Shown here: one piece after another, positions 1-64,000 of the stretch
Position numbering within the stretch: position 1 is the stretch's first letter
Layout: every line of letters begins with the position of its first letter
Assembly (NCBI GenBank): GCA_950295325.1
Contig: OX485805.1
Coordinates: 36,441,501 to 36,505,500 of the forward strand
Direction: 5' to 3'
Length of the DNA stretch: 64,000 bases
DNA from: Polytrichum commune
Lineage: Eukaryota > Streptophyta > Polytrichopsida > Polytrichales > Polytrichaceae
Position numbers and translations under genes: made by a program
Notes under the pieces: model-generated
Told to the model about the DNA's origin: nothing
The model's database searches: none
Seen by the model: only the letters and a program-made list of their open reading frames with translations

Positions 1-613
1 TTACGGAAATTGGATACAATATTGGACACGTGTTCGTGGCGCTTTGGCAAACCTTCATCAAGATACACCCCTTACTTTAAGGCATGGGTTTTGGCCACAA
101 ACACGTGTCAATGTACAAGCTTCGGAGGCTAGTCTTTTGGGAAATGGAGAGGTTCGAGAGGAGTTTGATGTGGACGACCATTACGTGGGGCCTGCTAGTA
201 GTCGTCCGCCACCATCTTTCCGCATTGCAGTGGATTGTCATGAAGGTTATATGCTCATTTTGCGTCCTGGAGATGAGACATATGCAAAGCCAGTGTGGGT
301 GGCAAGAGCTTTGTCCAATCCAAATTTTGTAACTTCCAGCCCTCATTTTCGACAAATACAAGTAGAGTACTACCGACCGACAGCACGGAATGAAGATGTT
401 GTTCGGCATTATACAGGCTGGGATACAAACCAACACTTTCGGTGGAAGGTGGATTCCGAGCACGGTCCATCTTGGGTAGATACAGATTCCATATTCATAG
501 CATGGAAACCACGGAAAAATCATAGTAGATCAGTGTCCATCCCTCAAAAGTACATAACTTTTGCAAAAGACAACCTTGCTCGGATCGTAGAAGAAGCAAC
601 CCACGTTGAATGA
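1..613 (+). CDS. DUF7869-type transposase, C-terminal part (partial)
   Basis: The ORF is open from the window edge (first full codon at position 2) to a TGA at 611-613, so about 203 C-terminal residues are visible and the start is missing. The protein aligns along its length with the C-terminus of the transposase at 40032-41219. Shared blocks include GFWPQ(T/S)R, REEF, DxxYVGP, SRPxPSFR, DCHEGYM, YTGWDT/YLGWDT, AWKPRK, IPQK and FAKDNLARI. This half of the family lies after the catalytic core. Many substitutions separate the two copies, so they belong to different subfamilies rather than to a recent duplication. No nonsense change is visible in this part. The DUF7869 assignment comes from remembered family features and from the better preserved copy downstream. 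Confidence 0.8.
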   Translation, partial: YGNWIQYWTRVRGALANLHQDTPLTLRHGFWPQTRVNVQASEASLLGNGEVREEFDVDDHYVGPASSRPPPSFRIAVDCHEGYMLILRPGDETYAKPVWVARALSNPNFVTSSPHFRQIQVEYYRPTARNEDVVRHYTGWDTNQHFRWKVDSEHGPSWVDTDSIFIAWKPRKNHSRSVSIPQKYITFAKDNLARIVEEATHVE

Positions 614-1116
614 GAAGTTGGTAGGATTGTGTTAGCATGATTATAGTGTAAACAGTAATTCGACGAATATATATTACTCATATGTGTGCTCCTCAAACTT
701 GGGGCAAAGTTTGGGTAGAACTTGCGAATGCTATATTGTTTGGGGTTGGATGAATATCCATTTACTATATTTCAATACAATTGTGAAGTTCATTTTTTTA
801 TTAAGTTTGGGACTAAATTGTCCATTGAAGAAAAATGCATTTATTGCATGCACTTTGTATGTTGCAATGTCTATATTTTATTGACCATGCTAATAATAGA
901 AATCATTTTATATGTTTCTTGGGTGAAACTAGTTTGGAGTGTTCTACCCAAAGTGTTTTTGTTGATGAAGTTGGTGTTGAGTGCTCTACCATATGTGCTT
1001 ATGTCCACACATAATAGATTTGGGATATTAGAACATATAATATATTTGAGATTGTTCGCAATATAGTTTCGGAACACGGAATGTTGTTTGATCCATATAT
1101 TAATTTGAGACTAGAG
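614..1116. other. AT-rich subterminal region of the transposon, no gene
   Basis: Non-coding AT-rich sequence between the transposase stop and the terminal repeat. Small ORFs here lack any coding character. It corresponds in position to 41220-41596 of the second element. Confidence 0.6.
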
Positions 1117-1142
1117 AAAGTCTCAATTTAACGAATATAGTG
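1117..1142 (+). repeat. Right terminal inverted repeat of CACTA-like element
   Basis: Read from the outside on the minus strand it begins CACTATATTCGTTAAATTG, followed by AGACTTT. It matches the repeat at 41597-41622 and, inverted, the repeat at 13379-13404. Just inside it is a small hairpin (GAGACT...AGTCTC, about 1107-1124). The three bases outside are TTT, a candidate 3-bp target duplication that cannot be checked without the left end. Confidence 0.75.
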
Positions 1143-1970
1143 TTTTGAGATCATTCTGAATATTGGATGTAATTGTGCGAGACCAAGCATGGCCATCGTA
1201 CCTTCTGTCCATTCCTCGAAGCTGCTTGGCCTTTGTAATCTGCCTATGGTCATCTACAGGTGGAAATTCGAAGATGACGTCCCCATCGTAACGAGGGGGA
1301 AGGTAATCAACCTGCTGGAGTCTGATCGCATCAAAGTTAATTCGAGACAACACACTTTTGGACCGCTTACGAGCTCCAAGACGCATCAAGGAATGAATGA
1401 TATTGAGAGCATGACTTGCCACAACCTTGGCTTGACCAGGATGACTAGAGGGACTAACAGGAGGAGTTCTTTCCTGGCGAACTGCTTCTGCAGAGAGCGA
1501 AGGTCGGACTTTACTATCTGACTTTAAAACTTCTACATCGCTATCGGAATCATCACTCAACTCATAAATTGTATTTAGACCGGGCTCAATTTTGACCTTG
1601 GACAACAACGGTCTCTCAATGCTAATAGTGGACGACTCCCTAGGTGTTAGAAGTTCAGTCGAACAATCAAACATAGACTCAGAGACTCCATATACGCGAT
1701 ATTTTCCAGGCTTCAGCAACCAGAACGAACCGTCATCATTCTCAACTCTAGTCTGACGAACTGCATGTGAAACTAGACCGGTATGATCGTCAAAAACTTC
1801 TTCTTCGACAAAGATAGTGACCTCACGATACTGAAACCTCAAACTCAAAGTTGCACAAGTGACTATAGCATGACCGTCTTCACCTAATGGAAAGAGGACC
1901 GGAACAGAATGAGATTCAGCACGAAGCAGGGCCATAGTGTACGACAGAACTCTGATCAAAACAAGTCCTC
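1143..1970 (-). pseudogene. Second exon of a minus-strand gene, truncated by transposon insertion
   Basis: An open frame runs on the minus strand from about 1970 (candidate acceptor TTCAG) to the transposon boundary at 1142, where it reads about seven residues into the terminal repeat and stops. The protein has an N-terminal region that may be beta-rich, an acidic low-complexity stretch (YELSDDSDSDVEVL), a PPVSPSS linker, and a conserved-looking end (RRYDGHAWSRTITSNIQNDL). I associate that last motif with a repetitive, transposon-related protein family of early land plants whose remaining domains would follow. They are missing here because the CACTA-like element interrupts the frame. The specific function is not known to me. 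Confidence 0.5.
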
Positions 1971-2321
1971 TGAACATTGAAATGGCGATAATATATAACA
2001 GGAAAGGAATTACAAAGCCAACTGGCAACTTATGTACCAGCAAGCGGAATTACAGATGTTAATAGAGAGTCATGCATAGGAAGATGAAAGACGGCTGAAA
2101 AACCAATTTTAGATGCAAGTGCGAGATATGCAAGATACTGAATAGTAGAATCCTATAACATGCAAACATATCAAATAGTTTAATCCAACAACAGACATAC
2201 ATTCTAAACATTGATGATTATAATATATATTGGCAAATAAGGTCATAAGAATGACGGCCGCCACGAATAATGTGGAGAGCATGATAATAGGCATACAATA
2301 ATAAATCCTAAACAATTGAGA

Positions 2322-2750
2322 TTAACGACGAATACGCTTATGGGGCCCTTTGCCATTTTTGTCACACTCATGTTTATGACAATGGTCAATCCCTAAACTA
2401 TGAACTGCAGTGCATCCTGCGCATCTGAGTCCCTGACCTTGGAGACGTGGGGCACTCCCTAATAGAGATCTAGAGTAAGTGCCCGGTTTAATAACTCCTA
2501 CTCTATAATAGGCATGAGTCTGTAAAGTAGACTTGTTCTCTATCAACATTGCAACATCCGTCTGCAAAGATGGAATCCGGGGATGTGGACTCTGAACTGC
2601 AACCGCCGAAGTAACTGAGCAGTCAGGTGGGTTTAGACTCTTCATGTTGTCCACGTCTGCAAAACCGGGGAAAGACGACGTGGTGTGGATTTGTGATGAA
2701 CTAGGAGCACGTAAAGGAGCAAGGCTCGGGAGACTTGAGTCAGTACCCAT
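2322..2750 (-). CDS. Probable first exon of the truncated minus-strand gene; Ser/Pro-rich with Cys/His cluster
   Basis: The ORF begins with ATG at 2750 (MGTDSSLPSLAPL) and has 142 codons. The N-terminal half is rich in Ser and Pro; the C-terminal part has a compact Cys/His cluster (CAGC followed by HCHKHEC) that could bind zinc. It lies upstream, on the same strand, of the exon at 1143-1970, separated by an AT-rich interval of about 350 bp that could be an intron. A donor-like GTATTC lies near the end of the ORF (AAGC|GTATTC). That the two pieces form one gene is inference from strand, order and spacing. No family recognised. Confidence 0.4.
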   Translation of the reverse strand: MGTDSSLPSLAPLRAPSSSQIHTTSSFPGFADVDNMKSLNPPDCSVTSAVAVQSPHPRIPSLQTDVAMLIENKSTLQTHAYYRVGVIKPGTYSRSLLGSAPRLQGQGLRCAGCTAVHSLGIDHCHKHECDKNGKGPHKRIRR

Positions 2751-3121
2751 TGGAGAAGAATATCATGAGATGAGATGAAGGAATGGGTACAAGTAATCGG
2801 GTATTATATACACCTAGGGTGGACAACAATGCCCGAATATATGATAACCTGATAGATCAATTAATAGTCAATAGTTATTTATGTAAATTCTAGACAACCT
2901 GTGTCATGTATGAATAGGATGTACTACAATAGTAGTCATCCCTTAATCACAACAATATAGTTGACACCGATTAGGTAGATAGACAATAGCGGCGCCTTTT
3001 GTAGTGTTTTAATGCAGTGTGGATAAAACGAGGAATAAATAAAGAAACTGCAGGTTAATTATCTAAATCCAAGATAATAGGAACATAATGATGGCGCATA
3101 GATGCTTGAGTATGGTTAGAG
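2751..3121. other. Intergenic AT-rich sequence
   Basis: No ORF, repeat or RNA gene is evident. It separates the divergent starts at 2750 (minus) and 3122 (plus) and could hold both promoters; no clear TATA box was assigned. Confidence 0.4.
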
Positions 3122-3415
3122 ATGAACACTCGGTCGAGAGCGAGAGCAGATCGAGAAGAGAGGAAGACTATTCAGAAACAGAGGCGCATTGAGAGAAAGG
3201 AGAGGTTCGCTACTAGAGATAAGGTAGTGACCCCGTACAAATTGAGGTCAACCATGGGAAGAAAAGGGGATAATTCAACAAAGGCTACTCACAGTCGTTC
3301 AAAACGAAATGTTGAGTCATTTGAAAAGGCGGAGGTTGCTCCCATCGTTTTATTTCCAGTAACGGAGGAAGACAACCCAGATGACAAAGGGGGCAGTGAG
3401 GTGTTGTATATCTAA
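3122..3415 (+). CDS. Hypothetical basic protein, possible first exon
   Basis: The ATG ORF of 97 codons encodes a strongly basic N-terminus (many Arg and Lys in RAR, REER, KQRRIERKERF) followed by a short acidic tail (EEDNPDDKGG). A donor-like GAG|GTGTTG lies near the end, at 3400. A possible next exon at 3562-3639 is flanked by CAG and GTTTGT and is open in the same phase. No domain recognised. Because the ORF lies on the plus strand ahead of the satellite, and the ParB/methyltransferase-like gene resumes on the plus strand after it, it could be the 5' end of that gene; that is speculative. Confidence 0.35.
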   Translation: MNTRSRARADREERKTIQKQRRIERKERFATRDKVVTPYKLRSTMGRKGDNSTKATHSRSKRNVESFEKAEVAPIVLFPVTEEDNPDDKGGSEVLYI

Positions 3416-3561
3416 AATCCTCATGATATTGTTTTCTTTAAAAACGAAATGTGAACCACTCTCACGGAGAATTAGAACAGTCGAGACCCATTAGCTTTCA
3501 ATTATGTTATTTTTTATATGTTGGGTGATGGAATGTAAATAGGAATTGGATTGGGCATCAG

Positions 3562-3639
3562 GAACAGGGAATGACACAGACACAACTTCAACCTGGGGGA
3601 GCCTCGAGTGCCTCAACATCAGTTCACAGTGAGCAACAG
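3562..3639 (+). CDS. Possible small exon (Q/S-rich, 26 codons)
   Basis: Flanked by GGCATCAG on the left and CAACAG|GTTTGTG on the right; open in phase 0, compatible with the preceding ORF if spliced at 3400. A further open stretch at about 3723-3853 ends at GAAGAG|GTAATATG. In that stretch a second frame becomes strongly acidic after about 3780, hinting at a 1-nt frameshift. Evidence is only splice-like sites and open phase. Confidence 0.25.
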
Positions 3640-3853
3640 GTTTGTGAATATTGTGTAAAAATGGTGATTTCTACTGTAAGGGTTTAGCGTAAAGTTAATT
3701 TTCAATGCTTGCAGTTTCTAAGGGCAAGTTCATAGCTAATGAGGAAATGCAAAATATACTTAAAAGAGCCTTGGAGAATTCGACGGCGATGCCGATGTTG
3801 TTGATCTTTGCGAAGGCAGCATGGACAATGGCGAGAATCAATTCAGAGAAGAG

Positions 3854-4104
3854 GTAATATGTGAAGCCCTAAACCGAAAGCCAAACCCATAATCTGCACT
3901 CTTTCTTGAATGTGGTTTTTAGGGTTAAGGGTCCGAGACTAGGAAAACGAGGATTCAGGGCACCTTCCTCTTCTTCTATCTTCTTCCCATAGAAGCTGTT
4001 TAGTCACGGATTGGAGACGCAGAGGAGGCTGAGGGCGGGATAATGGCCGGGTGTGCGGATTCTGTTCACTCTCCATTGGAAATGGTGACTTGCCTCCCAA
4101 ATGT
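3854..4104. other. Unannotated sequence leading into the satellite
   Basis: No gene seen. Contains short CCCTAAACC- and TTAGGGTTAAGGG-like stretches, but not a telomeric array. Confidence 0.3.
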
Positions 4105-7100
4105 GTTAGGGGGGGGGGTCATATGCATATTGATTTCCATTTTCAAGTTTGACTGATATATCAAACTTCCAGCCTTGAGATGGTCCATTCGGGGCCGAGC
4201 TTAGTCTGTAGGGATTTCAGTTTGAAGGTAGAATTCAAGTCAATTCAGATTCAAGGGTTTCAAGGTCATAGGGTTAGGGGGGTCATATGCATATTGATTT
4301 TGAAGTTCAATTTTGACCGATATATCAACTTTCCAGCCTTTAGACAATCCATTCAGGGCCGAGCATAGTCTGTAGGGATTTCAGTTTGAAGTTAGAATTC
4401 AAGTCAATTCAGGTTCAAGGGCATTAAGGTCATAAGGTTAGGGGGGGGGGTCATATTCATAATGATTTTAGATTTTCAATTTTGGCTAATATATCAAACT
4501 TGCAACCTTTAGAGAGTCCATTCGGCGCCAAGCATAGTATCTAGGGATTTCAGTTTGAAATTAGAATTCAAGTCAATTCAGGTTCAAGGGCATTAAGGTC
4601 ATAAGGTTAGGGGGGGGGGTCATATTCATAATGATTTTAGATTTTCAATTTTGGCTTATATATCAAACTTGCAACCTTTAAAGAGTCCATTCGGGGCCAA
4701 GCATAGTCTGTAGGGATTTGAGTTTGAAGTTAGAATTCAAGTCAATTCATGTTCAAGGGCATTAAGCTGATAAGGTTAGGGGGGGGTCATATTCATAATG
4801 ATTTTAGATTTTCAATTTTGGCGAATATATTAAACTTCTTGCCTTTAGAGAGTCCATTCGGGGCCGAGCATAGTATCTAGGGATTTCAATTTGAAGTTAG
4901 AATTCAAGTCAATTCAGGTTCAAGGGCATTAAGGGCATAACGCTTGAAGGGCGGTCATATTCATAATGATTTTAGATTTTCAATTTTGGCGTATATATCA
5001 AACTTCTTGCCTTTAGAGAGTCCATTCGGGGCCGAGAATAGTATCTAGGGATTTCAGTTTGAAGTTAGAATTCAAGTCAATTCATGTTCAAGGGCATTAA
5101 GGTCATAAGGCTAGGGGGGAGGTCATATTCATAATGATTTTAGATTTTCAATATTGGCTTATATATCAAACTTGCAACCTTAACAGAGTCCAATCGGGGC
5201 CCAACATAGTATGTAGGGATTTCAGTTTGAAGTTAGAATTCAAGTCAATTCAGGTTCAAGGGCATGAAGGTCATAAGGCTGGGGGGGGGGGGTCATATTC
5301 GTAATGATTTTAGATTTTCAATTTTGGTTTATATATCAAATTTACAACCTTTAGAGAGTTCATTCGGGGCCGAGCATAGTATCTAGGGATTTGAGTTTGA
5401 AGTTAGAATTCAAGTCAATTCAGGTTCAAGGGCATTAAGGTCATAAGGTTATGGGGGGGGGGGGGGGTCATATTCATAATGATTTTAGATTTTCAATTTT
5501 GGCTTATATCTCAAACTTGCAACCTTTAGAGAGTCCATTCGGGGCCCAACATAGTCTGTAGGGATTTCAGTTTGAAGTTAGAATTCAAGTCAATTCAGGT
5601 TCAAGGGCATTAAGGTCATAAGGCTAAGGGGGGGGGGTCATATTCGTAATGATTTTAGATTTTCAATTTTGGTTTATATATCAAATTTACAACCTTTAGA
5701 GAGTTCATTCGGGGCCGAGCATAGTATCTAGGGATTTGAGTTTGAAGTTAGAATTCAAGTCAATTCAGGTTCAAGGGCATTAAGGTCATAAGGTTAGGGG
5801 GGGGGGGTCATATTCATAATGATTTTAGAATTTCAATTTTGGCTAATATATCAAACTTGCAACCTTTAGAGAGTCCATTCCGCGCCGAGCATAGTGTCGA
5901 GGGATTTCAGTTTGTAGTTAGAATTCAAGTCAATTCAGGTTCAAGGGCATTAAGGTCATAAGGCTAGGGGGGGGGGGGTCATATTCATAATGATTTTAGA
6001 TTTTCAATTTTGGCTTATATATCAAACTTGCAACCTTTAGAGAGTCCATTTGGGGCCAAGCATAGTCTGTAGGGATTTCAGTTAGAAGTTAGAATTCAAG
6101 TCAATTCATGTTCAAGGGCATTAAGGTCATAAGGCTAGGGGGGAGGTCATATTCATAATGATTTTCAATTTTCAATTTTGGGGTATATATCAATCTTCTT
6201 GCCTTTGGAGAGTCCATTCGGGGCCGAGCATAGTCTGTAGGGATTTCAGTTTGAAGTTAGAATTCAAGTCAATTCAGGTTCAAGGGCATTAAGGTCATAA
6301 GGTTAGGGGGGGGGGGTCATATTCATAATGATTTTAGATTTTCAATATAAGCTTATATATCAAACTTGCAACCTTTAGAGTGTCCATTCGGGGCCCAACA
6401 TAGTCTGTAGGGATTTCAGTTTGAAGTTAGAATTCAAGTCAATTCAGGTTCAAGGGCATTAAGGTCATAAGGCTGGGGGGGGGGGTCATATTCATAATGA
6501 TTTTAGATTTTCAATTTTGGCTTATATATCAAATTTACAACCTTTAGAGAGTCCATTCGGGGCCTTGCATAGTATCTAGGGATTTGAGTTTGAAGTTAGA
6601 ATTCAAGTCAATTCAGGTTCAAGGGCATTAAGGTCACAAGGTTAGGGGGGGGGGGGTCATATTCATAATGATTTTAGATTTTCAATTTTGGCTTATATAT
6701 CAAACTTGCAACCTTTAGAGAGTCCATTCGGCGCCAAGCATAGTCTGTAGGGATTTCAGTTTGAAGTTATAATTCAAGTCAATTCATGTTTAAGGGCATT
6801 AAGGTCACAAGGTTGGGGGGGGGGGGTCATATTCATAATGATTTTAGATTTTCAATTTTGGCGTATATATCAAACTTTCAACCTTTAGAGAGTCCATTCC
6901 GCGCCGAGCATATTATCTAGGCATTTGAGTTTGTAGTTAGAATTCAAGTCAATTCAGGTTCAAGGGCATTAAGGTCATAAGGTTAGGGGGGCGCGGGGTT
7001 ATATTCATAATGATTTTAGATTTTCAACTTTGGCTTATCTATGAAATATGCAACCTTTAGAGTGTCCATTGGGGGCCCAACATAGTCTGTAGGGATTTCA

Positions 7101-10100
7101 GTTTGAAGTTAGAATTCAAGTCAATTCAGGTTCAAGGGCATTAAGGTCATAAGGCTAGGGGGGGGGGGGTCATATTCATAATGATTTTAGATTTTCAATT
7201 TTGGCGTATATATCAAATTTCTTGCCTTTCGAGAGTCCATTCCGCGCCAAGCATAGTATCTAGGGATTTGAGTTTGAAGTTAGAATTCAAGTCAATTCAG
7301 GTTCAAGGGCATTAAGCTCATAAGGTTAGGGGGGGGGGTCATATTCATAATGATTTTAGATTTTCAATTTTGACGCATATATCAAATTTCTTGCCTTTAG
7401 AGAGTCCATTCGGGGCCGAGCATAGTATCTAGGGATTTGAGTTTGAAGTTAGAATTCAAGTCAATTCAGGTTCAAGGGCATTAAGGTCATAAGGTTAGGT
7501 GGGGGGGGTCATATTCATAATGATTTTAGATTTTCAATTTTGGCGTATATATCAAATTTCTTGCCTTTAGAGAGTCCATTCCGCGCCGAGCATAGTATCT
7601 AGGGATTTGAGTTTGAAGTTAGAATTCAAGTCAATTCAGGTTCAAGGGCATTAAGGTCATAGGGTTAAGGGGGGGGGATCATATTCATAATGATTTTAGA
7701 TTTTCAATTTTGGCTTATATCTCAAACTTGCAACCTTTAGAGAGTCGATTCGGGGCCCAACATAGTCTGTAGGGATTTCAGTTTGAAGTTAGAATTCAAG
7801 TCAATTCAGGTTCAAGGGCATTAAGGTCATAAGGCTAGGGGGGGGGGTCATATTCGTAATGATTTTAGAGTTTCAATTTTGGCGTATATATCAAATTTCT
7901 TGCCTTGAGAGAGTCCATTCCGCGCCGAGCATAGTTTTTAGGGATTTGAGTTTGAAGTTAGAATTCAAGTCAATTCAGGTTCAAGGGCATTAAGGTCATA
8001 AGGTTAGGGGGGGGGGGGTCATATTCATAATGATTTTAGATTTTCAATTTTGGCTTATATATCAAACTTGCAACCTTTAGAGAGTCCATTCCGCGCCGAG
8101 CATAGTATCTAGGGATTTCAGTTTGAAGTTAGAATTCGACTCAATTCAAGTTCAAGGGCATTAAGGTCATAAGGTTAGGGGGGGGGGTTATATTCATAAT
8201 GATTTTAGATTTTGAATTTTTTTATATATATCAAATATGCAACCTTTAGAGAGTCCATTCGGGGCCAACCATAGTCTGTAGGGATTTGAGTTTGAAGTTA
8301 GAATTCAAGTCAATTCAGGTTCAAGGGCATTAAGGTCATAAGGCTGGGGGGGGGGGTGGTAATATTCGTAATGATTTTAGATTTTCAATTTTGGCTTATA
8401 TATGAATTTTACAACCTTTAGAGAGTCCATTCGGGGCCTTGCATAGTATCTAGGGATTTCAGTTTGAAGTTAGAATTCAAGTCAATTCAGGTTCAAGGGC
8501 ATTAAGGTCATAAGGCTGGGGGGGGGGGTCATATTCGTAATGATTTTAGATTTTCAATTTTGGCTTATATATCAAATTTACAACCTTTAGAGAGTCCATT
8601 CGGGGCCTTGCATAGTATCTAGGGATTTGAGTTTGAAGTTAGAATTCAAGTCAATTCAGGTTCAAGGGCATTAAGGTCACAAGGTTAGGGGGGGGGGGTC
8701 ATATTCATAATGATTTTAGATTTTCAATTTTGGCTTATATATGAAACTTGCAACCTTTAGAGAGTCCACTCGGCGCCGAGCATAGTCTGTAGGGATTTCA
8801 GTTTGAAGTTATAATTCAAGTCAATTCATGTTCAAGGGCATTAAGGTCACAAGGTTGGGGGGGGGGGGGGGTCATATTCATAATGATTTTAGATTTTCAA
8901 TTTTGGCGTATATATCAAACTTGCAACCTTTAGAGAGTCCATTCCGCGCCGAGCATATTATCTAGGCATTTGAGTTTGTAGTTAGAATTCAAGTCAATTC
9001 AGGTTCAAGGGCATTAAGGTCATAAGGTTAGGGGGGCGGGGGGTTATATTCATAATGATTTTAGATTTTCAATTTTGGCTTATATATCAAATATGCAAAC
9101 TTTAGAGAGTCCATTCGGGGCCAAGCATAGTCTGTAGGGATTTCAGTTTGAAGTTAGAATTCAAGTCAATTCAGGTTCAAGGGCATTAAGGTCATAAGGT
9201 TAGGGGGGGGGGTCATATTCATAATGATTTTAGATTTTCAATATTGGCTTATATATCAAACTTGCAACCTTTAGAGTGTCCATTGGGGGCCCAACATAGT
9301 CTGTAGGGATTTCAGTTTGAAGTTAGAATTCAAGTCAATTCAGGTTCAAGGGCATTAAGGTCATAAGGCTAGGGGGGGGGGGGTCATATTCATAATGATT
9401 TTAGATTTTCAATTTTGGCGTATATATCAAATTTCTTGCCTTTCAAGAGTCCATTCCGCGCCAAGCATAGTATCTAGGGATTTGAGTTTGAAGTTAGAAT
9501 TCAAGTCAATTCAGGTTCAAGGGCATTAAGGTCATAAGGTTAGGGGGGGGGGGGGTCATATTCATAATGATTTTAGATTTTCAATTTTGACGCATATATC
9601 AAATTTCTTGCCTTTAGAGAGTCCATTCGGGGCCGAGCATAGTATCTAGGGATTTGAGTTTGAAGTTAGAATTCAAGTCAATTCAGGTTCAAGGGCATTA
9701 AGGTCATAAGGTTAGGTGGGGGGGGTCATATTCATAATGATTTTAGATTTTCAATTTTGGCGTATATATCAAATTTCTTGCCTTTAGAGAGTCCATTCCG
9801 CGCCGAGCATAGTATCTAGGGATTTGAGTTTGAAGTTAGAATTCAAGTCAATTCAGGTTCAAGGGCATTAAGGTCATAAGGTTAGGGGGGGGGGGGGGGT
9901 CATATTCAAAATGATTTTAGATTTTCAATTTTGGCTTATATCTCAAACTTGCAACCTTTAGAGAGTCCATTCGGGGCCCAACATAGTCTGTAGGGATTTC
10001 AGTTTGAAGTTAGAATTCAAGTCAATTCAGGTTCAAGGGCATTAAGGTCATAAGGCTAGGGGGGGGGGGTCATATTCGTAATGATTTTAGAGTTTCAATT

Positions 10101-13100
10101 TTGGCGTATATATCAAATTTCTTGCCTTGAGAGAGTCCATTCCGCGCCGAGCATAGTTTTTAGGGATTTGAGTTTGAAGTTAGAATTCAAGTCAATTCAG
10201 GTTCAAGGGCATTAAGGTCATAAGGTTAGGGGGGGGGGTCATATTCATAATGATTTTAGATTTTCAATTTTGGCTAATATATCAAACTTGCAACCTTTAG
10301 AGAGTCCATTCAGGGCCGAGCATAGTATCTAGGCATTTGAGTTTGTAGTTAGAATTCAAGTCAATTCAGGTTCAAGGGCATTAAGGTCATAAGGTTAGGG
10401 GGGGGGGGGGTTATATTCATAATGATTTTAGATTTTCAATTTTGGCTTATATATCAAATATGCAACCTTTAGAGAGTCCATTCCAGGCCAAGCATAGTGT
10501 GTAGGGATTTCAGTTTGAAGTTAGAATTCAAGTCAATTCATGTTCAAGGGCATTAAGGTCATAAGGCTAGGGGGGAGGTCATATTCATAATGATTTTAGA
10601 TTTTCAATTTTGGGGTATATATCAATCTTCTTGGCTTTGGAGAGTCCATTCGGGGCCGAGCATAGTATCTAGGGATTTGAGTTTGAAGTTAGAATTCAAG
10701 TCAATTCAGGTTCAAGGGCATTAAGGTAATAAGGTTAGGGGGGGGGGGGGGGTCATATTCATAATCATTTTAGATTTTCAATTTTGGCGTATATATCAAA
10801 TTTCTTGGCTTTAGAGAGTCCATTCCGCGCCGAGCATAGTATCTAGGGATTTGAGTTTGGAGTTAGAATTCAAGTCAATTCAGGTTCAAGGGCATTAAGG
10901 TCATAAGGTTAGGGGGGGGGGGTTCATATTCAAAATGATTTTAGATTTTCAATTTTGGCTTATATCTCAAACTTGCAACCTTTAGAGAGTCCATTCGGGG
11001 CCCAACATAGTCTGTAGGGATTTCAGTTTGAAGTTAGAATTCAAGTCAATTCAGGTTCAAGGGCATTAAGGTCATAAGGCTAGGGGTGGGGTCATATTCG
11101 TAATGATTTTAGAGTTTCAATTTTGGCGTATATATCAAATTTCTTGCCTTGAGAGAGTCCATTCCGCGCCGAGCATAGTTTTTAGGGATTTGAGTTTGAA
11201 GTTAGAATTCAAGTCAATTCAGGTTCAAGGGCATTAAGGTCATAAGGTTAGGGGGGGTGGGTCATCTTCATAATGATTTTAGATTTTCAATTTTGGTTTA
11301 TATATCAAACTTGCAACCTGTAGAGAGTCCATTCGGGGCCGAGCATAGTCTGTAGGGATTTCAGTTTGAAGTTAGAATTCAAGTCAATTCAGGTTCAAGG
11401 GCATTAAGGTCATAAGGCTGGGGGGGGGGGTGGTAATATTCGTAATGATTTTAGATTTTCAATTTTGGCTTATATATGAATTTTACAACCTTTAGAGAGT
11501 CCATTCGGGGCCTTGCATAGTATCTAGGGATTTCAGTTTGAAGTTAGAATTCAAGTCAATTCAGGTTCAAGGGCATTAAGGTCATAAGGCTGGGGGGGGG
11601 GGGTCATATTCGTAATGATTTTAGATTTTCAATTTTGGCTTATATATCAAATTTCCAACCTTTAGAGAGTCCATTCGGGGCCTTGCATAGTATCTAGGGA
11701 TTTGAGTTTGAAGTTGGAATTCAAGTCAATTCAGGTTCAAGGGCATTAAGGTCACAAGGTTACGGGGGGGGGGGGTCTTATTCATAATGATTTTAGATTT
11801 TCAATTTTGGCTTATATATCAAACTTGCAACCTTTAGAGAGTCCATTCGGCGCCGAGCATAGTCTGTAGGGATTTCAGTTTGAAGTTATAATTCAAGTCA
11901 ATTCATGTTCAAGGGCATTAAGGTCACAAGGTTGGGGGGGGGGGGGGGTCATATTCATAATGATTTTAGATTTTCAATTTTGGCGTATATATCAAACTTG
12001 CAACCTTTAGAGAGTCCATTCCGCGCCGAGCATAGTATCTAGGGATTTCAGTTTGTAGTTAGAATTCAAGTCAATTCAGGTTCAAGGGCATTAAGGTCAT
12101 AAGGTTAGGGGGGGGGGGTTATATTCATAATGATTTTAGATTTTCAATTTTGGCTGATATATCAAATATGCAACCTTTAGAGAGTCCATTCCGGGCCAAG
12201 CATAGTGTGTAGGGATTTCAGTTTGAAGTTAGAATTCAAGTCAATTCATGTTCAAGGGCATTAAGGTCATAAGGCTAGGGGGGAGGTCATATTCATAATG
12301 ATTTTAGATTTTCAATTTTGGGGTATATATCAATATTCTTGCCTTTGGAGAGTCCATTCGGGGCTGAGCATAGTCTGTAGGGATTTCAGTTTGAAGTTAG
12401 AATTCAAGTCAATTGAGGTTCAAGGGCATTAAGGTCATAAGGTTAGGGGGGGGGGGTCATATTCATAATGATTTTAGATTTTCAATATTGGCTTATATAT
12501 CAAACTTGCAACCTTTAGAGAGTCCATTGGGGGCCCAACATAGTCTGTAGGGATTTCAGTTTGAAGTTAGAATTCAAGTCAATTCAGGTTCAAGGGCATT
12601 AAGGTCATAAGGCTAGGGGGGGGGGGTCATATTCATAATGATTTTAGATTTTCAATTTTGGCGTATATATCAAATTTCTTGCCTTTCGAGAGTCCATTCG
12701 GGGCCGAGCATAGTATCTAGGGATTTGAGTTTGAAGTTAGAATTTAGGTCAATTCAGGTTCAAGGGCATTAAGGTCAGAAGGTTAGGGGGGGGGGTCATA
12801 TTCATAATGATTTTAGATTTTCAATTTTGACGCATATATTAAACTTCTTGACTTAGAGAGTCCATTCGGGGCCGAGCATAGTATCTAGGGATTTGAGTTT
12901 GAAGTTAGAATTCAAGTCAATTCAGGTTCAAAGGCATTAAGGTAATAAGGTTAGGGGGGGGGGGGTCATATTCATAATGATTTTAGATTTTCAATTTTGG
13001 GGTATATATCAAATTTCTTGCCTTGAGAGAGTCCATTCCGCGCCGAGCATAGTATCTAGGGATTTGAGTTTGAAGTTAGAATTCAAGTCAATTCAGGTTC

Positions 13101-13376
13101 AAGGGCATTAAGGTCATAAGGTTAGGGGGGGGGGGGGGTCATATTCAAAATGATTTTAGATTTTCAATTTTGGCTTATATCTCAAACTTGCAACCTTTAG
13201 AGAGTCCATTCGGGGCCCAACATAGTCTGTAGGGATTTCAGTTTGAAGTTAGAATTCAAGTCAATTCAGGTTCAAGGGCATTAAGGTCATAAGGCTGGGG
13301 GGGGGGGGGTAATATTCGTAATGATTTTAGATTTTCAATTTTGGCTTATATATGAATTTTACAACCTTTAGAGAGT
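4105..13376 (+). repeat. Satellite array 1, about 170-bp monomers with a poly-G tract
   Basis: Head-to-tail monomers of roughly 168-175 bp, about 54 copies judged from array length. Each consists of TCATATTCATAATG...GATTTTCAATTTTGG, a variable block (GCAACCTTTAGAGAG or CTTGCCTTTAGAGAG), CATTCGGGGCC or CATTCCGCGCC, AGCATAGT(CTGT/ATCT)AG, AGAATTCAAGTCAATTC, GGCATTAAGGTCATAAGG, and then a run of 7-17 G. Most of the length variation is in the G run. All copies point the same way. The first monomers (4105 to about 4450) are the most divergent. A larger period is visible: the GACGCATATAT variant occurs near 7372, 9592 and 12828, the first two about 13 monomers apart. No coding capacity. Confidence 0.97.
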
Positions 13377-13378
13377 AA

Positions 13379-13404
13379 TACTATATTCGGTAATTGGAGA
13401 CTTT
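13379..13404 (+). repeat. Left terminal inverted repeat of the giant element
   Basis: Reads TACTATATTCGGTAATTGG and then AGACTTT. It is the inverse of 41597-41622 with two mismatches (first base T for C, and G for T at position 12). Preceded by TAA, abutting a satellite monomer broken after TTTAGAG AG. Confidence 0.75.
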
Positions 13405-13849
13405 TTGTTGATTATGAGACTATATAAGGATGCACATTTCAAAATTGGACCAGTAATGACGACTAAAAATCCCATATGTATAATGGTATGCTTCTATTAT
13501 TATACATAAAGGCATGGAAGTGAACAAAAATGTGAGGCATACATGAAAATAGTTGCGTATGAAATGACAACTCGTTATGAATGGAAGGGAAGATGCGAAG
13601 AATGAATGGAAGTTGAATGAATTAATTGGGATTGAAATACAATTATAATGGAAATACCATCAATGTCTTGAGTAACTTGGAATAGCATAGAAAGTAAGCA
13701 CTTAAATATGTTCTACACCTAAGCCCATTTAGGGAGTCCGTCCCACTAGTACGCTTCTAGTCACACTAGTCCGACCCACTATTTTTTTTTTGCGGCTAAG
13801 TCCTTTTTTTTGGCGGCCTCCATGGCTCTAAAAATCTCAGTCCCACGAC
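13405..13849. other. Left subterminal region, no gene
   Basis: AT-rich sequence with no supported gene. Ends in short poly-T runs near 13780-13810. Confidence 0.5.
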
Positions 13850-14743
13850 CTAATCCTTGTGTGTTGCCTGGATAGGAATATGTGTCGTTCTTGCATGTTT
13901 CAGGACGCGCTCCCGAATTGTACGAGGTGGTATTATAAGTAGAATACGAGGGCGTTTGCGAAAGGGAACGTCTTGCGCTTCTCCGGAGGGCCAGACAACG
14001 ATCGGACTCGGAAGATGCGGCCTTGAGGGCGTGCCTATCCAAGGAGGACGTGGAGGAGGGCCGGGCACCAAGCGAGCGGGTAGCCACCTGCGAAACAACG
14101 TCATAGGAAGATAAGAATAGGAATGGAGTGGGGAAAATAATGAGGGCGGTTTGGGATGGGCGCTCGTAAAGAGAACGGCACGCACACGGAAGACAACCAA
14201 AGCAAAAGCGGGAAAGGGGTTCAGGGTTGAGGAGGGCACCTTGGCTTTGGGGACGTCCATGCGGGGAACGGTGGGAACGAGGGGGGCGTCGACGGGAGCA
14301 TCTGGAGCCGATGGAACTATTGCAATTATGTTGGATGGCGGGGGGGAGTCGAGGCGTGGAGGGCCCACGATCGCGGAGGACGTTGCGGGGGGAGGAACGG
14401 AGTCGGCGGGGGAGGTGTGGCAACAGGGGCCTTCCATGCGGAGACGCCGGCTCGGCCCGCGACGAGCGACGGCGTCGTCCCTCGAGGGCGAGAGGTGTCC
14501 CAAACGAACGAGCGTCCGTTTCTCCTTGGAGAGGGGGGAGGGCGACGGGGCGTACGCGCGGGGGACAAGTGGTGGGGGCGGGCTGTTGACGACGCCGTCG
14601 TCGATGCCGACGTCGCGGGAGTAATCCACGGCCGAGGCCGCGTCGACCGCCGAGAAGTGGTAGAGGGATGGCATTTGGAAGTCCGTGACGTCGCGGGAAG
14701 GGGAGGCAGGGGGCGAGAGGGGACGGGAAGGGCCGTCGACCAC
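13850..14743 (-). CDS. Hypothetical Pro/Ser/Arg-rich ORF
   Basis: A 297-codon ORF on the minus strand, unusually GC-rich compared with its surroundings, downstream of the FCP1-like exon on the same strand. It encodes a low-complexity protein rich in Pro, Ser, Arg and Ala with no recognisable domain. An overlapping frame (13779-14795) is also open, as expected in GC-rich DNA, so the coding frame is uncertain. The stretch MPSLYHFSAVDAASAVDYS near the N-terminus looks the most protein-like. It could be a C-terminal exon or tail of the gene at 14880-15647, or not a gene. CAA-type triplet repeats lie just upstream (about 14778-14815). Confidence 0.3.
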   Translation of the reverse strand: MVDGPSRPLSPPASPSRDVTDFQMPSLYHFSAVDAASAVDYSRDVGIDDGVVNSPPPPLVPRAYAPSPSPLSKEKRTLVRLGHLSPSRDDAVARRGPSRRLRMEGPCCHTSPADSVPPPATSSAIVGPPRLDSPPPSNIIAIVPSAPDAPVDAPLVPTVPRMDVPKAKVPSSTLNPFPAFALVVFRVRAVLFTSAHPKPPSLFSPLHSYSYLPMTLFRRWLPARLVPGPPPRPPWIGTPSRPHLPSPIVVWPSGEAQDVPFRKRPRILLIIPPRTIRERVLKHARTTHIPIQATHKD

Positions 14744-14879
14744 GGGGGCGTCTCATATGGGGGCAGACTATGGGCAAGAACAACAACAACAACAATCACA
14801 ACAACAAAAGACATCCAAAAACGGAGCAAGCATTAGTAAATGTGAACCACATGATACAAAGCAAAGACATGGAGGCATT

Positions 14880-15647
14880 TCAAATCAATTTATTGAGTTT
14901 GGCGAGCCTCATGATGCTCTTGAATACATTATCACGGGGGCTTAAACCCACATTGCCTATGGGGTTGGACCTAACAAAAAATGGTATGCTACCGGCGTGG
15001 ACAACAAGCCTTCTAAGGTAAGGCGCTAGCGTATCGACCAAAAACGTGTCGTTCCTATCGCCGGTCCAAGTGGCGGGGAAGATGACGTTCCCCGGGGGGT
15101 TCAAGACGCTTTTGGTGGGGTTGTTGTCGACGAGGACGGTGTTCTCGGGGGTCGGCCACCACCCGTGGGGTACCCCCTGCAGCCGGGGGATGCCCCGCCA
15201 CAGTCTTGACCTCAGGACCTTGAGGAATTGTTGTCCTCCGCCACGACCGCCGAACTTTGGAACCGGCATACCCTTTTCGTCAAGCAATTCATCGCAATCC
15301 TCTTGGCCGAGGATGAGGCAAGGGCTCGGAAGATCGCGGAAGAGGAAGTCGACGATTGGCTCGGTGTTCTCCATGACCATGGAGCTCCACACAATGACGT
15401 GAGCTACATCGAGCACCTCTCGAAGGAAGTCACGCAGGCCGGGACGGGCGCGGACAACCTTGCGGTTAATGAGAGTGTCGAGCTCTCCGTCGTAGTCCCT
15501 TTCGTCGGGGTGACGGAAGGGACGCGTGGGGACCCGGGGGATGTGTTCGGTGTGACACAACACCCCGTTCAAGTCGAACACGACGAACGGTTTGTTTCGG
15601 GTAAGACGTCCACTGGTCGAGGGTTTCCGACCTATCTCCGGGGGATC
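14880..15647 (-). CDS. FCP1/SCP-like HAD phosphatase domain protein (5' exon missing)
   Basis: A 255-codon exon with no plausible ATG ahead of the domain. A 3' splice site, TCACAG|GAT, precedes it at 15647, so a short upstream exon is expected. The protein has the order of an FCP1 homology domain: motif I VVFDLNGVLC, then VIVWSSM (motif II serine), a basic LKVLRSRLWR segment, and motif IV NTVLVDNNPTK followed by LNPPGNVIFPATW, which is typical of the plant FCP1-like family. Normal motif I is DxDxT/V and motif IV is DD; here the second Asp is Asn in both, so phosphatase activity is doubtful. It lies inside the giant element on the same strand as the ParB-like gene. Three imperfect palindromes (15764-15870) sit just upstream, probably in its intron or 5' region. 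Confidence 0.8.
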   Translation of the reverse strand, partial: DPPEIGRKPSTSGRLTRNKPFVVFDLNGVLCHTEHIPRVPTRPFRHPDERDYDGELDTLINRKVVRARPGLRDFLREVLDVAHVIVWSSMVMENTEPIVDFLFRDLPSPCLILGQEDCDELLDEKGMPVPKFGGRGGGQQFLKVLRSRLWRGIPRLQGVPHGWWPTPENTVLVDNNPTKSVLNPPGNVIFPATWTGDRNDTFLVDTLAPYLRRLVVHAGSIPFFVRSNPIGNVGLSPRDNVFKSIMRLAKLNKLI

Positions 15648-15763
15648 CTGTGATTAACAACTCGACTAGTTTAATTCTATGATCCAATAAATAACATTGC
15701 ATTAAGGAAAAGACGATTATGCGAGGAAAATAGTGCAAGGAGAATGTGGTCAAGTGCAGACTT

Positions 15764-15870
15764 GCGAACGAGCGTTCGTGAATGAAGGCTGGGGTGGCGC
15801 ACCATTTACGAACACTCGTTCGTGAAGGAGGTGGACAGATGGTCGCACCCTTTTGCGAACGGGCGCTCGT
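15764..15870. promoter_or_regulatory. Three imperfect ACGAACG-N2-CGTTCGT palindromes upstream of the FCP1-like exon
   Basis: Sites at 15764-15779, 15808-15823 and 15855-15870, spaced 44 and 47 bp apart. These are the most degenerate copies, for example GCGAACGGGCGCTCGT. They belong to the family described at 23451-24118. Confidence 0.7.
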
Positions 15871-16163
15871 TAATGAGGTGGGTGTGAAAGTGTAATGATG
15901 CGCATGAACATACATAATACAAGATGCGATACGATACAATAAGTTTGGGAGATGCGACGCAGAGATCATCTGCTCATATATTAATTCGGTGAATATTTAC
16001 AATTGTCTCACGTGATAATTTTTCACAGTTTCCTATGGCAAATACATGCCGTGTTCTACAAAATTTATCGGGCTAAGGGTCCACGTAGAGAAGGGTCCTC
16101 GCACGCCTCGTGATGCTGATGGACAGGAACCGCCAAGAACACAACGCGCATGGGTTAGTGGTT

Positions 16164-16285
16164 ACGAACGCGCGTTCGTCAAATGAGTGGTATTCTCAGA
16201 GGAGAGTTACCTCGTCATCGGGGGGAGGGGCAGCGGTGCTGGACCGAGCAGTTCCCTCCTCTTCGATTAACGAACGCGCGTTCGT
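16164..16285. repeat. Two perfect ACGAACG-CG-CGTTCGT palindromes
   Basis: Sites at 16164-16179 and 16270-16285, both with CG at the centre. They lie downstream of the stop of the coiled-coil ORF (16391) on the minus strand, in its 3' region. Confidence 0.85.
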
Positions 16286-16390
16286 AATCCCCATTGGTCC
16301 AGCCGCCTCTGTTTCCATGGCATATGTGGCACGCTCCGACTGTGACGCCCGGGTCTGCACAATGTGGTCCGCGTTGTCGTCGTCGTCGTC

Positions 16391-17363
16391 TCAGCCCAGG
16401 TCGAGAGTGTCCATGCGGACATCCTCCATCTCCGCGGATGGATGTCGTCCCAGGTCAGGGCTCTCAACGTCCATTCCTTGGACAGCTGCCGCGTCATTGG
16501 GGCTCCCCTGCGTTTCCTCCACAATGACCATGTCAGTGTGTTGCGCATATTCATCGCCCTGCCTATCCACTACCCTCGGGACGACTGTCAAAGAGGCGGT
16601 GTCAGTGGCTGAGGCCAGTCCTACCCTTGGAGGGGGGGGAGTTAGGACTGCCGGACCTGAGGATTCACGAACGTGCGTTCGTAAATCTTCGTCCTCGCGT
16701 ATGGCAGCCCTTATCGCATCGTGGGAGTTGGCGGGGGTGGTAGTCATTTCAGGGGGCGGAGGACTCCCAGCTGGCGTTGGGTGTGGTGCTGGTGGGTGCG
16801 AAGGTCCTCCGGGGAACAAGCCTGGAGGGGGGGAATGGGAGGGGTATCCTCCGGGGAAGGGGTAAGGCTGTTGTGCTGGCGCCGAGAAGCTCTGCATATT
16901 TCTGAGCATCTCAAATATGGCGTCCGTCTTTGCTGCGGACTCCCGCAACGCCTCCTGCATGCGGGCCATATTTCTTGCACTCTCCTCTGCCGCAGCCGCC
17001 ATTTCCTCCTTCATTTTTTGCTCTAGCTTGGCATTCAGCTTGGCAACGGTCAGCGCCTCCTCCTTCACCCGCTTGTTCTTGTCGTAATCGACCCCCAGCT
17101 CCGTCATGATGTCCATGTCCCCCTCGTCTTCGTCCGACACCTCGATGATTGCTCCCTCAGGCAACTCCACGTACGGCGTCTTCTTCATCCTCCTCCTCGT
17201 GTTCCGGAAGAGGTCCAAGGATGGACGCGAGCGTTGGTCGAGGAGGTCGAGGGTCTCCATCCTCGGAACGACGACGGGCCTTGGAGACACTGACGTCGAA
17301 CAGCCGCCAGGCGTGCCTAAGGCTTCCGCACCCGACACTCTAGCGGGGAGGACATCCTGGGTT
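16391..17363 (-). CDS. C-terminal exon of the ParB-like multi-exon gene: coiled coil plus Pro-rich tail (tentative)
   Basis: A minus-strand ORF of at least 315 codons; the frame is open back to a possible acceptor CAACCCAG|GATG near 17363. It encodes an acidic segment (EVSDEDEGDMDIM), then a long charged helix predicted to be coiled coil (from VDYDKNKRVKEEAL through KLEQKMKEEMAAAAEESARN to AIFEML), then a Pro/Gly-rich region (PYPFPGGYPSHSPPPG) and an acidic C-terminus. One palindrome (16667-16682) lies inside the frame and is translated as LRTHVRE. Strand, order and spacing make it the likely 3' part of the gene at 17378-23416, but the joining splice is not certain. No enzymatic domain recognised. 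Confidence 0.5.
16667..16682. repeat. ACGAACG palindrome inside an ORF
   Basis: Perfect arms with TG at the centre, lying within the minus-strand reading frame at 16391-17363. Confidence 0.85.
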
Positions 17364-17377
17364 GTCCCAGCCGAGGA

Positions 17378-17668
17378 TCATGTATAGCGCCCCGGTGTCC
17401 CTTGGGGGTTAGAAGGGTGACCCGCTGGCGCCAACATCCGTAAAGGAGTGATGTTGAACGACTGCAAGATGGCGTCCACGTCCACAGAGGGCGCGGGCTC
17501 GTCATCGTCTGTCTCCATGCCCGGCATGCCCTCGTCGACGGGCATGCTGAAGTCCTCCCTGGGGACACACATATCATCGAGGTCCATTGTGGACGCTTTC
17601 ACCCTGTGGACCTGGTATTCATCCTCGTCTTGGGCATCAACGTAGTTATTGACGACCAACCCCAGCAT
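17378..17668 (-). CDS. Exon of the ParB-like multi-exon gene
   Basis: Begins at 17668 after an acceptor GGTACAG on the minus strand, in phase 0 with the preceding exon (which ends at 17837). The encoded segment is acidic (DAQDEDEY, METDDDEPAPSVDVD) with no recognised domain. It runs to a TGA at about 17378. An alternative is a donor near 17430 that would join the C-terminal ORF at 17363. Confidence 0.55.
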   Translation of the reverse strand: MLGLVVNNYVDAQDEDEYQVHRVKASTMDLDDMCVPREDFSMPVDEGMPGMETDDDEPAPSVDVDAILQSFNITPLRMLAPAGHPSNPQGTPGRYT

Positions 17669-17836
17669 CTGTACCAACGATTCCAAGCATGTCAGCATAT
17701 ACGAACGTGCGTTCGTAAACATCAACATTGAGACAAGGCCAGATCAACGCAAAGGGGAAAATGCCACAACTATTATAACATTTGAGTCAATGAAATTTAC
17801 GAACGCGCGTTCGTAAATCTAAGAATGACAACTTAC
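17669..17836 (-). other. Intron carrying two palindromes (17701-17716 and 17799-17814)
   Basis: GT-AG intron of 168 bp on the minus strand: donor CATG|GTAAGT at 17837/17836, acceptor ACAG at 17669. The flanking exons stay in phase 0. It contains two perfect palindromes, one near each end, with centre dinucleotides TG (17701) and CG (17799) on the plus strand. Confidence 0.8.
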
Positions 17837-19162
17837 CATGGCCGCGTACATGAACTTGCTGCTTCCAAAGACGTTGTATACCGTCTCTCCAGCGATTGCC
17901 AAGCTCTGCAACACTGACACGTAGAACTCCAACCTGAGCTCCAGCGCGGGGAAAACCGTGTACAATGTCTCCTGCAGCAGTTCCTTGGGAGGGGGGTGAG
18001 GGATGCTGTATATCTTCTTGAAAGTACTGTTCGCCTTCACAGGCGTTCTCCCATTTCTGAGAGCATTGTACGTTAAGAAGATCAAGCTGACAGCTCCCAC
18101 CTGCTTGTTGCCCCTGGCCTCGTTGATGGCCACGATCCCTTCCGTTTTTGCGGGCACGTAGGTGCTGTGGTAGATGCTATATTCAAATTTGATGGTATTT
18201 TCGTACAGCTCCGTCACAATGGATAGCTTCTCTTGTTCCACTATCCAAAGCCATACGTGAGGCTCCCTCATGTCAGGCGATCTGTAGTCTTGAAACTTTG
18301 CCATGAAAGGGTTGTAGAAGGGAAAATCCTTTGCCCCTTGCCTCGTACCTCCTGGGATCCCCCTGAAATCAATGAGGGCAAATGGGCAACCCCTGCGGTC
18401 CTCCCTCACCTCGGCCTTGCTGATGGTGCCGTCCCACTTAGAAAAAGTGGTCCTCTCCAGCCCGGTGGTTACCAAACAAAACCTGGCCACTCCCTCGAAT
18501 GTGGCCCTCCGCTTCCTCTCCAAAAAATTTATATACAACTCCACCTCCTGGGGATCTGTCTCTGCTTTCTTGGTCCGCTTGTTCCCCTTCAGCTTCAAGA
18601 CGGAGGCGTGTTCCTTAACTAGCCTACGCATGGAAGAGCCGTTGATGTTGTACCCGACCTTGAACTCCTTCCATCCAGCCCAGTTGATGTCCCCGTCGGC
18701 CTGGAAGACTTTGTACTCCGGGACGAGTGCGCCCAACTCCCTCATTGCGTTGGTCTTCAACTTGCGATGTTCGCACCACTCCTTGATGGAGTACGTTCCG
18801 GGCCTGTGCTTTGGCCTCTTCAAAAATATCTTCGGGTAGGGGATTGTTCTCCCGACGGTGTTCCCAAGAGCATGCACTGCACATCTTTGCAATTCCGACT
18901 CCGTCAACCCCTGAAGCGGTCTAAAAAATTCCCTCAGCAACGGAGGGGCTTCCCCAGTCTTCTCCTTGCTATATTTTTCTTTAGTGTCGGGGTTGACGAG
19001 ATCCCGCGCATTGTGAGCATCAAAAAATTGGGTCCACAAATCCCAGGTGTCTCTGTTGCAACAAATAAGACGGAGCTCACCCTTCAGCTCGAGCACCGAC
19101 TTCGTTGAAGTGGACTTCATGTCGATGGAAGAGAATTTGCCAACCATCGCATCGCAAAACGC
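17837..19162 (-). CDS. Large exon (442 codons) of the ParB-like multi-exon gene, unknown domain
   Basis: The frame is open from an acceptor TAATGCAG|GCG at 19162 to a donor ATG|GTAAGT at 17837, exactly 442 codons in phase 0. The protein looks globular with ordinary composition (for example TWDLWTQFFDAH, WAGWKEFKVGYN, GCPFALIDFRGIPGG, EPHVWLWIVEQEKLSIVTELYENTIKF split over the middle). I recognise no family. It is well preserved, with no stop codons, whereas the first exon has a frameshift. It is encoded within the giant element, between the ParB-like region (upstream) and the coiled-coil tail (downstream). Confidence 0.75.
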
Positions 19163-19278
19163 CTGCATTAGAAAGGAATGTCAGCGGGCAATCAAATACG
19201 AACGCACGTTCGTAAATAAAATGATCAGGAATGTTGTAAAGAAACCTGAGAATTACGAACGCTCGTTCGTAAACTTAC
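19163..19278 (-). other. Intron carrying two palindromes (19198-19213 and 19255-19270)
   Basis: GT-AG intron of 116 bp: donor GGAAG|GTAAGT, acceptor TAATGCAG, phase 0. Two palindromes (centres CA and CT) fill much of it, the donor-side one starting only a few bases inside the intron. Confidence 0.8.
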
Positions 19279-19509
19279 CTTCCATTGTGGAGACTGGTTT
19301 TTCGCATTCTCCCTCTCCTTTGGTGGGCACCCGTGTGCCACCCACACGTCTCTCGCAGCCACTATGTTTGCTGCCCATGATGCTTCAAACGCCTTGATCT
19401 TATTCCCGGAATTTAAAAATGTCGAAATTTTCCGGAGTTTGTCCCAGTCGTCTGACCACACCAGGAACGCCTTCCAGTAGCGTGTGAACCCTTTGAGTGG
19501 TCCACCACT
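19279..19509 (-). CDS. Exon (77 codons) of the ParB-like multi-exon gene
   Basis: Begins after TTCTAAC (branch-point-like) and GATCCCGCAG|AGTGG and ends at CAATGGAAG|GTAAGT, in phase 0 on both sides. Encodes a Trp-rich helical segment (RYWKAFLVWSDDWDKL, then ASWAANIVAARDVWVAHG). It continues directly into the 442-codon exon. No family recognised. Confidence 0.7.
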
Positions 19510-22257
19510 CTGCGGGATCACTTTTAGTTAGAATGTTAGCATTAAAAGTTAGAATTGATAGGGAATTTAGGAAAAATTAGTTCATTTAGCATTTAGCCTA
19601 GAAGAAGGAAGGTCAAAATGAAACTAAGTAGTGCTAGAAGATAGCAAAGTAGAAAAAATATGCTAGCTAGTAAAAACAACTAGCTAAGCAAATATTAGTA
19701 GATGCTAGTTATTAAGCAAATGTTAGTAGATGCTAGCTAAGCAAGTGTTAGTTTATTAGTTAGTGTGAGGCACACAAGACTATTGGAGGTGTTTTACGTA
19801 AGAAGATAAAATCGGCGTGAAGAATTTTGAAGACAAAAAAGAAAGAGAGCAAGGGGGATACTTGCCCACTTGCCCCCTTGCCAACTCGATGGCGGAAAAA
19901 TTAGAAAGATTTCTAAAGGTTTTTTGTCGGAGCCACCTCGGCGAGAGGGTGGCAACCTCAACCGGGAAAACCCCCGAGCCAAAATTTCGGGAAAGGGTTT
20001 GAAAAATGGATCCGGTGGAGGAGGGGTCCAACCCTTTTGTGAGAGGGTTTAAAAACCCCTCCTTCCACCTTGTAGCTCTCTCTCTTTCTCTAGTTTTTGG
20101 GCGAAGCCCTGCTTCAATGTAATTAGGAAAAAATCCTTTAGCATGTATTCTCAATGGTCTAAAAAAAAGGCTTGAGAACCTCCTCTACTCTCTCTCTCCT
20201 AGTTAGGTTGTGTGTTTATTAACACACCAACAAAATTATTCCTTCTTTTGTAGAGGTAGGTTGGATGGTAGAGTTTTGAGTAGAGGCATTATAGACCTCA
20301 TCTGCCAATGCCCTGAAGGCTTAGTTCAAAAGCTAGAACAAGATACTTATCATTTTTCTCTTAGAGAGATTTCATATAGCTATCCATAGCCGTTTCCCAT
20401 TTGTGATTTGGTTGAGATGACAATTAGTTATGGATTTTCAAAGATGAAGTAGAAAAACTGGGTGGTCTTGTGGGTAGCGGCTGCTGGATCAGACCTGCGA
20501 GCCCAATAGGAATTTTAATTCCAAGAAATTATATTTTTCCCAAGTAGAACTTTTGTGTAGCTTTCCAAAATGGCTTAGAACATTTGATTTGAGCATGATT
20601 TGAATTAGATATGAATTGTGCAAGATGGGACACATAGTTTGAGAACTTTTGGTTGACTGCTGCATTACAGAGGACCTGCTGGGTTCACTTCGGCTTACCT
20701 TTCTAATCACATATTTTTATCAAATACATCTTTTTAATATCTCTCCAGGGTCATATAGAACGTTTGATTTGACTAAGATTTGAATTAGATATGAATTGTT
20801 GAAGGCGAGATACATAGTTTAAGCCTTCTTGATTGACTGCTGTGTTACAAGGAGTCCGCTGAATTTCTATTAGCTTAACCTGCTGATGTCATAATTTTTT
20901 CTAGTTAGAGCTTGTTCATAGCTTTCCAATGGTATAAGGAAAGCCTAGATCCAAGTAGTAAGGAATGTGCTATGAATTCTTGAAGTTAGAAGGTAGATAG
21001 GTGGGTTGGAAGGGTCGGTTGAATCGACCTCACACTTCCAACCCTCATAACTTTTGCATTTCTTATCCCATTAGAGTGATTTTTAGATCATTGGAAAGAT
21101 AATTTGGTGCACTAAGTATAAAAATTATGCTTAGGATTAAATTACAGGGCAGAATAACACTTTATATTTTAATTGTTAACTAAGGTACGCTTACTACCAA
21201 ACTAGTTACAAAGAAGGAGGCAAGGTCGACGCTCGGAAAGTGGAGCAAGGAAGGAGGTAGCGGCTCGGCCTACATCAAGCCCAAATCAACCGAGGAAAAT
21301 TGAGGTAAATTAACTAACCTTAAGCCTTCCATTTAGGATTGGAGGGAGCACGGCTAAGGTACGCATATCTAAACCCACTCACCTATCTCGTAAGGTCAAG
21401 TGGCTTGACCACTTGACCGCCAAGGGAGTACCCAATTCCATTGTTTTCGGGGCCCTTGGTATGTTTTGTGGTAGTAGCTTCATTTATTAGCAAGTTTCGT
21501 GTGTGGTAAGTCGGATTAATCACCGACACGACCACTCTGAATGTTGTTGGTGGAAAGGTGGGGTTAATGACCCGCGAATCCACTATTATATTGTTGGCCC
21601 CATAGATTGGGAGTAATGGCCCCAATTTATGAAGATTGCGCAACAGGTTGAACCTACAGGTCGCCCGTCACCCTGGTCCCATTGAGTTGCATTTCGTGGT
21701 CTATCCAGTGTAAACACATTTAACAATCAAAACATACAAAATAAATCGTAAACCCTTGTTGGCAAGAGACCCGAGGTAAGGGGTGATGCCTAATATGTTA
21801 ATGTAGTAAGTTAGGACGTGCAAACAAAAGTAAGTAATTAAGAAAGAATTGTGTGAAGGGTGGGACTTAGGCCAAGTTCCCCCGCTTAGAAAACTAAATA
21901 GAACTAAATAAAGAAATAGGAAGAATTGAATGGTCCATCAAATTGTCGTTATTCCGTTCGTTGAGTTAGGGTGGTATGAGTCACACCCGGTTGGGTGTAT
22001 CAGAACCATCCCAATTCACAAATTAGGATTGCCTTGGTTTCAAGGCTGGTGCGTCTGCGCGTAGAATAGGTTGTAGGTTAAGGTTAGAACTAGATATGAA
22101 ATTGGTTAGTGGGGTTTAAAGCCACACTAGTAAAAAACTAAGGCCTAACCTCCGGAGGTACTACGACGCATATTTAATCTCCCTTAAAAATCTAACTACT
22201 CACGTTATACCCTTATCATCCGGGTTCGGCTTGGGCGCCTGCAAATGCAGGCCACCT
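19510..22257 (-). other. Long interval or intron with LTR-like and repeated sequence
   Basis: Lies between two exons of the minus-strand gene and holds no supported ORF. From about 20400 to 21000 a block of about 180 bp occurs three times with decay (anchors at 20581, 20761 and 20941; a TTTGATTTGA...TTGAATTAGATATG core in the first two). That composition is common in plant LTR or leader regions. TAGCTA-rich short repeats lie at 19640-19750. A retroelement fragment inserted in an intron is the simplest reading; no flanking duplication was identified. Confidence 0.4.
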
Positions 22258-23416
22258 TCACCGAAGGGCTTGTGTGATACTTTTAGGCTCCCTCGAAAGG
22301 GGGTGGCCCAAAAGTACCACATAGCGCAGGTCCCCCTTCAGCTCATACTGGAAGTTATCATCCTTGAGGATGATCTGCGATGCCTCCAAGCTGTGTTGTC
22401 CATCAATAATCCAGAACTCCCCGTTCTGGATTCTTGCCCAATCTTTCTCCGTGGGACGGGAAGTGAAACCCTTTGGCATAACGCACAGTTTGCCTATCCC
22501 ACTTCACGTTATTCATCAGGTTGTTGATTTGCCACTTCACACCTCCGCTTTCACGTGACCTCACCACCCACTTGTTGGGGGATTTCTCGCATTTGAAGCA
22601 GTCCACGTTGAAGGTGAAGTGCCGTCCCATGGGCCAGCAATCCTTCGAGTAATTGTTGAAGTCGCGAAGGATACGAGTCGCCTTTGCCGCATCAGGGTTT
22701 TCCCCCTTCTTCAAAGGAGTCGGCATGATAGGCGGCGAGTTGACCTCAGCTATCTCCATGACACCAGACTTCTCCATATCGTCCCGAGTTCTTTTGGATG
22801 GCGTGGAGTGTCTGCTTGGCCCTTCTGACAATCTGCTAGCTGAAGGCACTGGCCGCGGCGCACTTCTAGAACCTCCTGCTCCGGATGCAGTAGGTTTTTT
22901 AGGACTCTTCTTCTTGTTGTTGGCCTCCACGACGGCACTGTTATACTTGGACATATTAAGGGCCAGTGCTGTCAGCTTCCTGGCTGTCCAATGCCGGCTG
23001 AGGCTGTACTTCGTGAAAAGGTTCATGAGGTCGAAATGCTTGGCATCCTCTACAACATTATTCTGTGCGTATGTATGGGAGAAAGGGTGCCTCCTGAAGT
23101 CCAGCAGGAGGTTGATGTGGTCTTTTTTGTTTTTCAAGTCCAAGATAACAAAATCACCCTGTGCCTCTATGGACTCTATCTCCCATGTCTTCATCTGCAC
23201 CCACTGCTCCGGCTGGTCTGGCCTTGTCTCCAACTCGTATGTGAACCTCAGGGCGAACAATCCACCCTCGATTTTCTCCGGGAGCGCCGTCCACTCCCCC
23301 ATGAAATCATCTTTGGGGACGTAGTTATCGTTCCCATTGTCATCTGTCACTGACTCCGGAAGCCGATCCAACTGAACCGCGAACATCTCGATTGCGCTCC
23401 TGACTGGTCTAGCCAT
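22258..23416 (-). CDS. ParB-like (DGQH motif) first coding exon, with one frameshift
   Basis: ATG at 23416 (MARPVRSAIEMFAVQLD), directly after TTGCAG, so a 5' non-coding exon is likely. About 300 residues follow: a globular N-terminal region, a Lys/Ser/Pro-rich linker (KKKSPKKPTASG to STPSKRTRDD), and a segment ending WQINNLMNNVKWDR. Near 22478-22500 the frame must shift by one base to read MPKGFTSRPTEKDW and then EFWIIDGQHSLEAS, which resembles the DGQHR/DGxHR signature of ParB/Srx-fold nucleotide-binding domains. That fold assignment is by motif only. The frameshift may be a real inactivating change or a sequence error. Downstream splicing from this exon is not resolved. Twelve palindromes lie immediately upstream (23451-24118). 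Confidence 0.6.
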
Positions 23417-23450
23417 CTGCAATGTAACAGACACCTTCAGAATTGCATTT

Positions 23451-24118
23451 ACGAACGCGCGTTTGTTACTGTCATTTGCGGGTCGTCAATAAATCATTTA
23501 TTATTGGCAAGACATCTGTTGGTTCTTGTTTACGAACGTTCGTTCGCAAATTTGGTTTGATTTCCAAGGTGTTATTCATTTTCTATAAATACGAACGCGC
23601 GTTCGTATTTGTGTGCTTTGATTTTCATATGGCGTTATCAAAAGGTGTGGGGTTCGTTTTTAGGTTCATTTTGGGCTCATTTTTATTAGTTTTTTGGTAC
23701 ACATATTTATGTCCATGCCTTTGTGTAGATTTACGAACGCGCGTTCGTGAATCTTGGGTGTTTTTGGATCCCTGGTTACGAACGATCGTTCGTAAATCTA
23801 CGATATTGATATGATTCAGTGTATGTTCACGAACGGACGTTCGCAAATACAAGATGTTCCTTATTTAATCAATTACGAACGCACGTTCGTAAAGGTAGAA
23901 GGTGAGTGGGTATTTTACGAACGCACGTTCGTAAAGGTAGAAGGTGAGTGGGTATTTTACGAACGCACGTTCGTAAAAGTAGAGGGTGAGTGGGTATTTT
24001 ACGAACGCACGTTCGTAAAATTAGAAGGTGAGTGGGTATTTTACGAACGTGCGTTCGTAAAAGTAAAGGGCTTGGTGTATTAGATGTATAAACGCCACAT
24101 TTACGAACGATCGTTCGT
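23451..24118. promoter_or_regulatory. Cluster I: twelve 16-bp ACGAACG-N2-CGTTCGT palindromes
   Basis: Starts at 23451, 23532, 23591, 23733, 23778, 23829, 23875, 23917, 23959, 24001, 24043 and 24103. Most extend to TTTACGAACG / CGTTCGTAAA. The copies from 23875 to 24043 are exactly 42 bp apart, in a tandem repeat whose unit also contains GTAGAAGGTGAGTGGGTA. The cluster lies immediately 5' of the ParB-like gene (minus strand, ATG 23416), so it is in its promoter or 5' intron. Each copy is rich in CpG. The role as a binding site is inferred from symmetry, copy number and position. Confidence 0.85.
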
Positions 24119-24639
24119 AAATGTGGTCGTCTGTGTATGATAATAAATGCTTTCCGTACATATACGGATATGTATACATACGTATACGTATGTATGTGTT
24201 TATGAATGTTGCTATCGACATTGCTTGGATTTCTGCCTGCAACTCTTGATCAGAATGATGAAACACAAAGTGAAACATGGAATGACAACAAAATTTAGAT
24301 TCAGTGATTAAGAATTCATAATGAAGAGGAAAGTCCTAATTCATACAAAACATGACAAAGCTCATAATGCATAAAACATAACACATGGAATTCAACAAAG
24401 AACAATTCGAGATTGGAAAGAAGTGTTTTGAAAAGGAAACCTGTACTCACATTGAATTGTTGCACACCCAAAACTTGCTGCCTGCTACTCAGAAATCCAG
24501 AAACCTCACAAATGCACTGAATTCGCTTTCAAATGTAATCTTCTACCCTCGCTCCTTTCTCACACTCTCAAGCCTTCAGAACTTATTTACAAATCCTACA
24601 AATATTCTGATGTACACACAACTCACAAGCTTTCTGAAA
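24119..24639. other. Non-coding sequence between cluster I and the minisatellite
   Basis: No supported gene. A small alternating ATACGTATACGTATG palindromic stretch lies near 24160-24200. Confidence 0.4.
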
Positions 24640-24960
24640 CTCTCAAGCTCTCAAGCTTCTTGAAACACTCAACCTTTCAAGCTTTCTAAAACTCTCAAGC
24701 TTTCTAAAACACTCAACCTCTCAAGCTTTCTAAAGCACTCAACCTCTCAAGCTTTCTAAAACTCTAAACCTCTCAAGCTTTCTAAACCTCTCAAGCTTTC
24801 TAAAACTCTCAAGCTTTCTAAAACACTCAACCTCTCAAGCTTTCTAAAACTCTAAACCTCTCAAGCTTTCCAAAACTCTAAACCTCTCAAGCTTTCCAAA
24901 ACTCTCAACCCTCTCAAGATTTCTAAAAATCTCAACCTCTCAAGCGATCCTACTCTCAAG
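24640..24960. repeat. CTCAAGCTTTCTAAAAC minisatellite
   Basis: Irregular tandem copies of CTCTCAAGCTTTCTAAAAC alternating with CACTCAACCTCTCAAGC, units of about 19-27 bp, more than ten copies. Non-coding. Confidence 0.85.
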
Positions 24961-25144
24961 CTTCTGACAATGCGCGCCAAGAATAAACATAAAATGTGGC
25001 TATACAAATGGCAAGGGCTTCGCCGCACCTAAGCTCTCCCCTCTTCCTCTGCTCCAAATGACAAATGAGGAGGAGAGGAAGAGGTGCGGGGAGGTAGCCG
25101 GCACCGCTATGGTTTCCTGGCGGCGGCCACGTGGCTGACAGCCA

Positions 25145-25235
25145 CTGGCCAGGGCTGGGATGGGGATGGGGAGGGGAGGGAATGGGGAGGGGAGGGATGG
25201 GGATGGGGATGGGGATAGGGAGGGACGAGGGTTTA
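25145..25235 (+). repeat. GGGGATGGGGAGGG low-complexity tract
   Basis: Repeated GGGGATGGGG and GGGAGGGG units on the plus strand, with several G runs of 3-4 in close succession, so G-quadruplex formation is possible. Preceded by a GC-rich stretch (25010-25140) with no supported ORF. Confidence 0.75.
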
Positions 25236-25384
25236 CGAATTAAGAAATACGAAATGGTGGGAGCTTAGTTCGGGGACATGAATTTTACATTCCGTATCCC
25301 CTTAATACCTCTACAGTTGGATTCCTTGTAAACATATTTTAGAAAAGTATGTTCAGTTAATTTGTACAACACAATGCATGTCAT

Positions 25385-25615
25385 TTAGTAGGTTTTCGAT
25401 GAAGAATCCACCCCAATGTGTATATGGTGTTTTGCAAAATAGAGTTTTCATGAACCACACATCCTTAAAGTTGTTCAATGGTTCCTCAAACAAATTTTAC
25501 ATACATAAAGGATGCATTTTGAATTGTGGAGAGGGGCTATCAAATTCTCCTCAAGAGGTGGGGGAAAATTCATTTTTCAATACGATGTCATTAATTTCAT
25601 GAGGTGTTAGCTTGA
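25385..25615. repeat. Diverged direct repeat, copy A (with 26505-26755)
   Basis: Shares ATCCACCC, GTGTATATGGTGTTTT, GTTCAATGGTTCC, ATTGTGG and CAAGAGGTGG, in the same order and spacing, with copy B. Non-coding; likely an old repeat family. Confidence 0.6.
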
Positions 25616-25676
25616 CCCACCCTTAATATGATATTTAGTGTTAGATACTCTAAATACGAACGCATAGTACACTAAG

Positions 25677-26206
25677 GGCATGTTTAGACTTGGGGCCAAG
25701 GCCATTGTGAACGAAGGCCAATATGTCCCATGTGGCATGCAAATGGGCCCCCAAGGCCATTAATTTAATAAGAAAGTAACCTAACTCCATTCATTGCTTT
25801 CATGTGTAAACATATTTAGGTGGGGTTGGGGCCATTTGGAGGTTGCAATTATGAGAGGGTTATGAGAGGTTCCAACGTACTTATGAACTATTCTATGGAT
25901 AATGATTAAAGTATAATAAATTTAGAATTTCTCCCCTCCTACTCAATGCTCAAAGAATAAACTACTATAAGCGAATAAAAGCTCTAACAATGGCCTCAAC
26001 AAGAGGGAAAGAGTCCACAATGTTGGGAGCTCTCTTTTCCAAGGCTTGAGGCCATTGTCATGATGAATAAAATAATTTATTTGTGATTGGCCCCAACTCA
26101 TGGTCTAAACTTGAAGAGGCGAATCCCAACCTCTCTACCAATGAGAGGAGTGGATTTCCTTCACCCCAACCCATTTTTGAGCCTTGACTCCAAGTCTAAA
26201 CCCGTC
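25677..26206. mobile_element. MITE-like element, 530 bp, with 5-bp target duplication CTAAG
   Basis: Left end GGCATGTTTAGACTTGG and right end CCAAGTCTAAACCCGTC are inverted repeats (about 14 of 17 match). CTAAG occurs directly outside both ends (25672-25676 and 26207-26211). Inside, GGCCAAGGCC-like motifs recur near both ends. There is no coding capacity, so it is non-autonomous. The ends resemble common plant MITEs; the superfamily is not assigned. Confidence 0.75.
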
Positions 26207-26278
26207 CTAAGTATCACTAACGATCTAAACCCTAAGCCCGCAAACCACATATTAGACAACTTTCACAAACCATATACA

Positions 26279-26325
26279 CTAACCCCAAACCCCAAACCCC
26301 AAACCCTAACCCCTAAACCCTACAT
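26279..26325 (-). repeat. Short interstitial telomere-like repeat
   Basis: Runs of CCCCAAA and CCCTAAA-type units (several CCCCAAA, then CCCTAACCCCTAAACCCTA), matching the Arabidopsis-type plant telomere repeat in part. Too short and degenerate to be a chromosome end. Confidence 0.65.
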
Positions 26326-26504
26326 CTTTTTATCAAACCAACCCTTCTTAGGAGGTCAAGTCATTTAATTAGTTGTCGACTTGAACTAACAAACGAATTC
26401 TAGTGCCATCAACTTTAAATTTCACCAAATTGAATGATCAATTGCATTTAAACTTATAGTTCATAATATGGTCCGATGTTTGGCGAGCCTCAAGTGTAGG
26501 GGGT

Positions 26505-26755
26505 GGATTCAAATGAAAAATCCACCCGCAAGCATGTGTATATGGTGTTTTAAAATATAATTTTTTCATGGACAATATGTCTTTCAAGGTGTTCAATGGT
26601 TCCTTAAAAACCAATTATTGGATAAAGGACTCAATTTCAGATTGTGGCGAGCCTGCGCTATCCTAAACCTTTACAAGAGGTGGAGGAAATTTTATTTCCC
26701 ATAGGACGTCAAACACATGATATTAATAATTGTAAGTGTGACTTCACGTAGGCAT
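26505..26755. repeat. Diverged direct repeat, copy B (with 25385-25615)
   Basis: See copy A. The two copies flank the 530-bp MITE and the telomere-like stretch. Confidence 0.6.
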
Positions 26756-27986
26756 GGTTTCAATTCTTATCATTATCGTATGCACCGTTCCGAAGTGATT
26801 GATCATTTCCAATCATGCCATTTTAATTCATTATTTTCAAACCTAGTGTTACATTTGAATGAAGACCTTACCTACATATATTGGGTATGATTACTTCAAA
26901 ATGTCCTCAATTTACCTAGTACAAGCCATTATGGATTAAGCGACTTTTTATTGGTATTCATGCAGTTGGTGACCATATTAAGGGCATATAGTTATTATAG
27001 AATTTGATCACACAATCCATACTTAATATTATTATAACTTGCATGTCTTAGGCCCTTAATTCATGCGTCAATGATTTTCTGTTCATGGGTCCATGAGTCC
27101 CACTCCCACCTTATTGAGTGATATAAATATAGTTTCTATATTTAGTTTCTTTTATATATCAGGGTTAAGAAGAGTTATGGATGGTATTTCCATTGAATTG
27201 ATTCAAGTTCCATTAATTCTCGGTATGTTCCCTTCCTTTGGGGTCTATTTCTCATTTCATGTGCAAATATTTTCATGTAACTATGTTTTATAATTTCGTT
27301 CACTTCAATGCCTTTATGTCTAATATAAGTTGTATCCGATTTGGAAACTATACGTATGGAAGTTTTAGTTTGTAATTACAAGTCCATATTTGAAATTTAA
27401 AGTGCGTTCTTAAATAGTCTCAAAATCAACTAAATGACTCCAATTACCAAATATACCATTATTGTATTAGATATGAATTGTTAATTAACTTGGACTTCAC
27501 ACCTTGGTTGCAAATCATTTAATCTTCTATGTCAAAATTCATAATATTTAAATATCATGTAACTTATATATGTATATATATATATATAGATTTGGTGGTT
27601 CAGACCTTGCTTACATCTAAGGTGTGCGACCGATTTACATTTTTTTCCAATATAATGTGCGTGCATGCAATACATGTTGCATACAAAATGCTATTTATAT
27701 AATTGGTCATGGTGGGAATCGCATGGCAGGAATGGCATATTGGTAGGTCTAGGTAGGGGGCGGGAGTCCGCTTTTTAAAGAGCATCCAAGAGATTTTGAA
27801 CCACCGGGGGGAGGTACTTAAAGCTTTTCCCCCCACGGGAGAGCTATTTTCTGCGGCTGACGGGAGGTGTGCGCTCTAGAGAGTCGTCGGAGCGCGCTCA
27901 AGCCACCCTCCTGTTCGTCAACCGTACTCCTCACAGGTACAGGACACATCATATCCCTCATATACCGCCGCAAATACCGGATACTT
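26756..27986. other. AT-rich non-coding region, then a GC-richer block
   Basis: No supported gene. A short (TA)n tract lies at about 27568-27590. From about 27720 to 27960 the sequence is GC-richer, without a convincing ORF, and leads into palindrome cluster II. Confidence 0.4.
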
Positions 27987-28971
27987 ACGAACGCGCGTTC
28001 GTAAGTATGAGGTCCCATCACTAGTACAGTTGGATCGGACGGAATGTTGTGGGTTTACGAACGTGCGTTCGTAACTACCAAAGTAGACCAGAGTCGACGT
28101 TGTGACACATGTATATCAATCATGTGCAATGCGAATAGTGGTTCATTTACGAACGTGCGTTCGTAAATGTGGCATCTACGCTTTTATGTGTGTACAATTA
28201 TAAATATAATGGTTGTTCATTTACGAACGTGCGTTCGTAAGTACGCCATCTATGATTTCCTGGTATATACATTCAGATGGGGGTTGCTGTGGTTTTACGA
28301 ACGTGCGTTCGTAAAGATGAGGTCCCATCACTAGAACTGTTGGATCGGACGGAATGTTGTGGGTTTACGAACGCACGTTCGTAACTATCAAATTAGACCA
28401 TAGTCGACGTTGTGACACATGTATATCAATCATTTGCAATGCGAATGGTGGTTCATTTACGAACGTGCGTTCGTAAATGTGGCATCTACGCTTTTATGTG
28501 TGTACAATTATAAATATAATGGTTGTTCATTTACGAACGTGCGTTCGTAAGTACGCCATCTACGATTTCCTGGTGTACACCTGCAGATAGCGATTGTTGT
28601 GGTCTTACGAACGTGCGTTCGTAAAAATGCTATCTATTTTGTCCCGATATACTCTTGGAAATTCAAGATAGTTGTGGTTTACAAATTTTGGTCGTTAATA
28701 CAACATGCGAGTTTTGTACTGGTTTCCAGAAAAAACTCCTCGTTTATAAACCTTTATACCCAAATTCATTCATCCTATGCTATACGAACGTGCGTTCGTA
28801 TAAAAAACTTGTACGTTCTGCTCATGCAGGTCGATGGTCTGTAATTAACGAACGCACTTTCGTAAATTCCATCTGCGATCAATATGATAGCACATTGAAA
28901 GGCTTTCTAAGTTATTGACTTTCACACACAGGCACATTCACTATTGTAGTCGTATACGAACGGACGTTCGT
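27987..28971. promoter_or_regulatory. Cluster II: twelve 16-bp ACGAACG-N2-CGTTCGT palindromes
   Basis: Starts at 27987, 28057, 28149, 28223, 28297, 28367, 28459, 28533, 28607, 28784, 28848 and 28956. Spacing from 28057 to 28607 runs 92, 74, 74, 70, 92, 74, 74, because a block of about 310 bp (beginning GAGGTCCCATCACTAG, near 28009 and 28318) is tandemly duplicated. The last copies are less regular; 28848 has one arm changed (CTTTCGT). The cluster lies upstream of the plus-strand ORF at 29125, as cluster I lies upstream of the ParB-like gene. A half-site (CCGTTCGTGAA) occurs at the start of the ORF itself. Confidence 0.85.
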
Positions 28972-29124
28972 ATTTAGAACTTGACTGATTTGACATGCTG
29001 CGTTGAATGTCGTCCATGTTGGCTGTCATTCTTTCGTTTACGTTTGGGTCTCCTGGTGCCTCTGGTTTTTGTAGGTGGGATGGCGATGCATGTGGGTGGT
29101 AGTTCTCTGGAGTTGTGAACAGAC

Positions 29125-29749
29125 ATGTCGTCCTCCGTTCGTGAATGTGAAATTTCATCCTCATCCGCGGGTAGTTTTGACGACACAAACGTGGAGGGTG
29201 TGTCATTGCGTACATCCTCTCATGATTCTTTTCAAGTGCACGACCGTTCGCTACATTCCGGTGTGGACGACGATGACATTCCTTTGTGTGCAGGATATGG
29301 TAGGGAGAAATGGGTGGGCCTTGATGTGGTTCTACTTAATGATCTAGGTGTCCCGGTGGCAAATGGCATATGTAGAAACTCCGATCCCCGTGAATGTGTT
29401 GATGCCAATCCCCTTGGTCTCCATGATGTTGGGGTGTGCATCTTGAATTCTTTGCTTCCGCTTGAGGTCCCTGTGACTTGGAGGTTTTCATTGCGCCGAT
29501 GGCCCCTTCGTCGGGTTCTCCATGAAGAAGTAAGCTTGTGGGATCATGGGCGACGGCATGAGCAAGTTCAATCAACCTTGGTTTCCAACACTCGTCCTCG
29601 CAAGGGCCTCCGTAGATATGATTCTAGCCGTGCGCCTCCTGATGATAAAGAGTGTTGTGAGACCAAATCCACCACCCTTAAGCGTCCTAGTCCGGGTGAT
29701 GACTTTGAGAATCACATTTATCTATCACAATCATGGAACCATATGCAAG
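29125..29749 (+). CDS. Plus-strand ORF with a transposon-associated (DUF8039-like) domain, first exon
   Basis: ATG ORF (MSSSVRECEISSSSAGSF) open to 29766, with a likely donor ATGCAAG|GTGATT at 29749/29750. After an acidic/Ser-rich N-terminus, residues of about 55-135 (from GREKWVGLDVVLLND through VANGICRNSDP to LPLEVPVTWRFSLRRWPLRRV) resemble the small domain found in plant CACTA-type proteins, where a V(A)xG motif and a final W/R-rich strand recur. This assignment is by remembered pattern only. A Lys/Arg/Pro-rich tail follows. A candidate acceptor at about 29828 (GTGCTAG) joins in phase to a Gln/Pro-rich exon (ELAVPATANQLPPMQSQPQ), which has become the minisatellite. It lies 1.7 kb upstream of the transposase on the same strand. 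Confidence 0.5.
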
Positions 29750-29829
29750 GTGATTTTCATGTTTAAATGAACATGCATTGTCTCACTCATTGTACTTTAT
29801 TAATGTTGGCCTCTTGGCTTGTGCTAGAG

Positions 29830-30793
29830 TTGGCTGTCCCGGCCACAGCTAACCAGCTGCCTCCAATGCAATCACAACCACAACTAACCAGCTGCCTCCA
29901 ATGCAGTCGCAACCACAGCTAACCAGCTGCCTCCGATGCAGTCGCAGCCGCAGTTAACCAGTTGCCTCTTGATACAGTCCCGGCCACAGCTAACCAGCTG
30001 CCTCCAATGCAATCACAACCACAGCTAACCAGCTGCCTCCAATGCAGTCGCAACCACAGCTAACCAGCTGCCTCCGATGCAGTCGCAGCCGCAGTTAACC
30101 AGTTGCCTCTTGATACAGTCCCGGCCACAGCTAACCAGCTGCCTCCAATGCAATCACAACCGCAGTTAACCAGTTGCCTCTTGATACAGTCCCGGCCACA
30201 GCTAACCAGCTGCCTCCAATGCAATCACAACCGCAGTTAACCAGTTGCCTCTTGATACAGTCCCGGCCACAGCTAACCAGCTGCCTCCAATGCACTCACA
30301 ACCACAGCTAACCAGCTGCCTCCAATGCAATCACAACCACAGCTAACCAGCTGCCTCCAATGCAGTCGCAACCACAGCTAACCAGCTGCCTCCGATGCAG
30401 TCGCAGCCGCAGTTAACCAGTTGCCTCTTGATACAGTCCCGGCCACAGCTAACCAGCTGCCTCCAATGCAATCACAACCGCAGTTAACCAGTTGCCTCTT
30501 GATACAGTCCCGGCCACAGCTAACCAGCTGCCTCCAATGCACTCACAACCACAGCTAACCAGCTGCCTCCAATGCAATCACAACCACAGCTAACCAGCTG
30601 CCTCCGATGCAGTCGCAGCCGCAGTTAACCAGTTGCCTCTTGATACAGTCCCGGCCACAGCTAACCAGCTGCCTCCAATGCAATCACAACCACAGCTAAC
30701 CAGCTGCCTCCAATGCAGTCGCAACCACAGCTAACCAGCTGCCTCCGATGCAGTCGCAGCCGCAGTTAACCAGTTGCCTCTTGATACAGTCTC
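29830..30793 (+). repeat. 35/36-bp minisatellite derived from a Gln/Pro-rich exon
   Basis: About 27 units of CAGCTAACCAGCTGCCTCC plus ATGCAATCACAAC-type sequence (35 bp), interspersed with a 36-bp variant (CAGTTAACCAGTTGCCTC then TTGATACAGTCCCGG). Unit types occur in recurring order, a higher-order pattern. The first unit is in frame with the exon at 29125-29749, but the 35-bp period shifts the frame each unit and reaches TAA, so most of the array is not coding. The expansion has therefore probably disabled the upstream gene or become untranslated. Confidence 0.9.
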
Positions 30794-31448
30794 CCCTAGC
30801 CGCTAATCGAGCATTTCCCTAAGTCTTTGTTTTCGATCCTTTACTAATGAATTAATCTAACCCACTAATTCCACTAAATAACTACCTAATCCCCACATGT
30901 TGTCTCAAGCTCTAAGAGCTCACTCCACTTGAGAGGAATTGAGAGAGAGAACTTAACTAATTAAATTCACTAAAAACTAATGTCCTACACGCGTAGCTCA
31001 AGCTTTTAAGAGCTTGCTCCCTTGAGAGCGCTTGATGAAGAGAGAGAGAAATGAGAGAAAAAACACCTTAAGTAGCAAAGAGGGAGAGAGGGAGAGAGGG
31101 GGAAAGAGGTGAGGATAGGGTGAGAGGATTGGCACCTCCAATCACAATCCTTTAACCCTCTCCTCCAAAGTAGGGACTAATCCCCATCCACCAAGCTTCC
31201 TTCTTCCCAAACTACCAAGGTGGATCCAAAAGTGGGCATTTAACTCGCGGAGCTCACCTTGCTTCACCTTACCCCCCACTCACCTAATCAAGGCATCCTC
31301 TTATTGAAGTTAAACCTTGAAATTACTACACAACACATTCTAATGCCTAAACTTAAATCCATACCACACTTCACTCTTTTTATGTTTTGTGAATAATCAT
31401 AGCACATCAAAGTCACACTAAAATTGGTTTCGAAGACTTAATCACCAC
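30794..31448. other. Non-coding region before the transposase
   Basis: No ORF supported. Contains a purine-rich tract of GAGAGGGA units (about 31035-31110) and AT-rich sequence; probably intron or promoter of the transposase. Confidence 0.45.
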
Positions 31449-32379
31449 ATGTGGGCACCATTTTGGGCTCACAAGCGTCGACGGGATCGCATATTAGAAG
31501 ACGATTCTATCCGTCTCGTGTCCGCCAAGGATTGTTGTGCAAAAAGATGTTGCCAATTTTTCCCCCGCGAAAAAATTAAGTCTTTACGTCAGGAGATGTG
31601 GCTCGCGGATTTTCGTATGAGGTCAGCAAAGAAACTCGAGGTCCATAGAAATTTGCACCTTGATGCCCATGGCCATAAGGTGGTGACCCTCGAGAATGTG
31701 GAAGTGTGTTGTACCGCATGGTATACCATTCATGTCGTCTCCAAGGCTGACTTTTATAGGTTTAGAAAGTATTCATCATTGGGTCGTCGCTCTCGATTTC
31801 ATGGCAATGCGGGCACAAAGAAACCTAGGGAGGCTACACTCCAAGCCTCCGCCACACTCTCCATGATCATAGTGCCATTGGCCGATGCAATGCCCCACAA
31901 GACGAGGACATTGTCGACAGGGGAGAAAGTTGTTCAAATGGTGTTGCCCACGGGCACAAAATGGAAGAACATATTAACGGATATCAACGAAGTGGGTCGC
32001 ATAGCGGGTTGTGGGCCCATTTCTTTGTCCAAGTTGAGTGTCATTAAAAACCAACAATTTGCAGAATACATTTTGAAGAGACCTGGTGACAAGTTCGCGA
32101 GGTGCACGACGTGTGAAAAATACAAAGGTCTTCGAGACGCCCACCCCATAGGTACTGAGTCTCATACCAGGCATCAGGCAAAATATATTGAACATGTCAA
32201 CAACCAAGAGGCTCACCGTCAAGATTACTACAAGAACCGTGCTCTATCCATAATGAGGCCTGCAGAGGTTCTAACAATTATCCATGATAAAATGGACCAC
32301 TCGAAGACCGCATGCCCTTGTTATGCTCGCAAAATAAAGGCCACGGATGGTCTTTTCAAGTTGCCCGTATCTGTAACAG
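31449..32379 (+). CDS. DUF7869-type transposase, N-terminal and middle part
   Basis: ORF from ATG 31449 (MWAPFWAHKRRRDR); the true start could be in an upstream exon. Visible motifs: CCAKRCC near residue 29, VEVCCTAWY (Cys pair), the GDKFARCTTCEKY zinc-like Cys pair, and IIHDKMDHSKTACP, which fits the conserved DxxDxxKT region of this family (likely containing a catalytic Asp). The first exon ends at GTAACAG|GTTTGT (32379) and resumes at 32505. It is the transposase-like gene of the giant element, expected to act in the nucleus on the terminal repeats. Family assignment comes from the motif set here plus DNCAKDNK and GHTHDDID in the downstream part. Confidence 0.85.
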
Positions 32380-32504
32380 GTTTGTATGGCATCACACACC
32401 TATATTCACCCTAAATCTTATTTTATTGGGTGGGTTTTCCAAATGTTCTACTTCAGTGGTCTCTTCATTTTTTTGGAGATTAACCCATCGTTTGTTTTTT
32501 ATAG
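32380..32504 (+). other. Transposase intron
   Basis: A 125-bp GT-AG intron: donor ACAG|GTTTGT, acceptor TTTTTTATAG|GT. Splicing restores VTGMIAHGHGD, the conserved family sequence. Confidence 0.8.
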
Positions 32505-32569
32505 GTATGATTGCCCACGGCCATGGGGACGTAAAATATGCCCATTATGGTTTGGATTTTTACCCTGGC
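32505..32569 (+). pseudogene. Transposase exon 2, left piece, interrupted by LTR retrotransposon
   Basis: Encodes MIAHGHGDVKYAHYGLDFYPG and is then cut by the LTR at 32570. The same reading frame resumes at 39765 (DANHTVGSF) after the duplicated CTGGC. The insertion is simple and precise; removing one target duplication copy and the element would leave the frame intact. Confidence 0.9.
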
Positions 32570-33542
32570 TGTCGCAACCCTTGCTAGCCCCCTTAGCAAT
32601 CTTGCCAATTTTCCTTTCTAGCAAAGGTTACGAGCGCTAACCCTTCGCATTCCGCCATGCTAATGGTTAGCTCCTCTTACCCCGGACCATATAGTCCATA
32701 GGAGGGGAACCAACCCTCCTACTTTGATTTCGGGACTCACCCCTTGATCGGTAACCAATTCTTAGATGTGGACTTCCATCCGTGGAAGTCCAATCCTATG
32801 TTGATCATCGCATTGCCGGAGCAACACTACAACAACCCGAACCATACTAGGCAACTATGGCCTCACAATGGGCCAAAGCCCATGGAGGCCATGCCGTTCG
32901 GCCTCGGGTGGGTGAGGCCACACCACCTCACCCATATAAGCCTCTAGGACTTCACGCGGGGCCCCTACCCCACCGTCAACCAACCTCTTGTCTCTCTACC
33001 AAGAGTTGGGGCCAAGTGGACATTTTCCCTTAGCCGCTGGGCCTAGAAGCCCCCAGCAGCTTCAGACCATCATAAATTCCTTGTATGATGTCTGATTCCA
33101 GCAACCAACCACTTTATCTTCATCTACGCTTCACGTAGATGCCGATGGACTCCTCACTTGCCCCATTCGGGCAAGTCTTGAGGAAGTTATGCCTGTTTGA
33201 ACCTTGGCAGTCCCGGGAATCACTCCCAGGCACTGCTGTAGCAGGGGGCTGTCCCGGGACAGCACCCCACTCAAATGGCCATAACTCCTAGCTCACACCT
33301 CGGATTGAGGTGTTCTTGAGCATTCTAGAATCACCACGCCATGAGCTACGCATAGCTCATGGCCTCACCCTCATGCCTCCTAGTCTTTGTGGGTGGGAGG
33401 CGTTCCCAACGCCCGGGGCCCTCACCCACACTAGGATCACTTGGGCCCTCTCACCAACGGCGCCACAAGTCCCGGGTGTCACTCCGGGGTCCCCCTTGTG
33501 CCCATGGTGTTTCGGGCACTCCTCATGGAGAGGTGCGCGACA
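32570..33542 (-). repeat. LTR (left copy, 3' LTR of the element)
   Basis: 973 bp, aligned without length change to the right copy. One difference was seen by eye (G at 33350 versus A at 39567). ORFs within it are present in both copies and have no coding character. Confidence 0.95.
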
Positions 33543-33558
33543 CTCACCCCCACCAAAC
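33543..33558 (-). promoter_or_regulatory. Polypurine tract
   Basis: Minus strand GTTTGGTGGGGGTGAG directly abutting the 3' LTR, the expected place for plus-strand DNA priming. Confidence 0.75.
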
Positions 33559-34554
33559 GGAGTCGATGCCCTCATCGACTATACTCGTAGTCGGCACACC
33601 AATTCTCAAGTTGCCATCCTCTATGGTGCCGCATTGTGTTTACCTTAGGGCGCGACCCCCACAATGCATCTTCAAATTTGGCATAGTCCCAAAGGTGTCG
33701 TTCCTAGGTGGTCCGTTAGCGACCTTGGATCTCTCATCCAAGGACCTAACCTACACTAGACCCACCTACTTTGGGACTCACTTGGGTTGCCCCTCCTTTG
33801 GGGCCTCCCCCGTTAGGCTCCACTAGCCTAACGTGACACATCTAGGCGAGACCTCAACGCTTCCACTAAGTTGTCTCGGTTGCAACTCCGAGATGGCTTT
33901 CCATTGTTAAGCCACGCCTCGATCGCACGGGGGTGATGCCAAGTCCCGCCCGACTCGGTTCCCACTTTGCTCTTTCGAGACATGGGTTCATGACTCCCAT
34001 GCGCCAACTCTCGTTAGCTCGCGGGTAGCACTTTTATGAGCACGCGCCATCACCTTGTCCCCGCCCGGACAAGCCCACAACTAAGAAGTTTTTTGGTTTT
34101 ATCCAAGGCCCCTCCTAGCCATGGCCCCAATTACTCGGCTTACCCAACCTAGTTTGGCATATCTATTCCCCCTCTTCCACTAACCAAGCACAAGTACAAG
34201 ACTAGGACCTCATCTCGTACTTTTCTCTTTGCACCACTAAAGTTTGGACTTTATTCCCTCAAGCCAAAGAACAAGTTCATGTTGTGGAGCAATTAGCCTC
34301 GAAGCTAAGTGTGCTACTAGCGTCTCTCCCCCACTAAAGGAGATTGATGTCCTCATCAATGCCTACGCTTCATTTTATTGGAATGTCTAGCCTTAGTTTC
34401 TTCAAAGTGCTTTACCAATTCCTTGGCGTTCATCATGTCTCTTGCCGCTACCCAAACGGCTTCTTTCTCATGGTATCCTCACCATTTCACCAAGTACTCC
34501 TTTGTACATTTTCTTTCATTTTCACTTGGTCTTCCTACACTTGAGGATGCCCTC
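33559..34554 (-). other. Retrotransposon 3' non-coding region
   Basis: Between the end of the integrase remnants and the 3' LTR. No coding remnant recognised; unusually long for a Ty3 element, so it may contain other captured sequence. Confidence 0.45.
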
Positions 34555-34761
34555 TTACCTCATGTTCCAAATGACCTCCACAAGGTCGGAAGGTGGCTTA
34601 CTCACTTGCTTGTGATCGGGCCACAACGTATATTCCGTGAATGGCTTTAGTAATGAGACATGAAATGTTAGATGCACTTTGATCTCGGGCGGTAATTCCA
34701 ACTTATATATGTCCTTGAACACTTGTTCCACAATGGAAAACGAAGCTCCAATTTTGGACAT
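34555..34761 (-). pseudogene. Remnant of integrase C-terminus
   Basis: Encodes YKLELPPEIKVHLTFHVSLL then KPF, the HPVFHVSLLKP-type signature at the end of Ty3 pol. It is out of frame with the upstream integrase fragment. Confidence 0.75.
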
Positions 34762-34786
34762 GAACTTTTGGAGCGAGGCCTTCCGG

Positions 34787-35314
34787 CTAAGTGAAGTTGT
34801 TCACATTCAACAACACCTTTTGGCCCACCTCATTCTCCACTTCGCGTCTTCCGGCATTGACTTGCACTCCGTAGCACCTTCGGGCTTTCTCCACCAACAA
34901 CTTGGTCATCTCCAAGACTTGGTTACCATCCTTGGCCAAGTCCTCACCATCTTGGTTAAACTCTAGTGTTGAATGTGCCCCCTCGAGAGCTAGGTTAATA
35001 GGTTGGAGCGCATCCACTCCATAAGCCACCACCAAAGACCACCCCTTGGTAGCCAAGTGCGTGGCTACATTGCAATTACACTCCGCTCGACCCACATAGT
35101 TCGCCCAATCTCCTTGGTCCGCCCCCACCAAGTTCCTCAAGTATTGCTTCAAGTCTCCATTCACACGCTTTGTTTTCCCATCCATTTGGGAATACACGGC
35201 CGTGCTAAACCTTAGTTTCAATACAACCTCCTTAGAGAAATGCATTGAAAATGCACTTGTGAACTTTGGATCTTGATCCCACACAATCACTCTTGGCAAC
35301 CCGTGGTGCCTCAA
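34787..35314 (-). pseudogene. Remnant of integrase core, catalytic Glu replaced
   Basis: Encodes VWDQDPKFTSAF (second catalytic Asp region) and SQMDGKTKRVNGDLKQYLRN, where the usual DGQTERVN has Lys in place of the catalytic Glu. It continues to an AYG-type downstream segment. The mutated residue and the broken frame imply no integrase activity. Confidence 0.85.
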
Positions 35315-35332
35315 CCATCCTTTGAGAAAAGG

Positions 35333-35548
35333 CTATGCGGTCTCCAACGCGGTGGCGGTTCCCACAATCGGCACCATGTGTGCCAACTTGGCAAACCGCT
35401 CTACCATCAACAAGATGGCATCATACCCATGTGACTCCGGCAAACTTGTGATCAAGTCCATGCACATACTATGCCATGGCGCCGACGGGATAGGCAACGG
35501 TTGCAAGAAACCGCCTTGCTTTTGGTAAGAGCTCGGTTCACTTTGCAC
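35333..35548 (-). pseudogene. Remnant of integrase core, first catalytic Asp region
   Basis: Encodes PLPIPSAPWHSMCMDLITSL then PESHGYDAILLMVERFAKLAHM, the usual start of the Ty3 integrase core, separated by a frame break from the next fragment. Confidence 0.85.
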
Positions 35549-35621
35549 TTTAATTCAAGCCTTGACAAAGTGGGTTATATCTTCCTTTATGCACCGCCAA
35601 TGGTACCTCCATGACACCATT

Positions 35622-35870
35622 CTATGGCGGTTTTTTTCTTTCTCCTCTAAGGCCGGCAATAGGACTATCAAATTCCTCCTTCAAAACCGATAGCCTCAAC
35701 TTGCCTCGTGGCACATACACCCAACTTTGCTTGCACTTGAACAATCCGTCCACGAACTTAACCTCTTTGAGCACCTTGCTCTTGCGAAGTTCACCTAAAA
35801 GTTTTTGTGCTTTTGGGGTAGTAAATTTACCCCTCCCGTATCTTGCATCACAAGTTTCCTTCGCCGGCAC
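35622..35870 (-). pseudogene. Remnant of the RNase H-integrase junction and zinc-binding segment
   Basis: Contains FKCKQSWVYVPRGKLRLSVL and KEEFDSPIAGLRG, where the intact family has LHDSPxAGHxG. The zinc-ligand His is missing in this copy. Confidence 0.65.
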
Positions 35871-36139
35871 ACATTAGCCACAAGGTTTGGATGGTTCTCA
35901 TTGCTTGGAACTCATCCGGTCTACTTCGCGCATCCGGCACCACATTTCCACGGTCCGGTTTGTGGATCAAATCCACCTTCATAAGCGCCAAACTATCATG
36001 CCACCGCAATGACTTGACGCTCACTTGCGCTTGAATGTCAAAATTCTTTTAGGACACATTGTCCATGTAGACCTTTGCTTTGTGCGAGCCCAAATAGTGT
36101 CGCCACATCTTCAAGCAATGCACTACGACAAAGAAGTTC

Positions 36140-37060
36140 TTTGTCATGAGTTGGTTGTCTTCTTTGACAACCATCGAGCTTCATGCTCCCATATGCAATG
36201 GCCATCCATCTTACATCAACAATCCGCCATTGGCAAAGTTAATCAACCCCGTATGCACCTCAAAAGGTTTGTCAAGCTCCGCGAACTTGAGCACGGGCGG
36301 CGAAGAGAACTTGGTTTTAAGCTCCCCAAAGACTCATGACAAACATCATCCCACTCTTGGGATAGCCATTTCTTTCACAAGTCGGATAAGGTCGGATAAC
36401 CATCAAGCTTAACGCTCTCATACGCAATGGCCATCCATCTTACATTAACCATCCGCCAATGGCAAAGTCACTCGCCCCCCCGTATAGACCTCAAAAGGTT
36501 TGTCAAGCTCCGCGAACTTGAACACGGGTGGCAAAGACAACTTTGTATTAAGCTCCCCAAAGACTTTGGGGCAAGGCTCATCCCACTCTTGAGATAGCCA
36601 TTTCTTTCACAAGTCGCACAAGGTTTGACAACCTTTAAGCTTAATGCTCCCATATGCAATGGGCATCCATCTTGGATCAACATCCACCAATGGCAAAGTC
36701 ACTCGCCCCCGTATGCACCTCAAAAGGTTTGTCAAATTCCGCAAACTTGAGCACGGGCGGCGAAGAGAACTTGCTCTCAAGCTTCCCAAAGGCTTTGTGG
36801 CATGGCTCATCCCACTCTTGGGATAGCCATTTCTTGCACAAGCCGGACAAGGTTCGACAACCATGGAGCCTAATGCTCTCATAAGCAATGGTCATCCATC
36901 TTGCATCATTATGCGCCAATGATAAAGTCCTTCGTCTCCATGTGCACCTCAAAATGCTTATGAAAACCCGGAAACTTAACCACATCTTGTGAAGGGAACT
37001 TGCTCTTGAGCTTCCCAAAGGCTTGGTGACAAGGCTCATCCCACTCTTGGGATAGCCATT
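36140..37060 (-). repeat. Four tandem copies of the RT-RNase H connection
   Basis: A block of about 230 bp recurs four times (anchor CCACTCTTG at 36351, 36583, 36822 and 37041; intervals 232, 239 and 219). Minus-strand translation of the best copy gives SQEWDEPCHKAFGKLESKF and FDKPFEVHTGASDFAIGG, the end of reverse transcriptase and start of RNase H. Copies differ from each other, so the amplification is not very recent. Only one copy could belong to a working pol. Confidence 0.85.
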
Positions 37061-37089
37061 TCCTCAATAAGTCGAGTAAGGTACTAGCA

Positions 37090-37280
37090 ACCTTTAAACA
37101 AATCTAGAATGAAGTGGTGGTAGTAGTTGGCTAGGCCAACCAATGACCTAAGCCTTTTTTGAATCAAGGGCCAATTCTCCTCTTGGATTGCCTTGAAATT
37201 CTTCATGTTTGTCCACCAACTTCCTTTGTCACCACATGCCTCAAGAACTCAATTTCTTCTTGAGCAAAGTTGTAATTCAC
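37090..37280 (-). pseudogene. Reverse transcriptase remnant
   Basis: Minus-strand translation shows FAQEEIEFLRHVVTKEVGG and LRSLVGLANYYHHFI, corresponding to the thumb-side motifs (fLGHvvs and lRsFLGLanYYRrFI) of Ty3 reverse transcriptase. I did not find the catalytic YxDD box, so the polymerase centre appears lost. Confidence 0.8.
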
Positions 37281-37929
37281 TCCTTGGCGGTAACATTTTG
37301 AGGAACACATTGGTGAATACATCCTTGTATCTCACCAACATCCCACAAGTATGGTTTGGGGAGGCCCATCTTTCCTAGCCTCCCCATGAGTTCCTTGGAG
37401 TTGTTCCAATTGAACCACGACCATTATGTTTTTTTTTATTTTTCATTTGGCCCATTAAGACCAAATTCAACTTGGGTCCTCCTACCATAGGAGTCCTTGT
37501 CAATTTGTAGTTCAATTCTTTGCCATCATGGCACATCACAAATGCACCGCAAGCTCACCGGCTTGCGCCTCACATCTTTCATGTGAGTTTCAAAGAAGGT
37601 GTCCTCCAAAGTGAGGGCACCTCATCCATTTTACATAGTGTAAAATGTCCACAAATTCCAATGTCCCACATTATAACGTCAAAGACATCGTCATTACCTT
37701 ATTTCATGGGGTTCACCCTTAGAGACCGCACATTAATGAGCTTGCCCATTATACGCGTCGGCAAGCCCCAACACCTTATGAGCTTCAGCTCATCAAGGAG
37801 TATGTTGACTCTTTGTCAATCCATGAGACTTGGCCTCGGCTTAAGGCTACTAGCCTTGGCAACAAAGCCATCGTCCAACATTCCGTCCTCGGCAACTTGG
37901 CTTGGCTTGGTCCGCAAACCCAACTCTAA

Positions 37930-38140
37930 ACATTCCGTCCGCGGGACAAATTGGTTTGGTACGGTGCCACAAAACCAATTTCTAATAGTTTGTCCGCGGA
38001 ACAAACATGATTTGCCTTGGTAGCACAAAGCCACCTTTCACACTTTGTCCGCGGCACGAACATGAATTGCCTTGGTAGGATCAACCCACCTCCCAACATT
38101 CCGTCCGCGGCACGAGTATGTTTTGCCTTGGTATAATGGG
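37930..38140 (-). repeat. Short tandem repeat (about 56 bp) in the gag-side region
   Basis: TCCGCGG-containing units recur near 37940, 37990, 38046 and 38102, each followed by ACAAA/ACGAA and TTTGCCTTGGTA-like sequence. Located between the RT remnant and the gag-like ORF. Confidence 0.6.
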
Positions 38141-38446
38141 CCAAACTACTTTCGCCCATTTCTTTGGGACCAATATCGGCTAAAACCCACTTTGTGGTGA
38201 TGCGCCGCCCAACTTCTTTTCGGGACCATCGGCTTCAATGTTCTTCAAATCTTAAAGATTCCCGATACGTCCTCAAGAAGCTTTGGGGAGTTGAACATGG
38301 TATTCACCACCCGCTTTTGAAACCCCATCTAAAACGATGTGTTTCTTAGCCAACTAGTCAATCTTAGTTGTGCCATTCATTATGGTGGTTAAATCGCACA
38401 CATAGGCCTAAAAACCTTGAGTGCCGCATTTACACCCATTCCACCT

Positions 38447-38746
38447 TCACCACATTCTAAGCAATTTGGATTGGAATTTCAATCCAATATTACCACCGTC
38501 CAAGCTTTCGGATGCATTCGGTATTCTAGCCCCCGAATACTTTTCAAGGTTTGCGGGAGCCCTTTCAAAGCACTCCTCCATTTTCCTCACCAAATCCACC
38601 CTCATGCCCACCATTGTCATTAGAATCAATGGTATGGTCACAATCCACTTACACATGATCTTTGTTCCAATTTGAGCCTCACAACCTTTTGGAAACCCCG
38701 GGCTCACCATCATAACCCGCATTTTTGATAGCCATGTTTCCCTCAA
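38447..38746 (-). pseudogene. Gag-like remnant
   Basis: A minus-strand ORF just inside the 5' LTR, in the usual gag N-terminal position (99 codons). It is Met-rich with no zinc knuckle seen. Identified by position only. Confidence 0.4.
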
Positions 38747-38772
38747 AGTGCGAGCTCAAAACTTGGAACCCT

Positions 38773-38784
38773 GCTCTGATACCA
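38773..38784 (-). promoter_or_regulatory. Primer binding site (initiator-Met tRNA type)
   Basis: Minus strand TGGTATCAGAGC, two bases inside the 5' LTR. Identical to the core of the standard plant retrotransposon primer site complementary to the 3' end of tRNA-iMet. Confidence 0.9.
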
Positions 38785-38786
38785 AA

Positions 38787-39759
38787 TGTCGCAACCCTTG
38801 CTAGCCCCCTTAGCAATCTTGCCAATTTTCCTTTCTAGCAAAGGTTACGAGCGCTAACCCTTCGCATTCCGCCATGCTAATGGTTAGCTCCTCTTACCCC
38901 GGACCATATAGTCCATAGGAGGGGAACCAACCCTCCTACTTTGATTTCGGGACTCACCCCTTGATCGGTAACCAATTCTTAGATGTGGACTTCCATCCGT
39001 GGAAGTCCAATCCTATGTTGATCATCGCATTGCCGGAGCAACACTACAACAACCCGAACCATACTAGGCAACTATGGCCTCACAATGGGCCAAAGCCCAT
39101 GGAGGCCATGCCGTTCGGCCTCGGGTGGGTGAGGCCACACCACCTCACCCATATAAGCCTCTAGGACTTCACGCGGGGCCCCTACCCCACCGTCAACCAA
39201 CCTCTTGTCTCTCTACCAAGAGTTGGGGCCAAGTGGACATTTTCCCTTAGCCGCTGGGCCTAGAAGCCCCCAGCAGCTTCAGACCATCATAAATTCCTTG
39301 TATGATGTCTGATTCCAGCAACCAACCACTTTATCTTCATCTACGCTTCACGTAGATGCCGATGGACTCCTCACTTGCCCCATTCGGGCAAGTCTTGAGG
39401 AAGTTATGCCTGTTTGAACCTTGGCAGTCCCGGGAATCACTCCCAGGCACTGCTGTAGCAGGGGGCTGTCCCGGGACAGCACCCCACTCAAATGGCCATA
39501 ACTCCTAGCTCACACCTCGGATTGAGGTGTTCTTGAGCATTCTAGAATCACCACGCCATGAGCTACACATAGCTCATGGCCTCACCCTCATGCCTCCTAG
39601 TCTTTGTGGGTGGGAGGCGTTCCCAACGCCCGGGGCCCTCACCCACACTAGGATCACTTGGGCCCTCTCACCAACGGCGCCACAAGTCCCGGGTGTCACT
39701 CCGGGGTCCCCCTTGTGCCCATGGTGTTTCGGGCACTCCTCATGGAGAGGTGCGCGACA
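38787..39759 (-). repeat. LTR (right copy, 5' LTR of the element)
   Basis: 973 bp, essentially identical to the left copy, followed by the second CTGGC target duplication (39760-39764). Confidence 0.95.
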
Positions 39760-39764
39760 CTGGC

Positions 39765-41219
39765 GATGCTAACCACACGGTGGGTTCATTTCCAAAACTC
39801 TTGCGCGATCTAGAGAAACCGCCGATACAGTCTTCGCGTGCATTGTTTGATGGGTGTGGAACGACACCCCTTTATGAGGCAATGCTTGCGGGTAAGGAGG
39901 TTTGTATGTCGTCATTGCCGGAAGCATCCGGAGAGCTTATTTGTGCAAAACCTTTGCCTCCAACTCTCCACGTTCAACTTGATAATTGCGCAAAGGACAA
40001 CAAATGTTGATACGTATTTTGTTTTTGGTCTTTGCTTGTGGCAAAAGATATCTTCAAGGAGGTGTTTGTGTCTTTCTTGATGGTGGGACACACACATGAT
40101 GACATTGATGCGTCCTTCAGACGGTGGAGCATGAAGTTGCATGAGGAAGATTTTCCAACCATACCACTTCTTATGAAATCGTATATGGATTTGGACCATA
40201 TGCCGGTGATTCCGCACATGATCGAGGAAGTACCAGATTTTAAGGCCTTCATCAAGCCATACATGTTGAAAGGAGGGGACCGTTTGGTGGGACACACCAA
40301 AGCACAACAATTCCGATTCTATATGAGGGATGATGGTCTCCCGGCCATGCAATTCAAGCTTTTGTGCACATCTCCTAATTGGGGCCCGGATGATGGTATA
40401 CTAGTATGGCGTCAAGACAATGATGGGAAATGTTTGCTCCCGGATGGGGATCCAAAGCCTTGTAAACCCGACCCCATGAGGAATGGACCGGAGATCATCA
40501 AAGGCATATCCGGATTCATTGAATATTGGAAGGAGTTGTGTGAGGAGGACATCACTAGACATGTTAGAGATACTCATGAACCATTGATTTCATATTGGGA
40601 TCGCATTCACTCGGCACTAGTGACAGTTGATGGCGACACCCGTACGACTTTGACACAAGGATTTTGGCCACAAAGTCGTTTGACGGTTGTCGAGTCCGAC
40701 ACCATGTTTTTCAGCAATGGAGACCTTCGTGAAGAGTTCGCAATGGATGAATATTACGTTGGCCCTACCCGCAGTCGACCGGCACCGTCGTTTCGTGTTG
40801 GGGTTGATTGCCACGAAGGTTATATGGTGCTCGTACGAGCTGGGCATGAGGAGCATCCCAAACCAATTTGGTTGGTGAAAGCATTGTCTTCACCCAATTT
40901 TGTTCGAACTAGCCCCAACTTTCGTCAAATTGAGGTGGAATATTGCCGTCCAAGCACTAGAGACCAGAACGTGCTTCGCACTTATTTAGGTTGGGACACC
41001 AAAAAGAATTTCAAGTGGACAGTGGACTCAGCGTACAAACCGGTTTGGATAAACACGGATACTATACTTTGTGCTTGGAAGCCGCGCAAAGGTTCCAAAA
41101 CAGAATCAATGACCATCCCCCAAAAACATATAGATTTTGCCAAGGACAATTTGGCACGTATTGCAGCTGTGGAAAATGACTCGGACAATGGATATGAAGC
41201 GGAAGATGGAGATGGGTAA
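39765..41219 (+). pseudogene. DUF7869-type transposase, catalytic and C-terminal part, with one premature stop
   Basis: The frame continues from the exon interrupted at 32569 (DANHTVGSFPKLLRDLEKPP). It contains VQLDNCAKDNK and VGHTHDDIDASFRRWSM, the two family hallmarks that probably hold the remaining acidic catalytic residues, then TIPLLMKSYMD, IPHMIEEVPDFKAFI, HTKAQQF and a C-terminal domain (residues from GFWPQSR to FAKDNLARI) shared with the protein at 1-613. A single TGA at 40008-40010 interrupts the frame right after DNKC; elsewhere it is open to 41219. The TGA is where a CGA Arg codon would be expected. The gene is thus disabled twice, by the TGA and by the retrotransposon, but otherwise well preserved. 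Confidence 0.85.
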
Positions 41220-41596
41220 ACATAACATAGTAGGTGGGAGTTAATGGCGAGAGGCATGTGAGCTTAGCAAGCTTGGTTTTTAATAGACTTAGTAGACTTG
41301 TCACATTCCATTGTGGCATATGTTTGGGATGTGTCATCCAACTTTATAAGACCCTTACTTTTGGGATGGGCACCCTAAACTCTAAAATGACATAAACAAT
41401 TTGTTTTTAAAAGTCCATTGTTATTTTTCACATGGACTACACGTTTTCGTTGTAATTGAGACTTTCTATTTTTAGTAATGATAATATTCTTCGCATGCGA
41501 ATTTATAAATCATCATGTTCTTGATGTTCCCAATATTCTATATGCCCACAATATTGGCATCCCAAACTATGGGCATATTTAATTTTGAGACTTTCA
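41220..41596. other. Right subterminal region of the giant element, no gene
   Basis: AT-rich, with a local inverted repeat (ATATGCCCACAATATTGGCAT...GCATAT region, about 41540-41580, and GAGACTTTCAAAAGTCTC at 41587-41604). Confidence 0.55.
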
Positions 41597-41622
41597 AAAG
41601 TCTCCAATTAACGAATATAGTG
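41597..41622 (+). repeat. Right terminal inverted repeat of the giant element
   Basis: Read inward on the minus strand: CACTATATTCGTTAATTGG then AGACTTT. Ends TAGTG, followed by TTA and then satellite. Confidence 0.8.
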
Positions 41623-41625
41623 TTA

Positions 41626-44600
41626 AAGGTTAGGGGGGGGGGGGTCATATTCATAATGATTTTAGATTTTCAATTTTCACTTATATATCAAACTTGCAAC
41701 CTTTAGAGAGTCCATTCGGGGCCGAGCATAGTCTGTAGGGATTTCAGTTTGAAGTTAGAATTCAAGACAATTCAGGTTCAAGGGCATTAAGGTCATAAGG
41801 CTAGGGGGGGGGGGGTCATATTCATAATGATATTAGATTTTCAATTTTGGCGTATATATCAAACTTCTTGCCTTTAGAGAGTCCATTCGGGGCCGAGCAT
41901 AGTATCTAGGGATTTCAGTTTGTAGTTAGAATTCAAGTCAATTCAGGTTCAAGGGCATTAAGGTCATAAGGCTGGGGGGGGGGTGACATATTCGTAATGA
42001 TTTTAGATTTTCAATTTTGGCGTATATATCAAACTTCTTGCCTTTAGAGAGTCCATTTGGGGCCGAGCATAGTCTGTAGGGATTTCAGTTTGAAGTTAGA
42101 ATTCAAATCAATTCAGGTTCAAGGGCATTAAGGTCATAACGCTAGGGGGGATGTCATATTCATAATGATTTTAGATTTTCAATTTTGGGGTATATATCAA
42201 TCTTCTTGCCTTTAGACAGTCCATTCGGGGCCGAGCATAGTCTGTACGGATTTCAGTTTGAAGTTAGAATTCAAGTCAATTCAGGTTCAAGGGCATTAAG
42301 GTCATAAGGTTAGGGGGGGGGGGTCATATTCATAATGATTTTAGATTTTCAATATTGGCTTATATATCAAACTTGCAACCTTTAGAGAGTCCATTGGGGG
42401 CCCACCATAGTCTGTAGGGATTTCAGTTTGAAGTTAGAATTCAAGTCAATTCAGGTTCAAGGGCATTAAGGTCATAAGGCTAGGGGGGGGGGGGGTCATA
42501 TTCGTTATGATTTTAGATTTTCAATTTTGGCTTATATGTCAAACTTGCAACCTTTAGAGAGTCCATTCCGGGCCGAGCATAGTCTGTAGGGATTTCAGTT
42601 TGAAGTTAGAATTCAAGTCAATTCAGGTTCAAGGGCATTAAGGTCATAAGGTTAGGGGGGGGGGGTCATATTCATAATGATTTTAGATTTTCAATTTTGG
42701 CTAATATATCAAACTTGCAACCTTTAGAGAGTCCATTCCGCGCTGAGCATAGTATCTAGGGATTTCAGTTTGAAGTTAGAATTCAAGTCAATTCAGGTTC
42801 AAGGGCATTAAGGTCATAAGGTTAGGGGGGGGGGTCATATTCATAATGATTTTAGATTTTCAATTTTGGCGTATATATTAAACTTCTTGCCTTTAGAGAG
42901 TCCATTCGGGGCCGAGCATAGTATCTAGGGATTTCAGTTTGAAGTTAGAATTCAAGTCAATTCAGGTTCAAGGGCATTAAGGTCATAAGGTTAGGGGGGG
43001 GGGGGTCATATTCATAATGATTTTAGATTTTCAATTTTGGCGTATATATCAAATTTCTTGCCTTTAGAGAGTACATTCCGCGCCGAGCATAATATCTAGG
43101 GATTTGAGTTTGAAGTTAGAATTCAAGACAATTCAGGTTCAAGGGCATTAAGGTCATAAGGTTAGGGGGGGGGGGTCATATTCATAATGATTTTAGATTT
43201 TCAATTTTGGCTTATATATCAAACTTGCAACCTTTAGAGACTCCATTCGGGGCCGAGCATAGTCTGTAGGGATTTGAGTTTGAAGTTAGAATTCAAGTCA
43301 ATTCAGGTTCAAGGGCATTAAGGTCATAAGGTTAGGGGGGGGGGGGGTCATATTCATAATGATTTTAGATTTTCAATTTAGGCGAATATATCAAATTTCT
43401 TGCCTTTAGAGAGTGCATTTGGGGCCGAGCATAGTCTGTAGGGATTTCAGTTCGAAGTTAGAATTCAAGTCAATTCAGGTTCAAGGGCATTAAGGTCATA
43501 AGGTTAGGGGGGGGGGGGGGTCATATTCATAGTGATTTTAGATTTTCAATTTTGGCGTATATATCAAACTTCTTGCCTTTAGAGAGTCCATTCGGGGCCG
43601 AGCATAGTCTGTAGGGATTTCAGTTTGACGTTAGAATTCAAGTCAATTCAGGTTCAAGGGCATTAAGGTCATAAGGCTAGGGGGGGGGGGGGGTCATATT
43701 CATAATGATTTTAGATTTTCAATTTTGGCGTATATATCAAATTTCTTGCCTTTAGAGAGTCCATTCCGCGCCGAGCATAGTATCTAGGGATTTGAGTTTG
43801 AAGTTAGAAATCAAGTCAATTCAGGTTCAAGGGCATTAAGGTCATAAGGTGAGGGCGGGGGGGTCATATTCATAATGATTTTAGATTTTCAATTTTGGCG
43901 TATATATCAAACTTCTTGCCTTTAGAGAGTCCATTCGGGGCCGAGCATAGTCTGTAGGGATTTCAGTTTGAAGTTAGAATTCAAGTCAATTCAGGTTCAA
44001 GGGCATTAAGGTCATAAGGCTAGGGGGGGGGGGGGTCATATTCATAATGATTTTAGATTTTCAATTTTGGCGTATATATCAAACTTCTTGCCTTTAGAGA
44101 GTCCATTTGGGGCCGAGCATAGTCTGTAGGGATTTGAGTTTGAAGTTAGAATTCAAGTCAATTCAGGTTCAAGGGCATTAAGGTCATAAGGCTAGGGGGG
44201 GGGGAGGTCAAATTCATAATGATTTTAGATTTTCAATTTTGGCAATATATAAAACTTGCAACCTTTAGAGAGTCCATTCCGCGCCGAGCATAGTATGTAG
44301 GGACTTCAGTTTGTAGTTAGAATTCAAGTCAATTCAGGTTCAAGGGCATTAAGGTCATAAGGGTAGGGTGGGGGGGGGGGGGTGGGGTCATATTCATAAT
44401 GATTTTACATTTTCAATTTTGGCTTATATATCAAACTTGCAACCTTTAGAGACTCCATTCGGGGCCGAGCATAGTCTGTAGGGATTTGAGTTTGAAGTTA
44501 GAATTCAAGTCAATTCAGGTTCAAGGGCATTAAGGTCATAAGGGTAGGGGGGGGGGGGTCATATTCATAATGATTTTAGATTTTCAATTTAGGCGAATAT

Positions 44601-47600
44601 ATCAAATTTCTTGCCTTTAGAGAGTGCATTTGGGGCCGAGCATAGTCTGTAGGGATTTCAGTTCGAAGTTAGAATTCAAGTCAATTCAGGTTCAAGGGCA
44701 TTAACGTCATAAGGTTAAGGGGGGGGGGGGGGGGGTCATATTCATAATGATTTTAGATTTTCAATTTTGGCGTATATATCAAATTTCTTGCCTTTAGAGA
44801 GTACATTCCGCGCCGAGCATAATATCTAGGGATTTGAGTTTGAAGTTAGAAATCAAGTCAATTCAGGTTCAAGGGCATTAAGGTCATAAGGTTAGGGGGG
44901 GGGTCATATTCATAGTGATTTTAGATTTTCAATTTTGGCGTATATATCAAACTTCTTGCCTTTAGAGAGTCCATTCGGGGCCGAGCATAGTCTGTAGGGA
45001 TTTCAGTTTGAAGTTAGAATTCAAGTCAATTCAGGTTCAAGGGCATTAAGGTCATAAGGCTAGGGGGGGGGGGTCATATTCATAATGATTTTAGATTTTC
45101 AATTTTGGCGTATATATCAAACTTCTTGCCTTTAGAGAGTCCATTTGGGGCCGAGCATAGTCTGTAGGGATTTGAGTTTGAAGTTAGAATTCAAGTCAAT
45201 TCAGGTTCAAGGGCATTAAGGTCATAAGGTTAGGGCGGGGGGGTCATATTCATAATGATTTTAGATTTTCAATTTTGGCGTATATAACAAACTTCTTGCC
45301 TTTAGAGAGTCCATTTGGGGCCGAGCATAGTCTGTAGGGATTTGAGTTTGAAGTTAGAATTCAAGTCAATTCAGGTTCAAGGGCATTAAGGTCATAAGGT
45401 TAGGGGGGGGGGGGGTCATATTCATAATGATTTTAGATTTTCAATTTTGGCGTATATAACAAACTTCTTGCCTTTAGAGAGTCCATTTGGGGCCGAGCAT
45501 AGTCTGTAGGGATTTGAGTTTGAAGTTAGAATTCAAGTCAATTCAGGTTCAAGGGCATTAAGGTCATAAGGTTAGGGGGGGGGGGGTCATATTCATAATG
45601 ATTTTAGATTTTCAATTTTGGCGTATATATCAAACTTCTTGCCTTTAGAGAGTCCAATTGGGGCCGAGCATAGTCTGTAGGGATTTGAGTTTGAAGTTAG
45701 AAATCAAGTCAATTCAGGTTCAAGGGCATTAAGGTCATAAGGTGAGGGCGGGGGGGTCATATTCATAATGATTTTAGATTTTCAATTTTGGCGTATATAT
45801 CAAACTTCTTGCCTTTAGAGAGTCCATTCGGGGCCGAGCATAGTCTGTAGGGATTTCAGTTTGAAGTTAGAATTCAAGTCAATTCAGGTTCAAGGGCATT
45901 AAGGTCATAAGGCTAGGGGGGGGGGGGGGTCATATTCATAATGATTTTAGATTTTCAATTTTGGCGTATATATCAAACTTCTTGCCTTTAGAGAGTCCAT
46001 TTGGGGCCGAGCATAGTCTGTAGGGATTTGAGTTTGAAGTTAGAATTCAAGTCAATTCAGGTTCAAGGGCATTAAGGTCATAAGGCTAGGGGGGGGGGAG
46101 GTCAAATTCATAATGATTTTAGATTTTCAATTTTGGCAATATATAAAACTTGCAACCTTTAGAGAGTCCATTCCGCGCCGAGCATAGTATGTAGGGACTT
46201 CAGTTTGTAGTTAGAATTCAAGTCAATTCAGGTTCAAGGGCATTAAGGTCATAAGGGTAGGGTGGGGGGGGGGGGTGGGGTCATATTCATAATGATTTTA
46301 CATTTTCAATTTTGGCTTATATATCAAACTTGCAACCTTTAGAGACTCCATTCGGGGCCGAGCATAGTCTGTAGGGATTTGAGTTTGAAGTTAGAATTCA
46401 AGTCAATTCAGGTTCAAGGGCATTAAGGTCATAAGGGTAGGGGGGGGGGGGGGTCATATTCATAATGATTTTAGATTTTCAATTTAGGCGAATATATCAA
46501 ATTTCTTGCCTTTAGAGAGTGCATTTGGGGCCGAGCATAGTCTGTAGGGATTTCAGTTCGAAGTTAGAATTCAAGTCAATTCAGGTTCAAGGGCATTAAC
46601 GTCATAAGGTTAAGGGGGGGGGGGGGGGTCATATTCATAATGATTTTAGATTTTCAATTTTGGCGTATATATCAAATTTCTTGCCTTTAGAGAGTACATT
46701 CCGCGCCGAGCATAATATCTAGGGATTTGAGTTTGAAGTTAGAAATCAAGTCAATTCAGGTTCAAGGGCATTAAGGTCATAAGGTTAGGGGGGGGGTCAT
46801 ATTCATAGTGATTTTAGATTTTCAATTTTGGCGTATATATCAAACTTCTTGCCTTTAGAGAGTCCATTCGGGGCCGAGCATAGTCTGTAGGGATTTCAGT
46901 TTGAAGTTAGAATTCAAGTCAATTCAGGTTCAAGGGCATTAAGGTCATAAGGCTAGGGGGGGGGGGTCATATTCATAATGATTTTAGATTTTCAATTTTG
47001 GCGTATATATCAAACTTCTTGCCTTTAGAGAGTCCATTTGGGGCCGAGCATAGTCTGTAGGGATTTGAGTTTGAAGTTAGAATTCAAGTCAATTCAGGTT
47101 CAAGGGCATTAAGGTCATAAGGTTAGGGCGGGGGGGTCATATTCATAATGATTTTAGATTTTCAATTTTGGCGTATATAACAAACTTCTTGCCTTTAGAG
47201 AGTCCATTTGGGGCCGAGCATAGTCTGTAGGGATTTGAGTTTGAAGTTAGAATTCAAGTCAATTCAGGTTCAAGGGCATTAAGGTCATAAGGTTAGGGGG
47301 GGGGGGGTCATATTCATAATGATTTTAGATTTTCAATTTTGGCGTATATAACAAACTTCTTGCCTTTAGAGAGTCCATTTGGGGCCGAGCATAGTCTGTA
47401 GGGATTTGAGTTTGAAGTTAGAATTCAAGTCAATTCAGGTTCAAGGGCATTAAGGTCATAAGGTTAGGGGGGGGGGTCATATTCATAATGATTTTAGATT
47501 TTCAATTTTGGCGTATATATCAAACTTCTTGCCTTTAGAGAGTCCAATTGGGGCCGAGCATAGTCTGTAGGGATTTGAGTTTGAAGTTAGAATTCAAGTC

Positions 47601-50600
47601 AATTCAGGTTCAAGGGCATTAAGGTCATAAGGCTGGGGGGGGGGGGGGGTCATATTCATAATGATTTTAGATATTCAATTTTGGCAATATATAAAACTTG
47701 CAACCTTTAGAGAGTCCATTCCGCGCCGAGCATAGTATCTAGGGACTTCAGTTTGTAGTTAGAATTCAAGTCAATTCAGGTTCAAGGGCATTAAGGTCAT
47801 AAGGGTACGGTGGGGGGGGGGGTGGGGTCATATTCATAATGATTTTAGATTTTCAATTTTGGCTTATATATCAAACTTGCAACCTTTAGAGACTCCATTC
47901 GGGGCCGAGCATAGTCTGTAGGGATTTGAGTTTGAAGTTAGAATTCAAGTCAATTCAGGTTCAAGGGCATTAAGGTCATAAGGGTAGGGGGGGGGGGGGG
48001 TCATATTCATAATGATTTTAGATTTTCAATTTAGGCGAATATATCAAATTTCTTGCCTTTATAGAGTGCATTTGGGGCCGAGCATAGTCTGTAGGGATTT
48101 CAGTTCGAAGTTAGAATTCAAGTCAATTCAGGTTCAAGGGCATTAACGTCATAAGGTTAGGGGGGGGGGGGTCATATTCATAATGATTTTAGATTTTCAA
48201 TTTTGGCGTACATATCAAATTTCTTGCCTTTAGAGAGAACATTCCGCGCCGAGCATAATATCTAGGGATTTGAGTTTGAAGTTAGAAATCAAGTCAATTC
48301 AGGTTCAAGGGCATTAAGGTCATAAGGTTAGGGGGGGGGGTCATATTCATAGTGATTTTAGATTTTCAATTTTGGCGTATATATCAAACTTCTTGCCTTT
48401 AGAGAGTCCATTCGGGGCCGAGCATAGTCTGTAGGGATTTCAGTTTGAAGTTAGAATTCAAGTCAATTCAGGTTCAAGGGCATTAAGGTCATAAGGGTAG
48501 GGGGGGGGGGGGGTCATATTCATAATGATTTTAGATTTTCAATTTTGGCGTATATATCAAATTTCTTGCCTTTAGAGAGTCCATTCCGCGCCGAGCATAG
48601 TATCTAGGGATTTGAGTTTGAAGTTAGAAATCAAGTCAATTCAGGTTCAAGGGCATTAAGGTCATAAGGTTAGGGCGGGGGGGTCATATTCATAATGATT
48701 TTAGATTTTGAATTTTGGCGTATATAACAAACTTCTTGCCTTTAGAGAGTCCATTTGGGGCCGAGCATAGTCTGTAGGGATTTGAGTTTGAAGTTAGAAT
48801 TCAAGTCAATTCAGGTTCAAGGGCATTAAGGTCATAAGGTTAGGGGGCGGGGGTCATATTCATAATGATTTTAGATTTTCAATTTAGGCGAATATATCAA
48901 ATTTCTTGCCTTTAGAGAGTGCATTTGGGGCCGAGCATAGTCTGTAGGGATTTCAGTTCGAAGTTAGAATTCAAGTCAATTCAGGTTCAAGGGCATTAAC
49001 GTCATAAGGTTAGGGGGGGGGGGGGGTCATATTCATAATGATTTTAGATTTTCAATTTTGGCGTATATATCAAATTTCTTGCCTTTAGAGAGTACATTCC
49101 GCGCCGAGCATAATATCTAGGGATTTGAGTTTGAAGTTAGAAATCAAGTCAATTCAGGTTCAAGGGCATTAAGGTCATAAGGTTAGGGGGGGGGGGGGTC
49201 ATATTCATAGTGATTTTAGATTTTCAATTTTGGCGTATATATCAAACTTCTTGCCTTTAGAGAGTCCATTCGGGGCCGAGCATAGTCTGTAGGGATTTCA
49301 GTTTGACGTTAGAATTCAAGTCAATTCAGGTTCAAGGGCATTAAGGTCATAAGGCTAGGGGGGGGGCGGGTCATATTCATAATGATTTTAGATTTTCAAT
49401 TTTGGCGTATATATCAAATTTCTTGCCTTTAGAGAGTCCATTCCGCGCCGAGCATAGTATCTAGGGATTTGAGTTTGAAGTTAGAAATCAAGTCAATTCA
49501 GGTTCAAGGGCATTAAGGTCATAAGGTGAGGGCGGGGGGGTCATATTCATAATGATTTTAGATTTTCAATTTTGGCGTATATATCAAACTTCTTGCCTTT
49601 AGAGAGTCCATTCGGGGCCGAGCATAGTCTGTAGGGATTTCAGTTTGAAGTTAGAATTCAAGTCAATTCAGGTTCAAGGGCATTAAGGTCATAAGGCTAG
49701 GGGGGGGGGGTCATATTCATAATGATTTTAGATTTTCAATTTTGGCGTATATATCAAACTTCTTGCCTTTAGAGAGTCCATTTGGGGCCGAGCATAGTCT
49801 GTAGGGATTTGAGTTTGAAGTTAGAATTCAAGTCAATTCAGGTTCAAGGGCATTAAGGTCATAAGGCTAGGGGGGGGGGGGGGTCATATTCATAATGATT
49901 TTAGATTTTCAATTTTGGCAATATATAAAACTTGCAACCTTTAGAGAGTCCATTCCGCGCCGAGCATAGTATCTAGGGACTTCAGTTTGTAGTTAGAATT
50001 CAAGTCAATTCAGGTTCAAGGGCATTAAGGTCATAAGGGTAGGGTGGGGGGGGGGGGTGGGGTCATATTCATAATGATTTTAGATTTTCAATTTTGGCTT
50101 ATATATCAAACTTGCAACCTTTAGAGACTCCATTCGGGGCCGAGCATAGTCTGTAGGGATTTGAGTTTGAAGTTAGAATTCAAGTCAATTCAGGTTCAAG
50201 GGCATTAAGGTCATAAGGGTAGGGGGGGGGGGGGGGTCATATTCATAATGATTTTAGATTTTCAATTTAGGCGAATATATCAAATTTCTTGCCTTTAGAG
50301 AGTGCATTTGGGGCCGAGCATAGTCTGTAGGGATTTCAGTTCGAAGTTAGAATTCAAGTCAATTCAGGTTCAAGGGCATTAACGTCATAAGGTTAAGGGG
50401 GGGGGGGGGGGGCATATTCATAATGATTTTAGATTTTCAATTTTGGCGTATATATCAAATTTCTTGCCTTTAGAGAGTACATTCCGCGCCGAGCATAATA
50501 TCTAGGGATTTGAGTTTGAAGTTAGAAATCAAGTCAATTCAGGTTCAAGGGCATTAAGGTCATAAGGTTAGGGGGGGGGTCATATTCATAGTGATTTTAG

Positions 50601-53600
50601 ATTTTCAATTTTGGCGTATATATCAAACTTCTTGCCTTTAGAGAGTCCATTCGGGGCCGAGCATAGTCTGTAGGGATTTCAGTTTGAAGTTAGAATTCAA
50701 GTCAATTCAGGTTCAAGGGCATTAAGGTCATAAGGCTAGGGGGGGGGGGGTCATATTCATAATGATTTTAGATTTTCAATTTTGGCGTATATATCAAACT
50801 TCTTGCCTTTAGAGAGTCCATTTGGGGCCGAGCATAGTCTGTAGGGATTTGAGTTTGAAGTTAGAATTCAAGTCAATTCAGGTTCAAGGGCATTAAGGTC
50901 ATAAGGTTAGGGCGGGGGGGTCATATTCATAATGATTTTAGATTTTCAATTTTGGCGTATATAACAAACTTCTTGCCTTTAGAGAGTCCATTTGGGGCCG
51001 AGCATAGTCTGTAGGGATTTGAGTTTGAAGTTAGAATTCAAGTCAATTCAGGTTCAAGGGCATTAAGGTCATAAGGTTAGGGGGGGGGGGGGTCATATTC
51101 ATAATGATTTTAGATTTTCAATTTTGGCGTATATAACAAACTTCTTGCCTTTAGAGAGTCCATTTGGGGCCGAGCATAGTCTGTAGGGATTTGAGTTTGA
51201 AGTTAGAATTCAAGTCAATTCAGGTTCAAGGGCATTAAGGTCATAAGGTTAGGGGGGGGGGGGTCATATTCATAATGATTTTAGATTTTCAATTTTGGCG
51301 TATATATCAAACTTCTTGCCTTTAGAGAGTCCAATTGGGGCCGAGCATAGTCTGTAGGGATTTGAGTTTGAAGTTAGAATTCAAGTCAATTCAGGTTCAA
51401 GGGCATTAAGGTCATAAGGCTAGGGGGGGGGGGGGTCATATTCATAATGATTTTAGATTTTCAATTTTGGCAATATATAAAACTTGCAACCTTTAGAGAG
51501 TCCATTCCGCGCCGAGCATAGTATGTAGGGACTTCAGTTTGTAGTTAGAATTCAAGTCAATTCAGGTTCAAGGGCATTAAGGTCATAAGGGTACGGTGGG
51601 GGGGGGGGGTGGGGTCATATTCATAATGATTTTAGATTTTCAATTTTGGCTTATATATCAAACTTGCAACCTTTAGAGACTCCATTCGGGGCCGAGCATA
51701 GTCTGTAGGGATTTGAGTTTGAAGTTAGAATTCAAGTCAATTCAGGTTCAAGGGCATTAAGGTCATAAGGGTAGGGGGGGGGGGTCATATTCATAATGAT
51801 TTTAGATTTTCAATTTAGGCGAATATATCAAATTTCTTGCCTTTAGAGAGTGCATTTGGGGCCGAGCATAGTCTGTAGGGATTTCAGTTCGAAGTTAGAA
51901 TTCAAGTCAATTCAGGTTCAAGGGCATTAACGTCATAAGGTTAGGGGGGGGGGGGGGTCATATTCATAATGATTTTAGATTTTCAATTTTGGCGTACATA
52001 TCAAATTTCTTGCCTTTAGAGAGAACATTCCGCGCCGAGCATAATATCTAGGGATTTGAGTTTGAAGTTAGAAATCAAGTCAATTCAGGTTCAAGGGCAT
52101 TAAGGTCATAAGGTTAGGGGGGGGGGTCATATTCATAGTGATTTTAGATTTTCAATTTTGGCGTATATATCAAACTTCTTGCCTTTAGAGAGTCCATTCG
52201 GGGCCGAGCATAGTCTGTAGGGATTTCAGTTTGAAGTTAGAATTCAAGTCAATTCAGGTTCAAGGGCATTAAGGTCATAAGGCTAGGGGGGGGGGGGTCA
52301 TATTCATAATGATTTTAGATTTTGAATTTTGGCGTATATAACAAACTTCTTGCCTTTAGAGAGTCCATTTGGGGCCGAGCATAGTCTGTAGGGATTTGAG
52401 TTTGAAGTTAGAATTCAAGTCAATTCAGGTTCAAGGGCATTAAGGTCATAAGGTTAGGGCGGGGGGGTCATATTCATAATGATTTTAGATTTTGAATTTT
52501 GGCGTATATAACAAACTTCTTGCCTTTAGAGAGTCCATTTGGGGCCGAGCATAGTCTGTAGGGATTTGAGTTTGAAGTTAGAATTCAAGTCAATTCAGGT
52601 TCAAGGGCATTAAGGTCATAAGGTTAGGGGGCGGGGGTCATATTCATAATGATTTTAGATTTTCAATTTAGGCGAATATATCAAATTTCTTGCCTTTAGA
52701 GAGTGCATTTGGGGCCGAGCATAGTCTGTAGGGATTTCAGTTCGAAGTTAGAATTCAAGTCAATTCAGGTTCAAGGGCATTAACGTCATAAGGTTAGGGG
52801 GGGGGGGTCATATTCATAATGATTTTAGATTTTCAATTTTGGCAGTATATAAAACTTGCAACCTTTAGAGAGTCCATTCCGCGCCGAGCATAGTATCTAA
52901 GGATTTGAGTTTGAAGTTAGAATTCAAGTCAATTCAGGTTCAAGGGCATTAAGGTCATAAGGCTAGGGGGGGGGGGGTGGGGTCATATTCATAATGATTT
53001 TAGATTTTCAATTTTGGCTTATATATCAAACTTGCAACCTTTAGAGACTCCATTCGGGGCCGAGCATAGTCTGTAGGGATTTCAGTTTGAAGTTAGAATT
53101 CAAGTCAATTCAGGTTCAAGGGCATTAAGGTCATAAGGTTAGGGGGGGGGGGGTCATATTCATAATGATTTTAGATTTTCAATTTAGGCGAATATATCAA
53201 ATTTCTTGCCTTTAGAGAGTGCATTTGGGGCCGAGCATAGTCTGTAGGGATTTCAGTTCGAAGTTAGAATTCAAGTCAATTCAGGTTCAAGGGCATTAAC
53301 GTCATAAGGTTAGGGGGGGGGGGGTCATATTCATAATGATTTTAGATTTTCAATTTTGGCGTATATATCAAACTTCTTGCCTTTAGAGAGTACATTCCGC
53401 GCCGAGCATAATATCTAGGGATTTGAGTTTGAAGTTAGAAATCAAGTCAATTCAGGTTCAAGGGCATTAAGGTCATAAGGTTAGGGGGGGGGGGGTCATA
53501 TTCATAGTGATTTTAGATTTTCAATTTTGGCGTATATATCAAACTTCTTGCCTTTAGAGAGTCCATTCGGGGCCGAGCATAGTCTGTAGGGATTTCAGTT

Positions 53601-56600
53601 TGACGTTAGAATTCAAGTCAATTCAGGTTCAAGGGCATTAAGGTCATAAGGCTAGGGGGGGGGGGTCATATTCATAATGATTTTAGATTTTCAATTTTGG
53701 CGTATATATCAAATTTCTTGCCTTTAGAGAGTCCATTCCGCGCCGAGCATAGTATCTAGGGATTTGAGTTTGAAGTTAGAAATCAAGTCAATTCAGGTTC
53801 AAGGGCATTAAGGTCATAAGGTTAGGGCGGGGGGGTCATATTCATAATGATTTTAGATTTTGAATTTTGACGTATATAACAAACTTCTTGCCTTTAGAGA
53901 GTCCATTTGGGGCCGAGCATAGTCTGTAGGGATTTGAGTTTGAAGTTAGAATTCAAGTCAATTCAGGTTCAAGGGCATTAAGGTCATAAGGTTAGGGGGG
54001 GGGGGTCATATTCATAATGATTTTAGATGTTGAATTTTGGCGTATATATCAAACTTCTTGCCTTTAGAGAGTCCATTTGGGGCCGAGCATAGTCTGTAGG
54101 GATTTGAGTTTGAAGTTAGAATTCAAGTCAATTCAGGTTCAAGGGCATTAAGGTCATAAGGCTAGGGGGGGGGGGGTCATATTCATAATGATTTTAGATT
54201 TTCAATTTTGGCAATATATAAAACTTGCAACCTTTAGAGAGTCCATTCCGCGCCGAGCATAGTATCTAGGGACTTCAGTTTGTAGTTAGAATTCAAGTCA
54301 ATTCAGGTTCAAGGGCATTAAGGTCATAAGGGTAGGGTGGGGGGGGGGGGTGGGGTCATATTCATAATGATTTTAGATTTTCAATTTTGGCTTATATATC
54401 AAACTTGCAACCTTTAGAGACTCCATTCGGGGCCGAGCATAGTCTGTAGGGATTTCAGTTTGAAGTTAGAATTCAAGTCAATTCAGGTTCAAGGGCATTA
54501 AGGTCATAAGGGTAGGGGGGGGGGGGGTCATATTCATAATGATTTTAGATTTTCAATTTAGGCGAATATATCAAATTTCTTGCCTTTAGAGAGTGCATTT
54601 GGGGCCGAGCATAGTCTGTAGGGATTTCAGTTCGAAGTTAGAATTCAAGTCAATTCAGGTTCAAGGGCATTAACGTCATAAGGTTAGGGGGGGGGGGGGT
54701 CATATTCATAATGATTTTAGATTTTCAATTTTGGCGTATATATCAAATTTCTTGCCTTTAGAGAGTACATTCCGCGCCGAGCATAATATCTAGGGATTTG
54801 AGTTTGAAGTTAGAAATCAAGTCAATTCAGGTTCAAGGGCATTAAGGTCATAAGGTTAGGGGGGGGGGGTCATATTCATAGTGATTTTAGATTTTCAATT
54901 TTGGCGTATATATCAAACTTCTTGCCTTTAGAGAGTCCATTCGGGGCCGAGCATAGTCTGTAGGGATTTCAGTTTGACGTTAGAATTCAAGTCAATTCAG
55001 GTTCAAGGGCATTAAGGTCATAAGGCTAGGGGGGGGGGGGTCATATTCATAATGATTTTAGATTTTCAATTTTGGCGTATATATCAAATTTCTTGCCTTT
55101 AGAGAGTCCATTCCGCGCCGAGCATAGTATCTAGGGATTTGAGTTTGAAGTTAGAAATCAAGTCAATTCAGGTTCAAGGGCATTAAGGTCATAAGGTTAG
55201 GGCGGGGGGGTCATATTCATAATGATTTTAGATTTTGAATTTTGGCGTATATAACAAACTTCTTGCCTTTAGAGAGTCCATTTGGGGCCGAGCATAGTCT
55301 GTAGGGATTTGAGTTTGAAGTTAGAATTCAAGTCAATTCAGGTTCAAGGGCATTAAGGTCATAAGGTTAGGGGGGGGGGGTCATATTCATAATGATTTTA
55401 GATTTTCAATTTTGGCGTATATATCAAACTTCTTGCCTTTAGAGAGTCCATTTGGGGCCGAGCATAGTCTGTAGGGATTTGAGTTTGAAGTTAGAATTCA
55501 AGTCAATTCAGGTTCAAGGGCATTAAGGTCATAAGGCTAGGGGGGGGGGGGTCATATTCATAATGATTTTAGATTTTCAATTTTGGCAATATATAAAACT
55601 TGCAACCTTTAGAGAGTCCATTCCGCGCCGAGCATAGTATCTAGGGACTTCAGTTTGTAGTTAGAATTCAAGTCAATTCAGGTTCAAGGGCATTAAGGTC
55701 ATAAGGGTAGGGTGGGGGGGGGGGGGGTGGGGTCATATTCATAATGATTTTAGATTTTCAATTTTGGCTTATATATCAAACTTGCAACCTTTAGAGACTC
55801 CATTCGGGGCCGAGCATAGTCTGTAGGGATTTGAGTTTGAAGTTAGAATTCAAGTCAATTCAGGTTCAAGGGCATTAAGGTCATAAGGGTAGGGGGGGGG
55901 GGTCATATTCATAATGATTTTAGATTTTCAATTTAGGCGAATATATCAAATTTCTTGCCTTTAGAGAGTGCATTTGGGGCCGAGCATAGTCTGTAGGGAT
56001 TTCAGTTCGAAGTTAGAATTCAAGTCAATTCAGGTTCAAGGGCATTAACGTCATAAGGTTAGGGGGGGGGGGTCATATTCATAATGATTTTAGATTTTCA
56101 ATTTTGGCGTATATATCAAATTTCTTGCCTTTAGAGAGTACATTCCGCGCCGAGCATAATATCTAGGGATTTGAGTTTGAAGTTAGAAATCAAGTCAATT
56201 CAGGTTCAAGGGCATTAAGGTCATAAGGTTAGGGGGGGGGGGTGGTCATATTCATAGTGATTTTAGATTTTCAATTTTGGCGTATATATCAAACTTCTTG
56301 CCTTTAGAGAGTCCATTCGGGGCCGAGCATAGTCTGTAGGGATTTCAGTTTGAAGTTAGAATTCAAGTCAATTCAGGTTCAAGGGCATTAAGGTCATAAG
56401 GCTAGGGGAGGGGGGGGGGGGGTCATATTCATAATGATTTTAGATTTTCAATTTTGGCGTATATATCAAATTTCTTGCCTTTAGAGAGTACATTCCGCGC
56501 CGAGCATAATATCTAGGGATTTGAGTTTGAAGTTAGAAATCAAGTCAATTCAGGTTCAAGGGCATTAAGGTCATAAGGTTAGGGGGGGGGGGTCATATTC

Positions 56601-59404
56601 ATAGTGATTTTAGATTTTCAATTTTGGCGTATATATCAAACTTCTTGCCTTTAGAGAGTCCATTTGGGGCCGAGCATAGTCTGTAGGGATTTGAGTTTGA
56701 AGTTAGAATTCAAGTCAATTCAGGTTCAAGGGCATTAAGGTCATAAGGCTAGGGGGGGGGGGGGTCATATTCATAATGATTTTAGATTTTCAAGTTTGGC
56801 GTATATATCAAATTTCTTGCCTTTAGAGAGTCCATTCCGCGCCGAGCATAGTATCTAGGGATTTGAGTTTGAAGTTAGAAATCAAGTCAATTCAGGTTCA
56901 AGGGCATTAAGGTCATAAGGTTAGGGCGGGGGGGTCATATTCATAATGATTTTAGATTTTGAATTTTGGCGTATATAACAAACTTCTTGCCTTTAGAGAG
57001 TCCATTTGGGGCCGAGCATAGTCTGTAGGGATTTGAGTTTGAAGTTAGAATTCAAGTCAATTCAGGTTCAAGGGCATTAAGGTCATAAGGTTAGGGGGGG
57101 GGGGGTCATATTCATAATGATTTTAGATTTTCAATTTTGGCGTATATATCAAATTTCTTGCCTTTAGAGAGTACATTCCGCGCCGAGCATAATATCTAGG
57201 GATTTGAGTTTGAAGTTAGAAATCAAGTCAATTCAGGTTCAAGGGCATTAAGGTCATAAGGTTAGGGGGGGGGGTGGTCATATTCATAGTGATTTTAGAT
57301 TTTCAATTTTGGCGTATATATCAAACTTCTTGCCTTTAGAGAGTCCATTTGGGGCCGAGCATAGTCTGTAGGGATTTGAGTTTGAAGTTAGAATTCAAGT
57401 CAATTCAGGTTCAAGGGCATTAAGGTCATAAGGTTAGGGGGGGGGGTCATATTCATAATGATTTTAGATTTTCAATTTTGGCGTATATATCAAACTTCTT
57501 GCCTTTAGAGAGTCCATTTGGGGCCGAGCATAGTCTGTAGGGATTTCAGTTTGTAGTTAGAATTCAAGTCAATTGAGGTTCAAGGGCATTAAGGTCATAA
57601 GGCTAGGGGGGGGGGGGGGGGGGTCATATTCATAATGATTTTAGATTTTCAATTTTGGCAGTATATAAAACTTGCAACCTTTAGAGAGTCCATTCCGCGC
57701 CGAGCATAGTATCTAAGGATTTGAGTTTGAAGTTAGAATTCAAGTCAATTCAGGTTCAAGGGCATTAAGGTCATAAGGCTAGGGGGGGGGGTGGGGTCAT
57801 ATTCATAATGATTTTAGATTTTCAATTTTGGCTTATATATCAAACTTGCAACCTTTAGAGACTCCATTCGGGGCCGAGCATAGTCTGTAGGGATTTCAGT
57901 TTGAAGTTAGAATTCAAGTCAATTCAGGTTCAAGGGCATTAAGGTCATAAGGCTAGGGGGGGGGGGGTCATATTCCTAATGATTTTAGATTTTCAATTTT
58001 GGCGTATATATCAAATTTCTTGCCTTTGGAGAGTCCATTCCGCGCCGAGCATAATATCTAGGGATTTGAGTTTGAAGTTAGAAATCAAGTCAATTCAGGT
58101 TCAAGGGCATTAAGGTCATAAGGTTAGGGGGGGGGGTCATATTCATAATGATTTTAGATTTTCAATTTTGGCGCATATATCAAACTTGCAACCTTTAGAG
58201 AGTCCATTCAGGGCTGAGCATAGTCTGTAGGTATTTCAGTTTGAAGTTAGAATTCAAGTCAATTCAGGTTCAAGGGCATTAAGGTCATAAGGTTAAGGGG
58301 GGGGGGGGTCATATTCATAATGATTTTAGATTTTCAATTTTGGCTTGTATATCAAACTTGCAACCTTTAGAGAGTCCATTCGGCGCCGAGCATAGTGTGT
58401 AGGGATTTCAGATTGAAGTTAGAATTCAAGTCAATTCAGGTTCAAGGGCATTAAGGTCATAAGGTTAAGGGGGGGGGGGGGGGGTCATATTCATAATGAT
58501 TTTAGATTTTCAATGTTGGCTTGTATATCAAACTTGCAACCTTTAGAGAGTCCAGTCGGCGCCGAGCATAGTCTGTAGGGATTTCAGATTGAAGTTAGAA
58601 TTCAAGTCAATTCAGGTTCAAGGGCATTAAGGTCACAAGGTTAGAGGGGGGGGGGGGTCATATTCATAATTATTTTAGATTTTCAATTTTGGCTTATATA
58701 TCAAATTTGCAACGTTTGGAGAGTCCGTTCGGGGCCGAGCACAGTCTGTAGGGATTTGAGTTTGAAGTTAGTATTCAAGTCAATTCAGGTTCAAGGGCAT
58801 TAAGGTCATAAGGTTAGGGGGGGGGGTCATATTCATATTGATTTTAGATTTTCAATTTTGGCGTATATATCAAATTTCTTGCCTGTAGAGAGTCCATTCG
58901 GGGCCGAGCATAGTATCTAGGGATTTCAGTTTGAAGTTAGTATTCAAGTCAATTCAGGTTCAAGGGCATTAAGGTCATAAGGTTAGGTGGGGGGGGGGGG
59001 TCATATTCATATTGATTTGGATTTTCAATTTTGGCTGATATATCAAACTTGCAACCTTTAGAGAGTCCATTCGAGGCCGAGCATGGTCTGTAGGGATTTC
59101 AGTTTGAAGTTAGAATTCAAGTCAATTCAGGTTCAAGGGCATTAAGGTCATAAGGTTAGGGGGGGGGGTCCATATTCATAATGATTTTAGATTTTCAATT
59201 TTGGGTTATATATCAAACTTGCAACCTTTAGAGAGTCCAGTCGGGGCCGAGCATAGTCTGTAAGGATTTATGTTTGAAGGTAGAATTCAAGTCAATTCAA
59301 GTTCAAGGGCATTAAGGTCATAAGGTTAGGGGGGGGGTCATATTCATATTGATTTCGATTTTCAATTTTGGCTGATATATCAAACTTCCAGCCTTTAGAA
59401 AGTC
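41626..59404 (+). repeat. Satellite array 2, about 170-bp monomers with a poly-G tract and higher-order repeats
   Basis: The same monomer and orientation as array 1, about 104 copies judged from length. Clear higher-order repeats: the rare junction GGGTA(G/C)GGTGGGG...TGGGG recurs at 44361, 46255, 47803, 50037, 51589, 54330 and 55705, at multiples of about 172 bp (8, 9, 11 or 13 monomers). The central region (43-57 kb) is very homogeneous. The last monomers (after about 58600) diverge and resemble the first monomers of array 1 in CATATTGATTT, GCTGATATATC and CTTCCAGCC. No coding capacity. Confidence 0.97.
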
Positions 59405-59590
59405 TTTGATGCAATGTTTGGGCGCATTGAAGATATTTGTTGAGTCTTTGGCCAGCTTGAACAGGATGCAGCTTGTCCACGCGATTCGTTTGTTCAGCGT
59501 TCTGTTGTCGCGATTGTGGACACAGATATGGAGGACGATGGAGGAGAGGACCAGGATGAGTCCCAAAACGACGACGAGCATTTTGGAGAT
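59405..59590 (+). pseudogene. Possible first visible exon of the ParB/methyltransferase-like gene
   Basis: Directly after the satellite, one frame encodes FDAMFGRIEDIC, then, after a TGA, FGQLEQDAAC and an acidic stretch (VDTDMEDDGGEDQDESQNDD) before a TAG. It looks like decayed coding sequence. The last satellite monomer supplies a CTTTAG acceptor-like sequence just before it. Assignment to the following gene is by position only. Confidence 0.3.
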
Positions 59591-59697
59591 GACTAGGACG
59601 AGATTCGAAGCAGGCAGAAAATAAACTCTGTTGCCACCATTTCCAGCCTCAGATTCCAGCCAATTTCTGTTTCACGCTTTTCGATTCCACTTTTCAG

Positions 59698-60107
59698 GTT
59701 GGTTGCCATGCCTTTGGTGAGGCCTACCCCCAGAGTGACCTCGATAAGCTTGAACAAGAGTTTGTTCATGGCTATCGCGACGGGGCTGCAGTGTTCTACG
59801 TTACATTGACTGATGAACATGGAAGTACTCATGAGGTTACATCTGCGGTGAAGGAGAAGTGGGGATCCATCTGGAATGCGCAGAATGAGGAATTCAACAG
59901 GTATCTCCTATCGGTACCTGAACTTTTACATATGGAGAATCTAATGTTTTTTGTCTGTGATGGTAATCACAGACGCCAAGCATGGCTCAACCATATTGAC
60001 CGCCTTCATAAGAATGATCCTTCCTGGCATTTTAGAGTGGACTCCATTGTCCTCAACAAGAAGGACAAAATCGGCTTGGTTATGCAAGTGATGCACAACA
60101 TAAACAA
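59698..60107 (+). CDS. ParB-like exon (DGNHR motif)
   Basis: Begins after TTTTCAG at 59698 and ends AACAA|GTAAGT at 60107. The 136-codon frame reads VGCHAFGEAYPQSDLDKLEQ onward and includes MFFVCDGNHRRQAWLNHI, a good match to the ParB/Srx-type DGxHR signature. It is followed by a conserved-looking WHFRVDSIVLNKKDKIGLVM segment. The next exon (60193 to about 60314) joins in phase as KYTEDSHVKTNTVHTLFRVR. ParB-fold domains bind CTP or act on DNA in bacteria; in phages and some eukaryotic elements they occur next to DNA methyltransferases, as here. Fold assignment is by motif. Confidence 0.7.
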
Positions 60108-60192
60108 GTAAGTGTGATTTTCAGCGTTTTTATTGTCTTTGAACATGTAGTTGTATTCGATACATTTTCATATATGTATTGTTGTGTTTCAG

Positions 60193-60314
60193 GTACACCG
60201 AGGACTCCCATGTCAAAACGAACACCGTCCACACGCTATTCAGAGTTAGAAAATATGGACAAATGGATCTTGAGAAACTGAAGGACGTGTTGTCAGCAAT
60301 TGACTTCATGCGTT
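60193..60314 (+). CDS. Exon of the ParB/methyltransferase-like gene
   Basis: TTTCAG|G precedes it and CGTT|GTAAGC follows. Encodes YTEDSHVKTNTVHTLFRVR and a DLEKLKDVLSAIDFMR helix, in phase with the previous exon. Confidence 0.65.
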
Positions 60315-60565
60315 GTAAGCGTGGTCAAAAGAAAACATGGTACACCTTACCATTGAATGTTTTCACCTCCTTCATCTTTCAAGTTTGTGCACTTGTTCCT
60401 TTTCATTTCAAGTCATTTCAAGTCATTACTAAGCTTGAGTTATTTTGATTGAATGTATAGTTCGTTGACGTTACTGAATTCCTTGTTTAAGGATTTTTTG
60501 TAACATGCATGTGTATTGTTTGCAGCATGAACTAACTTGTTGATAATTGGCGGCATGAAATAAGC

Positions 60566-60763
60566 ATGGCTGCTGACGAAGGCGTCCGCCAGCTTATTGA
60601 GCAGTCTGCTGAGGTTGTATCTCCTCCTCAAAAAGCGGCCGCGATAAAGTCCGCAGTGGAGAAACAATGTATTGCATTGCGCCAGAAGATGGGAAAACTG
60701 GTCGCGGTTCCAAATCCAGACCTCACTGATGGTTGGTTTGATGAGGTTGTTTGCATTCCTTGA
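60566..60763 (+). CDS. Possible exon of the ParB/methyltransferase-like gene
   Basis: An open frame with amphipathic helical character (MAADEGVRQLIEQSAEVV, then KSAVEKQCIALRQKMGKLVA). Stop codons shortly upstream of the ATG make the acceptor uncertain. Same strand and order as neighbouring exons. Confidence 0.4.
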   Translation: MAADEGVRQLIEQSAEVVSPPQKAAAIKSAVEKQCIALRQKMGKLVAVPNPDLTDGWFDEVVCIP

Positions 60764-61565
60764 ATCCAGTGATTTATCATGTTAGTCATTCTAAATTTGA
60801 TTTCAAGATATCTACTTTGTCCATTTTTAATGAGGACGTTGGCAATTGTCTAGATTGAGCGGCATTATGCCAATAATTCAATATCTCCAGAACTCAACTT
60901 AGAAAAGCTTCAGCTAATTGCTACGTCAAGAGCATCCCCGATTTCCAAAATCAAATGGCTTCAATACATAAACGCTTCTGCCGCAACTCGAGAGACAAGA
61001 AGAGTTCCTGCGAAGCCCGTTACCGAAAAAAAACTTTCAATTTTCCTAGCAAAGGCATGCTGGTGGGCTGGGGTATGAATATCTTGACACTTCAGTGTTT
61101 TCCAACAAAATTTACAATGTTCTTGCTGCATTCTAACTCATGTGTTAATTTTGAAATACTACATAAATTTGTTGTGTGGATCATATCAGTAGAAGTTTGA
61201 GAACTTGGAAAATTAAGCAAACACCTTTGCCCAAAGCTTGACCTCCAATGGTTGCTTTGGATTATGATAGGCCTAGTTGGTGCCCTCTTGAACCTAAACA
61301 CTAATTGCAACCTCAACACATAACCCTTGAGAAGGTATCCTGACATTCTGGAACTAACCGGACTCAGCTGAGTGCTCCTTAACATTCCGCCGCCGCAGTG
61401 TGTGTATCGGGGCCGATACGTCCTCTATTGCATAATCAATTTGACCTCGTCCTTGACCATTAATTCGTTTCCTTGTTTTTCATTACTAATTTTTCATTTC
61501 ATTTGGTAATTTTAATCCAACTCATTTATCAACTCGTTGATATTGTGTAATTTGTTTTCATTCAG
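60764..61565 (+). other. Interval or intron without recognised exon
   Basis: No convincing coding exon; AT-rich with short open stretches. Confidence 0.4.
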
Positions 61566-61801
61566 ATTTCCGATTATGCGACAAACATGTTTGAAGACAT
61601 AGTTCAACAGGATCGCATCCCCATCGACATGTCTGTGTCTTCGGAGCCTCTAACTTTGGCTGCATATATTGAGGAATGCAGGATCACGCTTTGGGACCAT
61701 GCATTTGTCTCGGTGTTTCGCGGTCATGACTGCTTTAAGAAAATTGATGATTTCCAGGAATACAAAGGAACGGACCTTGTTGTGAGAAGAGTCCTATTCA
61801 G
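61566..61801 (+). CDS. Exon of the ParB/methyltransferase-like gene
   Basis: CATTCAG|ATTTCC precedes it and ATTCAG|GTGTTT follows. Encodes ISDYATNMFEDIV onward to GTDLVVRRVLFR and joins in phase to FFKYELLPKK in the next exon (61904). Confidence 0.65.
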
Positions 61802-61903
61802 GTGTTTGCTCTGTTTTCCTTTCATGCTTTGATTTGATACTTCTATTTCCCTCTTTATCAATTCCAACTTTTTCATGTTCTTATGGCCATCATTATTTTC
61901 CAG

Positions 61904-62290
61904 GTTCTTCAAGTATGAGCTCCTCCCAAAGAAAGCGATTCTGAAAGGCGTGCGCACAAAGGATCTTCTGGAAACCACCCTTGTGTGGATTTGATCCTTG
62001 TGGACCAACCAGAAGGTCTCCCAGTTCCAGGTATTTCGAACCCTATTTCATCTGTGCCCTTATGGAACCAGGATTCTAAGGAATGGCTGGAGCCCATTTT
62101 TGATTTTGCCGACCAACACCTCCAGGATGATGGTGCATTCATCATCCTTCATCCGTTTCGATTGAGCACAAAGTCAAACATACTCGGATACTGCAAGTCA
62201 TACGGTTTTGAAATCCGCAAGGAGTGGTGGGGGATGAACCGTCTGCATTTGACATCAGCAGTACATCCGACATCCACTATAAGTGATTTG
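61904..62290 (+). pseudogene. DNA methyltransferase-like exon, motif IV half, with a frameshift
   Basis: Begins after TTTTCCAG (61904) as FFKYELLPKKAILKG. At about 61975 the frame must shift one base to continue as VDLILVDQPEGLP, in the position of the DPPY/DPPYG catalytic motif of N4/N6 amino-methyltransferases. It then reads WLEPIFDFADQHLQDDGAFI, ILHPFR and YGFEIRKEWWGMNRLHL, a typical strand-helix pattern after motif IV. The motif is degenerate (DQPE in place of DPPY). The shift may be a mutation or a sequencing indel. Confidence 0.55.
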
Positions 62291-62449
62291 ATCTTGAAAT
62301 GCATATGTTTTCGTTTGTCATATATTTGTTATTATTTTTGATTGTAATCTTTGCCCTTTGTTCTTGTCCGGCATGACCAGTTTGGATCTTCACACATTAT
62401 TTGATTCTCCATGGACATTGTCAATCTTGTCTAATCTTCTTGTTCGAAT

Positions 62450-62728
62450 GCCAGACCATGAGATTTGGCATCTGTTTGGCGGTGAGGAGTCTTCCAGGGG
62501 TTCCCAAGTCTACATTTTCTTTTCAGCCAATCCCTGCTCTTGACCACCACGGAGTAGACGTTGCCAGAGATGACATCCTCATGAACCTGGTCACGAAAGA
62601 TGATCAGCTCATGAATGGCAATTTACCTTGGCGAGGCCCTCGGGAGAAGTCCGTCTTGCTCATGCAGATGCTTATAGAAGCGTCTACCTTTCCTGGGGAT
62701 CTCGTGGTTGACTGCACTGCAGCCATTG
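62450..62728 (+). pseudogene. DNA methyltransferase-like exon leading to motif I
   Basis: One frame (from about 62530) gives PALDHHGVDVARDD, LPWRGPREKSVLLMQMLIEA and FPGDLVVDCTAAIG. The last is the start of the SAM-binding motif I (normally a D-x-FxGxG-type loop). Upstream of about 62530 a different frame looks more protein-like (DHEIWHLFGGEESSRGSQVY), suggesting another frameshift. Ends at CCATTG|GTTCGT. Confidence 0.5.
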
Positions 62729-62839
62729 GTTCGTTTTCTCAACCTAAACCCTACTCAGTCTCAGTTTATTTTCCTCAAGGTTTCAAATCAATTTTATTTG
62801 TACATTCACTTATCACCTAAATCATGTTCACTTCTCTAG

Positions 62840-63047
62840 GGTCGTCCATACACGCTTGTCGCAATATCAACCGACATATTGCTGCGTTGGAGCCGGATGA
62901 GGAAATCTTCAAGGCCTTACTGGCACCCCTCATCCGGGCTTCACCTACTCTTTCGCCTCCTCACCTGGATCCACTCACCATCGTGAATGACATTGATGGC
63001 GAGGAAATTGAAGTTGAGCGGATCGTGAAGAAATCCCGATTCAGTAA
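62840..63047 (+). CDS. DNA methyltransferase-like exon completing the SAM-binding region
   Basis: CTCTAG|GG precedes it and joins in phase to give TAAIGSSIHACRNINRHIAA and LEPDEEIFKALLAPLI, the usual motif I to acidic-residue pattern (gR.ivalE.d) of the permuted beta class. Ends AGTAA|GTAAGT. Confidence 0.65.
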
Positions 63048-63146
63048 GTAAGTCTAAACGGTCAAGTATGCATTTCTATTGAGATCATGTTGATTTATGT
63101 TACTTCTTTTTGTTGTCACTTCTTATTGAAGCCTTTCGTTTTGCAG

Positions 63147-63369
63147 GTGCGAGATCCTGATTTCTCCACAGCATCGACTTTTTTTTTGTAGGCCGACATT
63201 TTTCCCAAGCCCTCCTAAACCCTTTGAGTTGCCTACATATGCCGGAGAAATCGCTTTTTGTTTTGCAAGTGAGGGCATACGGAATCCCACTTCGCGCTCC
63301 CGTTCTCTGTCTCGTAGAGGCTTGAGTTTTCTAGATCTAGAAGCTGTTCAGTGTGATGAGGAGGAGTGA
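63147..63369 (+). CDS. Last exon of the ParB/methyltransferase-like gene
   Basis: TTTTGCAG|GTGC at 63147 joins in phase (SKCEILISPQ) and the frame stays open across a run of nine T to a TGA at 63367-63369, ending AVQCDEEE. No domain recognised in this tail. Confidence 0.6.
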
Positions 63370-64000
63370 ACGCATTCGTACACTTTTTCAATGATTGATT
63401 GCGATTTTAGGCGAATGTTGTGTTGAATAAATGACCCTAAACCATTAGTGTCACCTCATGTAACTTGGCATTCAAGTGTCTTTTCTAATACCTCTGCATG
63501 AGTATGTTCAACAATGATATGAAATGCACACCTATATTACACAATGGTCTACAAGTTGACTAAAGTGTACACCAACGAAAAGTGTACCCTAAACCCTCCT
63601 TCCACTCTATTACTCAATAAGACATAGAGGTTAACTAAAAAAGATAAAGAAATGTAGTTGTAAACATATAGATCAAAACATGAAACAAAGACTAAGGAAA
63701 ACTAAACCGAAAAACTAAACCAAAAAATTAAAGATGATAAGTATAGAATATCAATACGTTTTTTAGAATTACAAATAATAAGAAGATACACTGGAAGAAG
63801 AATGGAATAACCCAAAAAAGGCTTGTGCATAAATTATGGACATCATCCTATGTTTTAGGTTCAAATCAAACATCAAACCCCAAGAAATCCGGGGCCATAT
63901 CCAAAGTGGCCACTCCCACATGAAATATGAACCACTTGGCATGCCGAGACTCAACCTGAAACCAATGATTTGAGGTCAAATTTATAGATTCAGGTTGAAT
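63370..64000. other. AT-rich flank, no gene seen
   Basis: Contains A-rich stretches; the short minus-strand ORF at 63769-63954 has no support. Confidence 0.4.

Follow-up and report, generated by a model that had tools for sequence, protein, structure and literature searches.

A CpG-rich palindrome repeated within a giant element of Polytrichum commune as a candidate binding site of an element-encoded protein

A giant element at 13376..41625 of a 64,000-bp stretch of Polytrichum commune DNA (contig OX485805.1; the window) carries a dispersed palindrome, ACGAACG-N2-CGTTCGT, whose copies on balance appear to be the binding sites of one of the element's own proteins, a symmetric (dimeric) and sequence-specific one. 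The most likely candidate for this protein is the product of a split gene (about 23416-16391). A binding site under selection had been offered as one explanation in a preliminary description of the window, and it is well supported here by sequence comparison: the arms are conserved, the site recurs in the same introns of related genes, and its symmetric variants are specific to clades.

Results

The element and its palindromes

The element sits between two arrays of a 170-bp satellite (4109-13376 and 41626-59404). Its two ends (13376-13405 and 41596-41625) are inverted repeats of each other, about 30 bp long and 93% alike; the left end reads TACTATATTCG and the right end CACTATATTCG. No target-site duplication was seen at its flanks, where there is no equal 3-bp pair. 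This copy of the element is interrupted by an LTR retrotransposon (32570-39759), which splits the + strand gene or genes at 29119..41219, whose last part (40011-41219) is a DUF7869 domain. A search of open-licence literature yielded no paper that names DUF7869. On the - strand lie the split gene and an ORF for a NIF-type phosphatase (14880..15653; PF03031, E 1.8e-16).

A scan of the 64000 bases of the window returned 27 exact matches to the palindrome (shuffles: 0) and 35 copies at two mismatches or fewer (shuffle mean 0.03, largest 2). Perfect 7-N2-7 palindromes of any sequence number 41, and apart from the 27 of the ACGAACG type none occurs more than twice. All 35 copies fall within 14504-28971, inside the element. 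About 34 had been described at 15764-28971, which is where 34 of them are found; the 35th (14504..14519, one mismatch) lies outside this range in the same element. The satellite, the retrotransposon and the DNA outside the element contain none of the 35 in this 64-kb window, as had been claimed. The TTT/AAA extension on the outside also reappears, with T at the three preceding bases in 25, 29 and 30 of the 35 copies and A at the three following bases in 28, 31 and 25. No described repeat of such a form was seen among the papers listed from an open-licence library, which for the two half-site strings together were 20 of 153. Beyond the window, the palindrome was detected in four contigs of viral_contigs and two of genome_contigs (one site each, without a cluster), and the right-hand cluster used as a DNA query against phage sequences had no match.

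Most copies stand upstream of genes or within introns. Three copies with one or two mismatches stand just upstream of the phosphatase ORF (15764..15870), and three exact copies (16164, 16270 and 16667; 16164..16682) lie within exon 3 of the split gene or beyond its end. Intron 3, which starts at about 17836, contains two exact copies (17701..17814). Intron 2 (about 19278-19163 on the - strand, splice sites read from the sequence) contains two more (19198..19270), of which the copy at 19255 has its centre some 15 nt away from the splice donor. Twelve copies, nine of them exact, are directly upstream of the split-gene ATG (23451..24118), and another twelve, eleven of them exact, are upstream of the + strand gene (27987..28971). 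At 29119-41625, the DUF7869 side, there are no copies at two mismatches or fewer. Two copies in total may be coding; the one at 16667 is possibly so because it lies inside an open frame.

Some of the copies are part of larger repeats. Five copies of the upstream cluster (23875-24058) belong to a 42-bp tandem array, and nine copies of the right-hand cluster (27987-28622) belong to a 310-bp duplication that itself contains a 74-bp sub-repeat; the tandem palindromes multiplied through duplication of longer units. The earlier statement that the spacers between copies are unrelated does not apply to these copies.

Constraint on the arms

Across the 35 copies the arm columns carry 1.68-2.0 bits of information, compared with 0.29 and 0.65 bits at the two positions of the centre, and the information drops beyond TTT/AAA. 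Changes affect 3 of the 140 arm CpGs, which agrees with the description of the arms as nearly invariant. The central dinucleotide is CG in 7 copies, TG in 11, CA in 7 and something else in 10. This pattern looks like CpG decay at a position where nothing is held, in which case the ancestral centre would have been CG.

The duplicated units show the same distribution of change. The 310-bp duplication shows no difference among its 70 arm bases, 3 among 10 central bases and 20 among the 255 others (Fisher p 0.0066). The corresponding differences are 0/56, 2/8 and 7/102 in the 42-bp array, and 0/14, 0/2 and 14/57 in one 74-bp repeat. Half-sites with the TT/AA extension occur exclusively within full sites (44 of 44 in the window, none solitary), and among the 66 short ACGAACG halves of the window 4 are outside full sites.

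Two simpler origins of the repeat were considered and rejected. Tandem decay does not account for arms that are held while the spacers differ, and a general CpG-richness of the region does not agree with the CpG-poor flanks of the introns. With the sites masked, the CpG observed/expected ratio of the noncoding flanks is 0.46-0.54 near the introns and near the cluster at 23417-24160, 0.84 at 27900-29100 and 1.04 at 15660-16150.

The site in the introns of related genes

Searches for relatives of the split gene gave 112 different proteins from public sources (exon 2 query 65, exon 1 query 27, exon-2 alignment 86). As DNA, no relatives were found in viral_contigs with exon 2 alone or alignment A1, or in genome_contigs with A1, and a protein search with the relative P0097 against 50,697 phage records had no match. 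Many of the relatives are over-long predictions that continue past the end of an exon into the intron, and their sites were read from these predicted proteins, not from DNA. The tail peptides [YHND]ER[SPTA]FV, RTxVR and TN[VADEG]RS are the palindrome translated in each of its three frames. The 2789 tail residues of the 112 proteins contain 56 peptides of class A (the form found in the window) or of class A-or-B, compared with a mean of 0.14 and a maximum of 2 in 1000 shuffles and with 0 in reversed sequence.

A site of some class is present in 51 of the 77 proteins with tails of at least 10 residues. The other 26 include near misses (P0006, P0009, P0022, P0042, P0043, P0046, P0066 and P0102). 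Some of the 26 site-less tails look like frame-shifted coding sequence. The coding cores of the relatives are without sites, except in P0065 and P0097, whose introns were counted as core.

Relatives as distant as 38-42% identity still have the site in the same introns, although there its distance from the donor shifts (27 nt in P0088, 61 nt in P0097). Of 14 relatives with a site in intron 2, 11 have the centre of the first one 14-16 nt from the donor and the other three at 27, 45 and 61 nt, after 3 of 17 proteins with distances above 800 nt (pattern errors) were left out. In intron 3 the first site is 25-65 nt from the donor, with a median of 38 (33 proteins). The constant donor distance among close relatives, together with the multiplication of tandem copies through longer units, goes against the other explanation of the preliminary description, a mobile unit.

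The steady position in intron 2 would also fit a role in RNA, in which a copy near the donor pairs with a copy near the acceptor and draws the splice sites together, or marks the transcript. Such pairing is open to any two copies because each palindrome is self-complementary. It is the main rival to a binding site and a serious one, since introns 2 and 3 do fold by palindrome-palindrome pairing (z -4.2 and -5.9, a level that no shuffle out of 200 reached; 18 bases were trimmed from intron 3), and the front cluster may itself sit in a leader intron, there being an acceptor-like CAG just before the ATG. However, any repeated palindrome pairs automatically. Pairing alone would allow each intron its own arms, yet one sequence is common to the 35 copies. 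The 8 imperfect copies carry 9 changes between them: 6 would destroy pairing and 3 would leave a G-U pair. Bridging would need fewer copies than two clusters of 12, and six copies or more (14504, 15764-15855, 16270 and 16667) stand outside recognised introns. The shared arm sequence and the copies outside introns count against pairing as the only cause, and an RNA role is judged unlikely.

Site classes and the protein tree

The palindromes of more distant clades have the arms ACGGACG, GGGTCG, CGGTCG and GGGCCG, all symmetric about CG-N2-CG. Class B, ACGGACG-N2-CGTCCGT, was read from TD[..]RP and YGR[..]SV (5 peptides) in proteins 49-56% identical to exon 2 of the window, and two relatives in this identity range contain RPRGR. 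Relatives at 36-39% identity contain WV[..]RP, LGR[..]TQ and FGS[..]DP, which correspond to TTTGGGTCG-N2-CGACCCAAA (11 peptides), as well as the other forms CGGTCG (3) and GGGCCG (3). Only class A was fixed beforehand, classes B-E having been defined after the tails were viewed. Class C is supported across frames by 5 peptides in two frames and 6 of WV[..]RP, and class B by 3 and 2 peptides in two frames (shuffle means 0.002 for C and 0.006 for B), while classes D and E have one cross-frame peptide each. The window contains no class C form at three mismatches or fewer and no exact class E form, and viral_contigs contains no class B or class C palindrome.

The classes follow the phylogeny of the protein. 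In the tree built from 84 exon-2 sequences, 33 tips could be assigned to a class without ambiguity (13 A including the window, 7 B, 13 C/D/E); their distribution needs 2 changes, which is the minimum, compared with 10-19 in 300 shuffles. This agreement covers three deep clades and therefore shows lineage-specific sites, but by itself it cannot name the reader.

The palindromes precede three genes, and the protein that reads them is one that we infer; both points would suit captured sites of host transcription factors, or sites of another element protein such as the DUF7869 product. Clade-specific symmetric variants, however, better fit a partner that is carried by the element than a host factor, and the DUF7869 side of the element (29119-41625) has no site. 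This explanation is judged about as unlikely as an RNA role, or slightly more so. An independent mobile mini-repeat, or an introner-like unit accumulating in noncoding DNA, is highly improbable. It would explain the many copies, their mainly noncoding position and their partly unrelated neighbours, but not their presence in the same introns of distant relatives, their clade-specific sequence or the origin of duplicates along with longer units.

The split gene and its protein

The limits of the exons were set by mapping the relatives on the window and by splice signals, and all exons are on the - strand. The first part of exon 1 (22322..23416) appears to encode an N-terminal beta-rich domain and the start of a ParB/sulfiredoxin-like domain; in the window's copy its reading frame shifts near 22486. 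An insertion (19483-22321) parts it from the second part (19279..19482), which encodes the remainder of the ParB-like region. Exon 2 (17837..19162) encodes a helical region and, in model residues 229-453, what is likely a DNA-methyltransferase fold of the beta class, and the probable exon 3 (16391..17671), with boundaries taken from the sequence, a low-complexity C-terminal part. ParB proteins have their DNA-binding helix-turn-helix in the region where the split-gene protein is helical.

In overall make-up the protein looks like a fusion of a ParB/sulfiredoxin-type domain and a DNA-methyltransferase fold, and the active-site motifs of both are altered. The Box II position reads GQHS in 17 and GQHT in 1 of 18 motif-bearing sequences, and the expected arginine is not present. 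DGQHR-type proteins have arginine there, and by analogy with them we take the last position to be the arginine of the nucleotide pocket. Beta-class DNA amino-methyltransferases have catalytic [DNS]PP[YFW] and FxGxG motifs; [DNS]PP[YFW] was found in none of 113 sequences, some of which are without the methyltransferase-like domain. Residues D271, F272, R273, P276 and K442 are invariant in the 31 sequences of alignment A1. The split gene has no Pfam match. A sequence search of solved structures returned no row for alignment A2 and one (E 0.57) for A1, and no row from a library of viral folds reached E 0.001; its weak rows included methyltransferases. Families absent from the fold lists may also be related.

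Discussion

Several known systems share features with the element. In ParABS systems, ParB binds the 16-bp palindromic parS; here too there is a probable ParB-type fold and a clustered, conserved palindromic site of similar size, but parS as generally known has another sequence and the element is located in a chromosome. Of the 22 ORFs, 9 were scanned with Pfam, and none of these matched ParA. CACTA (En/Spm) transposons are defined by CACTA ends, a 3-bp target-site duplication and a Tnp2/TnpD transposase, and have subterminal repeats bound by TNPA. The right end of the element reads CACTA and its repeated motif is proposed to be bound by an element protein. However, the palindromes are internal, not subterminal, and the same 9 of 22 ORFs scanned with Pfam gave no match to a CACTA transposase.

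The ParB-CTPase fold occurs fused to a DNA methyltransferase in phages and bacteria and is tied to mobile elements, as described in two reports (PMC12704722; PMC5512222). What are probably the same two folds occur here in one polypeptide that is likewise linked to a mobile element; in contrast to those fusions, the gene has introns and its product has GQHS or GQHT and no [DNS]PP[YFW].

The closest parallel in motif layout is with VANDAL transposons. Two papers (PMC5735166; PMC10398659) describe many copies of a short motif in them, mainly in upstream regions and introns and partly in tandem, and a motif that differs between families together with the element-encoded VANC protein. The motif of VANC21 is the 9-base YAGTATTAY, arrayed in one orientation (PMC5735166). 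In the studied element the motif is likewise grouped in introns and ahead of genes, with some copies in tandem, and changes between lineages with an element-encoded protein. The systems differ in the site, which is here a 16-22 bp palindrome, and in the protein, which here has no Pfam match and probably has ParB-like and methyltransferase-like folds.

The match in layout to VANDAL and VANC is the reason for proposing sequence-specific anti-silencing or activation by an element-encoded protein, with anti-silencing put forward by analogy. As VANC proteins do on VANDAL transposons, the reader, taken to be the split-gene protein, would coat the promoters and introns of the element and keep them free of host silencing, or it may switch on the element's own genes. 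Since site and protein change together, each element lineage would read only its own kind. A wider scenario deserves considerably less confidence and may be doubted: a family of eukaryotic transposons could have recruited a ParB-methyltransferase fusion of phage type that lost its catalysis and became a reader of CpG palindromes, loading at dispersed parS-like sites and spreading along the element against host methylation, with a palindrome of its own in each lineage.

If the proposed reading is true, the element would be a second, independently built transposon with a private recognition code held by co-evolution, like the VANDALs, and would bring a ParB-type protein with palindromic sites to act in eukaryotic chromatin. 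The many matched pairs of protein and site in public data would make this recognition code directly testable. Intron DNA read by way of over-long predicted proteins may reveal such systems elsewhere.

Other features of the mobile element

The DUF7869 gene of the mobile element is interrupted by an LTR retrotransposon (32570-39759), which has two LTRs and a 5-bp duplication (CTGGC). The LTRs are 975 bp each and 99.9% identical, and the retrotransposon is a young insertion. The DUF7869 domain itself lies at 40011-41219 (E-value 1.3e-24); a search of an open-licence paper library for the name DUF7869 found no paper. The DUF7869 protein is possibly the transposase of the element. The ParB-like exon, the first of a split minus-strand gene, also contains an insert, 2.8 kb long with TG...CA ends (19483-22321). 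Its 5-bp duplication is TAGCG, a pair picked from several candidate pairs because of these ends.

After a plus-strand ORF, a minisatellite (29843-30780; 26.6 copies of a 35-bp unit) is found, perhaps a coding repeat. The NIF-type phosphatase ORF (14880-15653), likewise within the element, is perhaps a captured host gene. Mid-element, the segment at 27192-27455 is an inverted copy of the left end of the element (13382-13626), with 73% identity, and this internal copy perhaps indicates a nested or fused element.
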